Assembly: GCA_947561395.2 (NCBI GenBank)
Contig: OX387183.1
Location: 6,753,883 to 6,817,882, forward strand
Reading direction: 5' to 3'
DNA length: 64,000 nt
Source of the DNA: Buxus sempervirens
Taxonomy: Eukaryota > Streptophyta > Magnoliopsida > Buxales > Buxaceae
Within the stretch, counting starts at the first letter, position 1, and every line of letters starts with the position of its first letter. Both the position numbers and the translations under genes were made by a program. The notes under the pieces are model-generated. The model worked only from the letters and a program-made list of their open reading frames with translations. It was not told where the DNA came from and did no database searches. This document shows positions 1 through 64,000 of this stretch, in pieces.

Positions 1-3000
1 TTACCTGGTCCAAATCAGTTGCTGAATTGCTGGATTTGGACCCTAAAGAGTAAGTATCCATGCTTGTGTACTGACAGTTGCACTGTAGCTTTATTTCTGA
101 ACTTATTTGTGCAAAGAAAGATCAAACTCCCTGTTATATACACCATAATGATTGAAATCTCATTGCAAATTTGATTGGACAGGACCTTCCAGTTATTCCA
201 GTTGGTAATTAATATAAGCTGTCAATATGACGAATTAATAGAATGTTACTGATTGCGCGGCGGGGTGGGGGGAACTGTAGAATGTTTTCCCTTTCAAACC
301 ATAAATATTGGAATTTCTAAATCATTGCTGCCAGTTATTCCTGTTGCTGCGGAGCATCTTATTGGCAGTCGTCCCTGCTTCTCAGATTTCTTTACACCCT
401 AGAATTTTATGGAATTCTAAGGGTTTCTGCTTAGATGAATTTACCTTGTCATATATCTTTGTTGTTCCATGGATCTGTAGATTTTTTTTTTAATCTTACT
501 TTTGTGCCATTGAAATGTGACTAATGGTAACTGTCGTTGGATTTCAGATTTGAAAGGCCTGATTTCCCTCTTATATTCTCCGGGGCATCCCCTTTACCGG
601 GAGGGTAATTGCAATCACTCAAATATTATGGCACACCCATTCATGTTTGTAGTATACTAGTAGTACTTCATTCAGCCTTACCAGTTTTGCTTGCACAGCT
701 TACCCTATGCTCAATGTTATGGAGGACATCAATTTGGCATGTGGGCTGGTCAGTTAGGTGATGGTCGGGCAATAACACTTGGAGAGCTTTTGAATTCTCG
801 AGGTGAAAGGTGGGAATTGCAACTTAAAGGTTGCGGGAAAACTCCATACAGCCGGTTTGCAGATGGTCTTGCAGTATTGCGTAGTAGCATCCGTGAATTC
901 CTTTGCAGTGAAGCAATGCATTTTCTGCGAATTCCAACTACTCGTGCACTTTGTCTTGTCACGACAGGCAAATATGTGACACGGGACATGTTCTATGAGT
1001 ATGTTGAGCAGAAGCTGGATGATCAAAGTCTTTTTGCTATTAATTATTTTTATCACTTCGCAATCTGGCTATTTAGATATTTTTATATTTTTATAAAAAT
1101 AATTCAAATAGGAACAAAGTTTGCTTTATTTGTTTGAGCTAAAAGATGTTGGTGAAATTTTGGGTTTTTGTTTCAGTAATAAGCACTAGAATTTCGGTTG
1201 GAGTTTTGAGCAATCGTTACTCTCGCTTTTAGGAAAACTTCAGTATTTGGGTTTGAATTCTGTCTGGAATTCATATTTTGATATGCTATGTTGATTCTGC
1301 AATCCTAAAATTGATTCTGAATTCAATATTTAGAAACTGGGGAACTCCCAAGCATTCCACCTGTTTGTAGTGTTTGTGATATTGAGGAAGCAGTAAACTG
1401 ATATTGTGTCTTTAGACGACCTTCAGAACGAATTATGTTATCCATATGGATCAATCTGTTTATTTATGTACTTTCTAAATGTTTTGTTGTTTGCCTTGCA
1501 GTGGCAATCCAAAGGAAGAACCTGGTTCAATTGTTTGTAGAGTTGCGCAATCATTTCTGCGTTTTGGTTCATTCCAAATACATGCATCCAGAGGGAAAGA
1601 AGACCTTGAAATAGTTCGTGCTTTGGCAGACTACACCATCCGGCATCACTTTTCTCATATCGAGAACATGAGTAAGAGTGAGGGCTTATCTTTCCAGACG
1701 GGTGATGAGAGTCAAGCTGTTGTGGATCTGACATCTAACAAATATGCAGGTGAATGTTTTACTCCAAAAAAAAAAATGTTTTACTGCTATAACTATGGTG
1801 GTAATTTATCTTTCTGCTATTTTACTTTTATAGGATAGTGTTGTCACTATTGCTTTTACAGAATTATGTCATGATATGTGCATGCATGTGCGTGCGCCTG
1901 CACACAAACACACACAAAATCTCTCACGCACGCATATAAACACCCGTGCAAATATGCATACAGACATGGATATTTACAGATAAATATTCTGAAAGAAATT
2001 TTCTCTGCAAATTAAAATTTTTGGTGCTTCCTATTGTTGGTCATATCAGCTTGGGCAGTGGAGGTTGCTGAGCGTACTGCTTCATTAGTTGCAAGCTGGC
2101 AGGGGGTTGGATTCACTCATGGGGTGCTGAATACTGACAATATGAGCGTGTTGGGTCTCACCATTGATTATGGCCCATTTGGATTTTTGGACGCTTTCGA
2201 CCCAAGTTACACACCAAATACCACAGACCTTCCAGGGAGAAGGTACTGTTTTGCAAACCAGCCAGATATTGGCTTGTGGAATATTGCGCAGTTCACGTCA
2301 ACTCTATCAGCTGCACAATTGATAAATAAAGAAGAGTCAAACTATGCCATGGAAAGGTGATGTTTGACCCTATCTTTCGAATATGATAGCCCTAGAAATT
2401 TGGGTGGCAATTAATCAGTGGATTGGTCTCCTTTTACAGATACGGAACAAAGTTTATGGATGACTATCAAGCTATAATGACCAAAAAGCTAGGCCTGCAG
2501 AAGTACAATAAACAGTTGATCAGTAAACTTCTTAATAATATGGCTGTTGATAAAGTCGACTACACAAATTTTTTTCGATTGCTGTCTAATATTAAGGCAA
2601 ACACGAGCATATCTGAAGATGAGTTGCTTGTTCCGCTTAAGGCTGTTCTGCTAGACATTGGCAAGGAGCGCAAGGAGGCATGGATCAGCTGGGTTCAATC
2701 CTACATTCAAGAGGTATGATGACATGTGTCAAATTTTCTGTTTATATGCCTTTGTGCCTTCAAATCTGCATTCATTTGATAGATTTTATGTCACATGTTC
2801 TGTAACTTTTTATCTGGAAGTTATAATTCATTGACAAGTCTTATAGAAGACATTTAAGTGTTGATGTATATATTGACAAACAAATTTTGCTTTTTGCACA
2901 TGTAATTGATCTTGCTGTTGACCAGAAAAATTCTCACCAAGAAGTTTTAAGTTTTTGAAAACATAATAAGTCTGTATTTTCTCCTGTTTCCAGGGGCATG

Positions 3001-3686
3001 GTTAATTGCAAAAACAAAACCAAGTTTTTGAAAACATAATATATCTGTATTTTCTCCTGTTTCTAGGGGCACGGTTATGTTGCAAAAACAATCATTTGGT
3101 TTCACATAGAACATAAAATACTTTCTGATTAGGGGGAAATAAAAACAATTTTCCATGATCTCTATGCTAATTTCTATGGCATCTTATTTCCATTGCATGG
3201 GGGGTCTTTGTAAACTGTTAGATTTTATATTCTTAGAATTTTGAGTAATTTTGATGTTATAGTTGTTTCGATTCTAGTCCCTGGAATAATGATGATGATA
3301 ATAATGCAAGATGTCACCAATATTGTTATTCATCATGTAAATCTCTTGAAATGTTTTTTTTCAACTTAAATGCAAATTTTTCTTTTTATGACTCCAGATC
3401 TGTCACATAATCTTCTTTTTCTCTTCCGTAGTTGTGTGCTGGTGGCATTCCAGATGAGCAGAGGAAGGCCGCAATGGATTCTGTAAATCCCAAATATGTT
3501 CTCCGTAACTATCTGTGCCAGAGTGCCATAGATGCTGCAGAACAAGGGGACTATGAAGAGGTTCGCAGGCTGCTGAAAGTTATGGAACGGCCATACGATG
3601 AACAACCAGGAATGGAAAAATATGCGCGCTTGCCTCCAGCATGGGCCTACAGACCAGGTGTCTGCATGCTGTCTTGCTCATCCTAA
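1..3686 (+). CDS. SELO: SelO protein adenylyltransferase (AMPylase), 3' seven exons
   Basis: The SelO family is a pseudokinase-fold enzyme that moves AMP from ATP onto Ser/Thr/Tyr of target proteins, usually in mitochondria or plastids. Exons read from the sequence are 1-49, 548-604, 699-998, 1502-1749, 2050-2356, 2440-2713 and 3432-3686. All six introns are GT-AG and phases join exactly, giving about 495 residues, roughly the last three quarters of a plant SelO. The N-terminus with its targeting peptide lies upstream of the window. Visible hallmarks are [19 protein letters not shown], the Lys/Arg-rich [13 protein letters not shown] segment, GVLNTDNMS (catalytic-loop-like) and [10 protein letters not shown] (metal-binding Asp). 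The protein ends CMLSCSS; the Cys three from the end takes the place of selenocysteine in vertebrate SelO. Intron 4 holds a short CA/TG-rich run near 1890-1920. No frame damage is seen in these exons, so the gene is probably functional. Confidence 0.95.
2949..3094 (+). repeat. 73-bp tandem duplication in SELO intron 6
   Basis: Two adjacent copies, starting at 2949 and 3022, each begin AAGTTTTTGAAAACATAAT and continue through a CTCCTGTTTC(C/T)AGGGGCA segment. Each copy includes a pyrimidine tract followed by AG, so each resembles a 3' splice site. The real acceptor is at 3430-3431. Confidence 0.85.
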
Positions 3687-6003
3687 GGTGCATGGATTGT
3701 AATTATACAAATGCCAATAGAAATTTGTAACTTTGATTGTACATAATAGTGTTATGCTTCTCTACCATACAATAACAATGGAGAAGGTATAGCTTTTCTC
3801 TCTCTGTCTCTCTTTTTTCTTTTTAATCAAATTCATTAAAAAAAGGAAAAGAAAATAAAACAGTTTTAAATAGTTTCAAGATTTTGAGGTGGTTATGCCT
3901 CCTCGCATGGTAAGAAATTGATGCTTACTCTCATATAAACTGAAACAATTAATCTTTGAGGAGAAAGGATGAGTTAATCTGGTGCTGTGGAAAACTTACG
4001 GATCAATTATGCTTGCAGGGAGAGGTCAAAAGAAACCCAAGTCAGGTGAGTAACAACCATTAGCATTGATGGCTTGGAGAATCATGTAAGCCTACTAAAG
4101 GTGCACAGGCTCTTTGTTGTTCTGAATTTTGATGCGTAATGGGCAAAATTGGATTCCAAGCAATGATAAATCTCAGAAAATAGGTTTCCCAGCAGTTGAA
4201 GCAGATGATACCTGCGTGCTCCACTTAATTGGAGAATGATGCATGCTGTAACAAATTGTTCAAATCATTGAGTTTGTGGTTGGAGGGTGTTATACCAAAT
4301 GAGCCCAAAATTTGCATTCTTTTCTGTTGAGGTCATGTGGTCGTTCTGATTCATAGTTCGGATCTTTGTGAATCGATTCTATTTTGGCAGTCAGAAGGAA
4401 AGACAAAAAATTTCTTCTCATCCACATGACTTTTGAATCCCAAGGATATTGTGAGAAAACAGTCAAGACTTTAATTCAAATTTAAGACCATCTAGATTAA
4501 GCATGACATCAAGCCTATGATCAGATCTTGAAATACTGTTTCTTTTCCAAGGTCCAGGACAGAAAAAGATGATGGGATCTTGCCATAAACAAATAGAGAT
4601 GTTAAACAACTAATATCTGTTAAGACCAACAGGAGACCTCACAAATAATGAAAACCAAAATAGTTGAAATATAAGATTTCAGTGAAGCATCTCTTCTTTC
4701 AAACGACTTTGGCAAGAGGGAAGCTTCTTATAAAATGCCTAATAGTTGTTGAAATCCATGTCTTGTTTTTTGTTTTTTAATTGTGCCCCCCATTTCTGAG
4801 CAAATCAGGAGGCACTCATGGATTACCACATTACATGACATATTCAAAGAAGACTCTCACCAAGCGATAAAACAGTTGTTTAGATTGTTTTTTACAATAC
4901 ACTCAACACTATACTGTAGATATTTGTAACTTTTTTTGGAAATTTCTTGTTTTGAAACTCGAATTAGGGTTTACGGTCTTAGGGAAGATTTCAGTTTCGA
5001 CCAGGAGAAGGTTTTATTCTCTCTAACCTATTTTTTACAAATCTAGTGAAGAAACTTCTATCATCCGTGGACGGAGGCATCTTTGATAAATCGTATAAAT
5101 ACATGTCTTTGTCTACTTATTTTCTTGACTTGCTCGGGTCATCAACAAAAGGTACAGGATATTACTAGGGTACCCTTTAAAGTGTAGTGTAAGATTATGA
5201 GTTGCTGAGTGAAGTTGAAAACTATAAAATTGAACAACCTAGCTTTAGCCTGCATAGTTTTAAACTTGAGGGGTCTACAGTAACCACAGATAGGCTGTCA
5301 CAAAATTTTTTTGATGAAACAGCCCAAATGATATGACAATGTATGTTAGAATGGAATTTATGTAAAGCAAAATTCATCTAGATTTGGAAGGTAAAAGATA
5401 AAGTGAGATAGTACAAGTAGGAAGCGCATTTTCCCGGAAGATGTCAGTGACTTGATGCAGTGGAAAGGTGGCTTACACAGCTAATTTTTGCTGTGGTTGC
5501 TAAACTACAAGTAATTGTACTGGAGATAAAACAAGGAAGTACAGATGAACAAGGTGGCTGATTTGTTGTCACGTGCCTTTCACATGAGTCCTACATACTA
5601 TATAATTTAAGGTCTGCAAACAAATTTCTGAAATGGAATAGTCAATTCAGTATAACATGATCACTGGTCTCCAAGTTCCAACCTGTTAAAGAAAACAGGA
5701 AAAATCAGCTTACCATCTTGGACCTTATGGACATGTATATCTTCTAGGGTGCTTGTGTTTTCACATTACATGAAACCTAACACATCAAATCAAATCCAAT
5801 CAGGTTCAGATCTGGTAATTTCCATCTGCCTGATCAATCATCAAGTTTGCTTAATTTTGTTATGTAGATTTTCTATGGAACACCCAGATCTGCTAACTTG
5901 CTGTTCAATTGTTTAATGCCATTTGTATTGTATGTTTTCTTAGAGTCAGCACCAATCACATGTACTAAACATGCATTCCCTTACTTACCCTTGAAAGAAC
6001 TCT
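3687..6003. other. Intergenic region downstream of SELO
   Basis: The SELO 3' UTR probably occupies the first few hundred bases. The rest is AT-rich single-copy-looking DNA with no convincing exon, transposon terminus or tandem repeat. Short runs of T and CT (about 3796-3825) are the only simple-sequence features. Confidence 0.5.
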
Positions 6004-6010
6004 CCATATA
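6004..6010 (+). promoter_or_regulatory. TATA box of small secreted-peptide gene
   Basis: CATATAA lies 77-83 nt upstream of the ATG at 6087, which leaves a plausible short 5' leader of about 50 nt. Confidence 0.5.
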
Positions 6011-6086
6011 ACCCACCTGCTGTACTCTTCCTGCCTTCCATCTTTTGACCATCATTGCTCATTTTCACTTCACCTAAATCATCAAA

Positions 6087-6335
6087 ATGAAGGAAGATTG
6101 CAGAGTTTTGGCTGTTCTCCTTGCTTTGTTTCTCATGTGTTCTTTTTTATGTCTACACCATGGAAGTAGTCCAACAAAAGGGAGAAATCACTTAAGGAGA
6201 TTGCTATTATCTTTGGAATCAGTTTCAGAGAATCTTAGCAAGTTGAACGCAGCAATGAAAGAGCCCAAGAAAGCTGTGGAGACAAGCCTGAGGAAGGCGC
6301 CATCGAGCAAATCGAATCCTACCCAGAACAAGTAA
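6087..6335 (+). CDS. Putative small secreted peptide precursor (82 aa)
   Basis: Family not firmly recognised. The 82-residue product begins with a charged MKEDCR stretch followed by a strongly hydrophobic segment (residues 7-23) and a plausible signal-peptidase site near residues 24-28. A basic/amphipathic middle (31-60) follows, then a short C-terminal tail RKAPSSKSNPTQNK (69-82). A hydrophobic leader, variable middle and short Pro/Asn tail is the layout of plant peptide-hormone precursors. The tail loosely resembles a CLE motif (R-x-x-P-S ... N-P-x-x-N) but with an extra residue and no exact match. It is a single exon with ATG in an AAAATGA context and a TATA box upstream. An alternative is a small membrane-anchored protein of unknown role. 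Confidence 0.6.
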   Translation: MKEDCRVLAVLLALFLMCSFLCLHHGSSPTKGRNHLRRLLLSLESVSENLSKLNAAMKEPKKAVETSLRKAPSSKSNPTQNK

Positions 6336-7249
6336 ACTTCAGCAGTATGCATTTGGTGATCTCAACAAGAAAGAGCAATCCATCTTTTGTAGGTCTTTTC
6401 TTCCTTTTTTCGTAGTGTTTTGGAAGGTGGGGGAATTGTTTCCAGAATTTTCATTCTTTCACCTTCTCATGTTTCTGTTTTTCAAATTTCTGTTTTCAGT
6501 AGTACAATGTAGGAGGAAATGGAGGTGTATTTACAGAATTTTGTACAGTGATTAATATAAAAATTCATCTGCTCCAAGCTTGATCTTCTATTAAAAGATA
6601 TCTAACAAATGTTTTACAGTTGCAATTGTCAAAATCAATTTCCACTGGTTGTTGACTGAATTCAGTCAGCTACTTGTGATTTGCATAGCATGTTCCTTAG
6701 ACTCTTTCTCCTCCACCCTCCCTCCCTCCCTCTCTCTCTCACTTCCATGATGCATCGTCTTCTGTTTCTTTCTATAGATGGCAGATAATATGATGCATTT
6801 TTCTTTTTCGGTTTGTATGTCTTTGCTTGTTCTCAGATCACAAGGACTATATTGCAGAGTTTTTGATCTTCATGACTTTGAACTGTGTGGATGGAATATG
6901 AGCAGAACATGTTAAACAAGATAGTCCAAAAAAGTTGATTAACTCAATCGATCTTTCTCCACCTTTTAGGTATATAATGGTACCTTTACAGACCAAAAGA
7001 GTATTTCCATTCTCTCAACTAACACCCATTTGAGCACCCCACTGAGGAGTAAACTCCCTCTCAGCAGGAATAGCTCAGTAAGCAAGGAAAAGAAGGTGAT
7101 TTTGATTGAATGATTGAGACCATTTTAATAACAGAGTCTTGGCAGAGTAGATCTACTTGGTAAATGGCCTCAGAGATTATTATTATTATTATTATTATTA
7201 CTATTTTTAAATTTCAACCTCAATAAAGCAGGCCGGTTGACTAGGTCAA
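6336..7249. other. Intergenic region with CT-rich run
   Basis: The first 200 bases are probably the 3' UTR of the peptide gene. A CCT/CT simple-sequence run lies at about 6711-6742. No gene is seen. Confidence 0.5.
7176..7200. repeat. (ATT)n microsatellite
   Basis: About eight uninterrupted ATT units. Confidence 0.9.
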
Positions 7250-7743
7250 ACAGTTTGCATGAAATTTGGGCCTGTAGAGTCCCTAGTCAGCCTGGCCAGC
7301 TCTGCAGCCCAACTTTGAGGGATGAAGAAGGGGATATTTTGAAAACTAGACCGGTCATAACGCTGGATTGGAGGGTGAAATAATCACTTCAACTCCGTTC
7401 AACAATGCTTAAAGGGAATTGCATAAATTCAAAATAAAGAAATAAGGTACATTTGTTCCAATGTTGAGCTTGATCAAATTATTCAACAAGAAAAGGTAAA
7501 ATTAAACATAGCAATAAAACAATATTCCAACATAACTTCCATGAATGCTGATCTCGATCTCCTTCCACATTCATCCAGTTTTCCTCTTAACGAAACAATG
7601 ACAATTTGAGCTACATATGATGAAGTAATGTAGGGTGCTGCCTTGTCGAACTTCTTTATTCTTAAAATCAGCTTCCTTTTTTGGGCTTGAATGGTAAAGA
7701 AAAATAGTTAAATGGCTACTTAATGAAAAACTCAGTACTGAAT

Positions 7744-8796
7744 TTAGTAGCCATGTGGTGGAGGAGGAGAGTTGTAATAATATACATGGGGAGGAGATGG
7801 TGAGGGTGGTGGTGGGGACTTGTAGTAATAAGGCGGAGGTGGTGATGGGGATGGTGGAGGTGGAGACTTGTAGTAGTAGTAGGGAGGTGGTGGTGATGGT
7901 GACGGAGGAGGTGGGGATTTGTAGTAGTAAGGAGGTGGGGGAGATGGAGATGGTGGAGGTGGTGACTTGTAATAGTAAGGAGGTGGAGGGGAAGGCGAAG
8001 GCGGTGGTGGAGATTTGTAGTAATAAGGAGGGGGAGGAGATGGAGAAGGTGGTGGTGGTGATTTATAGTAGTAAGGAGGGGGTGGTGATTTTACTGGTGG
8101 GGGTGGGGAGTTGTAGTAGTATGGTGGGGGAGGTGATGGGGAAGGTGGAGGTGGGGACTTGTAGTAGTATGGAGGAGGAGGCGATGGGGAAGGTGGTGGT
8201 GGTGACTTGTAGTAGTAGGGTGGAGGTGGTGATTTCTTTGGTGGAGGTGGGGACTTGTAGTAGTATGGTGGAGGAGGCGATGGGGAAGGTGGTGGTGGTG
8301 ACTTGTAGTAGTATGGAGGAGGTGGTGATTTCATGGGTGGAGGCGGGGAGTTGTAGTAATAGGGTGGAGGAGGTGATGGAGATGGGGGTGGTGGTGATTT
8401 GTAGTAGTATGGAGGAGGTGGTGATTTCTTGGGTGGAGGTGGGGACTTGTAGTAATAAGCTTGAGGAGGTGATGGGGAAGGAGGTGGCGGCGAATTGTAG
8501 TGGTATGGAGGAGGTGGTGATTTCTTGGGTGGAGGCGGGGAATTGTAGTAATAGGGTGGAGGAGGAGACAGTGATGGTGGTGGTGGAGACTTGTAGTAGT
8601 ATAGGGGTGGAGGAGATTTCACTGGTGGTGGAGGCGATTTGTAATAGTATGGTGGCGGTGGTGGAGATGAATAGATGTAATGCTTATCATCATCATCATC
8701 GTCTCCACTGCTGGTAGCGTGATTATCTGCAACCACATTAGTAGCAATCATACAAAACGCCAAGAAACACAACAAGCGAGGCCAAAGCCGCGCCAT
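7744..8796 (-). CDS. Extensin (SPPPP-YYYK hydroxyproline-rich cell-wall glycoprotein), copy 1
   Basis: Extensins are secreted wall proteins. Prolines in Ser-Pro4 blocks are hydroxylated and arabinosylated, and YxY tyrosines form intra- and intermolecular cross-links. The ATG at 8796 gives 350 residues. Upstream in-frame codons lack an ATG, and all copies share M-x-RLWP here. Residues 1-23 (MARLWPRLLCFLAFCMIATN...) are a signal peptide, followed by an acidic stretch with six Asp, then HYIYSS. The rest alternates SPPPPYYYK or YYYN with SPSPPPP, (K/V/M)KSPPPP variants, and ends PPPPHGY. An AATAAA (plus coordinates 7655-7660) lies 84 nt past the stop and a TATA box lies 145 nt upstream. There is no intron. 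The gene is intact and probably expressed. Confidence 0.95.
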   Translation of the reverse strand: MARLWPRLLCFLAFCMIATNVVADNHATSSGDDDDDDKHYIYSSPPPPPYYYKSPPPPVKSPPPLYYYKSPPPPSLSPPPPYYYNSPPPPKKSPPPPYHYNSPPPPSPSPPQAYYYKSPPPPKKSPPPPYYYKSPPPPSPSPPPPYYYNSPPPPMKSPPPPYYYKSPPPPSPSPPPPYYYKSPPPPKKSPPPPYYYKSPPPPSPSPPPPYYYKSPPPPSPSPPPPYYYNSPPPPVKSPPPPYYYKSPPPPSPSPPPPYYYKSPPPPSPSPPPPYYYKSPPPPSPSPPPPYYYKSPPPPSPSPPPPYYYYKSPPPPSPSPPPPYYYKSPPPPSPSPPHVYYYNSPPPPHGY

Positions 8797-8940
8797 AACT
8801 GGTAACTCGAAAGGCCGACAGCTCAATGACCCTCACCAGGTCTCTTGACGCAGCTTATACCGGACCTGGAAACGTCTGCAGGCCGAGAATATAAATGGAA
8901 GGACTGCTTGTTTCTTGTTTTGAATGAGAAGTTCACCCCT

Positions 8941-8947
8941 TTATATA
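8941..8947 (-). promoter_or_regulatory. TATA box of extensin copy 1
   Basis: TATATAA on the - strand, inside an 18-bp block (ACTATATAA preceded by GATC) conserved in front of all four extensin copies. Confidence 0.8.
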
Positions 8948-10088
8948 GTGATCGCTTGGTTTGAATCAGTGTAGACAAGGCCATGATTTTGATTAATATT
9001 GAGGATTGATTGGTTCCAAGCTGGATCCAACCATTGAGAAGTCGGAACCCACCAACTCTTGTGTGAAAGTTTCTTGAATTAATGTCAGCGCGAGAACAAG
9101 TCTCGACTTCAAATGATTTAATGGAAATTAAATCACCGGCTCTGTAAGTGTGAGGGGATGTTTCTTTCTAATCTCATTAGACCGAGTCCTAGTTTCCTGT
9201 TCAAAATCTTGGGGTTCTGATTAAGTACGTTAAAATGCTACCACTAGCCTATGCTGTTCGATTAACGATCAATAGTTCAATCCGGCTCGAACGGAGGGCA
9301 ATTAAATTATACGTGGTTTCTTGTCTCTTGGTTGCAATCTTGAAGAAGCATTTTATATCCGGCTAGTGTGAGTCACGTTTGTTTGCCACTAGCACCCTCT
9401 AGTTGACTTCTCTCTCACTATAAAATTTTATAGAGTAATATAGAGAGCTTTTTGCATCCATACTGTACGTTGTAACATATTTGCATCTATATACGCATGC
9501 TTTTAGAATTTGTGTTTATACTCTTTCATTTAGCATAATCATTGCAGCTTTACCCTTGAGGTTAAATTTTATTAACTTTGTTGTTTATTTTTATTAAATA
9601 ATTAAATTAATTTTCTATAAGATAAAAAAGTATTAGATTGCCAAATGATTATATGTTAGGCTGAGTTTCAATGAATAACTATCAATTGAGCAAATTAATA
9701 TCAACTACTTAAGATATAAATGTAATAAATATTATAATACAAGAACAAGCAGAATGAAAATTTAAGATAATATATATAGGAGGGTAAATGTGAAATAACA
9801 TTTTTTAATAAAATGTTACTTTTGTCATTTAATAAAAATAAATAATATAAGTTAACGAAATTTTAATGTTGAGGTATAACTATAATGATTATGCTAAATT
9901 AGTGGTAGAAATACACATACTAAAAACATGAGGATATAGATACAGATATAATGTAGGGGTATGGATGTGAAAAGCCATAATACATATAACCCTCCCATAT
10001 GCTTATCACTTATCAGATAATAATAACCATTTGATTAACATAATAATTGTGTTATTGAACATTAACTTAGGCTACATTTGGATAATGA
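8948..10088. other. Upstream flank of extensin copy 1
   Basis: Non-coding. It matches the flank of copy 2 (13216-14290) in order, including GGTTTGAATCAGTGTAGACAAG next to the TATA box, CTCGAACGG..GG farther up, and the GCTTTTTGCA(C/T)C(C/T)AT segment near 9450. The distal half is very AT-rich. Confidence 0.7.
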
Positions 10089-10093
10089 GAAAC

Positions 10094-10248
10094 TGTGACA
10101 TCCCGATCTTACATCGGAAATGGATGAATGCCTGGTAAGGTATAAGAGTCAAGAATAACACCCTAACTAGTGAGACGTCTTTTGGGGGACAAAACCGTGT
10201 GGGATGAGGCCAAAAATAGACAATACCTCACTGGGTTGGGTTGTTACA
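10094..10248 (+). repeat. 5' LTR of TRIM
   Basis: 155 bp, TG...CA ends. It is followed by a degenerate PBS (TTATATCAGAGCT) 3 bases later. Confidence 0.85.
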
Positions 10249-10468
10249 AATTATATCAGAGCTTGATCTTGATCCAGTAATCCATGGTTGGGTTGGGTCA
10301 TTACAAATGGTATCAGAGCTAGATCTGGGTCCAGTAGTCCATGGCTGGTGTGGGCCCTTGGCGTTGCCCGTGGGAGGTGGTTGGACCGATGAGGGTAAGC
10401 CCATGAGGGGTTGGTAGGCTTCTAGATGGCCACTGCATGGGGATGTGCAATCCTGAAGGTGGGGAGAT

Positions 10469-10628
10469 TGTGATATCCTGATCTCGATCCCACATTGGAA
10501 AGTGATGAATGCCCAGTAAGGTATAAGAGTTAGGAATAACACTCTAATTAGTGAGGCGCTTTTTGAGGGCAAAACCATACTAGCTGAGGCCCAAAGCGGA
10601 CAATACCTCGCTGAGTTGGATCGTTACA
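10469..10628 (+). repeat. 3' LTR of TRIM
   Basis: 160 bp, similar to 10094-10248 with a small insertion (CTCGATC) near the start. It is followed by the GAAAC duplication. Confidence 0.85.
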
Positions 10629-10830
10629 GAAACTGCCTTTTGAGAGGGTTTCGCATGATATTTTTAGACCTCTTGAGCCTGCTGAAATATAGGCTTCTTT
10701 TTTGTCAGCCATTTTCTCCAATGTTGGATCCCATGTGATTTTTATCCTTTACCCTATATATCCAAACACTATACTTGCATGCGGGAATATATGCCTCACT
10801 TTCATGCGGTTTCTTAGTATCTAAAAGTAG

Positions 10831-11019
10831 TGTGAGATCCTGGAATTCCATATTGCTCAAGAGGATAAAGTGAAGGTCCATATATATAGGCTTGTGACTC
10901 CCTCAAGCGAGGAGGCATTTTGGGATAAAACTCAAGAGCAAAATTGTGAGGCTCAATGGGCCAAAATGGACAATATCGTTGCTGGTAAGATCAGGGCGTT
11001 ACAAATTGGCATCAGAGCC
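10831..11019 (+). mobile_element. Second TRIM-like LTR with primer-binding site
   Basis: The LTR spans 10831-11003 (TGTGAGATCC ... GGCGTTACA) and is followed by TTGGCATCAGAGCC, a Met-tRNA-type PBS at 11006-11019. It is inserted at a site whose empty form is readable in extensin unit 2 (TTTCTTACTATCCAAAAGCAG at about 14331-14352). No matching 3' LTR was found, so this is a partial element. Confidence 0.75.
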
Positions 11020-11569
11020 GAACCCTAACTGGAAATGTGGGACCTTGAGATTAAATGACTCTAACGACATGCTCCGACTGTAAGACCATTTAGATTTTAT
11101 TAAAAGAGCCAACATGACAATTAGATTTAAGAAATCTGGATACATTTTATTATATAGATCTAATCATTGCATTTCATTGTGATTGTTTGTTTGGCATTGC
11201 ATATGCATACTTACATACTTGCTTGTAGATTTATGACTGAATTCATAATAATTTGGTTACTTTTCATGCAATTACTTATGAATTTACTTGCCATCATATC
11301 CATGTCTACGCTTTGATTAATTGGAAAATGTATATTATTACTTTTCTAGTCTTTGGCATTAATTTCATACAGAGTAATATCTCTGCTTATTGAGTATACT
11401 CACCCAAGTTTGGGGCAATATATTTTAGGTCAGAATGCATCTCAATCCAGCTGAAGGAAGAAATGAAGAACTTATTGCTCACTTAATTAGTACAATTTAG
11501 TTGTAATTAGTTGATGTAAATGTTATGTACTTATTAGTGACTCTTGATCGAATTAGTTGAGGCTTATTA
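11020..11569. other. Probable internal remnant of the partial LTR element
   Basis: AT-rich and non-coding. It is absent from the other extensin units, so it is probably inserted DNA belonging to the element that begins at 10831. No protein similarity is visible. Confidence 0.4.
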
Positions 11570-11927
11570 TTAAACTGACCTGAATCAACTCAAAATAAAG
11601 AAATGGGGCATATTTGTCCTGAACATACATTAATTTGCAAATTCTGACATAATGAAACCAATTAAGCAATTTCCCCCACCCAAGGAAAATAGGTGGGATA
11701 TTATTCGAAAGATACAATTAACATAACAATAAAATAATATCCAACATAACTTTCAACGCTGATCTTGATCTGCTTCCACATTCATCTTGTTTTCCTCTTA
11801 ACAAAACTAAAGCAATGTGAGCCACATATGATGAAGCGTGGTAGGGGGTCGCCTTGTCGAACTTCTTTATTCTTAAAAAATAGCTTGCTTAATGGCTACT
11901 TAATGAAACATTGCACAAGCACTGAGT

Positions 11928-13058
11928 TTAGTAGCCATGTGGAGGAGGAGGAGAGTTGTAATGGTATACATGGGGAGGAGATGGTGAGGGTGGTGGCGGA
12001 GACTTGTAGTAATAAGGTGGAGGTGGTGAGGGGGTTGGTGGGGGTGGAGACTTGTAGTAGTAGGGAGGTGGTGGTGATGGTGATGGAGGAGGTGGAGATT
12101 TGTAGTAGGAAGGAGGTGGGGGAGATGGAGATGGTGGAGGTGGTGACTTGTAATAGTAGGGAGGTGGAGGGGAGGGGGATGGTGGTGGTGGAGATTTGTA
12201 GTAATAAGGAGGGGGAGAAGATGGAGAAGGTGGTGGTGGTGACTTATAGTAGTAAGGAGGAGGCGGCGATTTTACTGGTGGGGGTGGGGAGTTGTAGTAG
12301 TAGGGTGGAGGAGGTGAGGGGGAAGGTGGTGGTGGTGACTTGTATTGGTATGGTGGAGGTGGTGATTTCTTAGGTGGTGGTGGTGAGTTGTAGTAGTATG
12401 GTGGAGGAGGCGATGGGGAAGGTGGTGGTGGTGACTTGTAGTAATATGGTGGAGGTGGTGATTTCTTAGGTGGAGGCGGAGACTTATAGTAGTAGGGTGG
12501 AGGAGGTGATGGGGATGGTGGTGGTGGTGATTTGTAGTAGTATGGAGGAGGTGGTGATTTCTTAGGCGGGGGTGGGGACTTGTAGTAGTATGGTGGAGGA
12601 GGTGATGGGGAAGGTGGCGGAGGTGACTTGTAGTAGTATGGTGGAGGTGGCGATTTCTTAGGTGGAGGTGGGGACTTGTAGTAATATGGAGGGGGTGGTG
12701 ATTTGTTGGGTGGAGGTGGGGACTTGTAGTAATAGGGTGGAGGAGGTGATGGGGAAGGAGGTGGCGGCGACTTGTAGTAGTATGGAGGAGGTGGTGATTT
12801 CTTGGGTGGTGGCGGGGAACTGTAGTAATATGGTGGAGGAGGAGATGGTGATGGCGGTGGTGGAGGCTTGTAGTAGTATGGAGGTGGAGGAGATTTCACT
12901 GGTGGTGGGGGCGACTTGTAGTAATATGGTGGCGGCGGCGATGCATAGATGTAATGCTCATCATCGTCTCCGCGGCCAGCATTATTATCTGCTACCACAC
13001 TAGTGGCAATCATACAAAATGCCAAGAAACACAACAAGCGAGGCCAAAGCCGCACCAT
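11928..13058 (-). CDS. Extensin, copy 2
   Basis: 376 residues from the ATG at 13058. The TTG four codons upstream is not used in any copy. The signal peptide is MVRLWPRLLCFLAFCMIATS.., followed by a shorter acidic segment (GRGDDDEHYIYAS) and SPPPPYYYK/SPSPPPP repeats with many KK-SPPPP variants. The ending HVYHYNSPPPPHGY is shared with copy 1 apart from one residue. Isolated substitutions inside the repeats (one SPSSPPP, one PPPPSYYK, one YQYK) are consistent with a gene under repeat turnover. Its AATAAA is at plus coordinates 11866-11871. Intact; product and wall role as for copy 1. Confidence 0.95.
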   Translation of the reverse strand: MVRLWPRLLCFLAFCMIATSVVADNNAGRGDDDEHYIYASPPPPYYYKSPPPPVKSPPPPYYYKPPPPPSPSPPPPYYYSSPPPPKKSPPPPYYYKSPPPPSPSPPPPYYYKSPPPPNKSPPPPYYYKSPPPPKKSPPPPYYYKSPPPPSPSPPPPYYYKSPPPPKKSPPPPYYYKSPPPPSPSPPPPYYYKSPPPPKKSPPPPYYYKSPPPPSPSPPPPYYYNSPPPPKKSPPPPYQYKSPPPPSPSPPPPYYYNSPPPPVKSPPPPYYYKSPPPPSPSSPPPYYYKSPPPPSPSPPPPYYYKSPPPPSPSPPPPSYYKSPPPPSPSPPPPYYYKSPPPPTPSPPPPYYYKSPPPPSPSPPHVYHYNSPPPPHGY

Positions 13059-13208
13059 AACTGGCAACTCGAAAAGGCCAACAGCTCAATGACCCTCACC
13101 TAGTCTCTCGACGCTGTTTGTACCTGACCTGAAATCTTCTGCAGGCCGAGAATATAAATTGAATGAGAAGGACTGCTTGTCTGTGAGTTGAATGAGAACT
13201 CAACCCCT

Positions 13209-13215
13209 TTATATA
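13209..13215 (-). promoter_or_regulatory. TATA box of extensin copy 2
   Basis: TATATAA on the - strand, about 150 nt from the ATG, in the same conserved block as copy 1. Confidence 0.8.
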
Positions 13216-15097
13216 GTGATCCCTTGGTTTGAATCAGTGTAGACAAGGACATTTTTTTTGTTTAATGTTGAAGATTGATTGGTTTCAAGCTGGAACCAAC
13301 CCACCAAGACTTTTGTTAAAGTTTCTCAATGTCAGCGCCAAGAACAAGTCTCAACTTCAAATGATTTATTGGAAAATCAACTGTCACTGAAAGGGAAGTT
13401 TGTTTCTAAATATCTGATTAGACAGGGTCTTTGTTTCCGGTTCAAAATCTTCGATAAAGGGTCCTATAGTAACTTAAAAGACTGCCACAATCCAAAGCCA
13501 TTCGATCATTGTTGGAGAGTACTTGATGAAGAATTTCTGAATTTGGTCTTCATGTGGTTGCAGGGTCTGCTGTCTACCCAAGATCATAGACTTACAGGCC
13601 AAAAATTCCGGCTCGAACCGGTGGCGACCAAATTATACATGGTTTCTAGTAACTTAGTTGCAATCTTGAAGAAGCTAGCATTTTATATCCAAGTAGTGTG
13701 TCTCACGTTTGTTTGTCATCAGCCTCGTGTTGACTACTCTCTTTCTCTCAATAACTTTAGAGCTTAATATATATAGGGCTTTTTGCACCTATAAACCCAC
13801 GTTGTATTATATTTGCATTTATATCTTCATGTTTTTAGTATTTATATTTATATTCTTCATTTAGCATAATCATTATTACTATACCTTTGACATTAAATTT
13901 TGTTGACTCTTATGATTTATTTTTATTGAATGAAATTAAAAGTAATCTTCTATAAGATTAAAAAAAAAAATTAAATAGCCAAATGACTGTATGTTAGGCT
14001 GAGCTTTTTTGAATAATTATCAATTATAAGCAAATTAATGTCAACGATTAAAGGTATAGATGCACTAAATGTAATACTACTAGCACATATATGAAATATA
14101 AGATAATATATGAGGGTAAAATACTTTGTCTTATAGAAGGTTACTTTAGTTATTTAATAAAATAATTAATAAAAGTTAACAAAACATTGGGGTATGATTG
14201 TTATGATTATGATAAATGGGGCGTATAAATACAAATACAAAAAACAAGAGGATATAAATGCAACTATGTTATAATATAGGGGTATGGATGAAAATGCTTT
14301 ACACATGTGGCATACCGCATTTTCTTGCAGTTTCTTACTATCCAAAAGCAGCCTAAGGTTTCCACAGATTTCCCACAATCACAACTATAAACTAAATCCT
14401 TAATTTTAATGAAGTTGAAATTAATTTTATCAATTTTAGTTACTTAAGTGGGATAAGTAAGATGGTGGTTCTCGAGCATTCCAAAAGTAAACTACATGTT
14501 CAAAGTGTAGTGACCAAGACTTACATGATTCTTAAGCACTTGTTCCTAAATGTTGCCATATGGTAAATCTTGATTAGATCATTTTTTAAGGTTCTTGGTA
14601 TTGACTTCTTTACATGAATTAGACATATAATTAAGCTGTCCTTTTTTCCCCTAAGCTAATTTTTTTGGCTTTTAGATATATTTCCCTTAATTAATAGTAT
14701 TTCTAAATTATTTATCTCATTTATCTTTCAAAAGTATTGGCAAGATGCATCAGTAAATTCAGATTCAATGTCTTGTGTTAGGAAATTAATAACATATATA
14801 GTCAATACATTCATGACCACGATGGAGTATTGAAAATTGGAAATTTTATTTATAGATTTGCATTGGGTAAAATTTTAAGTTAGACCCTTATTATTTTGTC
14901 ATGTTTTGGAATATCCTCATAATTCTTTTTTATTTATTTGTATTGACATCATATAGTTCACAAGTCTTCTGCGATTGTAGCCTTGAGAGCATTATTTAAT
15001 TTTTTGTTACATAAAATATATTAGGGTATTAGGCAGAGTTTTAATGGTTTTTAGTACATGTGTCTAGAGAAAAAAAGAGAGGGGCAAAACTAAGAAT
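13216..15097. other. Upstream flank of extensin copy 2
   Basis: Non-coding. 13216-14360 matches the upstream flank of copy 1, and 14500-14860 matches the far-upstream flanks of copies 3 and 4. The remainder is AT-rich with no recognisable feature. Confidence 0.6.
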
Positions 15098-15436
15098 AAG
15101 GGTCACTTCTTGGTCTGTATTTATAAAAATAATCCATAGAAAATATTCTTTTAAGAAAGGGGACTTTTAAAAGATAATTGCATTGTAGGGTCACTTTTTT
15201 TAAAAAAAAAAGTCACTTTATTGTAGCTAAAAAATGCTTCTATCCACGTATGATGCGCTACGTAGGGAAGCTCATATCCCACGTACAATGCGCATGTCCC
15301 AACTAGGCTAAACTTGTATCCGACATAGCTGCAGCAAAGTGATCCTACAGTTCAATTGTTTTTTAAAAGTGATCATTTTTTAGAAATAAGTTTTTTGATG
15401 GACTGTTTTTTTAAATAGTGGCGAAAAGTCACCCTT
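15098..15436. mobile_element. MITE-like element with long terminal inverted repeats
   Basis: The sequence starting AAGGGTCACTT at 15098 is matched, inverted, by AAGTCACCCTT ending at 15436. Similarity runs about 110 bp inward on each side (TATTTATAAAAA..AATCCAT, ACTTTTAAAAGA..AATTG, TGTAGGGTCACTTT). The whole is about 340 bp with no coding potential. The target-site duplication is not clear. Confidence 0.75.
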
Positions 15437-15496
15437 TTTCATTATTTATCCAAAAAAATATGGAAGTTACAATTCTATTCAAAAATGATTACTATA

Positions 15497-15531
15497 GGGC
15501 CCCGTTTGGATAGCGGAAGAATACAAGAAAG
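15497..15531 (+). repeat. Left copy of a 35-bp terminal inverted repeat
   Basis: CCGTTTGGAT...GAATACAAGAAAG here is matched in inverted form at 33088-33122. The two could be the ends of one DNA transposon or MITE later split by the LINE at 16.2-32.95 kb. Confidence 0.55.
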
Positions 15532-16215
15532 TGAATGAAAACATTCTTTTTTCGCTTCCTAAGTGCATTTGGATGACTAAGAAATTGTGGGACCCACAGT
15601 TTCTCAAGAATGAAAATGATAAAAATTGTCCCTTTTTGTTTCCTGCACCTAAGCATCGGATTCTGCATCGTGAGAAGTGAGATTTAAAGATTTGCCAATA
15701 ATACCCTTCTCCTATTGACGATTATTATTGGGGAAATTGGTTTCAAGTGATAATTTTTTTAAATAATTTAGATTCAGTTGCCCAATTCTTGATAATTGCA
15801 GAATAATAATATTTTTTTTAAATAAATGAGAATAAGTGTCATTTCACTTATTCTATGACCTAATGCAAAATGAGTGGATTCCTATTTTTATGGACAATAA
15901 CATATATAGGCATATATGCGCAAAGTACCAGCCCCATATTTCTAATCCTAATGAACAAATCTCTATAACACAATTGTAATTTCCAAAAACTTACGAAGCC
16001 AATTTAATGGTTTTAATTAAAACTATAAGAAACACAAAAAATAAAAAATAAAACTTAAAAAAAACATAAATAAAAAAATGGACAAACATTAAGTACAAGG
16101 ATGATAATGGCGCTAGTCTCTTCAATTAACTATCCAATAAGCAATAAGAAAAAAGGAAAAAATATATATATAAAAAAAAAAAAACACTATCAACAGATAT
16201 AGGTTGACTATCCAA
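15532..16215. other. AT-rich non-coding stretch before the LINE
   Basis: Includes a lone half (about 15770-15870) related to the inverted repeats of the MITE at 35917-36166 (CAGTTGCCCAATTCTTGATAA). Near 16131 and 16205 the text CTATCCAAT(A/G) occurs twice; the second copy may be the 5' target-site duplicate of the LINE. Confidence 0.5.
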
Positions 16216-16239
16216 TGCTAAAGCCATGCATACGTATGA

Positions 16240-17309
16240 GGGTAGAATTAGAAATTGCATTCAGGATTTTAATAACTTTCTTGCTAAAGCCAATCTCGTC
16301 TCCACGGCTGATAACCAATTTCTTCTTGCGATACCATCTGAACTTGAAATTCAGCAAACTGTCTTCTCTATGGATTAAGATAGCTGCCCGGGACCTGATG
16401 GCTTCTCTGGAAAATTCTACGTAACATGCTGGAATATTGTCAAAAAGGATGTGATTGAGGCAATCCAAGGCCTGTTTTAAGACAGAGAACTTCCCAAAAG
16501 TTTCACTTCAGCCCACATGGTGTTGATTCCCAAGAAACCCAACCCTGAAGTATTCGAAGATCTCAGGCCTATAAGTATGTGTAACTTCATCTATAAGGCA
16601 ATGGTGTCCATTATTGGGATGAGGCTTTCTACTATCCTTCTGAAAATCATCTCAAGGGAACAACATGCATTTGTCAAAGGTAGGAATATTGCAGATTGCA
16701 TAGGCATCGCCCAAGAGATGGTGGACCAATTGGAAAGGAAATGTTATGGGGGTAATCTTGTTGTTAAAGTTGATATGTCTAAAGCCTACGACAGATTGGA
16801 GTGGAGCTTTCTTCATGATGTGATGATGAAGTTTGGATTCTCGATTCCCTTTTGGAACCTAATTTTCAAATGCATTTCGAATTGTTGGACGTCCCTTCTC
16901 ATGAATGGGGGCCTACATGGCTACTTTAAAGCATCCCATGGATTATGTCAGGGTGATCCTTTGGCACCGGCTTTGTTCATTATAGCAGAAGAAGTGTTAA
17001 GTCAGTAACTCTCCCAAGCTTTTGCCTTGAACCAAATCAAGCATTATGCCATGGGCAGGAATTGTATGCAGATAAGCCATCTCTTGTTTGCGGATGACGT
17101 GCTTATCTTCTTGAGGGCTGATTCCAGATCGATTCGAAGTCTCCTAAAGCTGTGTAGGGATTATGAAATGACATCAGCATAAAGGATTAACGTTCAGAAG
17201 AGCTCATTTACTGTCTCAACAAGATGTCAACCAAGTAAGGTCTCCCAAATCACTCGGTTAACCAATTTTAATCAGCGGAAGCTTCCTATGGATTATCTTG
17301 GTGCCCCGC
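16240..17309 (+). pseudogene. LINE reverse transcriptase, 5' part
   Basis: One frame carries RT motifs in order: SCPGPDGFSGKFY, LIPKK, DLRPISMCNFIYK, EQHAFVKGRNI, KVDMSKAYDRLEW, SHGLCQGDPLAP and FADD (17087-17098). Four in-frame stops, all TAA (16376, 16478, 17006 and 17180), interrupt it without any frameshift. An old copy decaying by point mutation is the simplest reading. The family copies itself by target-primed reverse transcription; this one cannot. Confidence 0.9.
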
Positions 17310-18924
17310 TGTGAGACACGAAAAAAAATCACCGGAATGATTTCCCCTCCGTCAACACACGGGGCTCGACGCAAAAAGTGGGAGAGTCGCCACCATTCAG
17401 AATTTTGGAGGTGTGACACCAAAAGATTCAAAATAAGCAAAAAGTGCCAAAATGCCAATTATAAGGTAAAAATAACCTTACTTGAAAATCAAATCCAGAG
17501 ATGGGTAAGGGGATTAGATTATGAACGGGGGAAGGTGTTAGGCACCCCCATTCACCCACACAAGGTGGTTGCCAAGTGTTATTCATGCTAAAAGGAAATA
17601 GAAAGCTTGCTAAAAAATCATGAAAACCTTGAAAAAGGACAAATATATGATATTTTCACATGAAAATCCAAATGAATTCCAGATCTTCTTTTATGTTAAT
17701 ATCACTTCTGGAATGTTATAAAAAGATGGAAATCACAGCAAAAGTTGCACAAAACCAAGTTAAGGCAAATCCGGGAAATTTGGTAAAAAGTAAGGCCATT
17801 TCTCTTGAAATTAATCAAATCCAATTTTAAATTAAATCAAACCAAATCAATTTGAAAGATTAGGATAAACAATAATCTCATGCAAAATTTCCATTAATTC
17901 CGGTTGAAATCCGAAGAGTTATGGCTCTTTTAAAGTTGCTGCCGAAGAAAATCAAAAGTAGCAAGTAGGCAAATTTGGAAAATCACCTACAAAACTCTAC
18001 TCCATAGAAATCCGTGAAATTTGGTGTCAATGAAGTCTGTATGACCATATTTCGAAAGAAACTAGTCTCATACAAAAACTCATTCGGATGTGCCTTGGGT
18101 GACTTCCCGAATAGGCCCTGAAGATCACAGATCTACCCAGAAAAGTACTGATGAACAGTTCTGAGTAAATCCGTTACCAATAATTCAAATGAAGTCAAAA
18201 AATTATGAAACCAATTGGATTTGAAAATAGACTCATAAAGGAGTGCCCAGAAATAAAAATCATTCTAATCGGACTTAAAACGAACACATGGCGCTCCGTC
18301 GAAGTGATAAGTTCCGTATTTAAACCTGAACTATCCAATCAACTTCGACAGAGAGGTGTAAAAAATCTGCTCGATAGAAATTAATGAAATTTGGTTAACA
18401 TAAACTAGACAGCCTCACCTTTCCCATGGTTCTAGAATCGCTCCAAAATTTATCCGGACGATGAAGTTATGAGCGTCCGAAGTAAGGGTACAGGTGCTGT
18501 CAAGTTAGGCCCTTTTTGAACAAAACCAACTCAAAACTGTGATCAAGTGTGTGTAATTCGTGCAAGATGAATCCAAAACCTTTAAAAATCACTTAAAAAC
18601 ATTCCAGAATTGATTGAGGCCATTTATTTGTGATTTATCACAATGAATGTAATAAATCCCCAAATGTGAGCCTATCCCGCCAAAATTGTGCTATGTATGT
18701 GCAAGTGTGAAAAATCATACAAGATCAATATAACAAGATAGCATGCATACATATTCATCAAAATAAGGTTCTAAAACAACCTAGGGTTCCGTTCCATTAT
18801 CGTTTCCCTTTGTTCTCTCTCCCCGTTAAACACGGTTCTTCAAGATAATCAAGGGTACTTTGAATATGAAACGGTTTACAATCAATCAAAAGGCCTTATG
18901 CTACATAGGTTCTAGCACTAAGGT

Positions 18925-21678
18925 TGTGAGACATGGGAAAAAATCACCGGAGTGATCATCCCTTCCGTCAACACACGGGCTCAACGCAAAAATTGGGAGA
19001 GTCGCCACCATTCAAGATTTTGGGGTGAGAATGGACACCAAAGATTCAAAAGTAGGCAAAAATGGCCAAAAGACAAATTCTAGGGTAAAAGTAACCCTAC
19101 TTGAAAATAAAATCCAGAGATGGGTAAGGGGATTAGATTATGAACGGGGGAAGGTGTTAGGCACCCCCATTCATCCACACGAAGTGGTTGCCAAGTGTAT
19201 GTTCATGCTAAAAAGAAAATAAGAAGCTTGCTAAAAATCATGAAAAAGCCTTGAAAAAGGAACAAGTGTATGATATATTCACATGAAGATCCAAATGGAT
19301 TCTAGATCCTCTCTTATGTCAATATCATTTCTGAAATATCTCAAAGGATGGAAATCAAAGCACAAGTTGCTAAAACCTAGTTAAATCAAATCCGGAAAAT
19401 TCGGTAAAAAGTATGCCATTTGTATTGAAATCATTCAAATCCAATTCTAAATTGAACCAAATCAAATCCATTTGAAAGATTAGGGTAAATAAGAGTCTCA
19501 TGCAAAATTTCACTTCATTCCGATGAAAAATCTAGGAGTCATGCTCCTTTGAAGTTGCTGCTGGGGATTTTTAAAAGTGGTAAGTGGGCAAATTTGGAAA
19601 ATTGTCTAGAAAAATCCACTACATAAAAGGTCACGAAATTTGGTGTGATTGAAGTCTGTATAGCCATCTTTCAACAGAAACTAGCCTCATACAAAAATCC
19701 CTTCGGATGTGCCTTGGGTGGTCTCCCGAACAGGCCCCGAAGATCACAGATTTACCCAGAAAAATGCAAATGAGCAGTTCTGAGTAAATCGGCTACCAAT
19801 AATTCAAATGGAATCCAAAAATTATGAAACCAACTGGATTTGAAAATAGACTCAAAAAGGAGTACTCAGAAATAAAAACCACTCGAATCGGACTTAAAAC
19901 GAACACATGGCGGTCCGTCGAAGTGACAAGTTCTGTACTTGGACCTGAACTGTTCACTTAACTTCGACAGAGAAGTTTCAAAAATCGGCTTGATGAAAAT
20001 TCATGAAATTTTGTGGACATAAACTAGACAGCCTCACATTTCCCACGGTTCTAGAATCACCCCAAAATTCATCCGGATGATGAAGTTATGGGCGTCCGAA
20101 GTAAGGGTACAGGTACTGTCAAGCTAAGCCATTTTTGAGTAAAACCAAGTCCGAAAATTGATAAAAAATGAAATTCGTGCAAGATGAACACAAATACTTT
20201 AAAATCATCCGAAAGGCATTTCAGAATTGATTGAGGCCATTTATTTGAGTTTTATCACAATAAATGCAATAAACCCCAAATATGAGCCTATCCCGCCAAA
20301 ATAGTGATATTGTGCAAAAGTGAAAAAAACCAAGCAAGATCCATACACATGCATATAGATTTAACAAAATAGGTTCTAGCATAGCCTAGGGTTCCGTTCC
20401 ATTATCGTTTCCCTCTGTTCTCTTTAAGATAATCAAGGGTACTTTGAATATGGAACGGTTTACAATCAATCAAAAAGCCTTATGCTACATAGGTTCTAGC
20501 ACTAGGGTCAATCCCCAGTCTTGTATCTCCTAGATCCGCCTTCACGTTTTATGGCTAGGGGAGTCTTGAGATACTTTGAGCCGGGGAAGGATTTCCACAC
20601 ATACAAACAAGGCTTTACACTACAGAAAGGTAGAAGAAGAGATCTAGATCTAGGAATGTAAAGACAGAAAATAAAAAGAAAAGTTGAGGCTTACCTGAGT
20701 TCTGGAGGCGATTCCACAGCAGTTTTCTTCTTCTCTTGGAGTTCTTCTTTGCGAGAATTCAAAACAAGAGTTGTGTTCCATTTGCTCAAGGAGGAGGCTC
20801 CTATTTATAGGCAAAGGCTAAGGTCATTGGTAGACACAACTTAATGTCTAGAACCCCTCCAACCTTAACCCTAAGGTCATTTCCGAGATTTCCCCTCATT
20901 TAATGAGGGACATGATGGTAAAAGTGAAAAGCTCTCGGAAACCCTAATTTTGAGCAAAACTAGCGTATCCGGTATATCAGGCCGGATACACAAGGGCCTT
21001 AAGGTATCTGGTATATAATACCAGATACACTAAGCACTGCTTGTATCCGGTACTTGTCACCGGATCCAAAGAAATGTACTTGTATCCGGCCTGAGTTGCC
21101 GGATACAAGGAAAAAAGCCTTTTTTCCAAATTTTAACACAGGCAATACTTATTTACATGTAATATCGTTTAAGTAAATGTCCTCGTATTTTTTAATCTCC
21201 ATTTACTTAAGATATTACATGTAAATAAGCAAACACCCCCCCATTTGAATCCATTAAAAATAGTTCCAGACCCAAATTCCCAGTGAATAAAAAGTCAACT
21301 TTCCAGTTCTAGGCAAAATTCCGATTTTTCAGGTCTGGAAAAAAAGGTTCAATATGTTAAAACCAAGGTATTCGCCAAGATTTAAAATCTCAAAAAATTC
21401 TTTTATGCAATAACATGGCTAAAAACCTGATTACCGGGAAAAATTATCTTGAAATCTGGCTTTAAAAAATATTTCATTTTCTGGGGTCAAAAGTCAACAA
21501 AATTCAACCGGAAAAAGTTTGACTTTGCCCAAAAGATTGAATTCGGGCCTTTTCCTTTACGGCTTTGGATTCAAATGGGTTAAGTATCTCAAACCCAATG
21601 CTAAGAATTGAAAATTCCAATAAAATATTTATCTCCTTCAAGATTTATCAAAAATCGTGCAATTTTGGGGTGTCTACA
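18925..21678 (-). mobile_element. Solo LTR A2 nested in A1
   Basis: 2754 bp. Ends are TGTGAGACA...TGTCTACA, with target-site duplication AAGGT at 18920-18924 and 21679-21683. The interrupted text (TTCTAGCACTA/AGGTCAATCCCC) is seen uninterrupted inside A2 itself near 20490-20515, confirming the insertion point. TATA on the - strand is at 20811-20820. Confidence 0.92.
20965..21106 (-). repeat. 39-bp-phased palindrome array of LTR A2
   Basis: Four inverted repeats of 8-bp arms with a 9-nt spacer (GTATCCGG-N9-CCGGATAC and close variants) start at 20965, 21004, 21043 and 21082, exactly 39 bp apart. They lie upstream (- strand) of the LTR TATA box. Confidence 0.95.
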
Positions 21679-22148
21679 AAGGTCAATCCCCGGTCTCGTT
21701 TCTCCTAGATCCCGCCTCCACGTTTTACCGCTAGGGGGAGTCTCGAGATACTTTGAGCCGGGGAAGGATTTTCACACACATAGAAGGCCTTATTCTATAG
21801 AAAGGTAGAAGAAGAGATCTAGATCTAGAAATATAAAGACAGAAAATAAAAGAAAAGTTTGAGGCTTACCTGGGTTCTGGAAGCACTTCCGCAGCGGTTT
21901 CCCTCTTCTCTTGGAGTTCTTGGCGAGAATTCAAAACAAGAGTTAATGGCCATTTGCTTAAGGAGGAGCCTCCTATTTATAGGCAAAGGCTAGGGTTAGG
22001 GTTGGTGAGAATGGTAGACACAACATAATGTCTATAGCCCACCAACCTTAACCCTAAGGCCATTTCCGAGATTTCCACTCATTTAATGAGGGATATGATG
22101 GTAAAAGTGAAAAGCTCTCGGAAAACCCTAATTTTGAGCAAAACTGGT

Positions 22149-22290
22149 GTATCCGGTATATTAGGCCGGATACACAAGTACCTTAATGTATCCGGTCTAT
22201 GATGCCGGATACACTGAGGTCTACTTGTATCCGGCATTTTCCACCGGATACAAAGAAGGACACTTGTATCCGGCCTGAGTTGCCGGATAC
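22149..22290 (-). repeat. 39-bp-phased palindrome array of LTR A1
   Basis: Units start at 22149, 22188, 22227 and 22266. Arm and spacer lengths are the same as in A2, while the linker text differs. Confidence 0.95.
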
Positions 22291-22865
22291 AAGGAAAAAA
22301 GCCTTTTTTTCGAATTTTAACACAGGCAATACTTATTTACATGTAATATTGTTTAAGTAAATGTCCTCGTATTTTTTAATCTCCATTTACTTAAGATATT
22401 ATATGTAAATAAGCAAACACCCCCCATTTGAATCCATTAAAAATAGTTCCAGACCCAAATTCCAAGTGAATAAAAAGTCAACTTTCCAGTTCTAGGCAAA
22501 ATTCCGATTTTTCAGGTCTGGAAAAAAGGTTCAATATGTTAAAACCATGGTATTCGTCAAGATTTAAAATCTCAAAAAATTCATTTATGCAATAACATTG
22601 CTAAAAACCTGATTACCGGGAAAAATTATCTTGAAATCTTGCTTTAAAAAATATTTCATTTTCTGGGGTCAAAAGTCAACAAAATTCAACCGGAAAAAGT
22701 TTTACTTTGCACAAAAGATAGAATTTGGGTCTTTTCCTTTACGGCTTTGGATTCAAATGGGTTAAGTATCTCAAACCCAATGCAAAGAATTGAAAATTCT
22801 AATAAAATATTTCTCTCATTCAAGATTTATCAAAAATCGTGCAATTTTGGGGTGTCTACACCCGC

Positions 22866-23299
22866 TATTTAGAGGAAGGCCAAAAATATCTTATTTTGAC
22901 AAGCTTGGGAAGCAAATGCCTCACCTTTGGGGGAAAGCTTTTTTTAATCAAGAGTGTCCTCTCGTCAATCCCGATCCATATGATGAGTGTGCTACATATC
23001 CCCAAGACTGTAGTAAAGAGAATAGAGAGCATGCTAGCTAACTTCTTCTGGGGAGAAAATGATGGGCATCTGAAGCATCATTGGATAAGATGGAATAAAG
23101 CTTGTTGTCCCATGAATGAAGGTGGCTTGGGTATTTTTTCATTCTACAACACAATGCAAGGATTGAAAGCAAAGAGAATATGGACCTTAGTTCAACAGAA
23201 TTCCCTATGGGCAGATGTTGTGAGCCACAAGTACTGTGTCAAGCAAGGGGAGATGAGTTTATGCAGACCATATGGAACAGCGGGCTGGAGGAACCTTGC
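22866..23299 (+). pseudogene. LINE ORF2 fragment downstream of RT core
   Basis: Continues the LINE after A1: LFRGRPK, then KLGSKCLTFGGK, LIKSVLSSIPIHMMSV, ANFFWGE and WIRWNKACCPMNEGGLGI, the conserved post-palm segment of plant LINE polymerases. One frameshift near 22910 separates the first 15 or so codons from the rest. It is cut at 23299 by LTR B1. Confidence 0.9.
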
Positions 23300-24056
23300 T
23301 GTTAGCACCTGATTTTTGCACCCCCAAAATGCAGAAAATAAAATTTTCAATTAAAAAGTCAAACCCTGAGGGGCCTGAAAATTGACTTTTTAATTCAAAG
23401 AGAATTAGCCATCAAACTTCCTCTCATTGAAAAGAGCATTTCGACACGGTTCTAACGCAATTGAGTTTGCTAAAATCGGAGTCCGGATGAGGAAGTTATG
23501 AGTCGGTCAAACTTTTGGGGGAGTGAAAGTTGACTTTTTGCTCGACCCCAATTCAACTGCCAAACTTGATCCCAATGGATAGGTGGTTCCGAGCCGGTTC
23601 CAACGACACTAAGTTTGATGAAATCGGACACCGGACGAAGAAGTTATGAGCAGTTGAAGTTTCAGAAAAACTGCACATGTGGCAAAAAGGCAGAAAAATG
23701 GAATAAACCAATAAAATAAATAAGATAAATTCGTTTAATAATATTTTAATAAAAGGAATCTCGCTTTTCAATAAAATAATCAAAGAAATCGGACGAAATC
23801 TTGCAAAAAACCAAATTGAATAAAGGTTTGAAATCCAAACATTTTAAAAACGTGCTGGACCGTATTTCAATTACGGGCAGGGCATGCCTGTATTTGAAAT
23901 ACGGGCAAGCTTCTGGAAGAAGACACGCGTCGCCGTACGGCGGGACACGCGTCCCATATGGCCGATTTTGCGAGCCCCCTGTAAGCACCTTATTTTTGCA
24001 CCCCTGGAATTGCTAAAAATGAAAACCCTGGCAGAAAGTCAAACCCCGAGGGGACA

Positions 24057-24470
24057 AAAAGTTGACTTTTTGATCAAGAGAAATTTGGCCACCTTGCTTT
24101 ATATCATTGGATAGAGAATCCCGACACGGTTCCAACGCAACTGAGTTTGCAGGAATCGGAGTCCGGATGAAGGTTCTGCGGGCGGTCAAACTTGAGCAGA
24201 GCCAAAAGTTGACTTTTTGCTAAAATCCGATCCAGATACCTTGCTCTATGTCACTGGATAGAGAATCTTGACACGATTCCAACGCAACTGAGTTTGCAGA
24301 AATCGGAGTCCGGATGAAGGTTCTGCGAGCCGGTTAAACTTGAAGGGAGCAGAAAGTTGACTTTTTGCTAAACCCCGAGTCAACTGCTTAGCCCTATGCC
24401 AATGGATAGAGGACTCCGACACGGTTCTAACGCAATTGAGTTTGCCAAAATCGGAGTCCGGATGAAGAAG
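24057..24470 (+). repeat. Three ~147-bp tandem repeats at the start of LTR B2
   Basis: The landmark GAGTTTGC recurs at 24143, 24290 and 24438, embedded each time in ...CGACACGGTTCCAACGCAA...ATCGGAGTCCGGATGA. B1 and B3 have two copies at the same place. Confidence 0.85.
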
Positions 24471-24639
24471 ATGTAAGCAGTTGAAGTTCTAGGGCAGCGT
24501 GCTGGAAAACTGCACACGTGGCAAAAGTCTGCACACGTGGCAAGCAGCAGAGCAAAAAGATCTCGGGGATTAAATCTGTAATTATCCAAATCAGTGAAAA
24601 ATATCTCAATGGTAAAGCTGCAGATATCCAAGGGTATCA

Positions 24640-24830
24640 GGGACTAGATCCATAAGCATCAAAACTTGAGAAAATATCCCAGGGACCAATCTGTAAATAT
24701 CCAAAAGTATCAGGGACTAAATCTGTAAATATGAAAAGTATCAAGGACTAAATCTGTAAATATCCAAAAGTATCAGGGACTAAATCTGTAAAAATCCAAA
24801 GTTCCAGGGACCAATCCACAAATACCAAGA
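24640..24830 (+). repeat. Minisatellite in LTR B2
   Basis: About five or six imperfect units of 30-36 bp with the core TATCAGGGACTAAATCTGTAA. Confidence 0.85.
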
Positions 24831-24844
24831 TTTGCTCATAATTG

Positions 24845-25045
24845 GTGTCCCCTATGGGCATGCATGGGCATCATCCATGCATGCCACCACTCATGCATCT
24901 CTCTCTCCCTCTCTCTCCCCCCATGACCAACCATGCATGCCTCATACATGCATCCCCCTCTCTCATGGTGGATGGGCATGCATGGGCATCATCCATGCAT
25001 GCCACCCCTCATGCAACTCTCTCTCTCTCTCTCTCTCTCCCATGA
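24845..25045. repeat. CATG/CT-rich simple sequence in LTR B2
   Basis: Two copies of GGGCATGCATGGGCATCATC (near 24856 and 24973) and runs of CT, in an otherwise non-coding LTR. Confidence 0.8.
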
Positions 25046-28010
25046 TTATGCCCCCCATGCATGCATGCCCATCCTTTGTACCACATGAATAAAACCCCCC
25101 CAAGCCCCATACGTATGGGGTTCCTCTCTCACTTTGAGCACACTTTTTGCTCCCACCATTCTTCTTCTCCAAAGCTCCCATCTCTCTCCCAAAACCCTTG
25201 AAGCATCTCTTTGAGCTCTTCCACTTCCTCTTCTCTTCTTCTTCTCCATTTTTCTTCATCCAAGCAAGAAGAGAGAAGCTTGCTGTTGGTGGAAGGAGGG
25301 AGCTGCTCCAGCAGCCATTGTTGCTTTGAAGAAGGTTGTACACCACACCTCAAAAGGGTGTTAAAACACCAAGGTATTGTTCCTCACCACCATTTACTCC
25401 ACATATGTAAAAATGAAGTGATTTTGAGCATATTGGAAAGTTTTATTTCGTCTTGCCATGAGGAGTTCTCTAGCATGTTGTTCTCCCATCTTTCCTTTAT
25501 TTTCTTCATGAAAATGGCCTCTCATGGTAAGAGGAAGGATCCCATTGGGAAGCACTTGTCATGCTTCTTTTGTATTGTCTCACCATTATTCCAAGGGAGC
25601 ATGTTCCCTTTCTTGTGTGAGTCTCATGTATCCCACATGTAACCCCCCTTATTCCCTTCTTTAGATACTATTTTAGCTAGATGTGTGATTTGGACTCATA
25701 GGTTTATAGTACATGTGATGTGTGATACATATTTTTCATCCATTCATATATGATTAAAGTTAGGTATGCATGCAATCTTACCCTTATGGTTAAGTGTTTA
25801 AAGCATGTGTATGAATGAAGCATGGTGTTAGCATATGGCAAGTTTGATAAGCATGTTTATTTTACTATTTTATGTACCTTAATCGGGGTTCTAAGTCATA
25901 GTTGGTTGCTGTTTTGACTATCATGTGAGGTCAATCCTATCTTGGCATGCATAGAAGTGATTTTTAGTTCCTAAGCACATAAAGCACACACCACACTTTT
26001 TTATGCTGCAAGATACTCTTTGAGTCCATTAGATGATCCTTATGTGGATTTACTCATGTGTAGAAATTGCTGAAATTTTTAGGGTGAGAAGAAACCAAAG
26101 CAAGGACACTTAAGTCCCTACTTAGTTGCTAGTTTTAGCCCAAATGAGGGAGAAGATGGATCTTAATCCATCTCCCTTGGCCTTGATTCAAAACCCCCAA
26201 AAGGAGGTGTTCCTCCTTCCCTAAACCACTGTGGGCCTACACATAGGCCCACCCAACCCCTAGAACAACCCAAGATGGGCCTTGGACACCCGGTCCAAAT
26301 TGATTTCTGGTGGGCCTTCCAACGGGGCCCACCAAGCCCGACCAATTTATTTTTGCTTAACTAAGATAAATAAAAGATTTGAGTGGGCCAGACCACTTGA
26401 GGCCCACCCAAGCCCTAGTTGGGCCATGCATGCTTAAAGTAGGATGTGGTTTGGCCGAGACCACGGGCAGGGCCTATCGGGCCCACTAAGCCCATGAACC
26501 TAACCAACTTAGGGTTTCAGAACCCTATCTTAGAAAGTCTCGGGCTTTCAAGCCCGAGCCCAGGTAAAGGGCCCCAAGCCCAATGCTTGGCCCATTTTGG
26601 CACAGATAAGAAAGATAATCAAAACTACTTGGTAACCAACTGTGTGGCCCGCTCAAGGGCCCACAAACAGTCCCGGCCCACTTGTGCATAGAAATCACTT
26701 AAATAACCAAACTGAACTTCAAAGTAAAATCAATTCACTTGGACCAAAGCCCAAAGGGTCTCTCAGGTTTAGACCGAGGCCCACCAAGGGACACGTGGGC
26801 TCAACCAAGCCCACCAAGGAATCCACGGGCCTTCCAACGGGGCCCGCCCATGCAGACTCATCTCATTTTAAGCTAAAGAAGATAAAATCAAGTAAAGGGA
26901 CCCACACCACTTTGGCGGTCCCGCCAGACTTAACTAAATTAAATGCTGGATTAGGAATCGGGTGAGTGAGAGACCAACTGAGTTGATTCAAACCAGGGAA
27001 ACCTATGGGACTCGTCACTTGACGGGGTGGTCTGGGGTGTCTACGGACTTCCCCAGACCGCAACCGAGAACCTACTTAGAATCTCAAGCCGCAGACCAAG
27101 CCTTAGTAAAAGAACTTAGGCACCCAGGTGTTTGCCTGCACCCCATCAGGCAGTGGCGACTCCAAACTAATCCCAAGGCACGCATCGTTTCGCGTGCGCC
27201 TCGTCGTGTTTCCGAAATCGGGTGCGCACACCCCCTTAGCTACTCCCCCTTTCCTTCCTTGGCATTTTTACGCCCAAGCCCTGCCTCCACTTTGTCAGCA
27301 TCTATCCCAATGACCAAAATGCCCCTGTGCTGCCCAAAACTTGCCTAAATCTTGCTTTTTCACCCTTTTAGCATAGGAAACCCAGTGAACCCCTGTTCAA
27401 ACCAATCCGTGAAATCCAACGGGGGTGCGGAAGCGCTGCCGAAATCACCCGGAGAACCAACACTTGTCAGAAACAAGAAGGTAATAGCAAAAGGAGTGCT
27501 TCTGGTAATGTATTGTTCAATACATATTAAAGTTGATTATTTCTAAGTAAACTTCATTTTCTTCCTATTCTATTATTTGTATTTCACCTGTTCACTCTTA
27601 TTGTGCATGGTTTTGGGGCTCCCTATGATAAGAGGGAGCCCCCACATAAAGGAAGGGGGAATAGCCAAAGCGAACTCAAGTGAACATTTGCATCATCTTG
27701 GTTATTTTAGGAGGGGTTTGTCCTCCTTGGAAATCTGTTTGTACCCCTAACTCACCCATCTCTTTCCCTTCTTAATGAATCCCACCATCATGTATGCCTA
27801 AAATCAACTAAGGTGAACATCGAAGACATGGGAGATCATTCCATTGCAAAAGACCAAGAAGAAGGAAATATGCATTCTCGAAGCCAAAAGTATGGTTCAT
27901 GAATTTTTGTAGCGGAATTGGAATCCTATGAGGAATGTTCGGACATCCCAAGAAGACCACGGAACTGATTCCGGTCGAAATTGGCACAAAAATGCAAGTT
28001 CGGATGAACA

Positions 28011-28112
28011 CCGTATACTCAGAGCGGTCAAGGCGTGCCCGTAGTTAATCTACGGTCTGGCCTAAACCGTATTAAAATTACGGTTCTGACCAGACCGTGA
28101 ATTAAATACGGT
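28011..28112 (+). repeat. Distal 28-bp-phased palindrome array of LTR B1
   Basis: Four CCGTA...TACGG-type palindromes with CCG at 28011, 28039, 28067 and 28095, exactly 28 bp apart. Confidence 0.92.
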
Positions 28113-28910
28113 CACTCGATAAAATAACTTAAAAAGAAACTTTTTTGGACCCGGTTGGACCCAATCCGACCCATTGTTGTAAAGATTTGACCCATTGGGC
28201 TTTTTGGACTTTTCCAAGCCCATTTTGAGACTGTGGGCTTAAGTGGGCCCACCAAGGCTTCGTGGGCCCTCCAATGGGGCCCATATCCCGTCTGGTCCAA
28301 CCAAGGCCCATTTTGATAAACGGACTAAAGGCCACATGATTAACTGCCCGTGGGTCAAATCCAAGCCCATTGGGCCCTAAAAGACATCAATCCACTAACT
28401 TTGTAAATATAAATAAATCTTTAAACCAAATAGCCATAATCCAATAAGGGTTACCCAATAACCCGGACTGGGCCTTGGGCTTGACTTAAGCTCAATTTGG
28501 AATCCACTGGGTCCTCCAACAGGGCCCCTACCAGACCCACTTCATTACTTAATAAAAGATAAAATCAAATAAAAGGGGAACCTACACCATCAATGGTCCC
28601 CACTCAGACCAAATAAGTGTGCATGCTGGTCTAGGAAGGGTGAGAATTAAGTTGACTCAAGACCAAGGAGACCCACGGGACCTGTCAATCGACGGGGCGG
28701 GCTAGGGTGTTTTTGGGCTTCCCTAGACGTAACCGAGAACTTACTCAGAACTCTAATAAGCCGCAGACCAGAATAATTAGGCCCGAATAGGTGCCACTTT
28801 TGTATCTGCCTGCACCTCTCAGGTAGTGGCGACTCCAAACCAGTCCCGAGGCGAGCATCACTTCGCATGCACTTCGTACGTGCGGCCCGAAAGGGGGTGC
28901 GCACACTTGC

Positions 28911-29394
28911 TATCTTGTACCCGGAGATAAAAAAGCATTGTTATTGGTTAATTGGGACAGGCAACCTATCCTTTTGGCAAATGAAATGGAATTCCTTGGG
29001 CTTCGTGGACAAGTGGCAATCTTTAGATGAGCCTCACCATGACTTGATGGTCAACCAAATTGTTAACGACCAAGGCGAATGGGACATATCAAAGCTTCAG
29101 AATCTCATTCCACCTGATGTATTAGCTCGTCTTATCAAGGAGCCGATTGTCTTATCTAATGAGGAAGACAAGCCAATTTGGTCCCTCGAAGCATCTGGTA
29201 AGTTTTCCACATCTTCAGCCTATCATGCTTTGCGTCCACATCATGATCGCGTGGCTGCCCTTAGTTGGATATGGAGAAAGGAAATTCCTTCCAAAATCAG
29301 CGTTTTCATGTGGAAGCTCCTTAATAATGGCTTACCGACAGATGATGCCATCAAGTGCCTCGGAATTCCTTTGGCCTCTCACTGTTGTTGCTGT
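28911..29394 (+). pseudogene. LINE ORF2 fragment with start of zf-RVT region
   Basis: Reads GNLSFWQMKWNSLG, then FSTSSAYHALR, SKISVFMWKLLNNGLPTDDA and SHCCCCC, the region of plant LINE ORF2 before its Cys/His zinc-binding box. It is cut inside the Cys cluster by LTR A3. Confidence 0.9.
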
Positions 29395-31885
29395 TGTGAG
29401 ACATGGGAAAATCACCGGGATGATTCCCCCTCCGTCAACACACGGGCTCAACGTAAAATGTGGGAGAGTCGCCACCATTCAGAATTTTGAGGTGTGAATG
29501 GACACCAAATGATTCAAAGATGAGCAAAAATAGCTAAAAGGGGGAAATTCTAGAGTAAAAATAACCCTACTTGAAATTCAAATCCAGAGATGGGTAAGAG
29601 GATTAGATTATGAACGGGGGAAGGTGTTAGGCACCTCCCTTCACCCACACAAGGTGGTTGCCAAGTGTTTGTTCATGAAAAAAAAGTAAGAAAGCTTGCT
29701 AAATCATTAAAAACCTTGAAAAGGGACAAATGTATGATATCTTCACATGAAGATCCAAATGGATTCCAGATCTTCTTTTATGTCAATATTATTTCTGGAA
29801 CATCACAAAATATGGAAATCAAAGTAAGAGTTGCGCAAAACCAAGTTGAATCAAATCTGGGAAATTTGGTAAAAAGTAATGCCATTTGTCTTGAAATCAT
29901 TCAAATCCAATTTTAAATTGAACCAAACCAAATCCATTTGAAAGATTATGGTAAATAATAGTCTCATGCAAAATTTCACTCCATTCCGATTAAAATCCTA
30001 GGAGATATGCTCCTTTAAAATCTGCTGCTGGAGATAATTAAAAGTGGTAAGTGGGTAACTTTGGAAAATCATCTAGAAATATTGGCTCCATATTAATTCA
30101 TGAAATTTGGTGTGAGTGAAGTCTGTATGGCCATCTTTCAAATGAAACTAGCCTCATACAAAAATTCATTCGGATGTGCCTTGGGTGGTCTCCCGAACAG
30201 GCCCCGAAGATCACAGATTTACCCAGAAAAGTGCTGATGAACAGCTCTGAGTAAATCTGTTGCTCACGACACAAATGGAGTCAAAAAAATTATGAAACCA
30301 ATTGGATTTAAAACTAGACTTCCATAGGAAAACTCAGAAACAAGAATCATTCGAATCGGACTTAAAACGAACACGTGGCGCTCAGTCGAAGTGACAAGTT
30401 CCATATTCAGATCAAAACTGACCTATCAACTTCGACAGAGAGGTGTCAAAAATCCGCTTGATAGAAATTAATGAAATTTGGTAAGATTAAACTAGACAGC
30501 CTCACCTTTCCCACGGTTCTAGAATCACTCCAAAATTCATCCGGACGATGAAGTTATGAGTGTCCGAAGTCGGGGTACAGTTGCTGTCAAGTTAAGCCCT
30601 TTTTGATGAAAACCAACTCCAAATAGTGATAAAGTGTGTGCAATTCGTGCAAGATGAATACAAATCCTTTAATAATCATTTGAAAACATTCCAGAATTGA
30701 TTGGGGCTATTTATTTCAGATTTATCACAATAAATGCAATAAACCCGAAATGTGAGCCCATCACGCCAAAACATGTGCTATGTATGTGTAAGTGTAGAAA
30801 TCATTCAAGAACAATATAACAACATAGCATGCATTCATATTCATAAAAAAAAGGTTCTAGAACAACCTAGGGTTCCGTTTTATTATCGTTTCCCTTAGTT
30901 CTCTCTCCCCGTTAAACACGGTTTTTCAAGATAATCTTGGGGTACTTTGAATAGGAACGGGTCTTCATAGAATCACAAGGCTTATAACATGCATTTAGAT
31001 CAACTAAAAAAAAAGGTTCTAGAACAACCTAGGGTTCCGTTCCATTATCGTTTCCCTTAGTTCTTTCTCCCCGTTAAACACGGTTCTTCAAGATAATCTT
31101 GGGGTACTTTGAATATGGAATGGTTTACATAGATGTAAAAGGCTTATTCAAATAGGTTCTAGCACTAGGATCAATCCCCAGTCTCGTTTCTCCTAGATCC
31201 CGCCTTCACGTTTTACGGCTAGGGGGAGTCTTGAGATACTTTAAGCCAGGGAAGGGTTTTCATACACACATCAAGGCCTTATTCTACAGAAAGGTAGAAG
31301 AAGAGATCTAGATCTAGAATGTAAAAAACAGAAAATAAAAGAAAAGTTTGAGGCTTACCTGGATTCTAGAAGTACTTCCGCAGTGGTTTCCCTCTTCTCT
31401 TGGAGCTCTTCTTGGCAAGAATTGTTGGCAAGAGAGTTAATGGCCATTTGCTTAAGGAGGAGCCTCCTATTTATAGGCAAATGCTAGGGTTAGGGTTGGT
31501 GAGGTGGTAGACACAACATAAGGTCTATAGCCCACCAACTTTAACCCTAAGGCTATTTTCTAGATTTCCACTCATTTAATGAGGGATATGATGGTAAAAG
31601 ATGAAATCTCTCGGAAAACCCTAATTTTGAGCAAAACTTATGTATCCGACATATCAGGCCGGATACACGAGTGTCTTAATGTATCCGGCCTATGATGCCG
31701 GATACACTGAGGTCTGCTTGTATCCGGTATGTTCCATCGGATACGAAGAAAAACACTTGTATCTGGTCTGAGTTGTCGGATACAAGGAAAAAACTCATTT
31801 TCTCAAATTCTGTGCTGGCCTTCAAGGAGATAATGATTTTTGATGATTATTGATCATTTTGACAGTGCAATTTGGGTTGTCTACA
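29395..31885 (-). mobile_element. Solo LTR A3 (family A)
   Basis: 2491 bp. Ends are TGTGAGACATGG at 29395 and TGTCTACA at 31885, with target-site duplication GCTGT at 29390-29394 and 31886-31890. It is oriented on the - strand, with TATA at plus coordinates 31467-31476. A segment of about 130 bp (AGGTTCTAGAACAACCTAGGG...) is tandemly duplicated at about 30853-31130. Confidence 0.92.
31642..31783 (-). repeat. 39-bp-phased palindrome array of LTR A3
   Basis: Units start at 31642, 31681, 31720 and 31759. A few arm positions are mutated (GTATCCGA, ATCGGATAC, GTATCTGG), but spacing is unchanged. Confidence 0.93.
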
Positions 31886-31890
31886 GCTGT

Positions 31891-32799
31891 ACACTTCACA
31901 AGGAGGAGAATAAAAACCACATCTTTTCCACAGGTACATTGGCTCTTGGAGTTTGGGACTTCTTCTCCAACATCTTGGATGTACCATTAAGCACTTCCCA
32001 ATCGGCCCATGCACGAATCATGTTATGGCTCAATGCTGCAAAAGTGGTTACATCGAGCACTTTTTTAACAGGGGTGCTACCTTCTTTCATTTGTTGGGAA
32101 TTGTGGAACTCCAGGAACAAGGCTGTTCATGATAGCGAGCCTCCAACTCTGTTCAATGTCATAAACCGCACAAAGAGATGGGTGAGAGAGATCTCGGGAG
32201 TGGCACCATCATGGGACTGCACTAGCTGGGTTGAAAGGCTCAACATGCAGGTTTTGGGTTTTCAAGTGAATGTTGCACCATTGAAACAAGTGAGATTCAT
32301 TCGATGGCTGAAACCATCGGATGGAGCAGTGAAACTCAACACAGATGGGGCCTGTTTGGGGAATCCAGGACCGGCAGTAGGAGGTGGCATCTTACGCAAT
32401 GATAGAGGGGAGATGATCCACGCGTTTGCTCACTTTTATGGTGAGAGTGACAGTTTGAAGGCGAAGGCAAGGGCGATGTGGGACGGTATCATGATGATCA
32501 ACCTTGACGCCAGTTACCAGATTGTTGTCGAAAGTGACTCTGAGGTCTTGATAAATGCAATTAAAAGTAGGATTGACTGCCCATGGAGCATCTACTATTG
32601 GGTTTCCCAAATCAAACGGTACATCAACAGGATGTCTTTTTGTCACACTCTTTGCCAAGGTAATCAGGTTGCAGATGAATTGGCACAGGAAGCAATCAAA
32701 ACTAGAATGGATTTGGCGTACACAGATAAAAGGGACTTGCCACAGCAGGCACGAGGACGTCTAACAATTGACAGATGTGGGTTGTGTTATATAAGATAA
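31891..32799 (+). pseudogene. LINE RNase H domain and C-terminus
   Basis: A long open stretch with SFICWELWNSRNKAVHD followed by an RNase H domain: LNTDGACLGNPG (first Asp), VVESDSEVLI (third acidic position) and GNQVADELAQEA (last Asp). The second catalytic position, normally Glu in a TEAE-like motif, reads KAKARAM, so Lys replaces Glu. The piece is open but cut off from the rest of the polymerase by LTRs. A stop at 32797-32799 is followed by a 3' UTR and an A tail at 32937-32949. Confidence 0.88.
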
Positions 32800-33087
32800 G
32801 ATCTCACGTGCTGCTCTTGTAAGGGGCGAGCCCCATGGTTTTTCATCTGATTAATACACAGGTCTGGAGGTCCCGCCTCAACCTCCCTCTCACTTGTTGA
32901 GAGTCCCCATTCCCCTAGTTTTGGGGAAGTGGTTATTAAAAAAAAAAAATTTCTTGCTATCCAAGCACAAAATTCTAGATTTTTAGTTAAAACTACTAAA
33001 TTTTCTTATAACATCCAAACAATATTGAGAAAATTACTTTTCAATTTCCTTTATTTCACTTTTCTTTTACTTTCTTTTCTCACATTT

Positions 33088-33122
33088 CTTTCTTGTATTC
33101 TCTCGACATCCAAACGGAGTCT
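33088..33122 (-). repeat. Right copy of the 35-bp terminal inverted repeat
   Basis: CTTTCTTGTATTC...ATCCAAACGG, the inverted match of 15497-15531. Confidence 0.55.
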
Positions 33123-34149
33123 AGGGGAATGCCCTCAAGAAAGTGCATGAAAAGAAAAAAGTGAAACCTCCATATGCCTTGTCATAACTATGAAAATTAC
33201 AATTTATGGAATAGGCAAAAAGACTGTTGTATCAAGTGAAGATTATTTCAAAGGGGTCACGAGCTTGGCATGAGAAGTGAGAATGCATATATAACCAAAA
33301 AATTTATTGAATCTAAGTGGGCTGGGTTCATTGGCACCAGGCAATCAGGCATGATTTGTTCAGAAGATGTTTTGAGGGCACCTCCTATCTACTCTTTTCA
33401 TGTTTGGGATATTTGTGTGTGGTTAAAAACTAGGTCATTTTCTAGCAGGACTAGGCTTAAATCAAATAAAAAACCCCTTTCTCTTTGGTGAAGACCTTAG
33501 ATGTAAAACTTATTTATTTATTTATTCTTGGTTTCTTTTTTGTATTCCATGAAGGGGAAAAAAAGGAGGAAAAATTCTCTTGTATATGAATGAAGTGTTA
33601 ATGAGTTGTTTAAGAACAAAGGATTCAATTAACATCTTTCCATGAAATTTGGGCCTGTGGATCCCCAAGTCCAGCATGGCACTGTAAAGCCCAACTTTGA
33701 GCTGGGAAGAAGCGTGGACTATTTTGAAAACTATTAACCGGTCATAACTCTGGATTCCAGGGTGAAATCACTTCAAACTAAACTGACTTGCATCAAATAA
33801 AAATAAAGAAATGAGGCATATTTGTCCTGAACATACATTAATTTGCAAAAGTGCTGAGTTAATCAAGAGATGCCAAATAAAACATTTAGCCCACCCAAAG
33901 AAGATAGGTGGGATATTATTCAAAAGATCAAATTAACATAACAATAAAAGAATCCAACATAACTTCCAATCTTGATCGATCTTGATCTGCTTCAACTAAG
34001 ACTATGTGAACCACATATGATGAAGTGTGGCTTTTCGACTTGTCGATCGAACATCTTTATTCTTAAAATCAATTTCTTTTCTGGGCTTGAATGGTAAAGG
34101 AAAAATAGCTCAATGGCTACTTAATGAAACACTTGCACAGGTACTAAGT
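33123..34149. other. 3' flank of extensin copy 3
   Basis: Non-coding. 33480-33600 matches 50120-50250 and 33640-33790 matches 7259-7380. It holds the copy-3 polyadenylation signal (AATAAA on the - strand, plus coordinates 34056-34061). Confidence 0.65.
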
Positions 34150-35266
34150 TTAGTAGGCATGTGGAGGAGGAGGAGAGTTGTAATGGTATACATGGGGAGG
34201 AGATGGTGAGGGTGGTGGTGGAGAATTGTAGTAATATGGAGGAGGTGGTGAGGGGGATGGTGGAGGTGGAGACTTGTAGTAGTAGGGAGGTGGTGGTGAT
34301 GGTGATGGAGGAGGTGGAGATTTGTAGTAGTAAGGAGGTGGGGGAGATGGAGATGGTGGAGGTGGTGACTTGTAATAGTAGGGAGGTGGAGGGGAGGGGG
34401 ATGGTGGTGGTGGAGATTTGTAGTAATAAGGAGGGGGAGGAGATGGAGAAGGTGGTGGTGGTGATTTATAGTAGTAAGGAGGAGGTGGTGATTTTACTGG
34501 TGGGGGTGGGGACTTGTAGTAGTATGGTGGAGGAGGTGATGGGGAAGGTGGTGGTGGTGACTTGTAGTAATATGGTGGAGGTGGTGACTTCTTAGGTGGA
34601 GGCGGGGACATGTAGTAGTAGGGTGGAGGAGGTGATGGGGATGGGGGTGGTGGTGATTTGTAGTAGTATGGAGGAGGTGGTGATTTCTTAGGTGGGGGTG
34701 GGGACTTGTAGTAGTATGGTAGAGGAGGGGATGGGGATGGGGGTGGTGGTGATTTGTAGTAGTATGGAGGAGGTGGTGATTTCTTAGGTGGTGGTGGGGA
34801 CTTGTAGTAGTATGGTGGAGGAGGGGATGGGGAAGGTGGCGGAGGTGACTTGTAGTAGTATGGTGGAGGGGGTGATTTCTTAGGTGGAGGTGGGGACTTG
34901 TAGTAGTATGGAGGGGGTGGTGATTTCTTGGGTGGGGGTGGGGACTTGTAGTAATAGGGTGGAGGAGGTGACGGGGAGGGGGGGTGGCGGCGACTTGTAG
35001 TAGTATGGAGGAGGTGGTGATTTCTTGGGTGGAGGCGGGGAACTGTAGTAATAGGGTGGAGGAGGAGATGGTGATGGTGGTGGTGGAGACTTGTAATAGT
35101 ATGGAGGTGGAGGGGACTTCACTGGTGGTGGGGGCGATTTGTAGTAATATGGTGGCGGTGGTGGTGATGCATAGATGTAATGCTCATCATCGTCATCTGC
35201 TATCACACTAGTAGCAATCATACAAAATGCCAAGAAATACAACAAGGGAGGCCAAAGCCGCGCCAT
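34150..35266 (-). pseudogene. Extensin, copy 3, broken by a 1-nt insertion
   Basis: The start (MARLWPPLLYFLAFCMIATS..) and first 100-odd residues are normal: signal peptide, acidic DDDEHYIYAS and SPPPPYYYK repeats. At 34978-34984 a run of seven G (seven C in the coding sense) is one base longer than the frame allows compared with copy 2. The frame leaves the repeat and stops at 34880-34882, giving a 128-residue product. Below the break the original frame is open without stops all the way to its normal terminator at 34150, with the usual PPPPHAY end. Everything else, including promoter and polyadenylation signal, is intact. The break is therefore very recent, tolerated by slippage, or an assembly error in a homopolymer. 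Confidence 0.92.
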
Positions 35267-35346
35267 AACTGGCAAGTCGAAGAGGCCAGGAATATCAATG
35301 GAAGGACTGCTTGTTTTGTGACTTGAATGAGAACTCCACCCTTAAT

Positions 35347-35353
35347 TTATATA
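35347..35353 (-). promoter_or_regulatory. TATA box of extensin copy 3
   Basis: TATATAA on the - strand, 81 nt upstream of the ATG. It is closer than in copies 1 and 2 because about 60 nt of the leader are missing here. Confidence 0.75.
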
Positions 35354-35916
35354 GTGATCCCCTGGTTTGAATCAGTGTAGACAAGGACATGTTTTTGTTT
35401 AATATTGAATACTGATTGGTTACAAGCTGGAAACGTGTTTCCCACCAAGTCTTGTGTGAAAGTTTCTTGCATGTCGGCGAAAGAACAAGTCTCAACTTCA
35501 AATGATTTATTGGAAACTCACCGGCATTGTGAGGGGAAGAATCTTTCTAATCTCATTAGACCGGGTCCTAGCTTCCGGTTCAAAATCTTATGTAAATTTT
35601 CCTATAGTGCCTTAAAGTGCTACCACGATCCAGAGCGGTTGGATTAGCGATCAACTGTTCAATCCGATCGGCAATCAAGATGTTAATTTTAGGCAGTACT
35701 TGATGAAGAATTTCGTGGCCAAAACTGTCGGCTCGAACCGGCGGTTGTTAAACTATAAGTGGTTTCCTGTCTCTTAGTTGTAATCTTGAAGAAGCTTTTT
35801 ATATCCGAGTAGTGTGTCATGTTTGTTGTTATTAGCAGCCTGGTGTTGACTACTCTCTCTCTCTCTACATAACTCTTAATTAGTTTTTAGTTATAATTTT
35901 TTAAAATCCCAGATTT

Positions 35917-36166
35917 AGTCGCCTAATTTTTGGAAATTGTAAATTTGTGATATTTTTTAAAATAATTGATAATGGGTGTTGTTTTACTGCTTACAAAAGA
36001 TTTCTTCCAAAAATGCCCTCAACAGACCTGTCAAAATTCTGTTTGTTATGTTCTTTTAAGGAGAGAATTTTTGGAAGAAGTCTTCTCCGAACAGTAAAAT
36101 GACATTGGTTCTAAATTATGTTAAGAAAATGTCATTGATTTCTAATTATGAAGAATTAGATGACTG
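35917..36166. mobile_element. MITE-like element in copy 3 upstream flank
   Basis: Inverted ends TAGTCGCCTAATTTTT (35916 on) and AAGAATTAGATGACTG (to 36166), with similarity continuing inward through TTTTACTG...TTCTTCCAAAAAT on both arms. About 250 bp, non-coding. Confidence 0.65.
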
Positions 36167-37564
36167 AACTTGCTATATTTACCCTACCCTATGATTAGCA
36201 TAAACCCAAGGTTGCGTTTGGATTACAAAAACTGTGTAGTGAGGAGCAATTGGCAAGGGCTTCTCATGACGCAGTTTCTTTCCAAAATGTTGCCAAATAG
36301 TAGATTTTGACTAGGTCATTTTTTTTTTATTTTTTTAATTGGTATAGACTTCTTTACATGATTTAGACATATAAGCTGTCTTCTTTTTTTTTTTCTTTCT
36401 CCCTAAGGGTTTTGCATATATTTCCCTTGATTTCTAGTAGTTGCAAATTATTTATTGGCAAGATGCATTACTAAATTAAGATCCAATGTCTTGTATTAGG
36501 ACACTGATAATGGTTAATCATAATCAATACATTCATGAATACAATGGAGTATAGAAATTAAATTGCAACTAATTTTTAAATAATAGAATTACACCAATTT
36601 TAATTCTTAATTCCTTTAAACCCCATATTTAAGAATGGGATGAAACTGAAGGATGAACTAATTTAATTTTAAAAAATTTATAGTTAAATATTCCAATATT
36701 ATAACATCAAAATCATAAAACAATGCTGTTTAATTAGTTGACTTTAAACAAAAAAAATTCCATTTTATAAGTCAATTTAATTTTAAAAATTTCGTCAATT
36801 ATAACATCGAAAACATAAAATAATGCCCAAATCGCTATTATCAAATTTCCTTCTCTTTGGCACTTTGTTACTCATCTTTTATCTCGACCGACAAAGGAAT
36901 TTATCAATAAATTCTAATCATAACATTAGAAAACAAAAATAAGTATAAATTCTTTTGCTCTTAGTAAGAAGCAAAATTTTGGCTATTTGATCTTATGTCC
37001 GTAAATCTAGTCTATTATATGAAGCGAAGCTTGAAGATTTGAGCCTGACATTGGATTCCTAAATATCCTTGCTCTCTTATATTATCTATCATGCATCTAC
37101 TAATTAGTTGGTATTCACATTTCTTTCTCATAGTATATACTATATTTAACGCGAGAAGGGCCCTTGGGAAGTGTGCCAAGCTTTATGCACGCGTTCCCCA
37201 AAAAGCCCAATACCGTATACTGTTAAGGTTTCATTAATAGGGTTTCAACCGTAATAACTCTACCTCTTTGTTCAAAACCCAAGTAGTTACAAAACTGCTC
37301 CCTTTTTCTATGTGCAGTATTGCATGTGCATCCCTGCTAGTAACCACTTACACAACGTGGTATTTGCTACCCAAAGAGTCGCTTTCTTTCTTTCATATTG
37401 ACTTCTATATCCTAATAAATAACTTACACCAACATAACGACCTACTAGTAAAAGATGAAATAAAACATTGGTAAGGAAAATAGACTAAATAAATCATTGG
37501 TTTCAATTCATTAAAGAGGCTTGATTATAAAAGGAACATTAATATTTTAGGCACCCATTTTAAT
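36167..37564. other. Distal upstream flank of extensin copy 3
   Basis: Non-coding and AT-rich. 36270-36560 matches the flanks of copies 2 and 4. The rest has no recognisable feature. Confidence 0.6.
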
Positions 37565-38131
37565 CCACTTGTTAGCACTTGATTTTTGCACCCTCAAAAT
37601 AAAGAAAAATGAAAAGTCAAACTAAAAGTCAAACCCTGAGGGGGTCAAAAATTGACTTTTTGATTCAAGTAAATTTGGCCATCAAACTTCATCTCATTGA
37701 AAAGAGCATTTTGACACGATTCCAACGCAACTGAATTTGCTGGAATCGGAGTCCAGATGAAAAAGATATGAGCTGGTCAAACTTTTGGGGAGCGAAAAGT
37801 TGACTTTTTGTTCGACCCCAATTCAACTGCCAAATTTGATCCCAATGGATAGGTGATTCCGAGCCGGTTCCAACGACACCAAGTTTGCTGAAATCGGACA
37901 CCGGACGAAGAAATTATGAGCAGTTGAAGTTTCAGAAAAACTGCCCATGTGGCAAAAAGGCAACAAAAATGGAATAAACCAATAAAATAAATAAGATAAA
38001 TGTGTTTAATAATATTTTAATAAAAAGAATCTCGTTTTTATAATAAAATAATCAAAAAATCGAATAAAAATCTTGCAAAAAACCAAATTGAATAAAGGTT
38101 TGAAATCCAAACATTTTAAAAACGTGCTGGA

Positions 38132-38378
38132 CCGTATTTCAATTACGGGCAGGGCATGCCCGTATTTGAAATACGGGCAAGCTTCTGGAAGAAGACACGC
38201 GTCGCTGTACGGCGGGACACGCGTCCCGTATGGCCGATTTTGCGAGATTTGGAAATGTGCGTTTTTCGCCCGTATTTGAATTACGGGCAAGGCACGCCCG
38301 TACTTGAAGTACGGGCAAGGCACGCCCGTACTTGAAGTACGGGCAAGGCACGCCCGTACTTGAAGTACGGGCAAGGCT
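38132..38378 (+). repeat. 28-bp-phased palindromes upstream of LTR B3 TATA
   Basis: Two units with CCG at 38132 and 38160, then four nearly identical 28-bp units at 38267, 38295, 38323 and 38351. Each is a 19-base near-perfect palindrome CCCGTACTTGAAGTACGGG plus a CAAGGCACG linker. The array ends 20 bp before the TATA box. Confidence 0.95.
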
Positions 38379-38397
38379 ACGGGCACGAAAATTTTGC

Positions 38398-38407
38398 CTA
38401 TAAATAG
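38398..38407 (+). promoter_or_regulatory. TATA box of LTR B3
   Basis: CTATAAATAG, directly after the palindrome array. Confidence 0.8.
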
Positions 38408-39179
38408 AGAGGCCACCCCCCTCATTTCAACAAGCCCTCTCCCCTGGCCATAACCTCTGCCCTCCTGAAGCAACCCACGGCCGAACCCTGCCATCATGCC
38501 ACCACTCCACCACCCTAAACCTTTTTAGTGCCCAAATTACCCCTGTCTTACCAAAACCATGTCCAAGCCTTCCCTAACCTTCCCTTGAGCATAGATTTCT
38601 ACCAAACTCTTTTCAAAACCAATCTAGAAAATCCAAGGAGACGCGGAAGCGCTGCCGGATTTCTCGGAGAATCCAGACATCAACAAATCCAGGAGTAATA
38701 GTGTGGTAATGACCTTAATGGTTCTTTTCTTTTAATATACATGTGAATTCCTTCATTTGAATGATTTTGGATTCCTTTTTATCTTATTACCTGCTTACTA
38801 ATCAATTTGTTTTGTTTTGATGGAATCCCCTATGAAAATGAGCAATATTCCATAAAGGATGGACTCATAGAACAATAAAAATAAAATATAGTATTTTAGT
38901 TAATGATGCTTGCAAATTCAAGAGGAGTTTGTCCTCCTTAAACCTTCCCCTGTAAACTCCCCTTTTCCCATTCTTGAACTTGGTTTCTAACAATCAAGAG
39001 GGGGTCTAGTTGCTTCAAGAAGAACAAAAGGAAGGAGAAAAATGGCCTTTTTAGGCCAAATGAAGGCAATATAGCATTTGGAGGAGCTGAGAAAACCAAT
39101 TGACATTACCAGAACACCTGAGAAGGCCACGGAACAGATCCCGAAAAGAATCGGCTGCAAAAATGCGAAACTGGCTGTG

Positions 39180-39280
39180 CCCGTAAACTCAGAGCGGTCC
39201 GGGCTGGACCGTGTTTGCTCCACGGGCAAGGCTAACCGGATTTCGTTCACGGGCAAGGGCGGACCGTATAGCAAATACGG
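39180..39280 (+). repeat. Second 28-bp-phased palindrome array of LTR B3
   Basis: Four CCGTA/CCGTG...ACGG units with CCG at 39181, 39209, 39236 and 39264, about 0.8 kb downstream of the TATA box. It corresponds to 28011-28112 in B1. Confidence 0.88.
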
Positions 39281-40031
39281 GCAAATGTAAAAGTAACCTA
39301 AAAAACATAAATTTCCGGCCCGGTTGAACCTAAACTGGCCTGAACCAATCTCTTAAGCAATTTGGGCTATCTTAAGCCCATATTTGGACCGTGGGCCCAA
39401 ATGGGCCCACCAAGACCACCCTGGGCCCACTTGTGGGGTCCATCTTAGACTGGCCCATACCAGGCCTGTTTTCAATAAACAGGCCCGGGGCCACTTGACC
39501 TTTGGCTAATGGGCCAAATCCAAGCCCACTAAGCCCATTGCATGTGTAAATGGTTTAATTTAATAAATAACCAAAAAAGGGTTACCCAATAACCCTACTG
39601 GGCCCAAGGCCCAACCATGGCAACCCACGGGTCTTCCAACGGGACCCGGGTCCGACCCACTTCACTTAAATAAATAAAAAAGATAAAATCAAATAAAAAG
39701 GGACCCACACCTTCAGAGGGCCCCGTCAGACTCAACAAGGTAGCATGCTGGTCTAGGAAAGGTGAACTTGACTCAGAAACCAGGGAGACCCCAGGGACCC
39801 GTCAAACCGACGGGGCGGACTGGGGTGTCTTTAGGACTTCCCCGGATCGTAACCGAGGACTTAGCTAGAACTCTAATAAACCGTAGACCAGACTTAGACC
39901 CGGATAGGGCAAAACCGTGTCTGCCTACACCTCTCAGGCAGTGGTGACTCCGAATGTCCCGAGGTACGCACGAACCCACATGCGCCCGGTGTGCGATCTA
40001 GGATCCAGGATTTTTAGGTGCGCACACCACT

Positions 40032-40349
40032 GTTAAATGTTTTAGCTTAAGTCGTTGCCATCCAATTATTTTTTCTTTTTTTTTTTGTGGCAAAAATGCA
40101 ATGTGCTATTATGTATTTCAAAATGATATATAGAAGAATTTACAACACTAGTGAGAACTAAGAATAGAGTCACAAACAACAAAAAACCCTAGATAAACTG
40201 TCGTGTCCACCCAAAACAACTTAGAAAGGCAAACTCTTAATGACTAATCTGTGAATTAGCCTCATTAGATCATTGCTGAAGATCGTAGGATTTTATGATA
40301 CTTGATAGGAGGTTCTTCCTGCTATATATATCTAACTGCTGCCCATAAA
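40032..40349. other. Spacer between LTR B3 and LINE 2
   Basis: No gene seen. The last part may be the left half of an older - strand LINE fragment whose right half is at 49567-49650. CTGCTGCCCATAAAG (40337-40351) resembles CGCTGCCCACGAATAAA after the LINE 2 tail and could be its target-site duplicate. Confidence 0.4.
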
Positions 40350-40473
40350 GACCTGGGACCTGGGGACCTGCGACCTACAACCTGTGTCGCTTCCTTGAGG
40401 CGCTGCTGCGCCACCTGCAGGGAGGGTCTTCTTCCTGTCGCCAGCTCCCCTGAGCTCCTTTGCTGTTTGTCCC

Positions 40474-42132
40474 ATGGCCGTCAACTTACAGGGAGGGTCT
40501 TCTTCCATCCCTCCTGACCCGCCTCATTCCTATGCTCATGTCGTTTCTGCACTGCCTGCTGCTCTACAGGTAGAAGATGCTTCAATCCCCAGAAAAATAG
40601 CTTCTTCCTACAAGGGGCACCCTGCTGTGATCTTCTCCGATTCAGACATAAACAAGTCTGTGGACCCTTTCAAATACGCTTTAGTTGCAAAGTTCATTAA
40701 TGGCCGTCCATCTGTAGATGTTGTGAGGAAACATCAGCTCAAGGCTTGGGGTATTCAAGGGACTCATCACGTTGGAGTTCTTGACTCAAAGCACCTCCTC
40801 TTCAGATTCCATGTTGAAAGCGACTTCATCAAAGCTTGGACAAGAGAATCATACATGATTCAGGGATTCGCTTTCAGACTCTTCGAATGGTCATACAAAT
40901 TCCACCTTGCTAAGGAATCTTCCCTTGCTCCGGTCTGGTTATCTCTTCCCCAGCTCCCTCTCAACTTGTTTCCACTCTCCTACCTCTTCTCAATCGCTGG
41001 AGCTATTGGGAAACCCCTCACTGTTGACTCACCTACTCGTCACCTCACCAGGCCTAGCCTTGCAAGAGTTTGTGTCCTCCTTGACCTCCTGAAACCTATG
41101 CCTGATAAGATATGGATTGGGATGGGCGGTGAATTTGGGAAATGGCAGCTGGTTCTTTATGAAAACGTTCCATCTTATTGCAATCACTGTCTTCTTCGAG
41201 GTCACTCTTCTTCTCTTTGCAAAGCGAAAGACACACTCAGCAGCAAGGATACCTCTCAGAAATTTGTGAAGAAAGGCTTATTCTCAGAACCCCCATCAAT
41301 GGAAGGAACCTTCGAACTGCTTCCTCAACCTCAAGTTGCTGTAGAACCACCTGGTGCTGCTGTTGTTGAGCTGGGCACCTCTTCGGCAGCAATGGAAATC
41401 TCTGGACCTCCTCTCAAAATTTCTGATCTACCGGGTCCTTCCTCTGCAGCCCACCTTCAAAGAATTCCTTCAAACCTATGTGACGAAAGGAATTTTGATC
41501 TCCTGGGTCCTTCTCTAGCAGCCCACTCCTAGGATATCAATTTAGACAAAGGCATAGAAAGGATGATTGTTGGCAATATTAGTGTGACAGATGCTGCCCC
41601 GGGGCCTACTTGCACTGAGCAGTAGGTTGCTGCTACTTGTTTATCTGTTCAGGATGATGCAACTCAGAATCTGGAGGGAAATACAAATGTGGTTCAAGAT
41701 GTTAATGATCAAATTGTTAGTGATCAGATTGTTTGTGATCTTTCGAATTACACCTTGATGAACTCATCTGATCTTATTCTTCAAAGAAACATCACTTCTG
41801 CTGCCCTATTGGATGGACATAAGCCTAGCTCCTTTGCTGCTGAAAAGTTTGGTGGGGAAAGTTCCCTGGATTTAAGAGGTCTCTCTTTGATGGCTCCGAT
41901 ATCTCAAATGCATCTTAATTTCTCGAAAGAAGAGATTAAATCAAGACTGGTGGGTGATTACAACAGTTGGTCTTCTCGTATTGGTACTGTTCTGAATAGG
42001 TTCAAGGAAAACCATGTTGGCACAGTGGCTTCATGTTCTAAGAAAAAGAAAAAAGCAAAATCTCTGAATGTTCTAACCAGATCAAAGAGTAAATCTTTGA
42101 TTGACCACCCACCATCATACTTGTCTCAATGA
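40474..42132 (+). pseudogene. LINE 2 ORF1, nucleic-acid-binding protein (DUF4283 + zinc knuckle)
   Basis: A single frame of 552 codons with two internal TAG stops (41530 and 41623), both readable as CAG-to-TAG changes. Residues about 60-200 form a DUF4283-type RNA-binding domain (HHVGVLDSKHLLFRF, ARVCVLLDLLKPMP). A CCHC knuckle CNHCLLRGHSSSLC follows at about residues 236-249. The C-terminal third is Ser/Pro-rich and ends in a basic SKKKKKAKSL...TRSKSKS tract. The stop overlaps the ORF2 start codon by four bases (ATGA at 42129). Confidence 0.9.
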
Positions 42133-43473
42133 TCCCGATTTTATCTTGGAATTTAAGGGGTGTGGGTAACAAAGAGACTCGTGCAATGTTAAAACAAATT
42201 ATCAGGAAAAACAGAATTTTTTGTGTTGCTCTTTATGAACCTATGATATCATTTTCTCATTGCAAGAAGGTTGCAAATTTGTTTAGCATGCATCAGATGG
42301 CTAGTAATGAGGAGGTAGGTGGAAAAATTTGGATGATGTGGGCCGATTGTATCAAGGTTGACGTAATTAGTGTCTCTTCTCAAGTTATTTCAGTCCTTAT
42401 CTCTCCTTCTACAGGTTTGAGTTTTAATTCTTTCTATGCTTCTTTCGTATATGCCAAATGTGACTATATGGAGAGAAGAGACCTCTGGACAGAATGACAG
42501 AATTACTATCTTTTTCTGCTAGTATGGATCGGAAGTGGATGGTGGTGAGGATTTCAACATTATTTCTGGTCTTCATGAGAAAAAAGGAGGGCATCAAGTG
42601 GTCAGTAGAGGTATTCAAGAGTTTCAAGATTTTATTCAACGAAGTGGCTTGCATGATGCTGGTTTTTTTGGAGATTCTTATACATGGTGCAATGAGCAGC
42701 AAGGTAATAGGCGCATTTGGGCTCGCTTGGACAGGTTTTTTATTAATCACATTGGCTTCCATCTATCAAAGTTCAGCATCTCCCTAGGGTTTGCTCTGAC
42801 CATAACCCTTTGCTTGTCACTTTTTGTCAAGGTATTTCTCCTTCTTTTTCTTCCTTCAAGTTTCTTAAGATGTGGACTTCTAATGTCTCTTTTCTTGAGG
42901 TTGTTAAGGATGCTTGGAACATTCCATTTGAAAGGTCTTTTTTGTATACTTTTGGGAAAAAAACTAAAGCATCTGAAGAGTATTCTGAAGGCATGGAATT
43001 GGAATGTCTTTGGGGATGTTCATAAGAGAATGGATTTTCTTCAAAGACGAATCTCTTCATTAGAAGAATCTGTGTTGGAAGGGGTTAACGACCAATTGGT
43101 AATGGAGTTATCTGATAATAAGAGAAAGCTTGCAGATTGTGTTTCCCAGCAGGAGTCTCTTTATCGTAAAAAATCTAGAGTTAAGTGGCTCAAGGAAGGG
43201 GATAGAAATATCAGTTGTTTCCATGCAAATATTCAAGTTAGGAGACATAAGTATAATGGCTTAGCTGATTTCTTGGGAAACTCTAGAGATGAAGCTGTGG
43301 ATTTCTTCAAATCCCTTCTTTCAGCTGATGGTTTGGTTCGGCCTAATGAATGCCTTGATTTGATCCCTCATCTTCTTTATGCGGATGACATATTGATTTT
43401 CACGAGCGGTAAAAGATCTTCTATAAGATATCTATTGGACTTCATTGCTCTCTATGAATCAGCTTCAGGTTAG
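42129..43473 (+). pseudogene. LINE 2 ORF2: endonuclease and in-frame-deleted reverse transcriptase
   Basis: Begins MIPILSWNLRGVGN, the AP-endonuclease start. The EN domain is frameshifted twice near 42495-42545 and continues as GGEDFNIISG, DSYTWCNEQQGNRRIWARLDRFF. After FHANIQVRRHKYNGL and AVDFFKSLL the reading jumps within about 20 codons to HLLYADDILIF. The usual 250-300 residues holding RT fingers and first palm motifs are missing, yet the frame stays open across the join. The protein could not have reverse-transcriptase activity. Confidence 0.88.
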
Positions 43474-44796
43474 AAAGTTAATTGTACAAAGAGCTCCTTT
43501 TTCGCCCCAAAGCATTTCAGTCGTGCTCGTTTGAATGTTTTAGTTAATGCTACCGGTTTTTCTCAAGGTTCTTTTCCATCAATGTATTTGGGGGGTTCCT
43601 TTGTTCATTGGTCGTGCTTCATCTAATCTTTTTGATGATCTTGTTGCTAAAGTTCAGAAGAAAGTTAGTGGCTGGAAGGCAAAGCTTCTTTCCGCTGGAG
43701 CTAAGGTCACTTTGTTACAAAGTGTCCTCTCTAGTGTTCCCATTCATTCTATGGCTTCTATCCCAATTCCAAAGGCTGTTATTAGAAGATTGGACTCAAT
43801 TTTTTCTAATTTCTTTTGGGGTGAAAATTTTGATTTTGGTCTCAAGAAACATTGGGTGGCTTGGAATTCGATATGTCTCCCTAAAGATGAGGGAGGTTTA
43901 GGCATAAGAGCCATTCATGAAGTTATGTCCAGTTTACACATTAAGATGGGGTGGAGACTTTTGACTGACCAAGGAATTTGGGCTAGATTTATGCGAAATA
44001 AGTACTGTAGCAGAGTTCCTTTTCATGAGGCTGATTTTAGACATTCCTCCTCAAAGGTTTGGAGGGCTATTATCAAAGTAAAGGAGCACATTATACATAA
44101 TATGGGATTCGTTCTTGGTAAAGGTCATATCAGGTTCTGGAAAGAATTTTAGACGCCATTTGGTATACTGGAAGATTTTGTGGATAGTAATCTAATTACC
44201 AATCCTGAGATGAAGGTTTTTGAAGCCTTTGAGGTTACTGGTGCTTTGAAAGAGTAGGTCATTATTCCTAACCTCCCTCCTCATATTCTTATTTTTCTTG
44301 AATCCTTGAACTTTGACTTTTGTGATAACGAAGATCAACTAATCTAGTCTGCAAATCCTAGTGGCATATGTATTGTTGAATCTGCTTGGCAGCATATTAG
44401 AACAAGAAAAGAGACTTCTGAGGTTTTTGCCAATTGCTGGAAAAATTTTATTCCTTCAAAAATCTGTGTTTTTCTTGGGAAAGCTTTGAAAGGTGCTGTT
44501 CCTACGGATGATTTGGTTAGAAGAACAGGTATATCTTTATGCTCTAAATGTTATTGTTGTACTTCTCCAGCCCAAGAGTCTTTCAATCACTTGTTTGCTC
44601 ATGGTGAGATTGCTCAAGAGGTTTGGAAAATCTTCGGGAATAGATTTCAGCTCCAACACCATCCTTTTCATGATGCCACTTCTCGTGTTGGTTTCTGGCT
44701 TAATCAGGCAAGGCATTAGGATCACTTTAGCATTATTTCTAAGGTGGTCCCTCACTTTATTTTATGGGAATTATGGAAAGCTAGATGCAATGCAAG
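43474..44796 (+). pseudogene. LINE 2 ORF2: post-RT region and zf-RVT box
   Basis: Includes VPLFIGRASSNLFDDL, KVTLLQSVLSSVPIHSM, SNFFWGE, KDEGGLGIRAIHEV, then stops and a frame with FLGKALKGAVPTDDLVRRTG and CSKCYCC...ESFNHLFAHG (Cys/His zinc-binding box). Several stops and shifts are present (TAG near 43471, stops near 44150-44345). It is cut at 44796 by C1. Confidence 0.87.
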
Positions 44797-46767
44797 TGAT
44801 GTGTTCGCAAAAGTGCTGCTCCCAAGTGCAGGAGTGTCAAGTTGAAATACTCAGGTGAGCCCCAAGGTCGATTTCCACAGGGACAACAGTTATTAGAAGT
44901 AAATCAGAAATTAAAAATTGAAGATGCTAGGGAATCAAAGAAAAGAAAACAGAATCTTCATGAATTAAGTAACAAATTGCTACCTATATTTTGAAATTAA
45001 ACTAAACTAGTCCTAATTCTAAAAGCAAAATTAATCAAGTAAACTAAACTCCAAATCAGATTTTAGAGATAAAAAAAAGAGTAAAGAAAAACAGTAGGGT
45101 TCTAAATTGCTAGGAGAAACTTAGATGAAAGTAAAGAGTTCTAAGGACAAGTTAATCAAAGACCTGAGCTACAGGTTTTGCTCAAACATGGATTGTATCT
45201 CTCTTCCTCTTAAATCCTCTCTTCTTCAATTACCAACTCAGTCATGAGATTGATAATCGGATGCTTAAACAATGCAACCCAAAATGCAATTAAGATAAAA
45301 TTGCTTAAGGAAATTGCAAAACAGATCTGAATTGAACTTTCAGATAGAAAAACCCAATTCATAACTCAAGCATCCACTGTGCCTATTATCGACAGTGGAT
45401 CAAGGTTAGTTGGAGATCTCCTTTCAAAAATATTAAGAACTTGCTCTACAATTTCTAAAGCTTCCAACACAAAACCAACATGAGGATGACTAAAAATGAG
45501 AAGAAGATACATATCCAATTCAGAGCTCCACCTAAGCTCAGGATTACACTTACTCACACATGGTGCTGGACATGATCCATTCAGCCACAACAGATTCCAT
45601 TAATTCAATAAGAGATTAAACAGAAAACAGAGAATGAAATTCTGAATTAAACATACACTGATCCAATTGAATTCTCCAACATGCACAATCAAAATAGAAA
45701 TTGAAATCGATCCACTAGAACTAATGCGACGACTAAAATTAAAACAACAAAATGGGTTTACTCAGAAGGAAGTCTTCTTGCCGACAGAAAATAAAGAAAT
45801 CAGAAATTGAAAGCAACAAAAATTCCCTGATTCGTCTACTATGCTCTATGATCATGAATTATGAGAAAACACCTTGGAAATGATTAATGCTGAATCTCTA
45901 AAGCTAACTCAAGAGTAGAAGACATCAAACAGAAAAATAAATGGAAAAAAGTACAGAAGCCAAAGAGAAGACTCCCTTTCCAAGCTCTGTTCGTCCAAAC
46001 CACCACTCTAGTTTCCTGTGCAGACTTCGTCCTTCTGTGCTTAGGCTATACTGGTTGCTCTTCAATCAGTTGAAGCTCTTGCAGTGGTCGTCCAACCCAG
46101 AAATATCAGAAGTCGATTGAGAGAAAGAGTAAAAATGCAAGAATCAATAAAAAACAGCAAAAATGGGAAAAACGCCCTAAGCTTGATCCAGCCGCCACAA
46201 TACTCCCTCTCTTCCCTTTCGTGATTAACCTCCTCCTCCCTTATCCGCCTTCTGCTCCAGGTCCCTCTTCCCCCATTCGTCCATCCTCAATAAACTCCCA
46301 AAAAACGGTTAGCCACATCAGCCAACGAAACCAATGAACGTTGGTTTCTTTTGTTTTCCTCATTTACCCCTATAACAAATAAACAATAGCATTATTAGTG
46401 AGGGGTATAAGAGTAAATGTTAAGTTAAACAAATTACTTGTGATGGCAATGTAGAATGCCACGTGGAACTTATGCCATCCAATTTTATTTCAATCGATAT
46501 CATGCTTATCTAACCCATGCCTAATCTCAATTTTGATGTCAAGACATTTCTTTAACCAAAATTAAACCAGAAAATTCTAGGCAATCCCATGTTTCTCATT
46601 AAGCACACTTTCCATGCACAATTAAGCCTAAAGAAGCTCAATAAAAATTTAATTCAATGCTTAGGCTATGAACAGAAATCAATGAATGATTAAGCAATTA
46701 TTAAGGGATTTCTTTGTATTTTTCACCTCAATAAGTGGCTTAAATATGCAATTTAACCACTTAATCA
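44797..46767. mobile_element. LTR-like insertion C1
   Basis: About 1971 bp, TGATGTGTTCGC...TTAATCA, flanked by GCAAG (44792-44796) and ACAAG (46768-46772), a 5-bp target duplication with one mismatch. LINE codons on the two sides join in frame (WKARCNA | RYENSPM). The inside is non-coding, with a conserved-looking GGTCGATTTCCACAGGGA near its left end. It is probably a solo LTR of a family other than A or B. Confidence 0.7.
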
Positions 46768-46772
46768 ACAAG

Positions 46773-47213
46773 ATATGAAAACTCTCCAATGGTTCTCACT
46801 AGAATTGTTCTTAATGTTATGAGGTGGTTGCAAGAGGTCTCTGTGTTCATCAAACCTGCTGTTTCTTGCTCTTTTGATAGGGCAATCTGTTTGGAAAGTA
46901 TGAATATTTCCATGCCTACTATTGCTAGAAGACATTACAAGATTGTGAGATGGCATAATTCTCGTGAACATTCCTATGTTCTTAATACAGATGGAGCCTC
47001 TAAAGGTAACCCGGATCAGTGGAGGTGGGGCAGTTATAAGATCCTCCAATGGGGAGTTTTTGGTTGGCTATTCAGCTTTTTATGGTTATGCTACTAACAC
47101 CATGGCTGAAATCTTGTCTTTAAGAGATGGTCTTAGATTGGTGGACAGCTTGGGAATTCAAGGTATATGTATTGAAAGTGATTCTAAGTTTCTTGTGGAC
47201 AGTTGTAGACACC
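46773..47213 (+). pseudogene. LINE 2 RNase H domain, 5' part
   Basis: Reads VLNVMRWLQEV, YVLNTDGASKGNP (first catalytic Asp), then after a 1-nt frameshift GGGAVIRSSNGEFLVGY, NTMAEILSLRDGL (catalytic Glu present) and CIESDSKFLVDS (third Asp). Cut by A4 inside VDS. Confidence 0.88.
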
Positions 47214-49030
47214 CCAAATTGCACTAAAAATGAGAAAATAATTGAAAATATTAATTGGGATTTGAAACAGGTCAAAAAAGTGTAAAATCTGGCCAAACTG
47301 GTCATGACCGTATTTTGTTTACGGACTGGTCATATCTGCAGTTGATATACGGTCATGGCGTGCCCGTATTAATAATACGGGTAGGGCGCGACCGTAATAT
47401 ATATATGGGCACGGGGGTCTTTGTGCGAATTTTACCTTTTTGATTTTTGAGCCTTATCTGAACCCAAATATCTCTCTTGGATAAGCGAATTCTCTTATTT
47501 ATCTGTTCGAATTATCTCATTTATCCTTGTGGATAAAGGATTGGCATGATCTTGTATTTAACTCAAACTGAAACTCTATCTTGCCAAACCTTGGACCAAC
47601 CATACCCCTGTGTTTGCCTATAAATAGAGGGCCTTTCCTCAAGCAAAAGGCCACGAAATTTTGAAGTCAAGGAATTCTAAGAAGCTCCAAGAGAAGGAAA
47701 GGAATCCCTGCTGCTCTGCCTGCTCAATCCAGGTAAGTCCCCTATCCCTTTTATTTTCTGTCTTCAATTCTAGATGTAATAGGATCATCTCTATTGCTGT
47801 AGAATAAGGCCATATCTGTTTTTGTATCCCTAAACTTGTCTCCAAGTACCTCAAGGGTCTCTCTAGCCGTAAAACGTGAAGAGAGAACTAGGGGAAAGGG
47901 GAACAGGTGGATCCCTAGAATAGAACCCCATATCTGTTTTTTCTCTTTTTTTCATAGAATAAGGCCTGTGATTGTGTTTGTATACCCAAACCTATCTCTA
48001 AGTGCCTCAAGAGTCTCTCTAGCCGTAAAACGTGAAGAGAGAACTAGGGGAAAAGAGAACAGGTGGATCCGTAGGGTAGACCCCCATGTGTTCTAATTTG
48101 TGAGATGTGGCTGTTTTAAATATCCTGATCATGTTTTAATGTTTTTTATGATGAATCTGAATGAATTACATGAATCTATGATGTTTATAGCATGAGATCC
48201 TCTCTTTTTGCCAAAATTTGGAATTTTGCCACTTTTGCACCTACAGCACTGTTTTCGTGATTTTTGCGATTTTAGGCTAAGATCTTGGATTTATCATGAT
48301 CAATATGGTAGATCTGAATCTAGAAGCCTGAAAATGAATTCTAGGGTTTCATGATATGGTTTTTAAATTGTTTTTTATTATTGAGAGAAGACCCTACGGT
48401 CTCAATTCTCCCCTTTTGGTGTTTTTCATCAACGTGGGTCTTTTTGGATTTGATTTTCAGATTTAATGTGAAATTTGGGCTTTATCTATGTCCTGGACTG
48501 TTCAAATTAAATTTTGAAATATTTTATAAAAATCATATTTTTCTAGATTTCTAGAATTTGACTTGAAGCCAGATTTTTGGATTTTTCACTTTAAATTGAT
48601 TTTATTTGATTTCATCTCAATTTTATTTTGATCATGAAACCCTAGGAATGGTATGATCATGTTTGATAGTTCTGGATCAATCAGACTATTCATATGAAAA
48701 AAACCATATATTTTTGCTTTTTTTTTGTGATTTTCGTGATTTTTATAGCAAGATTTTTCCTTTATTTTAAACATGAACAATACCTGGCAACCACCTTGTG
48801 TGGATGAATAGGGGTGACTAACACCTTCCCCTGTTCATAACTTAATCCCCTTACCCATCTCTGGTTGTTTTTTTTTAGGAGGGATATTTTGCCCTAAAAT
48901 TTGCCTTTTGTGCTTGTTTAATATTTTGGTGTCCATTCACACCTAAATTGAATGGTGGCGACTCTTTGTTTAATTTAATCCCGTGTGATGATTGAGGAAA
49001 TCATTAGATTGATTTTTCCCATGTCTCACA
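47214..49030 (+). mobile_element. Solo LTR A4: family A ends with a family B type palindrome array
   Basis: 1817 bp, TGTAGACACCCC...TGTCTCACA, with target-site duplication ACAGT at 47209-47213 and 49031-49035. TATA CTATAAATAG is at 47619-47628, a splice-donor-like CCAG|GTAAGT at about 47731, and the conserved U5 block at 48786-48864. It has no 39-bp GTATCCGG array; instead it holds the 28-bp CCGTA array. Confidence 0.92.
47308..47409 (+). repeat. 28-bp-phased palindrome array of LTR A4
   Basis: Units begin at 47308 (CCGTATTTTGTTTACGG), 47336 (CTGCAGTTGATATACGG, degenerate), 47364 (CCGTATTAATAATACGG) and 47392 (CCGTAATATATATATGG), exactly 28 bp apart. Confidence 0.9.
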
Positions 49031-49284
49031 ACAGTTTCAACAACAAAAAAGGTATCCTATGGCAATACCAATTCAGTTGGAGAGAAATTTCAGCTAGAAT
49101 TAACAAGTATAACAGGACTTTCAAGCATGTCTACAGGGAAGCAAATTCTGTGGCCGATTCTTTGGCCAATGAAGGTTGTTCAAGACAAGAGAGCTGCACT
49201 TATAATTCTATCTCTAGTCTTCCTCATGTGGTTAAAATTGCTCTTTTTGATGATAGAACTAATTTATATCACTTTAGAAAATAG
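49031..49284 (+). pseudogene. LINE 2 RNase H domain, 3' part and C-terminus
   Basis: Reads SFNNKKGILWQYQFSWREI, FKHVYREANSVADSLANEG (last catalytic Asp in VADSLA) and ends DDRTNLYHFRK at a stop. It follows directly from 47213 once A4 is removed. Confidence 0.9.
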
Positions 49285-49529
49285 ATTTGAGCTTTCTCTT
49301 AACTGTTTTGTACCCTTTCTAGGTGTGTTGTATTCGGCTGAGGTTTGGGGTTCTTACCTCTTGTTGGCCTTTTCGGTTTCCTTGAATTTTATTAGGGTAA
49401 GGTTGGATGTCCCCCCTATTTGGTGTAACCCTTTGGCTTTGATTTTAATCTATAGGTCGGGGTTTGCCTCAACCCTCCTCCCTCCGATGGAGTGCCACTA
49501 AGGTTATTCCTACCTTAGTGGGTTTTTAT

Positions 49530-49564
<35 letters not shown>
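49285..49564 (+). other. LINE 2 3' UTR and poly(A) tail
   Basis: About 245 nt of U-rich 3' UTR with a CTTAGTGGGTTTTTATC end, then 34 uninterrupted A (49531-49564). The long pure tail suggests a fairly recent insertion. Confidence 0.9.
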
Positions 49565-49566
<2 letters not shown>

Positions 49567-49650
49567 GCTGCCCACGAATAAAATTCCTCCCACAAGTGGC
49601 AGTTGAAGAATAAATGGTCAACATTGTCACTGGCAATGACAGCAGGCACA
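49567..49650 (-). pseudogene. Fragment of an older LINE zf-RVT region
   Basis: On the - strand one frame reads SDNVDHLFFNCHLWEEFYSW, the His/Cys part of a plant LINE ORF2 zinc box. The preceding Cys pair is present only in another frame. LINE 2 appears to have landed inside this relic. Confidence 0.65.
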
Positions 49651-50748
49651 ATTCAAAGAATTAAGGAAAATGCCAAATGATAAGATTCTATGTTTTGTGA
49701 GAATTTTTCTCTTAATCTCAAACCATACAGTGAAGGAGCTAGCGGCATGGCATATGATGTTTGAACCAAATCAAAGAGGCCGGCCTGTAACAATGGTTGT
49801 TGACCATTTCTCAAACTGTCATATGTGGAACTTAAGGAGAATTGAATACTCTTTAAATATGTATACTTATCCTCTACACCTACTGAAGGTGAAGGCAAAG
49901 AGTATTGCAGGGAATTTTAGAGCTCCTGAAGATCATTGGACACCATGTGTGGAGGATTACAATCATCACCTGAGATAATATGAGAGACCTTAAAGTTCTC
50001 TCCCAACAATGAGTAGAGACAGTAACTCGGCCATATTTCCTAAACAAAGATCCGAATGGGTTCCAATTAAAACTCTAGGTCATTATCTAGCCAGGACCAG
50101 CCTCAAATTAAAATATAAAACCCCGTTTTCCTTGGTGATGACCTTAGGTAAAAATTTCCATTTTTATTTGTCTCTCTCTTTGTTTCTTTATTAAGAGGGG
50201 AAAAAAATGAAAAATTCTCTATAGCGAGTAAACGAATGAAGTGTTAATGAGTCCATTAGGAGCAATATATGAATATATAATCTATCCATTAAATTTGGGT
50301 TAGGTTGGAGGGTGAATCACTTCAACTATGTTCAACAACGCTTAAACGAGCTTGTATCAATTCAAAATAAAAAGAGGTACATTTGTTCCAAACAAACATT
50401 AATTTGCAAATTCTGACATAATCAAGAGATGCCAATTAAGCAATTTCCCCAAACAAGGAAAATAGGTGGGATATTATTCAAAAGATACAATTAACATAAC
50501 AATCAAACAATCCAATGTAACTTCCAACACTGATCTTGATCTGCTTCCACATTCATCTTGTTTCCTCTTAACAAAACGAAGGCAATGTGATCCACATATG
50601 ATGACGAGTGGTAGGGGGTCGCCTTGTCGAACTTCTTTATTGTTGGAATCAATGGTAAAGGAAAATAGCTTGCTTATGGCTACTTAATGAAACACTTGCA
50701 CAGATACTGAGACTAGTAGACATGTGGAGGAGGAGGAGAGTTGTAATG
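49651..50748. other. 3' flank of extensin copy 4
   Basis: Non-coding. 49950-50030 recurs at 53757-53850, and 50120-50470 matches the 3' flanks of copies 2 and 3. AATAAA on the - strand is at plus coordinates 50636-50641. Confidence 0.6.
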
Positions 50749-51951
50749 TTATACATGGGGAGGAGATGGTGAGGGTGGTGGCGGAGACTTGTAGTAATAA
50801 GGTGGAGGTGGTGAGGGGGATGGTGGGGGTGGAGACATGTAGTAATAGGGAGGTGGTGGTGATGGTGATGGAGGAGGTGGAGATTTGTAGTAGTAAGGAG
50901 GTGGTGGCGATGGAGATGGTGGAGGTGGTGACTTGTAATAGTAAGGAGGTGGAGGGGAAGGTGATGGTGGTGGTGGAGATTTGTAGTAATAAGGTGGGGG
51001 AGGTGATGGAGAAGGTGGTGGTGGTGATTTATAGTAGTAAGGAGGGGGTGGTGATTTTACTGGTGGGGGCGGGGACTTGTAGTAGTATGGTGGAGGAGGT
51101 GATGGTGAAGGTGGTGGTGGTGATTTGTAATAGTATGGTGGGGGTGGTGATTTATTAGGTGGAGGTGGGGACTTGTAGTAGTATGGTGGAGGAGGTGATG
51201 GGGAAGGTGGTGGTGGTGACTTGTAGTAGTAGGGTGGAGGAGGTGATTTCTTTGGTGGAGGTGGGGACTTGTAGTAGTACGGAGGGGGTGGTGATTTCTT
51301 GGGGGGAGGTGGGGACTTATAGTAGTATGGTGGGGGTGGTGATTCCTTGGGTGGAGGTGGGGATTTGTAGTAGTATGGAGGGGATGGTGATTTCTTTGGT
51401 GGAGGTGGGGACTTGTAGTAGTATGGAGGTGGTGGTGATTTCTTAGGCGGTGGTGGGGACTTGTAATAATATGGTGGTGGGGGTGATTTCTTTGGTGGAG
51501 GTGGGGACTTGTAGTAGTATGGAGGTGGTGGTGAATTCTTGGGTGGAGGTGGGGACTTGTAGTAATATGGTGGAGGGGGTGATGGGGAAGGGGGTGGTGG
51601 TGACTTGTAGTAGTATGGTGGAGGTGGTGATTTCTTTGGTGGAGGTGGGGACTTGTAGTAGTATGGAGGAGGTGGTGATTTCTTTGGTGGAGGTGGGGAC
51701 TTGTAGTAATAGGGTGGAGGAGGAGATGGTGATGGTGGTGGTGGAGACTTGTAGTAGTAAGGAGGTGGTGGAGATTTCACTGGTGGTGGAGGTGATTTGT
51801 AATAGTATGGTGGTGGTGGTGGGGATGAATAGATGTAATGCTTATGATCATCATCATCTCCACTGCTGGTAGCGTGACTATCTGCAACCACACTAGTAGC
51901 AATCATACAAAATGCTAAGACACACAACAAGCGAGGCCAAAGCCGCGCCAT
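50749..51951 (-). CDS. Extensin, copy 4, C-terminally truncated by a nonsense change
   Basis: The longest copy: 400 residues from the ATG at 51951. It has the signal peptide MARLWPRLLCVLAFCMIATS.., SSGDDDDHKHYIYSS, then many SPPPPYYYK/KKSPPPP repeats. The last codons read SPPHV and then TAA at 50749-50751, where the other copies have a Tyr codon (TAC/TAT). The remaining HYNSPPPPHVY and a terminator still lie downstream, so 12 residues are lost. The repeat body is whole and the protein is probably still secreted and cross-linkable. Promoter and polyadenylation signal are intact. Confidence 0.93.
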   Translation of the reverse strand: MARLWPRLLCVLAFCMIATSVVADSHATSSGDDDDHKHYIYSSPPPPPYYYKSPPPPVKSPPPPYYYKSPPPPSPSPPPPYYYKSPPPPKKSPPPPYYYKSPPPPKKSPPPPYYYKSPPPPSPSPPPPYYYKSPPPPKNSPPPPYYYKSPPPPKKSPPPPYYYKSPPPPKKSPPPPYYYKSPPPPKKSPSPPYYYKSPPPPKESPPPPYYYKSPPPPKKSPPPPYYYKSPPPPKKSPPPPYYYKSPPPPSPSPPPPYYYKSPPPPNKSPPPPYYYKSPPPPSPSPPPPYYYKSPPPPVKSPPPPYYYKSPPPPSPSPPPPYYYKSPPPPSPSPPPPYYYKSPPPPSPSPPPPYYYKSPPPPSPSPPPPYYYMSPPPPSPSPPPPYYYKSPPPPSPSPPHV

Positions 51952-52050
51952 AACTGGTAACTCGAAAAGGGCAACAAGACCTGGGATCCTTTGCAGGCCG
52001 AGATCAATGGAAGCACTGCTTGTTCCTGTCTTGAATGAGAACTCCACCCC

Positions 52051-52057
52051 TTATATA
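52051..52057 (-). promoter_or_regulatory. TATA box of extensin copy 4
   Basis: TATATAA on the - strand, 100 nt upstream of the ATG, in the conserved block. Confidence 0.8.
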
Positions 52058-53756
52058 GTGATCCCTTGGTTTGAATCAGTGGAGACAAGGACGTGTTTTT
52101 GTTTTTAATAGTAATTGAAGATTGGTTACGAGCTGGATCCAACCCTATTCTATAAATTGGAATCTTATTTTATTAATTCTATAATTTGTTTATGAGAAGT
52201 AGGAACCAACCAAGTGTTTGTGTGAAACCTTGTTCAATGTCAGCGCAAGAACGAGTCTCAACTTCAAATGATTTATTTGAAAAATCACCGGCACTAATAA
52301 GCCGAAGTTTCTTTCTAATCTGATTAGACCGTGTCCTTGTTTCCTGCCGGTTCAAAATTTTCTGTAAATTTGTCCCATAGTAACTTAAAATGCTGCCAAA
52401 ATCCAATGCATTTCGGTCAGCGACCTCAGTTCCGTCTCATTGTTTGAGAGTACTTGATGAAGAATTTGGTCGTCATGTGTAGTTGATGGTAACCTGCTAG
52501 CTGTATACCGAAGTTCGTAGACTTTTATGCAAAAAATGCCAGCTCGAACAGGCCGCTATTGAATTATATTTGGAGGCCATTCACTTGGTTGCAATCTTGA
52601 TGAAGCATTTTATATTCAAGTAGTGTGAGTCACGTTTGTTATCGTTAGCAGCCTGGTGTTGACTACTCTCTCTCTCTCTCCCTACATGCTAATATATATT
52701 AACCTAACCGTTTGGTTAATAATTTTATTACCAAAAGGAGAGACCCCAACTTCAGTTGAGACTTTTAGAAGTCATTTGAGTTACCGTTGTCTACAGTTCT
52801 TGCCGATCTATTTGATGCTGTGCTACATGAAGGAGTGTTGGGGATGTTGGGCCAATACGCTCTAAACGTTTGATCTTAACAAGGAGGTAAGTGTATGGAT
52901 GTGTGCATTATTATCAACTATATATGAGCAGTGCCTGTATCCAAGTAAAATGTTTAATTAATGTGGTGAAGCTTAAATTTTACCAATTTAATTTGTTTAG
53001 TGCGACCGGTTAGATGGTGGTTCTCAATCACTTCAAAAGTAAACTACATGTTGACAGTGTACTGCCCAAGCCTTCTATGATTCTTAAGCACTTGTTACTT
53101 CTAAATGTTGCCATATGGTAAATCTTGATAAGGTCATTTCATTTTCCCTAGCTGATTTTGTGATTTTTGTATATATATATATTTCCCTTGATCCCTAGTA
53201 TTTGTAAATTATTAAAGCCCTGTGCATTTCAAAAATATCTATTGGGAAGTTGCATTACTAAATTCAGATTCATTTTTGTTGTATTAGGACATTAATAACA
53301 TAATCAATATATTCATGACTACGGGAGTATACAAAATTGCATTTTATTTTTAAGTGTATTAATTAATAGAAAAGACCACAACATGGCATAGAATTATGGA
53401 ATTACACCAATTTTAACTCTTAATTTTTTTTGAAGCTCCATGCTTAAGAATAGGATGAAATGAAAGGATGAATTCGCAAAGTACTGACAGGGAGAAGGGT
53501 GTATGTCTACATATTATAAGTTAATGAATTTGTATAACAAAATTTATTATGATTTTTTATTCCTTAATTAAGTTAAAGTACTATCACTTTTAATTGAGTT
53601 GTACTGTTTGGTCAAATTAAATTTTCGAAATAAATCTTCTTTGATTAAGTTTGCATGTGCTGTTTAGATGGCATGAAAATATAATAGATACAGAACTTTA
53701 ACATTGCATAATATGAACAGAAATTAAGAGGGTCTTAGTATAATTAACAAACGATT
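52058..53756. other. Upstream flank of extensin copy 4
   Basis: Non-coding. The CTCGAA...GG and (CT)n (52665-52682) segments and 53040-53320 match the flanks of copies 2 and 3. A short TATATATATA run lies near 53170. Confidence 0.65.
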
Positions 53757-53850
53757 CCAATCATCACTTGAGATAATATAAGTGACCTTACAGTTTTGTC
53801 CCAAACATTGAGTGTACGTAACAACCCAGTTAAAAAGAAAATAATAATAA
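53757..53850 (-). repeat. Stub of a fifth extensin duplication unit
   Basis: CAATCATCACTTGAGATAAT..., ...CCCAA(A)CA(T)TGAG, then AGTAAC-like text matches 49960-50030 in order. It marks the start of the next unit, whose gene would lie to the right but is replaced by transposon sequence. Confidence 0.65.
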
Positions 53851-53969
53851 ATATAATATTGACCTTAGTCAACTTTTGATTGGTCAAGGGTCATTCTATT
53901 TGGGGCTTTTAAATGGTGCTAGTGTATGACCTTCCCTAGTGGCACATACAAATTAAAGTTTCTCTTGCT

Positions 53970-55147
53970 TTAAAAGAGATAAACCCAAAAGAGAGAAAGC
54001 CAAAAAGCCCAAACAGTACCATCAAAATCTTTGACCTTTTGCTTTCTTCTACTCTTCCCCAAGCCTCGAACCGCTCGGCACAACCCGGCTAGGATGGTCC
54101 CATAGATAAGTCGACCCCATGCTAGCTGGCGAGTCTGATGAAAATCTCGCAGAGCATCCAAGAAGAGTGGGCTGACACTGGTGGTATCCTCCGGGAAGAA
54201 GCAGCTCCCGAGCATCAACATGAATACATGGCGGAAGATAGGGACAAAAGCGGCATCCTCCACAGCAACAGTCTCATGCCTCCCCTCAAAATGTCGAGTC
54301 AGGCTCTCCCGCAGCCAACTAATGGAGAGACGGCCACTCCGCCCATCCCAAGCAGCGGGAGGCAGGGCTGGATATCCCAGGAGGAGGCCAATATCCTCCA
54401 CAGAAGGTCGCTCCAAGACGATGGTCCGCCCTGTGAAGGGAATACCGGTGATCATCACAAAATCTGAGGGGCGGATCCCTAGCTCCACGTCCGGTAGATG
54501 GAATGACTGAGTCTCCGGGAAATATCTCTCCATCATGGCAAATATGAGTGGACGATCGGCTCTGAACGAGGGGATGCTGATGAAGTGATCCAAGTGGCAC
54601 CTCCCGAACTCGCGTCTGAGTGCCGGAGAAAGAGACTGAGCTAACTCGCTGAATCTCCCCCAACTGCCTCGCAAATGAGAAGAGTGGTAAGGAAGAGGCA
54701 CATCTGCCCTGATGCACATGGAGGGGTGGCTATCCAAGCCACGGAGGAGCTCTGTATCATGCACAGATGCCCTCAGCTCCTCGGAGACCCCTGACAGAGC
54801 TACAGCAGTACCATCCTGAGCCGCACCTTTGGCTCTGCCTCGACCTCTGCCACTGCCTCTCTCGCCCTCAAGGGCCTGATCCTGAACTCTGCCTCGGCCT
54901 CTGCCTCGACCCCGAGCCAGAGCAACAACGGGCTAAAATTCAAAGGAAAAGTGTGAAGATTGATATGGGAGGAGAATAGAAGGAGGAAGAGAAGGACTTG
55001 AAAGCCTACCTCAGCAGAGCTCTCCCTGGAGACATCTAATGGCTCCGACAAGGTGGCGCTGGAACTCGCCTCTGTCCGAGCCCGCGAAGTAGAGGGCTGA
55101 TCAGCAGGGTCAGCCTCCTCTCGGACACGGGAACGACTCCTAGCCAT
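53970..55147 (-). CDS. Antisense plant mobile domain (PMD) protein of the retrotransposon
   Basis: Two exons on the - strand: 55147-55010 (46 codons, MARSRSRVREE...) and 54932-53970 (320 codons). The 77-nt intron is in phase 0 with donor GAG|GTAGGC and acceptor TTTTAG|CCC. The predicted 366-residue protein has a basic start, an RG repeat (GRGRGRGR and GRGRGRAK, residues about 54-86) and a PMD-type domain (SIPSFRADRPLIFAMMERYFPET, SFHLPDVELGIRPSDFVMITGIPFTG). PMD proteins include Arabidopsis MAIN/MAIL1, needed for silencing and genome stability, and are often carried by transposons. The last 25 or so residues are Trp/Phe-rich and may be read-through into non-coding sequence. Function in the element is unknown. 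Confidence 0.8.
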
Positions 55148-56456
55148 CTACATGCAACAGGGAAGTGTCCTATGAGTTTCAGTTCAAATTTATCTGGAAT
55201 CCTACTTTGCTTTTGATCTAGATTCAGTTCAAATTTATCAGAAATTTCACTTTGCTTTTGGTATAGGTTCCCACTCTAGTTCATCAAGAATCTTGTATGA
55301 TTTTTTTAAAATTTTCAGGAATGGTGTTTTAGTTCAAAGTCTTTTAGAAAATATTCCTATATTATTCCAAAACATTTTGTTTACAAAGCCTAATATCTGA
55401 TAATTTACTGCAGCTACATTGGTGCAAAAGCAAAAGGTCTTAACTGATCAAAGACCAAAGCTGCGGAAGCCGAGGGCCAATCAAGGAAAAGACTGGGAAG
55501 TCGAAGCAACATTTCGGTCAAAGGCATACTAAAGTCAGATCAAGATCAAAACATGGTATTTGGGAAATTTTCACTATCAGTGATTCAAAAACATACAATT
55601 CAATGGAAGATATCACCGACAGGCAATCCAGAGTTTCTGGACGCTGTCAATCCAAGGACATCACCAACCAAACAAGCCATTGCTATCAGGTCTAAGGAAC
55701 CGCAGGCCAAAATTTAGCAAGGCGAATAAAATTACAGAACAAGAAAAAAAAACATGGCATCATCTGCAGCATTGGGAATGCAAAATCTGAAGAAATCACC
55801 GGCAGAATAGGCATGCTTCAAAATTTATCAAAATTGTTTTGCCTACCATGGGGTGATCATGCAAGCTGTGGAATTAATCATGGAACTCATTATCTTAGCA
55901 TGATTCAGCATCCAAGAGCGTGTTAATTGGTCGAAAATCATCACCAGCAATTGATCAGATACAATGCAGCACCAAAGATTAACAGATGCAATGCATCACC
56001 AAAGATTAACATGATGCAATGCATTACCAAAGATTAACATGAAGCAATGCATTACCAAAGATCTCCATGAAGTCTCGGATAGGTAATCAAGTAAAAAGGT
56101 GCACTGACCTGGTTCGAGTGGCAAGAACAACAGGGAGATGGACGAAGCAGGAAGTCGCCGGAGGTTGGGTGAAATCGTCGAACAGAAGCAAGGATGCCGG
56201 AGTCAATACCAGCCGGTGGAAGTACAGTGAGATGGCCGGAATCTGAGAATTGCAGACGAACAGTGAGAAATAGGGCTCGGTCGCAGCAGGGAGTGAGTGT
56301 CGCCGGCGTCAATGGGAGTCGCCGGAGCTCCAAGAATCGTCGGAAGTCGCCGGAGAAGCAGGACGAGTCGTCGGGGACGAAGAAGAGAGGAGAGGTAACC
56401 GGTTTAAGTAATCGGAGAAGGAAGAAAGAATAGGAAAAGTCGCGGTCGCGCTTGAC
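55148..56456. other. Leader region of the antisense PMD gene
   Basis: Non-coding in both directions as far as can be read. A TGCATGTAG|ATGG sequence just before the PMD ATG looks like a 3' splice site, suggesting a 5'-UTR intron. At 55960-56060 a short unit (AGATTAACATGATGCAATGCAT.. and variants) is repeated three or four times. 56100-56400 is GC-richer with repeated GTCGCCGG. Confidence 0.5.
55970..56062. repeat. Short tandem repeat (about 29-31 bp)
   Basis: Units of the form CAATGCA(T/G)(C/T)ACCAAAGATTAACA recur at about 55972, 55990, 56018 and 56047. Confidence 0.7.
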
Positions 56457-56464
56457 TTTATAAA
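56457..56464 (-). promoter_or_regulatory. Putative TATA box of the antisense PMD gene
   Basis: TTTATAAA, itself palindromic, lies directly downstream (in - strand sense) of two phased palindromes and 1.3 kb before the PMD start codon. Inferred from position; no transcript evidence. Confidence 0.45.
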
Positions 56465-56470
56465 GCAGGT

Positions 56471-56534
56471 GTATCCGGTCAATCAGATTGGATACACACA
56501 AGGTCATTCGTATCTGGTATGTTATACCGGATAC
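56471..56534. repeat. 39-bp-phased palindrome pair at the antisense promoter
   Basis: GTATCCGG-N9-TTGGATAC at 56471 and GTATCTGG-N9-CCGGATAC at 56510: the same arms, spacer length and 39-bp period as the LTR arrays, outside any LTR. Confidence 0.93.
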
Positions 56535-56704
56535 AAGAGAAAAAAGAAAAAAATGAAAAAAGGAAAAAAAAGAGAGAAAAAGGAAAAAGAAAAAAAGAAA
56601 AAAAAAGAAAAAAGGAAAAAGAAAAAAAAAGAAAAAAAGAAAAAGAAAAAGAAAAAGAAAAGAAAAGAAAGGAAAAGGAAAAAGAAAGAAGAAAAAGAGC
56701 AAAA
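56535..56704 (+). repeat. Long purine (G/A) tract
   Basis: About 165 bases of nearly pure A with isolated G (one or two pyrimidines). Simple sequence; any open frame across it is low-complexity Lys/Glu or Phe/Leu. Confidence 0.9.
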
Positions 56705-57099
56705 AATGTGCTACAAATTCCACTATTTTCTTACAAAATCCTATTTTTGCCTTAAAATCCACCTCACAGCCACGAGAACTCAGTGGAATTTAGGACAACT
56801 TTGGGAAATGTGTTGGTCAAAAAGGAAGATACCCACTCAAATTTCAACTTGGTTTGATAAAAAAAATCAGTTTTCAAGAAATCCTATTTTTGGGCTTAAA
56901 ATCCACTTCACAGCCACAAGAGCTCAGTGGAATTTAAGAACTCTTGGAGAAATGCCCCCCTTAAAGTTAGGGCTTTTTGGCAAATCTTCACCCAAAAATT
57001 GTTTTTTTACAAAATTGAATTGAATCAAGCAAATCATGCTTAAGGGAGTGCAATTTGGGCTTGTCTAATCTTTGCAGCTCACTGCTTCGCAGCTCCCGC

Positions 57100-57112
57100 A
57101 AAGAGGGGCAGT
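57100..57112 (+). other. Polypurine tract of the retrotransposon
   Basis: AAAGAGGGGCAGT directly before the TGTAGACA start of the LTR. This is the plus-strand primer position, and shows that the LTR at 57113 is the 3' LTR. Confidence 0.75.
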
Positions 57113-57202
57113 TGTAGACACCCCAAATTCCACAAACAATCATCAAAAATCATTATCTCCTTGAAAGCCAGCACAGAAATTGAAGAAAATGAATTTTTAC
57201 AT

Positions 57203-57344
57203 GTATCCGGTAACTCAGGCCGGATACAAGCAGGCCTCTTCGTATCCGGTGACAAATACCGGATACAAGTAGTGCTTAGTGTATCCGGTATTATATACCG
57301 GATACCTTAAGGCCCTTGTGTATCTGGCCTGATATACCGGATAC
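57203..57344 (+). repeat. 39-bp-phased palindrome array of LTR A5
   Basis: Units start at 57203, 57242, 57281 and 57320, about 170 bp upstream of the TATA box. Confidence 0.95.
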
Positions 57345-57510
57345 ACAAGTTTTGCTCAAAATTAGGGCTTTCCGAGAGTTTTTCACTTTTACCATCATAT
57401 CCCTCATTAAATGAGGGGAAATCTCGGAAATAGCCTTAGGGTTAAGGTTGGTGGGCTATAGACATTATGTTGTGTCTACCATTCTCACCAACCCTAACCC
57501 TAGCCTTTGC

Positions 57511-57520
57511 CTATAAATAG
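57511..57520 (+). promoter_or_regulatory. TATA box of LTR A5
   Basis: CTATAAATAG, conserved in all family A LTRs of the window. Confidence 0.8.
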
Positions 57521-59404
57521 GAGGCTCCTCCTTAAGCAAATGGCCATTAACTCTTGTTTTGAATTCTCGCCAAGAAGAACTCCAAGAGAAGAAGAAAACC
57601 GCTGCGGGATCGCATCCAGAACCCAGGTAAGCCTCAAACTTTTCTTTTATTTTCTGTCTTTACATTCCTAGATCTAGATCTATTCTTCTACCTTTCTGTA
57701 GAATAAGGCCTTCTTTGTGTGTGAAAACCCTTCCCCGGCTCAAAGTATCTCGAGACTCCCCCTAGCCGTAAAACGTGGAGGCGGGATCTAGGAGAAACGA
57801 GACTGGGGATTGACCCTAGCATTAGAACCTATGTAGCATAAAGCCTTTTGATTGATTGTAAACCGTTTCATATTCAAAGTACCCTTGATTATCTTGAAGA
57901 ACCGTGTTTAACGGGGAGAGAGAACAGAGGGAAACGATAATGGAATGGAACCCTAGGCTATTTTAGAACCTCATTTTGATGAATATGTATGCATGCTATT
58001 GATCTTGTTTGGTTTTTCACACTTGCACATATATAGTGCCATTTTGGCGGGATAGGCTCATATTTGGGGTTTATTGCATTTATTGTGATAAATCTCAAAT
58101 AAATGGCCTCAATCAATTCTGGAATGTTTTCAAATGATTTGTCAAAGATTTGTGTTCATCTTGCACAAATGGCACACACTTTATCACAATTTTGAGTTGG
58201 TTTTACTCAAAAAGGGCCTAACTGGACAGCACCTGTACCCTTACTTCGGACGCTCATAACTTCATCGTCCCGATGAATTTTGGAGCGATTCTGGAACCAT
58301 GGGAAAGGTGAGGCTGTCTAGTTTATGTCCACCAAATTTCATAAATTTCTATCAAACGGATTTTTGACACCTCTCTGTCGAAGTTGATTGGACAGTTCAG
58401 GTTTGATTACAGAACTTGTCATTTCGACGGAGCGCCATGTGTTCGTTTTAAGTCCGATTCAAATGATTTTTGTTTCTGGGCACTCCTTTATGAGTCTATT
58501 TTCAAATCCAGTTGGTTTCATAATTGTTTGACTCCATTTGAATTATTGGTAGCCGATTTACTCAGAACTGCTCAATGACATTTTTCTGGGTAAATCTGTG
58601 ATCTTCACGGCCTGTTCAGGAGGCCACCCAAGGCACATCCGAAGGGATTTTTGTATGAGGCTAGTTTTTTTTGACAGATGGCCATACAGACTTCAATCAC
58701 ACCAAATTTCGTGGATTTTTATGGAGTGGATTTTTCTATGCAATTTCCCAAAGTTGCCCACTTATCACTTTTGGATTATCCCCAACAGCAACCTTAAAGG
58801 AGCATAACTCCTAGGATTTTTATCGGAATGAAGTGAAATTTTGCATGAGACCCTTATTTACTATAATCTTTCAAATGGATTTGGTTTGATTTAAAATTGT
58901 ATTTGAATGATTTCAAGACAAATGGCATTACTTTTCACCGAATTTTCCGGATTTGATTCAACTTGGTTTTTGAATAATTTGTGCTTTGATTTACATCTTT
59001 TTGAGATATTCCAGAAATGATATTGACATAAGAGAGGATCTAGAATCCATTTAGATCTTCGTGTGGAAATATCATACATTGGTCCTTTTTCAAGGTTTTC
59101 TATGATTTTAGCAAGCTTTCTTATTTTTGCATGAACATACACTTGGCTACCACTTCGTGTGGATGAATGGGGGTGCCTAACACCTTCCTCCGTTCATAAT
59201 CTAATCCCCTTACCCATCTCTGGATTTGATTTTCAAGTAGGGTTATTTTTATCCTAGAATGTTTCTTTTGTCTTTTTTTTTGCTTATTTTTGATCCTTTG
59301 GTGTCCATTCTCACCTCAAAAGTCTTAATGGTGGTGACTCTCCCAAACTTCAAGATGAGCCCCGTGTGTTGACGGTGGGTGATTTTTTTTTCCCGTGTCT
59401 CATA

Positions 59405-59527
59405 ACATGGATTCATTTATTTATTTAATTTCAAACAAAATGTCATGTGGCTTCAATAGCCCTGGACTTGTTTGTTTAATTTTATATTCTCACATGGCTT
59501 CAATAGCCATAGCTTTAGTCACTTTTT
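59405..59527. other. Short flank between two LTRs
   Basis: Contains an imperfect duplication (CA(T/C)GTGGCTTCAATAGCC at about 59442 and 59493). It could be host DNA or an older insertion. Confidence 0.4.
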
Positions 59528-61291
59528 GTGAGACATGGAAAATCACCTACGTGATCTCCTAATCATCACATGGGGTTTACAAAATGAAGGAGTTACCACC
59601 ATTTAAGTTAAGGTGTGAATGGGCACTAAAGTGATCATAAAAAAAAACAAAATAGAACTAAAGGAGCTTTAATTCGTGGTTTTGTCCAGAGATTGGGTGA
59701 GGGGATTAGATTATGAGTAGGGGAAGGTGTTAGGCACCCCTACTCATCCATACAAGATGGTTGCCATATGCTATTCATGCTTTAAAAGTGCTTGCTAACA
59801 AAATCAATCAAAAAGTGCTTGAAAAGAGACAAATATATGTGTGATTTTTCCATATGAGTAATCCAATAATTCCTGGACTCTCTCTATGGATATATCACCT
59901 CTAGGACTTCATGATTAAGTAAAAATCAAGGTAAAACTTGAAGAAAATCAAACTAAAGCAAATCTGAAAAATCAACTCAATGTTAAGCCATTTAAGCTTG
60001 CAAAACTCAACCATCCATAAATCATTCAATTCAAATTCAAACTGAGTGAAACCAAAGCCATTTGAAAGCTTATGTGAAGTAGAAGATTCAGTGAAAAATT
60101 CAATTAAATCCGATTGAAATCAAAGAAAATACACTTGTTCAAAGTTGCTGTTGTAAAACAGTAAAAGTGGTGAGTAGCCAACCTTGAAAGCCTATTTGTG
60201 GAAATTGGCTCCATATAAATCCTTGAAAATTGGTGTCAATGAAGTATGAGGTTCCATATTTCAAATGGAATAGGCTTTACTCAAAACTTCATCCATTTGT
60301 AGCTTGTGTGTCTTCTCAAACATGCTTAGAGGATCACAGATTGACTTTGTAATCTGCTATTGAGTAGTACAGGGTCAATCAAGCACACAGAGCTTAAATC
60401 AAAGTAAAAACTCATGAAATCAACTGGATTTGAAAATAGATTCATAAAGGAAGACTCAAAAATCAAAATCACTCAAATCGGAGTTAAAATGAGCCTTTGG
60501 TGCTCAATCAAATTGACAAGTTCAGCAATCTAATTTGATCTAACTTATCAACTTTAATTGAATGGTTTGAAAAATCAGTTCCATATAAATTGCTCAAAAT
60601 TTTTAGGATTAAACAGACATCCTCACCTTTCACATGTCTCTGGAATCATTCAAAAGTTCATCCATATGATGAAGTTATGAATGATCCAAGACAGGGTATA
60701 GGTTCTGTTCAGATTTGTAGAATTGAGTGAAAATCAAGCCAAAACAATGTGTGTGTGCTTGATCTATATTATCTGATTTGAAATAACTTAAAATGAGTTG
60801 AAAAACTCCCAAAAAGCTTTAGGGTAAGGATTTGGCTCAAATCTCTCATTATTTGGAGAGGAAGAGCCAAATCTACTCAAATTGATGCAAATTGCTCAAA
60901 ATAGAGAGATTAGACCATGCGATCTTCTCTAGAAGATTAAAACCACTTAAAATTAACTCAAAAAGTCCTGAGAGATTGCTCTAAGGCCTCTGATCTCAGA
61001 TCTACCATGCTTCGTAGATCTAAAATCTATGCCTATTTTGACAAAAATAAAGTGATGTGAGCATAGCAATTGTATAGGAAATTAGATTTTGAGGAGAGAA
61101 TTGAGATCTAATGCTATGGAGAGCATAGATCTATAAAATTCTTCCAGATTTGAAATCAAAACACATACAAACAGCAATCACATACAAATATAAGCAAATC
61201 ATGCAATTACCTCATCCAAAAGTGGTTCTAAGCCTAAGGTTTCATCCCAACACTTGTTTCCCCTAGTTCACCCTTCACGTTTTACGGCTAA
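59528..61291 (-). mobile_element. Diverged family A-like LTR, interrupted
   Basis: Starts TGTGAGACATGG (the LTR 3' end on the - strand), with the U5 block at about 59689-59770 and CACGTTTTACGGCTA at 61276. It stops there because another element begins. The promoter half should reappear beyond the window. It is more diverged from A1-A3 than they are from each other. Confidence 0.7.
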
Positions 61292-61551
61292 TGTAAAACC
61301 CCGACCCGGATTATGTCTTAATTATTTAGAGTAATTATCTAAAGTGTGATTAGTAGACTAATTAAGTACTTGTGTTATGAAAATGAGGTAGATGTGGATT
61401 ATTCTTGAGGATTTAGAGGAATCAATTGAACGATATGAAAGTTATTAAAGTAAGTTTAATTAATGCTATCTCTCAATTCCAATTGATTAAGATACTCTCC
61501 AATTAGCTTTAATGAATTGGAAATCAAATTCTGAAAAGTTGGACTGATGTG

Positions 61552-63140
61552 TACCTAGAGTGATTCCCAAGTATACCCATGGTACCCCAAAATATACCCA
61601 AGGTACCCTCCCAAATACCACTAAAGTACCTCTTGTATTACCCAAGGTACTCCCATTGTATACCCAAAGTACATCCATGTACTACTCAAGGTACCATCTA
61701 AGTATACCTAGAGTACACCAAAGTATTTCCCAAAGTACCGCTCAAATATGCCTAGGGTACACCCATGTATTACCCAAAGTACCCGAATGTATTACTCAAA
61801 GTATATTCAAGTGTTACCCAAGGTACCACTCAAGTATACCTAAAGTATCCCCTAATTATCCCTAAGGTACCCTCTTATATTGCCCAAGGTACCTCACTCA
61901 CATTGCCTAAGGTATCCCATTTATATCCCTAAGGTACCCTCTTATATTGCCCAAGGTACTTCTCAAGTGTACCTTAAGTATCTCCCAAGAATGCCCAAAT
62001 AACCTCTTAAGTATACCCCAGGTACCTCACTTTTATACCCAAGGGACACCCAAGTATTACCCAAGGTACCACCCAAGTGTTACTTAAAGTACCCCCCAGT
62101 TATACCTAAGGTACTCCGCTTATATCCCTAAGGTACCCTACCTTAATTGCCTAAGGTACCCCTGTGTTCCCCTAAGGTATCCCAATGTGTTTGCCTATAG
62201 GTACCCCTGTGTATACCTAAAGTACCCCCTTATATTACCTAAGGCACCTCACTCATATTGGCTAAGGTACCCCCCTGTTTTATCTAAGGTACCCCATTTG
62301 AATACCTAAAGTACCCCCTAATTATACCTAAGATCCCTCATTGGTATTGCCTAAGGTACCTCTTTATCTTAACTAAGGTACCCTACTATCTTACTTGAAG
62401 TACCCCTTGTTTAGCTAAGGTACATTCCCTTATACAGCTAAAGGTACCCCCTTTATATAACTAAAGTATCTCCAACATACCTAAGGTACATCCCCTATAT
62501 TACCTAGGGTACACCCCTTGAATTTCCTAGAGGTACTCCACTCACATAAGTAAGGTACCCCCACTGTTTTACCTAGGGTACACCCCCCTATATACCCAAA
62601 GTACCCCCTTTGTCTCACTAAAGTAACCCCTATATAAGTAAGGTAACCCCCCACTATTTTCCCTAAGGTATAGCCCCTTATATAGCTAAGGTACCCCCTC
62701 TTGTAGCTAGGGTACACCCATTCTATAACTCAGGTAACCCTCTTATATTACTAAGGTACACCCCTCATGCTACCAAGGGTACACCTCCTTGTATTTCCTA
62801 AAGGTACCCCCTGTATAACTAAAGTACACCCCTCAATAATCAAGGTACCCCTCCTCAATATAACTGAGGTACACCCTTCTAAGCTTATTCAAAGTTTACC
62901 CCTTAGAATAACTAAGGTAAATCCCTTTGAACATCAAGGTACCTCCTCAAATAACTAAAGTACCCCTCATATAACTGAGGTACCCTTCTGTGTTAACTGA
63001 GGTACACCTCCCAAGCATCCCTAAAGCATGTCTTTTGAAGTGGCTAAGGCAAACACCCCATTTAACCCTAAGGTACCCCACTTAATACCAAGGTACCCCA
63101 CTCGAATAACACTAAGGTACCCTTGGTATGCCTTAGGTAC
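61552..63140 (+). repeat. 22-bp GGTACC minisatellite
   Basis: About 70 degenerate units of 20-23 bp with the core CCTAAGGTACCC followed by a variable T/A-rich half (TTATATTG, CAAGTATA and so on), head to tail for about 1.59 kb. Short open frames across it are meaningless. Confidence 0.93.
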
Positions 63141-63759
63141 ACCTTAGGGTTTTAGTTGAACAAAAGCCTTGTTTAGGGGCAGATTTGAAAGACCCAAAAC
63201 TTGGGCATATAAAAGGATGCCCTAATTTCTAATTAAGGGTTTGAAAACCCATTTCTCTTGTCTTGGACGTATAGAACAAGAGAGAGAGTTGTGGGAGCTT
63301 GCTTCAAAGCTTCAAGGAGAAGAAGAGGAGAGCTAGGAGAGGAGGTTGCTTCTCCATTAACAAGTAAGTAGCAAACCCTTCCAAACAAAATGAATTACCA
63401 AAATTCGTATTCTCTCTCTAGGGTTTGAGTTATTTGAAGAAATGATCTTGCATGTTGCTATTTGTTTCTAAAATTCGTAGGTTTTGATTGTATAATGCTC
63501 TTGCTTAGTTTCCTAATGATTTGCCATGGATTTACAACTCTATTGATCCTATTTTATATTAGGGTTTGAGATTTGTGTCTTGAATGAGGTTTCATGCGTT
63601 TGATTTGTGTTCATGTAGATTTGAGATGAATCTTTGTTTCAGAAGATGTTTTTAAGTGTGTTGGGATGTTTTGTAATCACCTACTTTGATATTGGAAAGG
63701 TTGTAAAGGATTTAAATGAGTTTTGTGTTGAAATTAGTCAAAATACTTCAAAATCCCGA

Positions 63760-64000
63760 CCCCACGATTAATCCTGAAAGTTGGCGATTAATCCTGAGCC
63801 AAACCCCTAAAAACAAGTCTCTGTTATCTTAAATCGCGAAACAGGATTAATTGCCCAGGGCTAATCGCGACCTTAGCGCGCGAACGTTAAACCTTACCGC
63901 GCGCGCGCTTAACCTGTTTTAAACCTGGGCGCGCGAACCTTAACTCTCAACGCCCGAACATTGAACTAATCGCCCCTGGGCGATCAATCCAGGGGCTAAT
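63760..64000 (+). repeat. CpG-rich motif cluster at window end
   Basis: Repeated short words: GATTAATCCTGA (63770, 63787), GGATTAAT, GGGCTAATCGCG, CTAATCGCCC and GCGCGCGAAC(C/G)TTAA, with runs of GCGCGCGC. It is strongly different in base composition from its surroundings and lies downstream of the splice-donor-like site. Confidence 0.7.

Follow-up and report, generated by a model that had tools for sequence, protein, structure and literature searches.

Palindrome arrays in the window

The DNA analysed here (hereafter the window; 64,000 nucleotides, C3:6753883-6817882 of the 676.5 Mb Buxus sempervirens host assembly) holds four long terminal repeats (LTRs) of one retrotransposon family, termed family A. 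A1 (17310-22860, minus strand) is a solo LTR with the target duplication CCCGC that is interrupted by a second solo LTR nested within it, A2 (18925-21678, minus strand; target duplication AAGGT), and A3 (29395-31885, minus strand; GCTGT) is a third. A5 (57113-59405, plus strand, the right end being placed to within a few bases) is read as a 3' LTR because the purine tract AAAGAGGGGCAG precedes it (polypurine tract, 57100-57111, plus strand). The TATA boxes of A1 (21973-21981), A2 (20801-20809) and A3 (31467-31475) lie on the minus strand, and that of A5 (57512-57520) on the plus strand. To the left of A5, on the minus strand, sits an antisense plant-mobile-domain (PMD) gene (53970-55144), whose frame 53970-54929 matches the Pfam PMD domain (1.3e-13) and is apparently joined by an intron to the upstream frame 54800-55144. 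A1 and A3 adjoin LINE-type frames (16481-17005 and 31837-32796, with reverse transcriptase and RNase H-like matches), into which they seem to have inserted. Four extensin-like stretches built of 48-bp repeats (7491-9032, 11570-13301, 34047-35287 and 50342-52144, the last with an Extensin_2 match) are 82-92% alike in pairs and probably form a gene cluster. Diverged repeats built around AAGGTACC, each roughly 20-23 bp long, fill about 1.6 kb at 61541-63160; a TATA-like word near 63208 follows about 50 bp after their end, a further case of repeats combined with a TATA motif.

Each of the four family A LTRs carries four GTATCCGG-N9-CCGGATAC palindromes that start exactly 39 bp apart, at 20965-21106 (A2), 22149-22290 (A1) and 31642-31783 (A3) on the minus strand and at 57203-57344 (A5) on the plus strand. 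An earlier note on this DNA had described these four arrays, and their positions, 8-9-8 geometry, 39-bp starts and location upstream of the TATA box all agree with our analysis. The set was incomplete, since a fifth array of two units, also with a 39-bp step, had been overlooked at 56471-56534 (minus strand), upstream of the antisense PMD gene and with a TATA box 8 bp off. Allowing up to three mismatches, the window contains 18 palindrome matches against a shuffled mean of 0.07, and the exact palindrome occurs 20,444 times in the host genome against none for the reversed pattern, so a chance origin is ruled out. With up to two mismatches the genome-wide count rises to 52,258 (reversed pattern, 89). 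A prokaryotic or viral origin was also rejected: prokaryotic contigs gave 12 single-site stretches (by our own estimate about 4 are expected) and viral contigs gave none.

The arms show the few substitutions that had been reported, with eight of 256 arm bases off consensus across the 16 LTR units, seven of them C>T or G>A. The free variation of spacer and linker text claimed alongside holds between different units of one array, which differ at 61-63% of spacer and linker positions, and is milder for the same unit across the four copies (20% in the spacer, 25% in the linker, 5-8% in the arms). A pyrimidine/purine rule at the spacer ends, invariant in the window, was discarded because it breaks down in the wider set of LTR arrays, where 27 of 113 units have A at spacer position 1. 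In array text the pairs are A2 and A5 (13 differences), and A1 and A3 (17), unlike in the upstream flank, where A1 and A2 group together (19 differences in 570); we take this discordant grouping as a sign of recombination among LTR copies. A2 also contains, at 21148-21229, an inverted repeat whose arms are each about 30 bp long; it is visible in A1 too and is perhaps a small inserted element.

Array placement in giant Ty3/gypsy elements

Family A arrays are carried by giant Ty3/gypsy elements, five of which (E1-E5) start at C1:3409248, 3441494, 3679628, 4234021 and 7609074 and measure 20.6-23.0 kb. Their LTR pairs are 98.2, 100.0, 99.6, 99.6 and 97.1% identical, respectively, so some of these insertions are recent. 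By Pfam, E4 has gag; E1 and E5 have reverse transcriptase, RNase H, integrase and, in addition, another domain resembling RNase H. PMD was matched in antisense frames of E5, of E1, where both genes exceed the cut-off, and of E4, where the match is weak and concerns the first gene; translated searches detected relatives of the two PMD proteins in all five elements. The second PMD protein of E1 and that of the window begin with RG-rich stretches. The order RVT_1, RT_RNaseH, RVT_3, Integrase_H2C2, rve was found at L018:4242-7199 and, spread over two frames, in stretch L035; RVT_3 is, in our own reading, the second RNase H, which in both places would lie between RNase H and integrase as in the Tat clade. 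TG...CA LTRs with 5-bp target duplications, a further trait of that clade, are present in E1 (CTAAT), E2 (GTCTC) and E4 (GTACC), as in A1, A2 and A3. A second RNase H before the integrase is the Ogre/Retand order, and PMD open reading frames (ORFs) are typical of Ogre (PMC6317226), in which 57% of elements have them as extra ORFs (PMC6317226). Retand elements have LTRs of 315-1,194 bp and an antisense TRP28 instead of PMD (PMC11963269). The family A LTRs, at 2.27-2.32 kb, exceed this range, which together with the PMD ORFs points to Ogre over Retand, and we regard the family A elements as probably Ogre-type Ty3/gypsy.

Arrays stand at five places in each of E1-E4: four units in both LTRs, four upstream of the first PMD gene, two upstream of the second and, 1.4-1.6 kb inside the 5' LTR, an array in which three units were found. 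The fourth array of E1 is split between two stretches, and the array list leaves out isolated single matches with three mismatches such as those near C1:3423274, 3455453 and 3693306. In a TATA scan from which L030 was left out, a TATA box lies 155-167 bp downstream in all 18 LTR arrays, 12 bp downstream in all five complete first-PMD arrays and 8-9 bp downstream in four of the seven second-PMD arrays, the scan finding none in the other three. The seven 5' internal-region arrays had no close TATA box, the single weak match being 113 bp away. E5 has an extra five-unit array on the minus strand with a TATA box 11 bp away. A five-unit type with one constant 104-bp gap among its 39-bp steps was observed in L034, L038, L047 and L055, and in L034 it lies on the minus strand with a TATA box 11 bp off. 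At C1:8464636-8571913 (G000), eight LTR anchors on one strand recur about every 15.32 kb, which suggests that whole retrotransposon units are arranged in tandem there.

The flanks of the four array types match at only 7-27 of 60 positions (one representative each, ungapped), against 40-55 of 60 for one array type across subfamilies. The flanks are thus unrelated between array types, and the array is the common feature of these promoters. The earlier note had described the arrays in LTR promoters; what it missed were the arrays at the antisense-gene promoters.

Step, drifting text and a second array class

Text drift was compared with phase in 28 LTR arrays, chosen for having at least three units and an LTR TATA box, with some elements contributing both LTRs. 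Pairwise differences amount to 5.0% in the arms, 31.9% in spacer and linker, 23.0% in the upstream flank and 9.7% in the downstream flank; the phase mostly holds while the text drifts, as had been claimed. Gap intervals numbered two in 142 array columns against 14 in 285 flank columns; one of the two is the loss of a whole 39-bp unit and the other a 1-bp change present in both LTRs of one element. The Poisson probability of one gap or fewer is 0.0075 by columns and 0.0021 for non-arm columns scaled by substitution, and 0.10, which is not significant, for unscaled non-arm columns. A period drifting as fast as its neighbours, the outcome that the earlier note had named as counting against its reading, was not found. 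The window by itself was too weak a basis for judging the strictness of phase, and a between-unit indel estimate (P 0.006) was set aside owing to its star tree and near-saturated distances.

Counted over the whole genome with exact arms, the spacer is 9 bp long in 20,444 cases and 10-18 bp in 38, a count that covers 9-18 bp. The linker between exact neighbouring arms is 14 bp in 11,447 cases, 4-13 bp in 91 and 15-24 bp in 27, which makes 118 of 11,565 off phase within the 4-24 bp range. These exact-arm counts are lower bounds and favour young copies; the first half of the neutral length control comprised 1,216 and 1,285 sites. Departures from 39 bp in the initial 20 stretches were steps of 38 (three arrays, two of which are one LTR pair), 77 and 104; another 20 stretches had 59 steps, of which 54 were 39, three 104, one 40 and one 38. 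The element at C1:3383766-3395573 has the 38-bp step in both LTRs, and other off-phase linkers recur across the genome at distances resembling LTR pairs. An element with a 38-bp step has therefore transposed, and exact phase is not indispensable; that the period never changes, as the earlier note put it, is an overstatement.

Outside the family A arrays, CCG-Nk-CGG pairs in the window peak at k=11 with 18 pairs, the other values of k from 0 to 30 averaging 2.9 pairs and reaching 8 at most. Seventeen of the 18 fall within arrays of family B (copies at 37571 and 23301), of a B-like stretch (28011-28111) and of family C (47204-49030), and the remaining one lies at 56399. Pairs in the reverse order, CGG-Nk-CCG, are likewise most numerous at k=11 (14 pairs) because the half-sites alternate every 14 bp in arrays of 28-bp step. 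The family B array (38270-38370, plus strand) has four CCG-N11-CGG units on a 28-bp lattice. A second array of this class, with steps of 27-28, occurs in the B and B-like stretches (28011-28111 and 39181-39280) at a distance from the LTR TATA box, which in the 37571 copy lies about 0.8 kb upstream of the array.

Family C, a relative with another half-site, is represented in the window by a solo LTR (47204-49030, plus strand) whose array (47308-47408, plus strand) sets CCG-N11-CGG on a 28-bp lattice of four places, two of them complete. It shares with family A the first bases, the TATA box and a splice-donor-like word, and LTR stretches are 77-82% identical. Over five family C LTR arrays CCG is present at 19 and CGG at 18 of the 20 lattice places, with steps of 28, 27 or 28, and 28 (in one array the lattice decided one of the places). 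The full-length family C element at C3:44640706-44652471, with LTRs that are 99.4% identical, has the same bases as family A after its 5' LTR, carries gag, and has the CCG-N11-CGG class on a 28-bp lattice both at the LTR and 1.2 kb inside, where four of five places are complete; neither a match to family A pol (at E 1e-10) nor a PMD relative (at E 1e-5) was detected in it. Genome-wide, CCCGTA-N7-TACGGG occurs 12,309 times (reversed control, 24), and the class with N8-13 occurs 44 times against 999 for its reversed control, which is accordingly no neutral yardstick. Half-site (GTATCCGG in family A, CCGTA in family C) and step thus vary between the two families of one genome while the 11-bp inner distance is constant. 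The difference between the steps, 39 - 28 = 11 bp, is about one helical turn, a relation noticed post hoc in two families.

A candidate operator shared by LTR and antisense promoters

Palindromic LTR boxes as such are already known, since CGG-CCG boxes have been described in Sireviruses (PMC2829016). These Ty1/copia elements have RM boxes, palindromes with a CGG-CCG signature, several of them upstream of the LTR TATA box and more before the accessory gene (ENV), the same plan as here (PMC2829016). The citrus RM box AATCCGGCTWRCCGGATT even shares ATCCGG...CCGGAT with the family A palindrome (PMC2829016), whose consensus unit contains CGG-N9-CCG and, like RM boxes, has a TATA box downstream in 18 of 18 LTR arrays. 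The elements themselves are not Sireviruses: the junction reads CA-ACTGGCGACTCTGCTGGGGA here as against CA-ATTGG-TATCAGAGC, the integrase follows RNase H, and our arrays belong to Ty3/gypsy with a second RNase H, a 9-bp spacer (CCG-N11-CGG), a 39-bp step and antisense PMD genes, whereas the available text on RM boxes states no fixed step (PMC2829016). Ogre elements of the Tat clade share the second RNase H between RNase H and integrase and the PMD extra ORFs, but in the accessible portion of their description a promoter palindrome array is unmentioned and the word 'antisense' has no occurrence (PMC6317226). Likewise, the portion available on Retand with antisense TRP28 describes no shared promoter array (PMC11963269). 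Ogre-like and Retand elements often have antisense accessory genes, whose function the literature describes as unknown (PMC11963269, PMC7264820). VANDAL transposons and their VANC proteins have family-specific short motifs that are repeated in non-coding regions and differ between related families (PMC5735166, PMC10398659), as GTATCCGG of family A and CCGTA of family C do in one host; those are, however, DNA transposons with a known binding protein (PMC5735166), and 'palindrom' and 'inverted repeat' have no occurrence in the available text of PMC5735166. Literature searches, which left most subscription journals outside, yielded no report of a fixed-step array that LTR promoters share with antisense-gene promoters and none of such an array in Ogre elements, and searches on the words of the site sequence returned unrelated papers. 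Among Ty1/copia elements, Tnt1 has BII, a short tandem palindromic box. BII boxes are LTR promoter boxes that bind defence-induced factors (PMC3316501).

Our preferred reading, which we consider probable with a good measure of doubt, is that the array is an operator or enhancer row of a giant Ty3/gypsy element, probably Ogre, with phased dimer sites common to the LTR and the two antisense PMD promoters. Each palindrome, with its CCG and CGG triplets 11 bp apart, would be the site for one protein dimer, and neighbouring dimers would stand in a fixed helical relation along the array. Conserved arms over drifting spacers fit protein contacts. As the same operator would serve the LTR promoter and the promoters of the two antisense PMD genes, one trans-acting factor could switch genomic RNA and accessory genes together. 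Weighing against this reading are the second-PMD and 5' internal-region arrays in which no close TATA box was found, the transposed 38-bp variant and the Poisson value for unscaled non-arm columns. The selection on protein spacing put forward in the earlier note is in keeping with a phase conserved over drifting text, while the protein, like the silencing or anti-silencing target that the note offered as another possibility, is putative. Candidate binders that came into consideration are LBD 'molecular calipers' and GARP dimers, and the array site may resemble EIN3-like or type-B response-regulator sites.

The factor may instead be encoded by the element, an antisense PMD protein or other product binding the palindromes and acting on its own family as an activator or anti-silencing protein, much as VANC does. 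Within each family, LTR and internal arrays have concordant arms, whereas families of one host differ in theirs, and the concordance holds inside a single element although the spacer texts differ, which is the trace that an element-encoded or family-specialized factor would leave; moreover, the PMD genes carry the operator at promoters of their own. VANC proteins target repeats of family-specific motifs in non-coding DNA (PMC5735166), the PMD proteins MAIN and MAIL1 act in silencing (PMC5418596), and Arabidopsis promoters dependent on MAIN/MAIL1 are enriched in a motif, binding not having been assayed there (PMC7156037). DNA binding by PMD proteins is, however, only putative, host factors with two specificities are an alternative, and a family C factor would come from elsewhere given that no PMD relative was detected (at E 1e-5) in the one full-length family C element studied. 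We therefore regard an element-encoded factor as rather unlikely. Its fullest form, a self-contained circuit in which the antisense PMD proteins, expressed from operator-bearing promoters, would bind their own family's phased CCG-N11-CGG arrays as dimers and activate or un-silence both the LTR and their own genes, with sister families diverged in half-site and, by one helical turn, in step so that private circuits coexist, is to our mind unlikely.

Somewhat less probable still is a hairpin or silencing feature, in which the palindromes act as folded RNA or as a source or target of small RNA, as proposed for maize Sirevirus LTRs, whose palindrome-rich regions are small-RNA hotspots (PMC5311732, PMC10760457). 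A 162-nt stretch of A5 folds at -89.1 kcal/mol (z -12.8), there is extra dyad symmetry outside the arms (P 0.003 in A1, 0.09 in A2, 0.005 in A3 and 0.0004 in A5, copies that are not independent), and the prevalence of C>T and G>A among the arm changes is the pattern expected of methylated sites. A hairpin, however, has no need of a constant 9-nt loop or a constant 39-bp step, a position 8-12 bp upstream of TATA boxes suits a DNA element better, and of the eight arm changes four break a pair, two leave G-U pairs and two compensate each other. The array might, on the other hand, be an ordinary tandem duplication spread by retrotransposition with a period that was merely inherited. The copies do derive from related masters, one array has lost exactly one 39-bp unit, and the absence of gaps in 142 window columns is equalled by 15% (317/2,130) of downstream windows of the same size. 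Such passive inheritance is nevertheless very improbable in our view, for the arms are kept between units whose spacers and linkers differ so widely, gaps are rarer in the arrays than in the flanks, the same lattice stands at several promoters with unrelated flanks, and a relative family has a different half-site with the same inner geometry.

For a phased operator common to LTR and antisense promoters, the questions of what binds it and whether the accessory proteins feed back on it become testable. With upwards of 20,000 natural copies, the genome also offers a case in which helical phasing can be told from half-site and from family identity and, should the circuit reading be true, several private circuits would operate side by side in one genome.
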